Shown one piece after another: positions 1-22,350 of a stretch of 22,350 nt of DNA. The stretch comes from a virus. How positions within the stretch are numbered: position 1 is the stretch's first letter; every line of letters starts with the position of its first letter. The stretch is from the IMG/VR virus record IMGVR_UViG_3300007345_004483, positions 1 through 22,350 of that record; one strand, written 5' to 3'. The notes beneath the pieces are model-generated. The model was not told the DNA's origin, did no database searches, and worked only from the letters and a program-made list of their open reading frames with translations. A program made the position numbers and the translations under genes.

Positions 1-151
1 GTTGCGCAGATAATGGTGCTGTAGTTATAGTTAGTTCTCTACCTGGTGCTACTGCTAGACGTAAAAGTATATCAGTAATACCATCAGATATTTGTGCCTG
101 GTATCCAAAAGCTAATGGGTTAGAAACGTTTGACGTTGATGGTAAAGGCAT
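1..151 (-). CDS. Unidentified phage protein, N-terminal 50 codons only
   Basis: The frame opens with ATG at 149-151, which overlaps the TAA stop of the 311-aa gene in a TAATG junction, and stays open to the left edge. The visible start reads MPLPSTSNVSNPLAFGYQAQ and continues ISDGITDILLRLAVAPGREL, polar at first and then with a possible amphipathic helix. I do not recognise a family. Its place directly after a probable neck protein suggests another head-tail or tail protein, but that rests on context alone. The TAATG overlap, shared by several other junctions in this window, is the main reason to believe the frame is real. The C-terminus is missing. Confidence 0.7.
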   Translation of the reverse strand, partial: MPLPSTSNVSNPLAFGYQAQISDGITDILLRLAVAPGRELTITTAPLSAQ

Positions 152-1086
152 TAGGTAAAAGTTATTCCGTAAAGTTCCACACCTTGTGGGAATCTTGACC
201 TCTGTTCTCTTCTCGCTCTATCTAGTAAGACACCATAGTATCTAAGTAAAGCATTTCTTAAACGTTCACCTGATCCAACAGGTACTCCTCTTTGTTCTAA
301 ATTCTCTGTTATATAGTTTTGTGTTGAAGCGTCAACATCAAGTTCTGATAATAACTGCGCAACAGCACCAACCATTACTATCTGTTCGTGAAAATCCTCT
401 AACCCTGATACTGTATTTAAGTCTGTAGTTTCAGTTGTTGGTCTTGTAAACTTTGAAGCATATACAACGTAAACAGTTTTACCTGATCCAGGTGCAGAAG
501 GAAATTGTACTGCTGCTTCTGTTGTAGATCCTGCAAAGTCTGTTAACAACTCTAATGGTATGTCACTGTAAACTGTTGTATTTGATGTACTATTGTTAAT
601 CTTTGCTTGCAATATTCTTTGTGTACCTGCAGGCATTTCAACAAATTGTGTAGAAGCTGTTGTAATAGTAGTTTTCTTTATTGCATATAAAGCAGGAAAC
701 AATCCAATTACTTGATCACCAATAGCATTAGCTACGTTAAGTCTTGGATATTTAGGTTTAAGGATGATGTCAGTATCCTCTGCATGTTCTGCTGCTGTAG
801 ATCCTAACCTACCACGTTCTACTGTGATCTCACGTGATACAGTATTAATATCTTCGACCATGAGTAACTCACTATCTATTTCTAAAACACTACCTGCACC
901 AATAAGTTCTTCTTCTTCAGGCGTAAATAATCCTTCTTTATATTGAAGCGTTGTACCTGAAGCAGTTATACCCTGACCACTTGTAATAGTGTCAAGGTTA
1001 GCTACTTGTGATAAAGGTTCTTGTTCCTCTACAGGTCTAAGATACTCTCTGTAAGTCCTGTCAATAAGTTGACCAAATGTTGACAA
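151..1086 (-). CDS. Probable head-tail connector (neck/adaptor) protein
   Basis: A 311-aa soluble protein. The start is TTG at 1084-1086, chosen because an AGGAGG ribosome site lies four bases upstream; no ATG fits better. The N-terminal helix (FGQLIDRTYREYLRPVEEQE) is followed by a beta-rich part (about residues 30-220) containing an ITVERGRLGST stretch. A helical C-terminus (about 225-300) contains VMVGAVAQLLSELDV and an arginine-rich tail. That helical pattern, a small hydrophobic helix followed by a charged helix, is what I associate with phage neck and adaptor proteins. The position two genes after the major capsid protein agrees. The role is inferred from pattern and context, since no single diagnostic motif is present. 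It could also be another minor head or tail-completion protein. Confidence 0.6.
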   Translation of the reverse strand: MSTFGQLIDRTYREYLRPVEEQEPLSQVANLDTITSGQGITASGTTLQYKEGLFTPEEEELIGAGSVLEIDSELLMVEDINTVSREITVERGRLGSTAAEHAEDTDIILKPKYPRLNVANAIGDQVIGLFPALYAIKKTTITTASTQFVEMPAGTQRILQAKINNSTSNTTVYSDIPLELLTDFAGSTTEAAVQFPSAPGSGKTVYVVYASKFTRPTTETTDLNTVSGLEDFHEQIVMVGAVAQLLSELDVDASTQNYITENLEQRGVPVGSGERLRNALLRYYGVLLDRARREQRSRFPQGVELYGITFT

Positions 1087-1094
1087 AGGTCCTC

Positions 1095-1439
1095 CTAAGC
1101 AGTTCTAAATATTAATTTAATTTTTCTGTCTGCAGCTTCTGTTCCGTCTGAAGTTATCCTAAGAAAACCACCGCTTGCAAAAGCCCAACCACTAGGATCC
1201 ACACGTGTAGCATTACCTGCACTCACTGTGTATGATACCTCTGTACCGTCAGTCTCTACTACATCAACCCATGATGATCCATCTACTGAAAAATCAAAAG
1301 TAATGTTTGAACCAGTCATAGCAGATGGGAATACAATCCCTGCTAAAAGCATATTATCTACGTTGACTGATGTACTGTTGCTTGCGTCATCTGAAATGTC
1401 TATTAAAGCTACTTCGCTTTTACTTCTACCGTATACCAT
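1095..1439 (-). CDS. Small beta-sandwich virion protein (114 aa), possible decoration protein
   Basis: A 114-aa protein predicted from its pattern to be almost all beta strand: alternating hydrophobic and polar residues, with FDFSVDGSSWVDV in the middle and GGFLRITSDGTEAADRKIKL near the end. Proteins of this type, with a sandwich fold and a C-terminal 'FLRI.S.G....DR.I.L' pattern, are common next to phage capsid genes, and a capsid-decorating or neck role is plausible. The ATG at 1437-1439 has no visible Shine-Dalgarno sequence and sits 17 bases downstream of a long hairpin, so translation may be weak or coupled in some other way. The TAG stop lies just ahead of the ribosome site of the next gene. 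Exact function unknown. Confidence 0.6.
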   Translation of the reverse strand: MVYGRSKSEVALIDISDDASNSTSVNVDNMLLAGIVFPSAMTGSNITFDFSVDGSSWVDVVETDGTEVSYTVSAGNATRVDPSGWAFASGGFLRITSDGTEAADRKIKLIFRTA

Positions 1440-1455
1440 ATTGTAAATTCTAACA

Positions 1456-1496
1456 TACTCAAAACACCGCTATGGTGGAATAGCGGTGTTTGAGTA
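1456..1496 (-). terminator. Long hairpin after the capsid gene, probable terminator or RNA stabiliser
   Basis: An inverted repeat with arms 1456-1473 and 1480-1496 pairs almost perfectly around a six-base loop, with a single extra A in one arm. The core stem is AACACCGCTAT/ATAGCGGTGTT. It starts 15 bases after the stop codon of the major capsid gene. Read on the minus strand, only a run of four T occurs, inside the distal arm, so it is not a textbook U-tract terminator. It may partly terminate transcription or protect the 3' end of the capsid message, either of which would raise capsid output relative to the genes downstream. Confidence 0.7.
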
Positions 1497-1511
1497 ATTA
1501 ATGAATAGGGA

Positions 1512-2558
1512 TTAACCTATTACGTTATCAATTGCACAGTGATATTGTTGAGGTCCGAAATCGAACGCCATTTCCATATATACTGCTTTAGCAATTCTTG
1601 CTTGATCGTTTTGATCTAAGTCTCTAACAAACATAGTTCCATAACCTGGAATGTTAAGGAATACTGGTTTGACGAAACTAAGGTCAACGATAAATGCTTG
1701 CTTAGAACTTGTTATAGTACCTGCAGGCAAGACATCGGATAATGCTAATCCGAGTGAACCGAATGGTGTGACAATTGTATCAATGTCAACACCTCCGACA
1801 TTTCTGTCTCTTGGTATAATGCCATAGTTCACAGTTCCAACTGTAGCTTTAACTAATTCTTTATTAAGATCCAACAACATTGTTGGGGAAACAAAGAGTA
1901 CTGGTTGTCTCATTGGCGCACCTGCGTCATAAAGAGTTTTCATTGCTGAAGCAATGATGTCCCAGTTTAGTTTTTGTGCTGCAGGTGTTCCTGCGCCGTC
2001 ATCGTTATTGACGGAGTTGCCGCCTGATAAGTCTTGGTGTGCTTTAAGACCTCTCATCTGACGGTTACCTGAAGCACCGTCATTATAAGTTGCGTTAAAT
2101 GCTGCCCACTCTACTTTCTTTGCGACTTGTTCTAATACTAATTCCATCTGATAAGCTAACTCATCATTGATTGGATTTGTTCCTGCTAGTGCGAGTGCAG
2201 GATCAGAGTTCTTGTAGTTTCCTGAAAGATCAAACGGTACGATTTCGCCTGAAGCTGCTTGTGCAGTATAAGATATCTGCGCTGCTTCATGGAAAATCTG
2301 TAGTACACCCTGTTGTGACGCTCTGCTTCTACCTGAATAGTTTGGGGATCCACCCTCATCATCAGGAGTAACAGCTGTAATCACTGCATTGTCTTGTGTT
2401 TGGAATTGGAAGAATGTTGAATTAATCGCATTCCCACCATTCAAACCACCTGCTGCTGCAAGTAAAGGTGTTCTATGAGGTGTGATCTTAAACAGTTCAC
2501 CAGTAAAGTTATTAACGTCACTAGCTACTATTGGATTTGCACCTGATATTGCTGCCAT
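1512..2558 (-). CDS. Major capsid protein, HK97 fold (SU10-like / DUF5309 type)
   Basis: A 348-aa protein that fits a shell-forming capsid subunit in size, composition and position. An N-terminal arm (1-60) is followed by residues 84-108 (VLQIFHEAAQISYTAQAASG), then a long helix at about 131-158 (ELAYQMELVLEQVAKKVEWA). A Gly/Asn-rich turn with RQMRGLKAH follows at 166-174, and the C-terminal domain contains VLFVSPTMLLDL (220-231). This order, a strand with 'TAQA', a helix rich in E and K, then 'R..(R/A)GL', matches what I know of the SU10-type family. There is no N-terminal protease domain, so any scaffold is separate, as the upstream gene suggests. The ribosome site is weak (AAAGG, about 11 bases upstream). 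A strong hairpin follows the stop. Confidence 0.87.
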   Translation of the reverse strand: MAAISGANPIVASDVNNFTGELFKITPHRTPLLAAAGGLNGGNAINSTFFQFQTQDNAVITAVTPDDEGGSPNYSGRSRASQQGVLQIFHEAAQISYTAQAASGEIVPFDLSGNYKNSDPALALAGTNPINDELAYQMELVLEQVAKKVEWAAFNATYNDGASGNRQMRGLKAHQDLSGGNSVNNDDGAGTPAAQKLNWDIIASAMKTLYDAGAPMRQPVLFVSPTMLLDLNKELVKATVGTVNYGIIPRDRNVGGVDIDTIVTPFGSLGLALSDVLPAGTITSSKQAFIVDLSFVKPVFLNIPGYGTMFVRDLDQNDQARIAKAVYMEMAFDFGPQQYHCAIDNVIG

Positions 2559-2586
2559 GTTTTAGCTGCCTTTCTACTCTTACGAG

Positions 2587-3036
2587 TTATTGTTTTTTTG
2601 CTTCTTCTTGTAAAGCTATTTTTGCTCTAAGACTATCTCTTACAGATGTGTCTCCACTTGCAATTATGTCTTGCATTTTTTGTGTCCAGTCGGCAGGTGT
2701 TTGTGCAGTAGAATTTTGTTGTATAGTCTGTAACCTATCGTCACTATCAGCGATCTTCGCAGCAGCTACTTCGTTGTTCTGCTGTACATTAGTATCGATG
2801 TTATAGTTTTCTTTAAGCCATTGTCCTAGTTCACCAGTGTTTGGTTTTCCGTCATAAAGATCGAAAGCCATTTTACCAGTTCCTGATTCAGGATCTAATC
2901 CAACATCTTTAAAAAGCGAAGTCTTAACTACACTCTTTAATTCTTTATTCTCTTGTTCAACTGATTTAAGTTTTTCTCTTAAACCTTTTATGCCGTCATT
3001 GTTTTCCATGCCGTCCATTGTTTGCTCGTCTGTCAT
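2587..3036 (-). CDS. Probable capsid scaffolding protein
   Basis: A 149-aa, acidic, highly charged protein directly before the major capsid gene, the usual place for a scaffold. Residues 16-38 form a short coiled coil (GLREKLKSVEQENKELKSVV). Then comes a segment FKDVGLDPESGTGKMAFDLYDG, after which the chain is polar and helical with a lysine-rich end (ALQEEAKKQ). The 'G(I/L)D.ES..GK....YDG' segment after a coiled coil is one I associate with scaffold-like proteins of actinobacterial phages. ATG at 3034-3036 has a GGAG ribosome site at suitable spacing. Scaffolds normally direct procapsid assembly and leave the shell before DNA packaging. No protease is visible in the window, so how it would be removed is unknown. 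Confidence 0.75.
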   Translation of the reverse strand: MTDEQTMDGMENNDGIKGLREKLKSVEQENKELKSVVKTSLFKDVGLDPESGTGKMAFDLYDGKPNTGELGQWLKENYNIDTNVQQNNEVAAAKIADSDDRLQTIQQNSTAQTPADWTQKMQDIIASGDTSVRDSLRAKIALQEEAKKQ

Positions 3037-3217
3037 TGATATTCTCCATTTCTCACACGATTACACTATTCTCCAATAAGGTGTGGTACATATTGGGAGT
3101 GGTTACAAAATTTAATTACATGTTGAATTGGCGCTGCAACATACGCATACAACACCTCTACGAATTTATTACGTAGCTAGGACGTAGGAACCCTAAGCTA
3201 GAGTGTCGATCTATTAT
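3037..3217 (-). promoter_or_regulatory. 181-base intergenic leader with three hairpins before scaffold and capsid genes
   Basis: This is the only sizeable gap in the window. It holds three inverted repeats. Arms 3174-3181/3192-3200 pair as TAGCTAGG with CCTAAGCTA. Arms 3121-3125/3137-3141 pair as TGTTG with CAACA. Arms 3071-3078/3091-3099 pair as CTCCAATA with TATTGGGAG. The last ends 35 bases before the scaffold start codon. I see no convincing sigma70 promoter pair here. The gap may carry a phage-specific promoter, a structured 5' leader, or a processing site that separates the capsid genes from the block upstream. A ten-codon reading frame (ATG at about 3145) has a ribosome-site-like AGAGGTG but is too short to call. 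Confidence 0.45.
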
Positions 3218-3391
3218 TTACTTGGCGGATACTGACCACGCCAATACAATTATTATAACACATAAAAACACGGTAATTAGTTTTTTTCCTTGTTCTGTCA
3301 ATATTATTTTGTAAGCGTCATTCCACCAGGTCCATGCCTTATCAGACTTGTAATGCCCTTTTTTATTTCTAGCTCTTACCCATTTAAACAT
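3218..3391 (-). CDS. 57-aa single-span membrane protein (new small gene)
   Basis: The ATG at 3389-3391 overlaps the TAA stop of the 439-aa gene (TAATG), and the frame runs 57 codons to TAA at 3218-3220. The protein starts MFKWVRARNKKGHYKSDKAW, a strongly basic, tryptophan-rich N-terminus. One hydrophobic span follows near the C-terminus (about residues 38-56, LITVFLCVIIIVLAWSVSA). Positive charges before the span predict N-in topology. No Shine-Dalgarno sequence is close to the ATG, so translational coupling to the upstream gene is likely. Codon use resembles its neighbours. Possible roles are holin-like lysis protein, an inner-membrane component of the DNA-ejection apparatus, or another small membrane protein. 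The sequence does not decide between these. Confidence 0.75.
   Translation of the reverse strand: MFKWVRARNKKGHYKSDKAWTWWNDAYKIILTEQGKKLITVFLCVIIIVLAWSVSAK
3252..3260 (-). promoter_or_regulatory. Possible extended -10 promoter element ahead of scaffold and capsid genes
   Basis: On the minus strand the sequence reads TGTTATAAT, a full match to an extended -10 box (TGnTATAAT). No good -35 hexamer lies at 16-18 bases; a TTGACA at 3296-3301 is too far away. The site is inside the 57-aa gene, over codons for its membrane span, so the match may simply reflect Ile/Val codons. If active it would transcribe the leader, scaffold and capsid genes. Confidence 0.22.
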
Positions 3392-4710
3392 TATTGCTCG
3401 ACTAATCCTGTCACACCTGCTTGTGTAGCAGCTGCGCCTTCAGCTCTTGTAAAGACTGACGCTTGTTCTGCTTCTAGTCTCTCTTCTAGTTGTGCTGCTG
3501 TACCTTCACCAAAGACTTCTGATTCAATAAATTCTGATAGACCAAAAATGTCTTCTCTACCTGTAAATCTTTTAGCAAGTCGTTGTAATCTAGGTAACCT
3601 AGCTTCTGCTCTTTGTGCTATCTGTTGCGCACCTGTACCGCTAAGTCCTGCACTAACTAAACGTTGTGCTTGATCTGCTGATATAGTTAAATCTTCTTCT
3701 TTAAATGCACCACCTATTTGTGATACTTTGACTCTTTGTTCTATTATGTCAGATGATATGTCTTCACTTATAAAAGAAGCGAATATAGCTTCATCAGTTA
3801 GATCATCTGTTGTAGGAAATACACCAGGATAGTTTTGTACGTAGTATTGTTTAACAGCGTCAAACTGTGTAAACAAGGATGTATATGCAGTTTCTAACCT
3901 ATTAGCAAACGTAGTAGGTGCTACGTCATTTTGAAACAATTCTGTCATTTGATTCTCAAAGTAATCAGGGTTCAAATTGTAATCTTCTAAGTATGTTCTG
4001 TAATCCTCTTTAATTTTTATGTAATCTAATTCAGGTGTATCACTCTCTATTCTAAGTGTTGTACCATCTTCTCTAAAGATTCCAGGAAACCTATCTTTGT
4101 ATGCTTGTGTAGTACGCATACCTCTTAGTGCTTCATCTGCGTCACCACCATTAACATTGTATTCATCTATAAATAAATCTAATAACTCTTGACCTAGAAA
4201 ACCATAGTTAGCTTGTGCAAATTCTTTTACATTAAATTTTTCTACAGGATCTCCTGGTACTGGTGCTACTTCACCACCACCGCTTCCTCCTCCACCTGTT
4301 GGTCCAAGATCTTTTAAAAATGTTCTACTAACTACATTACCATTAGCGTCCCTAGTAATAGAGTAAACAAGTAACCTTCCATTTTCTACAACAGTTTCAT
4401 CACTTGTAACATTATTACTTGTAACTCCACTGCCTGTGTCACCTTCGCCTGTGTCTCCACCACCTGTATTATCTATAGGAGGTTCTTCTACTGGTGGTTC
4501 TTCTACTGGTGGTGGTACTACTGCTGCAGCTGCTGCTTGTTCAGCTACGTATCGATCTGCAATAGTTTCTACTTCTACTTCTGATGGTCTATCATTAGCC
4601 ATTGTTGCAGGTCCTGCTGCAACAGCTACTGGACCAGTTTGTCTTGCAGCTGCAATTGCGTCTCTATCTTCTTGTGGTAAAAAATCTACTAACCTAGCAA
4701 GTATACTCAT
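3391..4710 (-). CDS. Helical virion-associated protein with Pro/Glu and Gly-rich linker (439 aa)
   Basis: The ATG at 4708-4710 overlaps the upstream stop in an ATGA junction, with AGGAGG upstream. Residues 1-62 are helical and alanine-rich. Residues 63-155 are a flexible linker: a PPPVEEPPVEEPP repeat, then Gly/Thr/Asp-rich stretches around a short folded patch (RLLVYSITRDANGNVVSRTF) ending in a glycine run. Residues 156-439 are helical, with TTQAYKDRFPGIF at 200-212 and an Arg/Glu-rich coil at 360-425. I recognise no enzyme motif and no membrane span. Such a long soluble helical protein with a disordered linker, located between portal and scaffold, fits an internal virion protein. Function is inferred from context only. 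Confidence 0.6.
   Translation of the reverse strand: MSILARLVDFLPQEDRDAIAAARQTGPVAVAAGPATMANDRPSEVEVETIADRYVAEQAAAAAVVPPPVEEPPVEEPPIDNTGGGDTGEGDTGSGVTSNNVTSDETVVENGRLLVYSITRDANGNVVSRTFLKDLGPTGGGGSGGGEVAPVPGDPVEKFNVKEFAQANYGFLGQELLDLFIDEYNVNGGDADEALRGMRTTQAYKDRFPGIFREDGTTLRIESDTPELDYIKIKEDYRTYLEDYNLNPDYFENQMTELFQNDVAPTTFANRLETAYTSLFTQFDAVKQYYVQNYPGVFPTTDDLTDEAIFASFISEDISSDIIEQRVKVSQIGGAFKEEDLTISADQAQRLVSAGLSGTGAQQIAQRAEARLPRLQRLAKRFTGREDIFGLSEFIESEVFGEGTAAQLEERLEAEQASVFTRAEGAAATQAGVTGLVEQ
4481..4510. repeat. Two exact tandem copies of a 15-base unit
   Basis: GGTTCTTCTACTGGT occurs twice in a row at 4481-4495 and 4496-4510. It lies in frame inside the 439-aa gene and produces the repeated Pro-Val-Glu-Glu-Pro units of the linker. 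The exactness suggests recent duplication or slippage. Confidence 0.9.
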
Positions 4711-5948
4711 CTAAAAGATCCTCCTCCTGTAGCACGCGCACCTGCTTTACCAAAGTTGTTTTCTAAATCAGCAATTACTTTATCTCTATATGCTTGCGTA
4801 CCTAGCTCTGCTGCTGCTGCGAATGCTATATCTTTACGTTCTGCTATATCATTAGTAGCAGCAAACTGTTTCCATTGTGCAGTGGTTTCGTCTGCTCTTT
4901 GTCCTGTTATGCTTATCCATTCATTTCTTAAACTTGGTGCAATTTCTTCATATGCTTTAACGTTAGTACCTTTGTATTGTGTATATGTTGCTTGAAACTG
5001 ATCTTGTAATTTAGGTAAAAAGTCTTGTGTAAAAGCTGTAGGATTATCTGCATAATCTGCAGTTAATTGTTCTAAGTTAAAGTTATCTGCTGTACCAGGA
5101 CCAAGTATTGAGTTAATTGTATTTTCTACTTGTCTTGTAAGTTCTATGGTTTCTAAAGTCTTGCCTTCTAATGCAGCTTTAACTTCAGGATCTAATGTAA
5201 ATCTAATTAATGGATTAGCTAACTTTTGTATTGTATTGTTAACATCGTTATCATCAAAGATACCATACTGTTTTTTTTGTGTAATAGCGTCAATGACTGC
5301 AGGATCTAATGTTGTTAATCCTGCTGACAACATCTTACCTATAATCTCTTCACGTGTTTTTATACCATTTGCACTAAATGTAGCAGGATCTTGGTGTGCT
5401 GCATTCATCTGTATTCTCTCTTGTGCTGTATGTGTCTTCCACCAAGTCGTTTGTGCTAGTTCTGATTCTCTAGCTGTCCTACCTTCTTTAGCTGCTTCTA
5501 ATGCAACGGCAAGATAATCGTATTGTCCTGCTGCATTCTTACTAAATATGTATGGTTTGTATTTAGCTTCTTGCTCTAATGCTTCTATAAAATATTCATA
5601 ACCAACTGCACCTGCTTCCATACCACCATGTATAGCTGCTAGTTGAGTATGATCACCAAAATAAAAACTGTTTGTATAGTCATCAACAGTAATGTTTGAA
5701 CTACCTTCTGTAGAATAGACTTCACCATTCTTTGTTACAACAACATCAGGAGTTACATTACCTGTAGCTGCTATTTCTTTTAAGTCTTTTACTTTGTATC
5801 TAAATGTAAAGTTTTCTAAACCTGGTGATAGATCTGCTGCCTCTTGTGGTAATTTATAAACAAGATAATATATTGACTGACCTGACTCATTTATTTCTTG
5901 CCAAACTTGTGTATCGCTTGGTAACTGTGGTATTAAATTAGCTGCCAT
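4707..5948 (-). CDS. Helical virion-associated protein (413 aa), function unknown
   Basis: I chose ATG at 5946-5948, which has AGGG just upstream, over an in-frame TTG four codons earlier. It overlaps the end of the lysozyme-like gene by 11 bases. The first ~100 residues look beta-rich (QSIYYLVYKL, FTFRYKVKDL, PDVVVTKNGEVYSTEG, ITVDDYTNSFYFGDHTQL); the rest is mainly helical and alanine-rich. There is no signal peptide, membrane span or familiar catalytic motif. The C-terminus is basic and glycine-rich (FGKAGARATGGGSFR) and the stop overlaps the next start as ATGA. Its place between a lysozyme-like and a linker-containing protein suggests part of the same internal-virion or ejection set. Nothing in the sequence shows enzymatic activity. 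Confidence 0.6.
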   Translation of the reverse strand: MAANLIPQLPSDTQVWQEINESGQSIYYLVYKLPQEAADLSPGLENFTFRYKVKDLKEIAATGNVTPDVVVTKNGEVYSTEGSSNITVDDYTNSFYFGDHTQLAAIHGGMEAGAVGYEYFIEALEQEAKYKPYIFSKNAAGQYDYLAVALEAAKEGRTARESELAQTTWWKTHTAQERIQMNAAHQDPATFSANGIKTREEIIGKMLSAGLTTLDPAVIDAITQKKQYGIFDDNDVNNTIQKLANPLIRFTLDPEVKAALEGKTLETIELTRQVENTINSILGPGTADNFNLEQLTADYADNPTAFTQDFLPKLQDQFQATYTQYKGTNVKAYEEIAPSLRNEWISITGQRADETTAQWKQFAATNDIAERKDIAFAAAAELGTQAYRDKVIADLENNFGKAGARATGGGSFR

Positions 5949-6816
5949 ATATCCCTGCAAATGGTTTTAGTTTTTCTATTTTTTCATCAGCAAAATCAGT
6001 CATATCTGCATTCTGTCTTTTTAAAGTTACATATGCGTCTATTAAAGTTTTTGCTCTATCTTCTATATTAACAGGCATTTTCCCTCTCATTTCCAATATA
6101 CGTAACATGTCTGACGTGTTCTTACGGTTCTCACGCATAAGATCCTGATCCCAAGTACTGTACACACGTTGCTCATTAGCTGATTGTACTGATTCATATA
6201 GATCTTTAAAACCTTCATCATTACCATTTTTGTAATTAGTATATGCCTTCCAACCTTCCATACCGTTGTCGTTAAATATTGTGCCTGCAATAATCATATG
6301 TTTATCTATATTATTAATATCCTTTAGGAAACCTATGGCTTCATCTCTATTCTCTTCAAATAATCTTGCACCTATCTCATTACGTTCAGTAACTGTAGTA
6401 GCTTTATCTATTTCCTCTGCATACTTTTTATCCATTGCCATCATTACATAAGTTTTATTATCACCACTTACGTCTATCTGCATTATGCCGTAACTTTCAC
6501 CACTACCTGGTACGTTATATTCAGCGTGTGCGTTGTAAGGTACTCTGTTTATATTTAAAATCTCACCATCTTTTGTACGATTATCTGCACTCTCAACACC
6601 AAATACTGTTAGTAATTCATCTGCCATGTCTTTGCCATTTTCATACCATGCTACTTTTTTACGTTTATTTAAATCTCTAGCATTAGAGTTTCTGTAATTT
6701 ATCATAGCTTCATATACTCTATTAGGATCAACTACACCTATACCGTCTTCTCTGTATTGTATGGAAGGATATGTACCACCACCTTCTATAACTGGAAAAC
6801 TTCTTGCGTCAAACAT
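5938..6816 (-). CDS. Lysozyme-like / lytic transglycosylase-fold virion protein
   Basis: 292 aa from ATG at 6814-6816, which has AGGTGG upstream and begins one base past the stop of the 1590-aa gene. A longer in-frame start at 6867 would add a hydrophobic leader but lacks the ribosome site and lies inside the upstream gene. Residues 55-115 look like a lysozyme-like core: FGVES with candidate catalytic Glu75, then GESYGIMQIDV at 106-116, matching the 'E..GLMQI' motif of lytic transglycosylases. Residues 180-198 (IFNDNGMEGWKAYTNYKNG) match the 'GW..W..Y.NG' ending common in phage lysozyme domains. The remaining third is helical and charged. Lacking an export signal and lying among giant virion genes, it more likely opens peptidoglycan during entry than during lysis. 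The catalytic Glu assignment is tentative. Confidence 0.72.
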   Translation of the reverse strand: MFDARSFPVIEGGGTYPSIQYREDGIGVVDPNRVYEAMINYRNSNARDLNKRKKVAWYENGKDMADELLTVFGVESADNRTKDGEILNINRVPYNAHAEYNVPGSGESYGIMQIDVSGDNKTYVMMAMDKKYAEEIDKATTVTERNEIGARLFEENRDEAIGFLKDINNIDKHMIIAGTIFNDNGMEGWKAYTNYKNGNDEGFKDLYESVQSANEQRVYSTWDQDLMRENRKNTSDMLRILEMRGKMPVNIEDRAKTLIDAYVTLKRQNADMTDFADEKIEKLKPFAGIYGS

Positions 6817-6817
6817 A

Positions 6818-9800
6818 TTATTTCCCACCTGGATTGTACTTAGGAAAATTATTACTGTCAGCAACATCTAATGGTCTCCCGTATTTATCTTCGAGTTTTG
6901 GCATACCTGCTTCATATTCTGATTCAAGTTGTGAAACAAGTCCTGAAGGTATAGTTTTATTCTTACCATTATATCCTTTTTCTTTTAGTTTACTAGACAC
7001 GTACATATCACGCTTAACGTTATATATCCAATCGTTCATACCGAATCCATCTTTGACCGTATCTAATGCTGATATAGCACCTTCTTTTATAGAAGTAAAC
7101 ATACTTGCTAGTAACGGATTATTTTTTGCTTCTTCAACTAATGGATTAGCAGCTTCTTTATATATATCAAATGTTCCACTAAATAAACCTGCTAAGGTAT
7201 TTGGATCTTCAGGAGATCCATATGTCTTTTCAAAAATTGTGTCAGTTTTGCTTGGATCATAAATGTCTTGTGCAACATCTGCTACTGCACCACCTATAGT
7301 TTCAGTAGCTTTACCTACACCTGTTGTCTTTGACACCAACAAATCTAAAAGAACTGGTGCTAATACTACAGCGTCATACATATCTAACCCATTAGCTAAA
7401 GTTTGTAAGAAACCAGTTCTTGCTGCTACTTGTGCTACATTTTCTGCAGGTACTTGTTCAAACAATAGTTCCGCAACTTGTGTTGCTTTCTTTTTTACCG
7501 CTTCGCTATCAACATCTCCAAATATAGATCCCTGTGCAATTTCTTCTCTAAACTCGTCAAAGTTTTGTAAAAAAGCACCATCAATTGCTGTAGGATTTAT
7601 TTCATTTAAACTGTAAAACCTTTCATCATTAATGTTTAGATCACTATACAATTCTAAATACTGTTGTTTCTTTATATCTGTAAGTTCTTCATTTTGCATA
7701 ATTGTTTCAATAGGTATAAAGTTAGAAATTTGTTTTATACTTCTATCATCAAGATCATTGAGACTTGTTGTACCCATATTTATATCGTCAAGTAAAAGTA
7801 AAGTATCTTCGTCTAATTCAGTTGCTTTAATATCGTAAGTTGTTTTTCTTGGTACTCCTGTTCCAAATTTATCTCCTGGATCTACTATTCCAAACACATC
7901 ATGAAAATTATTTCTTACACGACCACCGCCTGTACCTGCAACTATCTCTATACCGCTTTCTGATAAAGATTTAAGTAATGCAATGTCAGCGTATTTTTGA
8001 GGATTGCCTCCTGGTATTGGAGTGCTTGTTGTTAATCCGTTAACTTCATTTAAATAATTAATTAAATCTTTATCTCCATCTTTAAAATTAAGTGATTCGA
8101 AAACTATGTCTTGTGTCTTTTTCTTTGGACCGTCTGCATTAGGATTAAAATCAGTAAAGTCACCCTTGCCTTTAGCAACGTATCTTTGATTGTGTTTTTG
8201 TCTAACTATATCACCGTAAATATACATGTCTTGTAATATGTCATCAGTTGTAGCAATACCTCTAGTTCCTTTTTGTATATAATCGTAACCAATTTCTATT
8301 TGGAAATCTTTAAAAAATTGTTCTGCTAGTTCAGGTTTGTCAGATAAATATTCATTTAAACTTTGAATAAACAATAATTCTCCTACTGCCTGAAATGATC
8401 CAAGTGTTGCAGGATCTACTGTGTTAGCAAACTTAAACATTTCTTTAAAAGTTATTCTGTCTTGTACAAAAGAATCATTTGCATATTTAGTAAACAATAC
8501 ATGTCCTGGTGTAGTACGTTCCCCATGATACCATTCAGGTGTTACCATTTTAGTTTCAGAATTAGCTATATTAATATCTGTTGTTGCTACATATTCATTA
8601 GCTGTATTTAAAAGATCGGGTGCAATTGCTACGTTTGGTCTTATAGTGCCTGCCATAAGGTTTTGCATGTTACTAAAGGTATATGTTTTTTCGCCTTTAC
8701 CTTGTAATGTGTCTTTTATAATCTCTGACATTCTTGTGTCACTACTCATAAGGTTCTGATAATATTTTCTTATAGTTTCACGTTCAGGTCCCTCCTTAAA
8801 AGCATTCTTTAATTTTTCAGTAACGTTTGTATCAGCACTTGCTGTTTTAATAAAGAATGAATCTCTCGTGCTTTGTTTGTATATTTCGTTTATTAGAAAA
8901 TCTAATGATTCTCCTGTAAGTATATTTTCAGGTTTAGCATTTTTAATAATGTTTTGTAATAAAGTAGGTACGTTAGGATTATTTAACTGTCTTATAATTG
9001 GCATGTCTGTATGCAATATTGAATTAGGTTCTGCATTAAATTTTATTTGCATGATACCTGGATCAACTAACAATGTACTTTCATTAGTTACACTTTTTAA
9101 ATAATTTCCATCTGTAGGATTTATTACTACTTCTAAACCAATCTCACGTAAATCACGATTCATCATATCTATTAAATCTGTATCATCTACATCTAAAATA
9201 TCTTTGTGATTTATTATCTGATATATTGCGTCATATACTTCTTGATTTCTAGCACCAATTGTACCTGGATTATTACCACCTGCTGCATAGGAAGCTGCAA
9301 GAAATGGATTAGATGTTGTATACATATAATTAAGACGCAACTGTTGTGTTCTATATTTAGTTGGATCTAACCAATCAATATTATTTTCGTACGTAATACG
9401 ATTTAAAAATCCTTTCATAGTATTTTCAAATTCCAACATAGGTGCTGTTGTTCCAAAATTAGTAGCAGGTAAATATGTTTGTAGTATGTCTAAAACTTTT
9501 CTACCTTTAGTATTTAGACCATTAGCACCGTGATAAACCATCCCACTTAAATTACCGTCTGCAGTTCTAACTAGCTTCTGTGTATCAAGCATAGCTTGTG
9601 GCATATCATTAGAATTGTTCTTATAGTATTCCCATGCAGGAATATATATTTCTTCAGGAAATGTGTTATCGTAAAATACTTTATTTGTATTTCTAATTGA
9701 CTCCATCGCATTTCCTGCTTTAGGATAATTATTTTTCATAAATTCTACAACGTCATCAGTTGCTGCTTCCAATCCTTCTCTTTCAATCATTGTATTTCTA

Positions 9801-11590
9801 GGATCTAAATATGAATATTTTGCAGCTTCACTATCTAATTTTATAAATAAATATTCACCTTCATCTGAATCTGCAACTATAAGACGATCAAACGCTTCAT
9901 ACATAATTGTTTCAAATTCGGGACTATTAATTATTTTGTCTGCATTTTTTTTCATTTCAGCTACTACTGGACTAATTTGCATGCCTTCGTTAATTTTCTT
10001 TTTTAAAATACTATTATAAGAACGTGATGTAAAATCTTTAATTATCTCCGTCATACGTTTTTTACCGTCATCGTTTAATTGTATTGATTTATGGTAAGAT
10101 TTTGTATATTGAGGATCTCTTGATTGAAGTACATCTCCTTCAATATCTGCATTAGTAAACTCAAAACCTTGAGGTCCCTGTTCTACTGCCGTTCTTAACA
10201 CATCAATAAATATAAAATCAGGTTTCATTTGATCAATAGCAGTAAAACTAACACCATCACCTAGATTTACTTTTCCTACCTGTCTTATACTATCGATCAT
10301 AGCTTTATTTTTACGATCGATCATGTTGTTGCCTTCGATAGGAATTAGAGGTTGACCATTATTTTGTCTTACCTCGTTGCTACCTTTTATTATGTTTACG
10401 TTATGTTTAATACTATTTTCTACTTGTTCTTGTATAGAAAATAAATCATCATAATCATATATAGCTGAACCTTTAAAAATTTTTTCACGTGTCGATCTAT
10501 TTAAATAACCAGACCTTAATGACATTTTAAGTGCGTCGTGAACAAACTCTGTATGTCCAAATGCTAATTCTTTTGTTCCATCAATTACATCATCTAGTTT
10601 TATCCATTGATAAGCAACTGCGTCATCTGCAGCTTTAGGAGACCAAACATCAGTGTCAACTACTGTGCTTCTTCCATCAATAATTTCAATAGATTCTATA
10701 TCTTTAATCATAATTAATGCACCACCAACGTTTACTCCGTTTGCTGCTCTAGCGTCCCAATCATATCTGTTGTATTTTATTGGAAGTATTGATGTCATAT
10801 CTATATATTTAGGATCCAATCCAACTTCTTCGACTGCTTCACGTAATGCTTCAATACCAAATATTCTTGACGCTTCTAACTTTTCATAATCAACTGGTAA
10901 CATTTCACCATCGATATTAAATAATGTCTCATGTAAATTTACAAAGTTAGGATCTACTACTGATTTAATTACTTTCTCATCAGGCAAGTCTGCTTCAACT
11001 ATACCTCCTGGCAAAGCAAACAAATCTCTATGTGGACCACGTTTACGTTTGATAACAAGAAGTTCTACTTCTCCATTTTTTGCTTCTTTAAAAATTACAT
11101 TGTCTGCTGTGTTCTGACGATCTTTAAATTTCTCGTATACAAAATCATTGTTTACTTCTGCTATATCATCAGATAGTCCTTCGTCTAATTGAAAACTTTC
11201 TTTTGCAAATCTTGAACTTTGAGGATCTCCTTCGTAATTATAAAATGCTGAAGCTGTATCATCATCAAGATCAAATCCCATATTTCTCCAAAAGCTAGAA
11301 CTGTATGCTGATTCTAAAGTTTTATCTAATAAAGTAATAGGTACATTTATTTCGTCTGATAATTGTTTCAAAGCGTCAACCATTTTTCTACCAATGCCTT
11401 GACCTTGTGCTTCAGGTTTTAAATAAAATGCTTCAATATATATTTCATTACCATTAATTATATTTCCACTTGTTAAATCAAAATGTAAACCGCTGCCATC
11501 TCCTGCTTCACTAGCAGTATCGTCTAAAAATTCTCCGTACTTCTCTTTGAGATCATCAAGAAGTTGTATAACCTTATCTTCGTTATCCAT
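6818..11590 (-). CDS. Giant multi-enzyme polyvalent-type protein (GNAT, Nudix, ART domains; 1590 aa)
   Basis: The ATG at 11588-11590 overlaps the upstream TAA (TAATG), with a weak GGAAG ribosome site. Residues 1-120 look like a GNAT acetyltransferase with the acetyl-CoA loop QGQGIG (62-67). Residues 163-356 look like a Nudix hydrolase (ALPGGIVE at 192-199, REAVEEVGL at 250-258, ELAFGHTEF at 341-349). Residues 666-810 resemble the ADP-ribosyltransferase domain of phage polyvalent proteins: lead-in DTQKLVRTADGNLSGMVYHG, then YTTSNPFLAASYA (757-769), then EVYDAIYQI. A second WYHGE motif occurs at 1020-1024. Residues 860-1400 are otherwise unassigned; 1404-1442 is a hydrophobic patch (VVLAPVLLDLL) followed by an amphipathic stretch. 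With no signal peptide and a position among virion genes, injection into the host is plausible. Domain calls are by pattern. Confidence 0.8.
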   Translation of the reverse strand: MDNEDKVIQLLDDLKEKYGEFLDDTASEAGDGSGLHFDLTSGNIINGNEIYIEAFYLKPEAQGQGIGRKMVDALKQLSDEINVPITLLDKTLESAYSSSFWRNMGFDLDDDTASAFYNYEGDPQSSRFAKESFQLDEGLSDDIAEVNNDFVYEKFKDRQNTADNVIFKEAKNGEVELLVIKRKRGPHRDLFALPGGIVEADLPDEKVIKSVVDPNFVNLHETLFNIDGEMLPVDYEKLEASRIFGIEALREAVEEVGLDPKYIDMTSILPIKYNRYDWDARAANGVNVGGALIMIKDIESIEIIDGRSTVVDTDVWSPKAADDAVAYQWIKLDDVIDGTKELAFGHTEFVHDALKMSLRSGYLNRSTREKIFKGSAIYDYDDLFSIQEQVENSIKHNVNIIKGSNEVRQNNGQPLIPIEGNNMIDRKNKAMIDSIRQVGKVNLGDGVSFTAIDQMKPDFIFIDVLRTAVEQGPQGFEFTNADIEGDVLQSRDPQYTKSYHKSIQLNDDGKKRMTEIIKDFTSRSYNSILKKKINEGMQISPVVAEMKKNADKIINSPEFETIMYEAFDRLIVADSDEGEYLFIKLDSEAAKYSYLDPRNTMIEREGLEAATDDVVEFMKNNYPKAGNAMESIRNTNKVFYDNTFPEEIYIPAWEYYKNNSNDMPQAMLDTQKLVRTADGNLSGMVYHGANGLNTKGRKVLDILQTYLPATNFGTTAPMLEFENTMKGFLNRITYENNIDWLDPTKYRTQQLRLNYMYTTSNPFLAASYAAGGNNPGTIGARNQEVYDAIYQIINHKDILDVDDTDLIDMMNRDLREIGLEVVINPTDGNYLKSVTNESTLLVDPGIMQIKFNAEPNSILHTDMPIIRQLNNPNVPTLLQNIIKNAKPENILTGESLDFLINEIYKQSTRDSFFIKTASADTNVTEKLKNAFKEGPERETIRKYYQNLMSSDTRMSEIIKDTLQGKGEKTYTFSNMQNLMAGTIRPNVAIAPDLLNTANEYVATTDINIANSETKMVTPEWYHGERTTPGHVLFTKYANDSFVQDRITFKEMFKFANTVDPATLGSFQAVGELLFIQSLNEYLSDKPELAEQFFKDFQIEIGYDYIQKGTRGIATTDDILQDMYIYGDIVRQKHNQRYVAKGKGDFTDFNPNADGPKKKTQDIVFESLNFKDGDKDLINYLNEVNGLTTSTPIPGGNPQKYADIALLKSLSESGIEIVAGTGGGRVRNNFHDVFGIVDPGDKFGTGVPRKTTYDIKATELDEDTLLLLDDINMGTTSLNDLDDRSIKQISNFIPIETIMQNEELTDIKKQQYLELYSDLNINDERFYSLNEINPTAIDGAFLQNFDEFREEIAQGSIFGDVDSEAVKKKATQVAELLFEQVPAENVAQVAARTGFLQTLANGLDMYDAVVLAPVLLDLLVSKTTGVGKATETIGGAVADVAQDIYDPSKTDTIFEKTYGSPEDPNTLAGLFSGTFDIYKEAANPLVEEAKNNPLLASMFTSIKEGAISALDTVKDGFGMNDWIYNVKRDMYVSSKLKEKGYNGKNKTIPSGLVSQLESEYEAGMPKLEDKYGRPLDVADSNNFPKYNPGGK
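9161..9595 (-). other. ADP-ribosyltransferase-like (ART-PolyVal type) domain in the 1590-aa protein
   Basis: Residues 666-810. The lead-in 'D(S/T)(K/Q)(V/L)V...DGN..VYHG' is a recognised hallmark of ART domains at the ends of phage and conjugative-element polyvalent proteins. His687 in YHG would contact NAD. Tyr757 begins the second motif (YTTSNPFLAASYA). The third active-site position may be Glu784 in NQEVYDAIY, but that is uncertain. The approximately 65 residues between the first two motifs are longer than I would expect, an insertion or a divergent family member. Confidence 0.6.
10523..11104 (-). other. Nudix hydrolase domain with split Nudix box in the 1590-aa protein
   Basis: Residues 163-356. 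The strand VELLVIKRKRG, the LPGG turn, and the metal-binding helix REAVEEVGL with Glu251, Glu254 and Glu255 are all present. The first half of the Nudix box (GGIVE) is separated from the helix by about 45 extra residues (203-247). The C-terminal ELAFGHTEFVHDAL resembles the 'LAFDH..I...AL' end of ADP-ribose and NAD-related Nudix proteins. That suggests ADP-ribose or a similar nucleotide as substrate, as inference. Confidence 0.7.
11231..11590 (-). other. GNAT acetyltransferase-like domain in the 1590-aa protein
   Basis: Residues 1-120. Strand EIYIEAFYLKPE leads into QGQGIGRKMVDALKQL, the GNAT motif A (Q-x-x-G-x-G) that binds the acetyl-CoA pyrophosphate. SSFWRNMGFD at 98-107 corresponds to motif B ('FY...GF'). 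The domain is compact, and its substrate cannot be predicted. Confidence 0.72.
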
Positions 11591-13371
11591 TATCTTCCGA
11601 TCATATTGTCGAATTGATCTAATGAACTAAACAAAAAGCTAAGATCATTCTTTTCTTGTATACCTCTCTGCTGTGCTGCTAGTTCAGGTTCAAACTTTTG
11701 TTCTGCAAATGCTGCTAGCTCTTCGCTTGGTGTACTCGGTATAGAGATACTATCAGGTGCGCCAGGAAATAACCTATTAGCTAAATCAAGATTCTTACTA
11801 TATTCTGAACTAGCTGTTTCATAATCTTTATCTGCTTGTATATAGAAATCGCTAAAGGCAATAAGTTCTGCGTCTGTAAGTTTACGTGTAACTCCTGCAG
11901 CTCTTAGTGCATTGTCTATTTCTCCTTTAATAAATCCTGGAGATGGTGTTGCATACACTTTAGGTGCTAAAGGTGGTTTTTTAAAGTAACGTTCTTTTTC
12001 ACTATTGAGCTGTGAATATATATCTATCATATTTAAGTTTGCGTCAACCATAGCAGAGTACATACCTTGTTGTGTTTTACCTTGCCATGCACCTTGTTCT
12101 AAAAAGAAGTCTTCAGCAGTTATGTAACCTGCTTGCATTAAATCTACTTGTACAGCTTTTATTTCTTGTGGCGCTAATGAAATCCATGATATTTTCTGTG
12201 TACCATTCATACCTGGTCCTTGACCTGATATGTGATCTGTACCACCATAAAACTGACCTTCAGGAATATTACCTGCATATACTTGTTGAGGTAACATTGC
12301 GTCCTTCATTTGTGCTGCTGTAGGATCTCCGTCTTTAAAAGCGTCTGCTACATCAGGTTGTTTATATATTGCATAGTCAGGTGAGATCCCTCCAAAAATA
12401 TCATATTCAGGTGCATTAACTTTTTGTGTATTAAAATCAATCCACTGTGTTAATTGTGCAGTAACTTCTTCTTTATCACCTGATACGTTAACAATAGTTT
12501 TAGATGGATCACCTTCTACTTCTGATTTCAACAATTCTAATTCATCATAGCTTAGTGTCTGTACTTCTCCAGTACTTGTGCCGTCAGGTCTATTAACACC
12601 AACAGCTACCTGGAATGTATCACCAGTATCTAATGCTGTATTAAATTTACCACTGTCATTGAAAGTTTCAGCACCATATAAATAATCTCCAGTATGTTCG
12701 TAGTATCCTGACTCTTCATTAAAAGTCATAACTGGTTTTGTTAATATTGTAGGTTTAGCAAATCCTGGATATTTTTTATAATCTTTACCTTCTGTAGGAT
12801 AAAAACCTTCTGTCATATCTCTTGGTGGGTTGTTTATAAACCATTCATTAAGATCTTCTGTTACATAAATCTGTCCGCCTTCACCACGTGGTGGTCTTAC
12901 TATAACGCCTAATGTACCTGTCTCTTCAACTATTTGTTCTAGTTTTGTGTTCAAATAGTCATAATAGTTCTTAGCATTTTCTGAACCTTCAGGACCTTTA
13001 ATTCCTGCAGCAACATCTAAACCTCTGTATATATCTGCTGCAAATTTTTGTTCTTGTGGTGATTTAGGATTTCTCCATGTTTTAGATTCTGCATTAATAT
13101 TTACTGCTTTGTTAAATGTAGCAAGTGTAGGGCTAGCACTAGGTTGTCCCATAACGCCACTGTATGCAGACTCAAAACTTATTAACTGATTAGACATCTG
13201 TGCTTGTACTTTGTCGTACATTGCTAGATCGTTATATACCTTAGCAATAAACAGTTGATCATTAGATTCTTTAATATTATTAATAAGATCTTTATATATT
13301 TGATCATCTTCTGTAAAACCACGCTGATCAATAATACTTTGTACTAACGCTTGTTTAAATTCTTCTGTCAT
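11590..13371 (-). CDS. Large soluble virion-associated protein (593 aa) with peptidoglycan-binding-like repeat pattern
   Basis: The start ATG overlaps the preceding TAA (TAATG) and has an AGAGG ribosome site. The first ~70 residues are helical. Residues 150-350 look beta-rich with many Asp, Gly and Tyr (RPPRGEGGQIYVTEDLNEWF; SGYYEHTGDYLYGAETFND). Residues 398-447 (LAPQEIKAVQVDLMQAGYIT, then GAWQGKTQQGMYSAMVDA) follow the 'Q..L...G........G....T..A' pattern of peptidoglycan-binding-like helical modules, which also occurs in other phage structural proteins. The last 100 residues are helical. There is no membrane span or catalytic motif. It lies between the two giant proteins and is probably co-translated with both. 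A role as an internal virion protein, perhaps touching the cell wall during entry, is a guess. Confidence 0.6.
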   Translation of the reverse strand: MTEEFKQALVQSIIDQRGFTEDDQIYKDLINNIKESNDQLFIAKVYNDLAMYDKVQAQMSNQLISFESAYSGVMGQPSASPTLATFNKAVNINAESKTWRNPKSPQEQKFAADIYRGLDVAAGIKGPEGSENAKNYYDYLNTKLEQIVEETGTLGVIVRPPRGEGGQIYVTEDLNEWFINNPPRDMTEGFYPTEGKDYKKYPGFAKPTILTKPVMTFNEESGYYEHTGDYLYGAETFNDSGKFNTALDTGDTFQVAVGVNRPDGTSTGEVQTLSYDELELLKSEVEGDPSKTIVNVSGDKEEVTAQLTQWIDFNTQKVNAPEYDIFGGISPDYAIYKQPDVADAFKDGDPTAAQMKDAMLPQQVYAGNIPEGQFYGGTDHISGQGPGMNGTQKISWISLAPQEIKAVQVDLMQAGYITAEDFFLEQGAWQGKTQQGMYSAMVDANLNMIDIYSQLNSEKERYFKKPPLAPKVYATPSPGFIKGEIDNALRAAGVTRKLTDAELIAFSDFYIQADKDYETASSEYSKNLDLANRLFPGAPDSISIPSTPSEELAAFAEQKFEPELAAQQRGIQEKNDLSFLFSSLDQFDNMIGR

Positions 13372-16300
13372 TAAATATCCTCTGTACCAGGTAGGTTTGG
13401 TAAGTACACACCATATTCATTAAGTGTATCATAGTCATATTGCAAATCCTCTAAGAAATCTGTACGTTCCTGAAATAAAGGTAACAATACACGTTCAGCT
13501 AATATTTGGAAATCAGGGTTTTTATTTATTAACATACCAATAGTATCACGTAATTGTTGACGTTCTTTTAACATACTCCTTGATGTTTTCCAACCTTCTT
13601 TAGATAGACCAACAACTAATGCACGTTTTTCTAATGTCTCTATAAAACCTAATACAACACGTAAGTCTTTACCTACTGGTGTTTGTGATAGTGTTCTACT
13701 CTTTTCCCAATTTTTAAGTTCTTCAAATTGCATATCTAATGTAGAAGTTTGTGGTAATCCAGGTATTGTAGAATCGAATCCTGGAAACTTAGATCTAGCA
13801 ATATCCCTAGACAATGCCATTTCTCTCTCACGCATTTGATTTTGATATGGATCTGTTATGTCATATGTTTGTAAAGTACTGACTCTTTTATCCTCCATAA
13901 AGAACTCGCCTAGTCTTTGATTCCTTTTAGCTAACCACTCTTCAGGTTTAAGAGGTTCTCTTTGTTCATTAGCAATTGTACGTACATATGCTTCATAATC
14001 AAATGGACCACCTCCACCTTGTGGTATTGCATACTGTGCAGTAAAAGTATAATTTTCAAATATTTCAGGGTTTTCTAATTGGAACTTCACACCACGTTCA
14101 TCTACTGGTCTAGGTTCTACTACTACTGTTTTAGGTGTAGCAATGTCTAGTGGGTTAAATCCAAACTCATCGATAAAGAATTTAGTAGCTGAATAGTTAT
14201 CACCAGGTGCATATAAAAACTGTCCTGTTATTTCATCTTTAGGTGGTGTCTGTAACATTTCTCTATATCTATCTGCAAGTATTTGCATAGAGTAAACGTG
14301 TCCTGCGTTCTTATCATTACCTATATCAAATCGAGGGTTAAGACCAACTGGACCAACAAACTGTGAAGCAGCTTTAATTAAGGTTAAGTTCCTAGCAATA
14401 GATCTAGCTTCCTTCATAAGTGCTTCTTGTTGTTGAGAAGTACGATCATCTGAACCATTAGCTTTTAATATTCGATATACATCAATAGTAGTGTTAGAAG
14501 CAATACGTGTTATTTCGTTTTGTCCAACATCTTCGTTATATGCGTACAATGCCTGGTATGTATTACGTAACCATGCAGGTACACCTGCTGCTGATATAAG
14601 ATCTCCTGCTGTTCGTACATCAGGTAAACCATATGGAAACAATATTTTTTTAGCTTCGTCAAAGTTTGGACTAGCGTTAACAAAGAAACTTGCAGGTATA
14701 GCTACTGCAGGTCCGATACCAGGAACAATCTCTAATGCTAAGTTAAGTGATGAAGCATAACCAGGAAACCTAACACCTACTTGTCTATCTTCTCCAAACA
14801 ATGCGTCTGAAGCTAAGTCATCAATCATTGGATAATAGAATACTTCTTCACCAGTTACTTCATCTTGTCCTAAAAATCCTTCACCTTCAACTGGACTAAA
14901 TGGATTATCACCACGTAAAGCATTGACTGTTACTTGTCCTCTACGTGCAATTTCAGGATTTTCTTTTAATAACTTAGCCCATGTTGTCATAATCTCTATG
15001 TATGCTTCGCCGAATGGGAATATGCCACGTAGGTTGTAAGCAACCTTTTTACGTTTAGTTAAGTCATACAATAACTCTTGCACTTCTGTTAATGCACGTG
15101 CTTTTGCTATTCTATCAATTAAGTCAACGTCTCCTGATTTATCTGTAAAACCAAGTAGTTCTGATCTTGTTTCTAAGTTTTTATCAAACAATTCTTTATT
15201 GCTCTCTAGTTTGGATTCTAAATCAAATATGTCTTCTTGTAGATCGTCTACCTTTTTCTTTACATTCATAGGCACAATATCATCTTCATAACTTACACCT
15301 GATCCGTATGTGCCAGTTATGTCAAGCTCTAACTTAGCTAGCTCTTCTGTCTTATCTGTAATTTGTTTATCAAGATCACCTTTACGTTTTAGGTATGCAG
15401 TTTGAAACTTATCAAACTCCTCATCTACATCTTGGTAATCTAGTCCTGCTTTTTTATCACGATCATTAAGTTCTTTTATTTTTCTTTGAAACATATCAAT
15501 GTTTATTTCTGTATCTGCTTTACGTAGCTTTTGTGCAGGCAATCCAATATCTGCACGTATAGAAGACATTAAGTTTTCACCAGGTAAGTTTGCATTTAAA
15601 GCACCTGATACGTTGAACTCTTTACCACCTACAATATAGTTACCACCTTCCATCATTGTGTTACGCATTTTTGCAGACATGTATGGAAGCATATCGTATA
15701 TTGTTCTCCAGTATGCTTGTCTAAAAACTGGTGACCTAGAAGCGTTATCAGTTCTTTGTCCCATCAATGCGTCAAATGCTTTGTTTGTGTAAAACTCCAT
15801 TTTACCTACGTCATCAATGTAATCTGTTTTACCTACGGCAACAACGTTAGGTAAATCATTTATGTATTCATCTGACATTAAAGTTTTCTTAACACTTTGA
15901 TATAAACTTTTATCTCCATTTTGTATGCTATCGAAAAAATCATCTAACGTTTCAGTTGTATATTGTTTACCATCTATTCTGTTTAGTCTGTTACGCACAA
16001 GCATTTCAAATATGTTTGTGTTAGCAGTTTTTTCTACAGATAATGGAAATGGTGTTTTACCAAAATCAAGATCATCTATATTAATTTTATTAGCAAGATC
16101 GTCTAAGACATCTAAGTTTTGATCAAAAGCACCACCTGCTAACTGATTTGCTCTTGCATAAATAGATTCAGTATATGCAAATCTACCACCTGCTGTTGAC
16201 ATTCTAGCTTTGTATGTAGGTCCACCTTGTGAGTATTCTTCTATAATTTCTCTAGCTCTAGCAGAACTACCTTCGACAAACTCTTTCATTCTTTGATCTC

Positions 16301-18755
16301 TTTGTTTTTTAGTTAAAGCACCTCTAAACAAATGATTAAATAATCTATCGTAGTGCAAATGTGCAACTTCTCTTACAATGCCGTCATCAAAATACTTTTG
16401 TAATAACTGTGGTCTTGTCTCTCTATTTGCTAACGCTTCTTCTTTAGTAACAACATCCATTGGATGTACACCAGGTTTCTTTCTTCTCTTACCTGCTCTG
16501 TAGTTACCACCAAATAAATGATCAAAGTTATTAGATCCATATCTACGTGAACTAGCAGATTGCCATTCAATTGCTTCATCTAACGGATTACCTAGTAAAT
16601 CTTTAAACTCTACATTCTTGCTTGTCCAACGTGCAGCTTCTGTAGTGTTAGGTTTTTTAAGAAGACCTAATGACAATACAGATAAAGGTCTGCTAAATAT
16701 ATTGTCATAACCACGTGTATACATACGTACTTGCTCTTCACCGACAACACGTAATAACCAGGCACCACGTAATAATACGAATGGTTTCCAAAAGTCACCG
16801 TAGTAACTGTCTATAATCTTTGCCATAGTTCCTGATTTAATTTTAGAAGGTAGCTTGCTAAACATGTCTATACCTTGTTCAGACGCTTTAGCTCTAATTA
16901 AAGACATAGAGTTCATAGCTTTTGCTAATTGTCCAGGATCAGGTAAAGGTATTGTACGTTCAATAAACTCTGTTAACAAATGCGGATCAGGATTAACAAA
17001 TGCTTTATTGTCAATAATTGTTTGGCTTATCTTTGCACCAGGATTAGCTACGTTATTACCTGTTACAGAGTCTATAAAATATGCACGTAGTTCAGGTAAG
17101 TAATCTTCAAAGATCCTGCTAAATGTATATGCGTCTTCTGCATTTACACCATAGTTATCTACTAAATCATCAGCAGTAAACTGAACCATATCTTTTACAA
17201 CGTTAAACAAACCTGTTTGATCTCCGTCTTCTAAACGTATAGCTCTGTTAAGTATTTGATTCTTCGCAACAGTATCCATTGTTGTTTGATCCATAAAACC
17301 TTTTAAGTTTGTTACAGCGTCATCTAACTGATTGCTATCAACATATCTATAAGGAAACTCCCCTGCATATGTAGATAGTATTCTTGCTGATCTATTAGGA
17401 CTATCCATAAGTTTTGTCTTAATAACTTTTTTAGCACCAAATAATTTACCTGTACCTTCAGGTACTCCGCCTAACAACTCTTCTGTAACACCACCTAAGA
17501 ACCTACCTATTGCACCTACTGTTGGTTTTTGTCCTGTACCCATAGGTCCAAAAGGATCTTCTAAAAATTCTGTAAGTAAGTTTTTAACTGCTGCTTGTTT
17601 ATCTGCACTAGATTTAGTAAAGTCTTGTGATATATCCATAAAAGCAGTAATAGCTTCTCTATCAGTAATACCAGTAAGTTCTATAAACTTGTTAGGATCA
17701 TCTAACTCTGCAAAATAATTAATTAACTTTTTGCCGCCTTCATCTTTAACTAAGTAATTAGATACTGATCGACCTGATATAAACGGTAAACCCCAACTTT
17801 TGTTTACAGCACCAATGTATTCTTTTTGTGCTTTAGTCATCTTATCTACAGGTGTATCATTTAAAATCTTTTCTAAGTAATCAGGTATCTTTAATGATTT
17901 TCTACCTTTAGTAAATGCACCCATACCTAATGTTAAATAGTTTGCAGGATCTAAGAACAATGCTTTACCTGCGTCTAGTACACCTGATACAACATTAAAT
18001 GTTCTTGTATTTGGTTCTGCAACTTGTAGTGCTAAAGATCTGCCTAAAGATATGGGAACTGTACCTTTTTCGTTACTAATAGTAAAATTCTCATTACCTT
18101 CCTGCATTTGTCTATCTATAGAAGTTATTGGTGTACCTAAATAGTTTTGTATTATTTGTTCTGCTCTACCTTGATCAAATCCTGATCGTATCATGTATTG
18201 GTACTCATCATAAAATTTAGACTGTGGATTTTGTGCGTCAAAGGTTTCAGATACAGGTAGGAATCCTTCACCTAAGTTAATCTTTTTGCCTTTATTAATT
18301 TCACTAAATAACTGCTTAACAGTTGATTTACCGCTTTGTCTATATGCGTCAGCAAAAGATAGATTTTCTGCTTTGTCACCAAACGTACTTGCTATAAATG
18401 AATTAATAGGACGATCTACTGTTGTTCTATATAAATCTTCTAGTCCTAAAAATCCTAGACGTACACCTGCTTGTAAAGGATCAAAGACTTTATCTAGTAC
18501 TGTCTTGCTATTAGATTGTGCAATCATTTTAGATATGTCATTTAACACTTGTGCTTCAGGTTTAACTTGCAATGTTGTTAAGGATGTAATTACATCAGGT
18601 GAAAAATTAGGATATGCTTTTGCAATTGCACTAGCACGTAGTGCGTCTTCTTTAGTTATAGAGTTCTTAGCTCTTTTGTATGTAGCTTGTCTTTGCTGCA
18701 GCTCTTTATAAAAGTTAGCTTCCTCTGCAGGATTATCTCTGTGAAATGTAGCCAT
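13371..18755 (-). CDS. Giant internal virion-type protein (1794 aa)
   Basis: Largest gene of the window. Its ATG overlaps the preceding TAA (TAATG); no Shine-Dalgarno sequence is visible, so coupling is likely. The protein is mostly helical. Notable segments are FWKPFVLLRGAWLLRVVGEE at 655-674, which may bind membrane or form a core helix, and a basic stretch at 752-760 (YRAGKRRKK). A coiled coil spans about 1082-1200, a conserved-looking patch FPFGEAYIEIMTTWAKLLKE lies at 1246-1265, and a hydrophobic run at 1340-1360 (ALEIVPGIGPAVAIPASFFV). I have a recollection of similar '..W.RLL.ENP...RR' segments in large internal proteins of podoviruses. There are no T7/N4-type RNA polymerase motifs and no muralytic motif. 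An ejected core protein is the best guess; a tape-measure role is less likely given the uneven composition. Confidence 0.65.
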   Translation of the reverse strand: MATFHRDNPAEEANFYKELQQRQATYKRAKNSITKEDALRASAIAKAYPNFSPDVITSLTTLQVKPEAQVLNDISKMIAQSNSKTVLDKVFDPLQAGVRLGFLGLEDLYRTTVDRPINSFIASTFGDKAENLSFADAYRQSGKSTVKQLFSEINKGKKINLGEGFLPVSETFDAQNPQSKFYDEYQYMIRSGFDQGRAEQIIQNYLGTPITSIDRQMQEGNENFTISNEKGTVPISLGRSLALQVAEPNTRTFNVVSGVLDAGKALFLDPANYLTLGMGAFTKGRKSLKIPDYLEKILNDTPVDKMTKAQKEYIGAVNKSWGLPFISGRSVSNYLVKDEGGKKLINYFAELDDPNKFIELTGITDREAITAFMDISQDFTKSSADKQAAVKNLLTEFLEDPFGPMGTGQKPTVGAIGRFLGGVTEELLGGVPEGTGKLFGAKKVIKTKLMDSPNRSARILSTYAGEFPYRYVDSNQLDDAVTNLKGFMDQTTMDTVAKNQILNRAIRLEDGDQTGLFNVVKDMVQFTADDLVDNYGVNAEDAYTFSRIFEDYLPELRAYFIDSVTGNNVANPGAKISQTIIDNKAFVNPDPHLLTEFIERTIPLPDPGQLAKAMNSMSLIRAKASEQGIDMFSKLPSKIKSGTMAKIIDSYYGDFWKPFVLLRGAWLLRVVGEEQVRMYTRGYDNIFSRPLSVLSLGLLKKPNTTEAARWTSKNVEFKDLLGNPLDEAIEWQSASSRRYGSNNFDHLFGGNYRAGKRRKKPGVHPMDVVTKEEALANRETRPQLLQKYFDDGIVREVAHLHYDRLFNHLFRGALTKKQRDQRMKEFVEGSSARAREIIEEYSQGGPTYKARMSTAGGRFAYTESIYARANQLAGGAFDQNLDVLDDLANKINIDDLDFGKTPFPLSVEKTANTNIFEMLVRNRLNRIDGKQYTTETLDDFFDSIQNGDKSLYQSVKKTLMSDEYINDLPNVVAVGKTDYIDDVGKMEFYTNKAFDALMGQRTDNASRSPVFRQAYWRTIYDMLPYMSAKMRNTMMEGGNYIVGGKEFNVSGALNANLPGENLMSSIRADIGLPAQKLRKADTEINIDMFQRKIKELNDRDKKAGLDYQDVDEEFDKFQTAYLKRKGDLDKQITDKTEELAKLELDITGTYGSGVSYEDDIVPMNVKKKVDDLQEDIFDLESKLESNKELFDKNLETRSELLGFTDKSGDVDLIDRIAKARALTEVQELLYDLTKRKKVAYNLRGIFPFGEAYIEIMTTWAKLLKENPEIARRGQVTVNALRGDNPFSPVEGEGFLGQDEVTGEEVFYYPMIDDLASDALFGEDRQVGVRFPGYASSLNLALEIVPGIGPAVAIPASFFVNASPNFDEAKKILFPYGLPDVRTAGDLISAAGVPAWLRNTYQALYAYNEDVGQNEITRIASNTTIDVYRILKANGSDDRTSQQQEALMKEARSIARNLTLIKAASQFVGPVGLNPRFDIGNDKNAGHVYSMQILADRYREMLQTPPKDEITGQFLYAPGDNYSATKFFIDEFGFNPLDIATPKTVVVEPRPVDERGVKFQLENPEIFENYTFTAQYAIPQGGGGPFDYEAYVRTIANEQREPLKPEEWLAKRNQRLGEFFMEDKRVSTLQTYDITDPYQNQMREREMALSRDIARSKFPGFDSTIPGLPQTSTLDMQFEELKNWEKSRTLSQTPVGKDLRVVLGFIETLEKRALVVGLSKEGWKTSRSMLKERQQLRDTIGMLINKNPDFQILAERVLLPLFQERTDFLEDLQYDYDTLNEYGVYLPNLPGTEDI

Positions 18756-19213
18756 TAGAGATTACGCTGCGTTCTACCTACCTGTCTATCAGAAGCAAAT
18801 TTAAGTAGTCCTAGAAGTTCTGAAGTAGGATTAACTTCTGCCATTGCACGTATAAGCATGACATCATCAGGTTCTAAAAATTGATCTTGTGTTGGTGGAG
18901 ATTGATACTGTCCTAGATTATCTTCTCCAGGTGCAAATACATCTGCTAACCCTGATGGTAATCCACCTAACGGTGCAGGACCTGGTTGTGGTTGTGCAGC
19001 AAAAGTTTCTTGTGGTTGTTCTATATTTCCTTGTCTAACTTGATCAACAAGTGCTGATTCTTCTCCTGCAGACTCATTAACCATGCCACGTACATCATCT
19101 ATTGTTGGTGCAACACCATCTGTCCTACGTGATAATTTACCTGGACCACTTACAGCTGCAGGTCTTTTGACTCCGCCTCTACGTCCACGATTCCTACTAC
19201 TACCAGTTGCCAT
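18755..19213 (-). CDS. Small basic-headed conserved-type phage protein (152 aa)
   Basis: ATG at 19211-19213 has a near-perfect AGGAGG six bases upstream, and the gene overlaps the 73-aa gene by 14 bases. The N-terminus is very basic and glycine-rich (SSRNRGRRGGVKRPAAVSGP), followed by GKLSRRTDG. The middle is Gln/Pro-rich and probably disordered (QETFAAQPQPGPAPLGGLPS). The C-terminus has helices (PDDVMLIRAMAEVNPTSELL) and ends basic. The 'GPGKLSRRTD' segment after a basic leader is one I associate with small proteins near the portal gene of actinobacterial phages. A DNA-contacting or portal-associated role is possible but unproven. Confidence 0.65.
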   Translation of the reverse strand: MATGSSRNRGRRGGVKRPAAVSGPGKLSRRTDGVAPTIDDVRGMVNESAGEESALVDQVRQGNIEQPQETFAAQPQPGPAPLGGLPSGLADVFAPGEDNLGQYQSPPTQDQFLEPDDVMLIRAMAEVNPTSELLGLLKFASDRQVGRTQRNL

Positions 19214-19421
19214 CTAGATCCTCCTGTTTACCAAAAAATATTATTAATCCTTGTGGTATATATTGTACAGTCATTCCTTGTGGCATAGAAGAAATTGTTG
19301 GTTCATCAAATAATTCTTCTTCGTGATCAGATATTTCTATCAATGTTTTTTGCCATACATCAACTAAACAATTGTTGACTATCTCTCCAAATATCATATT
19401 CACTTCTTCGTTAGGCGCCAC
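19200..19421 (-). CDS. Small acidic hypothetical protein (73 aa)
   Basis: The start is GTG at 19419-19421, supported by AGGAGG eight bases upstream, and it overlaps the portal stop by 11 bases. The protein is acidic, with a helical first half (IFGEIVNNCLVDVWQKTLIE), an acidic middle (SDHEEELFDEP) and a short beta-like end (MTVQYIPQGLIIFFGKQEDL). No family recognised. The tight packing on both sides and the strong ribosome site support a real gene, and its position between portal and the 152-aa protein suggests a minor head or packaging function. Confidence 0.7.
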   Translation of the reverse strand: MAPNEEVNMIFGEIVNNCLVDVWQKTLIEISDHEEELFDEPTISSMPQGMTVQYIPQGLIIFFGKQEDLDGNW

Positions 19422-21159
19422 CTTGTAAACCTCCTAGTAATAATGATCTCACATCAGGTGCAGGTCCAGGTTGTGGTTGTTGACCACCACCCATCATCTG
19501 CTCTAATAATGCAGCTTCACCTTCAGGTACTTCAGGTTCTGTAGCTGTATAAAACTTATCTAATATTGATTGCATGTCATTAGGACTTTTGTATATCTGT
19601 ACCAACGCCATTGTTGCTTTAGGATCTCCTTGACTTGCTTGTACCTTTAACGTCTCAAACAAAGTTCTTTCTGCTTCGTCTTTAAGTATTCTATCATTTA
19701 TTTTCTGTACGTTATCTAATCCGTCCATGTTTTCTTGCAAGGTTTCTTTGTCTATGATACCTGCTTGTAGTAACTGTAAACCTGACACAATCTTTGTAGG
19801 TTCATCGAACCCTGCCATGACACCATAGACACGTCTTGTTTTGTACATTCCTGTAATGTCTGTAGAAGGTGTATAGTTTTCAGCATATGCTGTACCGTTT
19901 AGATAACCTGCTAATGGTTTCTTAGTATTGCCATTAAGTGCTTCATCCATTTCTAAACGTTTATAATCAAGCTCTTCTATTGCTGTTCTAAGTGATAGCT
20001 GATATTCTTTTACGTTTAGATCAACGGATGATAATAACTCTTGCAATCCTCTACCAGTAACAAAACTGTTAGGAGATATTGCGTCATCGCTTACTGGATA
20101 ACTAGATCCAACTCTAAGCTGTCTCTCTATACGGTCGATCTGTGTAAACAACTGATACGGTATATTATTTGGTGGTTTAGCTACTTGTGAACCAGGTGTT
20201 AGATAATTGACTGCAAGTCTACCTCTCTTGTAATTCCCGCTCTCTAGCTCTCCTATAATATTTGTTTCAGTAAATACACTGTCTTCCATTGCAATTATGG
20301 ACAAGACGTTAATCTTAGCCATAGCTGCCATCAAACCTAAAACATGATCGTATTGACCTGATAGTCTGTCAAAACTAAAACGCTTTGATACAACAAATCG
20401 TGGTCCCGATTTTAATGGATTAGGTGTGAAATCTAATATTTGTTTTGATTCAGGTAGGAATACATAAGTACCTTCTTCGTCATAGTACTCAACTAATTCT
20501 GTACCTTCACCTGTGTGGTTATCCCAACTTCTATTGAAACCGTCATGATATTTAAACTTGCTATATCCTGATGGGAACGCACTGTTTTCATCAACAGTTA
20601 CTTTAGCTTGTGGGTACATTGATTTAATAACTTGGTTAGGAACTAAACGTATTAACGCCAACTCTTTAGGTTGTTGATCTGCGCCGTAGTATCCTGGATA
20701 ACAATCGTACGGATCTCTTAGTTCCGCATGTGGATACATGATTCCTTCAGGTGATCGCTTTTGTCTAATGATCCATACACAAAAACCATAACCAGGTAAC
20801 CATCGTGCAGCTTGTGGTAACTGCATATCCATTTTAGATGAAGCGTCTAAACTTGTAACAATACGTTCTAGCTTATCTGCTTTTGCTTTAGCTCGTTCAC
20901 TTTCTGCATAAGCGTCTACTTTTATGTCAGGCATACGTCCTAACTTCTGTGCTAAATGTTCTAAACCTGAATTAATAAGATTAGGTATAGGTAAGTCAAC
21001 ATCATAGTTTTTTGCTTCTTGACCTAGTAATGCAGAGATACCGTTAGTACCACCATTCATAATAGAACGTACTCTATCACGGTACTCGAAATGACCGCTT
21101 TGTTCGTGCATTCCTTTTAAATCGTCTGTCTTGATTAACAGCTCATCTGCGTTTAGCAT
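19411..21159 (-). CDS. Portal protein
   Basis: 582 aa from ATG at 21157-21159, which overlaps the terminase stop as TAATG. An in-frame TTG two codons earlier (21163-21165) has better spacing to the GAGG ribosome site and is an alternative start. The portal forms the dodecameric ring through which DNA enters and leaves the head. Support comes from size, position right after the terminase, and pattern: an N-terminal helix with YRDRVRSIMNGG; NLINSGLEHLAQKLGRMPDI; a beta-rich wing with RDPYDCYPGYYG; a long helix region (LGLMAAMAKINVLSIIAMED) of the stem/crown type; TGRGLQELLSSVDLNVKEYQ; and a C-terminal low-complexity tail (GGGQQPQPGPAP). No fused MuF or protease domain is present. Confidence 0.85.
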   Translation of the reverse strand: MLNADELLIKTDDLKGMHEQSGHFEYRDRVRSIMNGGTNGISALLGQEAKNYDVDLPIPNLINSGLEHLAQKLGRMPDIKVDAYAESERAKAKADKLERIVTSLDASSKMDMQLPQAARWLPGYGFCVWIIRQKRSPEGIMYPHAELRDPYDCYPGYYGADQQPKELALIRLVPNQVIKSMYPQAKVTVDENSAFPSGYSKFKYHDGFNRSWDNHTGEGTELVEYYDEEGTYVFLPESKQILDFTPNPLKSGPRFVVSKRFSFDRLSGQYDHVLGLMAAMAKINVLSIIAMEDSVFTETNIIGELESGNYKRGRLAVNYLTPGSQVAKPPNNIPYQLFTQIDRIERQLRVGSSYPVSDDAISPNSFVTGRGLQELLSSVDLNVKEYQLSLRTAIEELDYKRLEMDEALNGNTKKPLAGYLNGTAYAENYTPSTDITGMYKTRRVYGVMAGFDEPTKIVSGLQLLQAGIIDKETLQENMDGLDNVQKINDRILKDEAERTLFETLKVQASQGDPKATMALVQIYKSPNDMQSILDKFYTATEPEVPEGEAALLEQMMGGGQQPQPGPAPDVRSLLLGGLQGGA

Positions 21160-22350
21160 TACCAAAAAACCTCGTTGTATTCACTTTGCTTATAATAACT
21201 ATAGGATGGATTATAGTCTGCTTCTGCTTCAGCTAACATCATTTTTACATTGGTACGTATTCGTTTCATAGGGAACCAACTAGCCATTACTAAGTCAGTT
21301 TTAGTTCCTACGTTACGTGAGTTACTTGCACCTGCTTGTGAAAAATAGATTAACTGTTGTCTAAAGATATTTACTTTACGTTGTGTAGTTGAGTCAGAGT
21401 ACGGTATGTTTACTTTTTCTTGTTCGTACATACCTACCATACTGGTTACACCAAATGTAGGATCCCATTTATTTTTATAGGTTTGATGTCCCTCTATACG
21501 TACACCATGATTAGCTGCCCATTGTTTTATGTCACGGTCTTGTCCGATCGCTCTTTGAAAACCGTTCTCTTCAATTACCCAATGTGCTAACCAATACTTG
21601 TCATACCATTCCTTCATAAGTTTATGTGCTTTTTGTACACCACCACCTTGATCATTCTTGATGTCTACAAGCCATACCTGTTGTGTCTTAATATTATATG
21701 CCCACAATACTGCTGCTTGATATCCTGTACTAGCAGGATCGAGTCCTGCAATAAGTGCAGTACCAGGTGGTATGTCTCCTAACTTACGTGACTTGTCTAT
21801 ACATTTATCAATCATCTCTGCTGTAAACAATGCCATACCGTCAGGTACTGCTTTGTTAAGATATACCATCTCAAATATATTTCTACCGCCTGTTGTCTCT
21901 GCTGCTGCTAACTGTTCTAATAACCATTTATGAGATCGTCTTGATTGCCATAACATATGTGGTTTATGATCTAATGACTCATCTTCTAATGGTATTTCTA
22001 AATCATGCGCTCTATCTACAATAGACTCCCATGCTTTGTTCTCTAAGAGATGATGGTAAAGATCGTCGGGGTGCTGTCTTGATCCAATGACAACCATTCC
22101 TGTGTGTTCTTCTTTACGTGACTGTAACGTTGTGGTCCACCAGTTCCTGGTGTTTTCTCTAGCACTTGGTTGCACAGTACTTCCATGATCTTCGATGTCG
22201 TCTGCAATAATAAGGTCTGCGTCTCTGGAAAGGATTTTACCTCCTTTTCCAATTGCGACAAGAGTTGGCGACTTAATACCAGAGACTGTTCTAGTTGCAA
22301 CAGTAAATTGACTGGACGACCAACTTTTTCCACCTCTATTAGAAGGTCTA
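21159..22350 (-). CDS. terL: Terminase large subunit (3' portion; N-terminus outside window)
   Basis: Packaging motor ATPase-nuclease. The frame is open to the right edge, giving 396 visible codons, so GTG at 22173-22175 is internal and not the start. Walker A lies outside. Walker B reads ADLIIADDIED (22188-22220). TGMVVIGSRQHPDDLYHHLL (about 22040-22100) matches the 'GTR.h.dDLY' coupling motif. The RuvC-like nuclease domain shows LIAGLDPASTG with its first Asp at 21738-21740, then WVIEENGFQRAI with an acidic pair near 21570, and TKTDLVMASWF with an Asp near 21295. All three acidic positions of the nuclease are therefore present. The C-terminus is tyrosine-rich (NPSYSYYKQSEYNEVFW) and the stop overlaps the portal start. 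Confidence 0.93.
   Translation of the reverse strand, partial: RPSNRGGKSWSSSQFTVATRTVSGIKSPTLVAIGKGGKILSRDADLIIADDIEDHGSTVQPSARENTRNWWTTTLQSRKEEHTGMVVIGSRQHPDDLYHHLLENKAWESIVDRAHDLEIPLEDESLDHKPHMLWQSRRSHKWLLEQLAAAETTGGRNIFEMVYLNKAVPDGMALFTAEMIDKCIDKSRKLGDIPPGTALIAGLDPASTGYQAAVLWAYNIKTQQVWLVDIKNDQGGGVQKAHKLMKEWYDKYWLAHWVIEENGFQRAIGQDRDIKQWAANHGVRIEGHQTYKNKWDPTFGVTSMVGMYEQEKVNIPYSDSTTQRKVNIFRQQLIYFSQAGASNSRNVGTKTDLVMASWFPMKRIRTNVKMMLAEAEADYNPSYSYYKQSEYNEVFW

Follow-up and report, generated by a model that had tools for sequence, protein, structure and literature searches.

The window analyzed here is the whole of a 22,350-base viral record in IMG/VR (IMGVR_UViG_3300007345_004483; G+C 35.6%). 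On its minus strand, 354 bases (3037-3390) separate a 439-aa open reading frame from a 149-aa frame in the position of a scaffold gene, which is followed by the gene for the major capsid protein (Table 1). We asked what occupies this gap: an overlooked gene, a regulatory region, or both, and what such a gene might do.

Table 1. Features in and around the gap (positions in the window)
Feature	Position	Strand	Remarks
439-aa ORF	3391..4710	-	Upstream neighbor; phrog_8424, function not assigned in family
ORF57 (57-aa gene)	3218..3391	-	Basic head, residues 1 to ~37, then one predicted transmembrane helix (38-56)
Extended -10 promoter, TGTTATAAT (putative)	3252..3260	-	Inside ORF57 codons 44-47
Hairpin H1	3222..3244	-	Arms 3244-3239 / 3227-3222, inside last codons of ORF57
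PK1	3205..3236	-	H1 loop (3236-3234) pairs with 3207-3205; weakest of the six helices
Hairpin H2	3174..3200	-	Arms 3200-3192 / 3181-3174
PK2	3158..3187	-	H2 loop 3187-3183 (CTACG) pairs with 3162-3158 (CGTAG)
Hairpin H3	3073..3096	-	Arms 3096-3091 / 3078-3073
PK3	3054..3085	-	H3 loop 3085-3081 (CACAC) pairs with 3058-3054 (GTGTG)
149-aa ORF in scaffold position	2587..3036	-	First gene past the leader; phrog_7813, function not assigned in family
Major capsid protein	1512..2558	-	SU10_MCP match

A 57-codon gene that is conserved, accessory and replaceable

We found that the gap contains a genuine protein-coding gene, ORF57. The original prediction had placed an overlooked 57-codon gene, for a basic Trp-rich head and one transmembrane helix, at a TAATG overlap, and its coordinates and frame proved correct: the ATG of ORF57 and the stop codon of the 439-aa ORF have one base in common. 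The chance of 56 open codons at the local base composition is low (p about 0.011); conservation is stronger evidence for coding than the length of the frame. A protein scan of viral contigs gave 31 loci, with full-length ORF57 in 28 other contigs (77-100%), as expected if a short frame is conserved at this place in relatives. One further copy (L030) is cut by the contig end, and two more distant proteins (L031 and L032) have only the N-terminal part, or head, in common with ORF57. A profile built from 15 members found 39 loci, 37 of them with ORF57; the remaining two (L191 and L192) are holins that carry the head, described below.

The frame is open throughout in 33 ORF57 loci (21 distinct sequences, including the window). 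We compared all pairs of these 21 sequences by Nei-Gojobori sums, leaving out L030 and a deep clade (L073-L076 and L188) that keeps a 56-60% version of ORF57. In codons 2-30, dS was 0.574 and dN 0.084, a ratio of 0.146 that indicates purifying selection; that is, the head is selected as a protein, the outcome anticipated for a real gene. The window and L003 differ in these codons by 9 synonymous and 0 non-synonymous changes. The ratio was 0.608 in codons 31-40 and 0.444 in codons 41-57 (dS 0.238, dN 0.105). The lowered synonymous change in the tail fits DNA that has a second job.

ORF57 is predicted to be a lineage-specific single-pass membrane protein. Residues 38-56 are strongly hydrophobic (Kyte-Doolittle mean of 2.7 over the 19 residues), the net charge N-terminal to this segment is +7, and an AlphaFold2 model has a single helix at 18-56 (mean pLDDT 69.7, 91 in the 41-50 block), with a weak N-terminus. 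These calculations agree with the proposal of one transmembrane helix after a basic head. There was no Pfam match for ORF57, its best PHROG match was phrog_5083 (E 0.038), and a search of 50,697 phage records gave a single weak match (E 2). The 439-aa protein had zero matches in the same phage search.

We took a census of the site in 77 loci with a related capsid gene, after dropping three of 80 (L035, L050 and L099) because the site lay outside the locus. ORF57 was intact in 32, had lost its front in 6, and was absent from 39; many of the loci are near-identical contigs, so these counts are not independent. The six front-deleted loci (L045, L048, L052, L053, L059 and L096) keep codons 31-57 and have no start codon. 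In L059 the flanking genes are 93% (417-aa ORF), 89% (439-aa ORF), 96% (scaffold-position ORF) and 96% (capsid) identical to those of the window. The flanks are also present in the other five, at 72-92% where not shortened by the locus end. The deletion loci have a common junction, and the six deletions are perhaps one event that spread. Since the start codon and head were lost in 6 of the 77 loci while the flanking genes remain, ORF57 is dispensable, an accessory gene. A broken frame between intact flanking genes had been named as evidence against the gene. Such a break is found in these six loci, which bears the objection out in part.

Other small genes occupy the site in some relatives. In L060-L062, L064 and L098 it holds a 45-aa Lys-rich ORF (L060:5175-5312), which in L060 and L061, the two whose DNA was read, begins at an overlapping TAATG and has its stop codon within the -10 box. 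In L063 it holds an 83-aa phrog_7595 ORF (L063:5050-5298). The deletions, the absences and these replacements indicate that the site is a slot for small genes. Basic small proteins that resemble phrog_7595 by eye are also encoded a few kb from the holin in three other loci (L118:9712-9981, L120:1472-1735 and L123:657-932).

A candidate promoter and a pseudoknotted leader

The original prediction gave the size of the gap correctly but took it to be otherwise vacant, whereas a putative promoter and a structured leader extend from ~3260 to 3037. Because these are kept in relatives that lack ORF57, the gap would not be unexplained without the gene. The relatives lacking ORF57 retain the DNA of codons ~40-57, and most of them have an extended -10 sequence (TGnTATAAT), exact or as a near variant. 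In group A loci it is followed by a hairpin (mostly GGCG...CGCC) at the expected transcription start, which in the window is predicted near 3245. The canonical -10 is absent in L095, L106 and L107; L106 and L107 retain hairpin H2 and its pairing, and L095 is similar by eye only. A sigma-70 scan that requires a -35 element listed nothing near 3260 on the minus strand. The hairpin contains an in-frame stop (TAG or TAA) in 10 of the 11 aligned rows from other lineages, in 0 of 23 rows with ORF57, and in 0 of 4 deletion rows. The last third of ORF57 thus appears to be overprinted on the scaffold/capsid promoter, which is presumably active, and on the first leader hairpin.

Comparative analysis indicates that the leader is a series of three, or in one clade four, tandem pseudoknots, a structure supported as a whole by covariation. 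PK3 is directly upstream of the site at which ribosomes are presumed to bind the message for the scaffold-position gene. We took one representative of each distinct gap sequence (63 of 107), of which 56 were parsed, and used three alignments: A1 (38 loci), A2 (10 loci, group B) and A6 (5 loci plus L106 and L107). L076, L098, L103 and L095 are in none. The shuffle and strand-exchange controls used below allow for relatedness in part only.

In A1 (38 loci, 35 distinct), the 33 pairs of the structure are formed in 91.2% of cells, compared with 79.3% in shuffled alignments (0/500 as high) and 32-43% when the structures were slid. Both sides change in 21 pairs (13.2 in shuffles; 0/500), and the covariation score is 0.318 (0.115 in shuffles; 0/500). 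The number of further pair types was no higher than in shuffles, either for A1 (192/500) or for A2 (470/500). RNAalifold, unaided, recovered H1, PK2 and H3. When strands were exchanged, pairing fell for H1, H2, PK2, H3 and PK3 (each 0/300 as high); the signal for PK1 was weak (27/300). PK1 columns 29-59 contain UA 16 times, GC 12, AU 5 and CG 2. H2 is paired in 75.4% of A1 cells, with the arms of some rows slipped by one column, and its 21 distinct arm pairs make 18 different helices. PK2 has the variants CTGCG/CGCAG and CAACG/CGTTG elsewhere.

Four pseudoknots fit group B (10 loci, capsid 67-70%), with all 46 pairs formed and double changes in 6 pairs (2.9 in shuffles; 5/500 as high); four of the eight helices in A2 are uninformative because they never vary. 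In group C (7 loci, capsid 51-52%), H2 is retained although its stems differ (0/500), and PK2 is present but weak (71/500) because it hardly varies. By eye, the group C leaders (L100:5320-5505, L105 and L110) seem to end in an extra pseudoknot, in which TAGCG or TAGC in a loop would have its partner, CGCTA or GCTA, upstream of the ribosome-binding site.

We trained a covariance model of H1-H2 (R1) on 19 leaders from group A, and it found the leader in 17 of 20 records, some of which are training members or near-copies, once each at the capsid-leader place. The matches were weak in G012 (E 0.056) and G013 (E 8e-5, with one further match at E 0.12). The three records missed (G014-G016) are all from group C. 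In five loci, Rfam gave no match to the leader at the gathering score. One Rfam candidate, RF_site3, reached 17.3 bits where the gathering score is 50 and was taken as a chance match. STAXI has an Rfam model, and it did not appear in the E<=10 lists for window positions 2950-3450 or L083 positions 5200-5500.

The likeness to known elements is partial. STAXI elements are also described as pseudoknots in tandem, usually three repeats, often with UUCG tetraloops, that lie near ssb, topoisomerase, integrase or antirestriction genes (PMC2864571). Unlike STAXI as described there, the leader precedes scaffold-position and capsid genes rather than DNA-manipulating genes, and has no Rfam match. The T4 gene 32 message likewise has a pseudoknot in its 5' leader, upstream of the start codon; it is described as one pseudoknot, bound by the single-stranded-DNA-binding protein (PMC3014915), whereas here there would be three or four, before a scaffold-position gene and with no known ligand. 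In the literature on phage leader and capsid-message pseudoknots, marine phage structured RNAs and STAXI, considered at the level of titles and abstract openings and outside subscription papers, nothing was recognized as this leader. We infer that the leader regulates scaffold and capsid synthesis.

The head of ORF57 and the holins of its relatives

We found that the head of ORF57 is homologous to part of a holin. Five records lacking ORF57 (of 20 relatives searched) encode ~100-aa proteins with an ORF57-like N-terminus, here called headed. Four of these headed proteins, and a headless protein of G001, match the holin family phrog_443 (E 1.2e-7 to 1.6e-5); against the r1t holin family PF16945 the same proteins gave E values of 0.0007-0.06, below the model cut-off. 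In the headed proteins the phrog_443 match begins past the head, at residue 37 or beyond. A DUF5675-like gene, recognized by eye, is beside or near the headed protein in 4 of the 5 records; the G001 gene, the sole one tested, matched Pfam DUF5675 at E 1e-28. No DUF5675-like gene was present within the 3 kb read around the headed protein of G013. Aligned with hhalign to the five headed holins, ORF57 gave a probability of 98 and E 1.6e-13 over 37 columns, and one headed holin used as query found ORF57 of L076 (E 2.7e-11). By these matches, residues 1 to ~37 of ORF57 and the N-terminal extension of the r1t-like holin in relatives are homologues.

ORF57 itself differs from an r1t-like holin. Such holins have more than one transmembrane helix (two) and are encoded in a lysis cassette. 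ORF57 lacks the holin domain, matching neither PF16945 nor phrog_443, has one predicted helix, and its place, after the 439-aa gene and before the scaffold-position gene, is far from that of the holin. The ORFs listed for the window included no recognized holin; the record is a fragment, and its holin may lie outside the 22 kb.

Where present, the head was found in one place or the other. We examined 85 records (batches of 30, 25 and 30) and counted 36, leaving out those whose capsid slot was not seen, namely G073 (= L099), G049 and G050 (= L191 and L192) and G080-G085, and every record without a found holin. In the last batch of 30, headed and headless holins were distinguished by where the alignment started (1-4 or 33-34) rather than by reading the frame. 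The alignment start of the G017 holin suggests a head, but its frame contains stops and it was counted as headless. In genomes that have ORF57 and a visible holin, the holin was headless in 11 of 11, with every frame read. In those lacking ORF57, it was headed in 14 of 25 and headless in 11: three in which ORF57 is deleted, two that carry the 45-aa ORF, and six others. That is, a headed holin and ORF57 occurred together in 0 of the 36 genomes with both places visible. The split by presence of ORF57 has p 0.0012 with genomes treated as independent, a value that relatedness makes too small; head location is confounded with descent, and several genomes are near-copies. The 11 genomes with neither ORF57 nor a headed holin indicate that the head is not indispensable.

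It seemed possible that the head is a motif widespread in phages and unlinked to holins. We dropped this idea because of the homology to headed holins, but the wider motif is real: roseophages, cyanophages and vibriophages also have short head-like motifs in proteins that are not holins. Small proteins of L112, L114, L115, L116 and L032 (roseophages, S-CBWM1 and vibriophages) have the pattern RAR..GH[FY]..D[DN]P.TP..NEAW, and in the L032-type contig the protein with the motif comes after the gene in capsid position. In Synechococcus phage Syn5, an unannotated frame at the portal/scaffold junction (L113:2971-3190; record 15746-21802) has a head-like motif, SKGHFKADDPTTPVNEAW, in a reading frame other than that of the portal gene's end.

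Possible origin and function of ORF57

The reading we favor, tentatively and at a little short of an even chance, is that ORF57 works with the holin to time lysis and that its gene is overprinted on the promoter and leader of the capsid genes. The 5' end of a holin gene would have moved, or been duplicated, to the site that separates the 439-aa gene from the capsid promoter. There its frame may have continued through the AT-rich promoter and hairpin, which would have supplied a transmembrane anchor, with the head afterwards lost from the holin. The protein, made together with the late structural genes and, judging by its N-side charge, probably oriented N-in/C-out, would act on the headless holin either as an antiholin or as an activator. 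Two RNAs could also behave differently: on a read-through message from upstream, ribosomes translating ORF57 would pass H1 up to the ORF57 stop codon, whereas transcripts from the promoter itself would begin just upstream of H1.

There is a partial precedent in T4, in which the antiholin RI is a separate small partner that controls holin T. The cytoplasmic N-terminus of holin T, short and essential, can decide hole formation (PMC12162936), and a two-protein holin system has been described in mycobacteriophages (PMC13056207). The likeness seen to T4 is in a cytoplasmic N-terminal segment of the holin and a separate small partner rather than in sequence. Here the N-terminal segment would itself be the separate protein: the ORF57 head matches the head of the relatives' holin, and the holin of the same genome lacks it. 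In the holin literature, covered by titles and abstract openings outside subscription papers, nothing like a split between head and holin was found.

Several other explanations have to be weighed against a holin partner. ORF57 might be an accessory membrane protein that has no part in lysis and acts, for example, in superinfection exclusion or as cargo, with a head that phages attach to various proteins. We consider this doubtful but a serious candidate: the exchanges at the slot (six deletions, the 45-aa Lys-rich ORF and the 83-aa phrog_7595 ORF) and the head-like motifs in proteins of other phages are what it would lead one to expect, but in the relatives of these phages the homologues of the head are holins, and a headed holin was never found together with ORF57 in the 36 genomes. 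It is improbable, in our judgment, that ORF57 is the decaying remnant of a duplicated holin, still translated yet of little use and kept open mainly by its overlap with the promoter and hairpin. The loss in six loci (perhaps one spread event) and the tail ratio of 0.44 with reduced dS fit decay; the strong purifying selection on the head, which is outside the promoter, and the version retained in the deep clade do not.

The original prediction suggested a holin-like protein or a membrane part of the ejection channel. The connection to holins stood, through the homology of the head, although in a form other than a holin. A small, basic protein with one transmembrane helix could be a pore-forming holin in its own right, but this is very unlikely, given the r1t-like holin candidate elsewhere in the 11 genomes with ORF57, not beside it, and the lack of a Pfam match or a PHROG match better than E 0.038. 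The ejection channel fared worse. All that speaks for it is the place of ORF57 among structural genes, but ORF57 is deleted or absent in 45 of the 77 loci that keep the capsid gene, and in L059 its start and head are gone between flanks that are 89-96% identical; such a role is unsupported, and we give it scant credence. Least probable of all is that the frame is untranslated and conserved only through promoter and RNA. Conserved non-coding elements do underlie the last third, but codons 2-30 are outside them and have a coding signature, and purifying selection on a head outside the promoter and RNA makes this hardly tenable.

A more ambitious combination of these ideas is unlikely as a whole but would be of wider interest: a split holin, whose cytoplasmic head was detached, re-anchored by overprinting and acts in trans, encoded amid the capsid genes, together with an undescribed family of leaders with three or four pseudoknots that controls capsid production. 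If so, the detached head would tie lysis timing to late gene expression, and the leader could act, for example, by binding the scaffold or capsid protein. A piece of a holin would be located away from its holin, among capsid genes, and a single stretch of DNA would serve as coding sequence, promoter and structured RNA in a readable case. The chain of pseudoknots before the capsid genes, with its covariation support, is a testable candidate in uncultured marine phages. For annotation, a 350-base gap that looks "empty" in a phage late operon may contain a small gene as well as an RNA.

The host is possibly a marine actinobacterium. All matches of the capsid protein to named phages were under 60% (best about 32%), and 23 of the 25 are to phages of hosts that we take to be Actinomycetota. 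The capsid protein had no match in GTDB genomes. Headed holins were found in GTDB at 4 loci on 3 MAG contigs, two contigs from one Actinomycetota MAG and one from a Gammaproteobacteria MAG. One MAG contig, PBPX01000045.1, has a headed holin twice (L299 and L300), ~43.9 kb apart, and looks as if a phage genome of ~43.9 kb had been assembled more than once around. Elsewhere in the window, where long ORFs lie between the portal and capsid genes, a 1590-aa ORF (6818-11590, minus strand) has a match to GNAT acetyltransferase (E 5e-6) and a weak match to NUDIX (E 0.0014) near its N-terminus.
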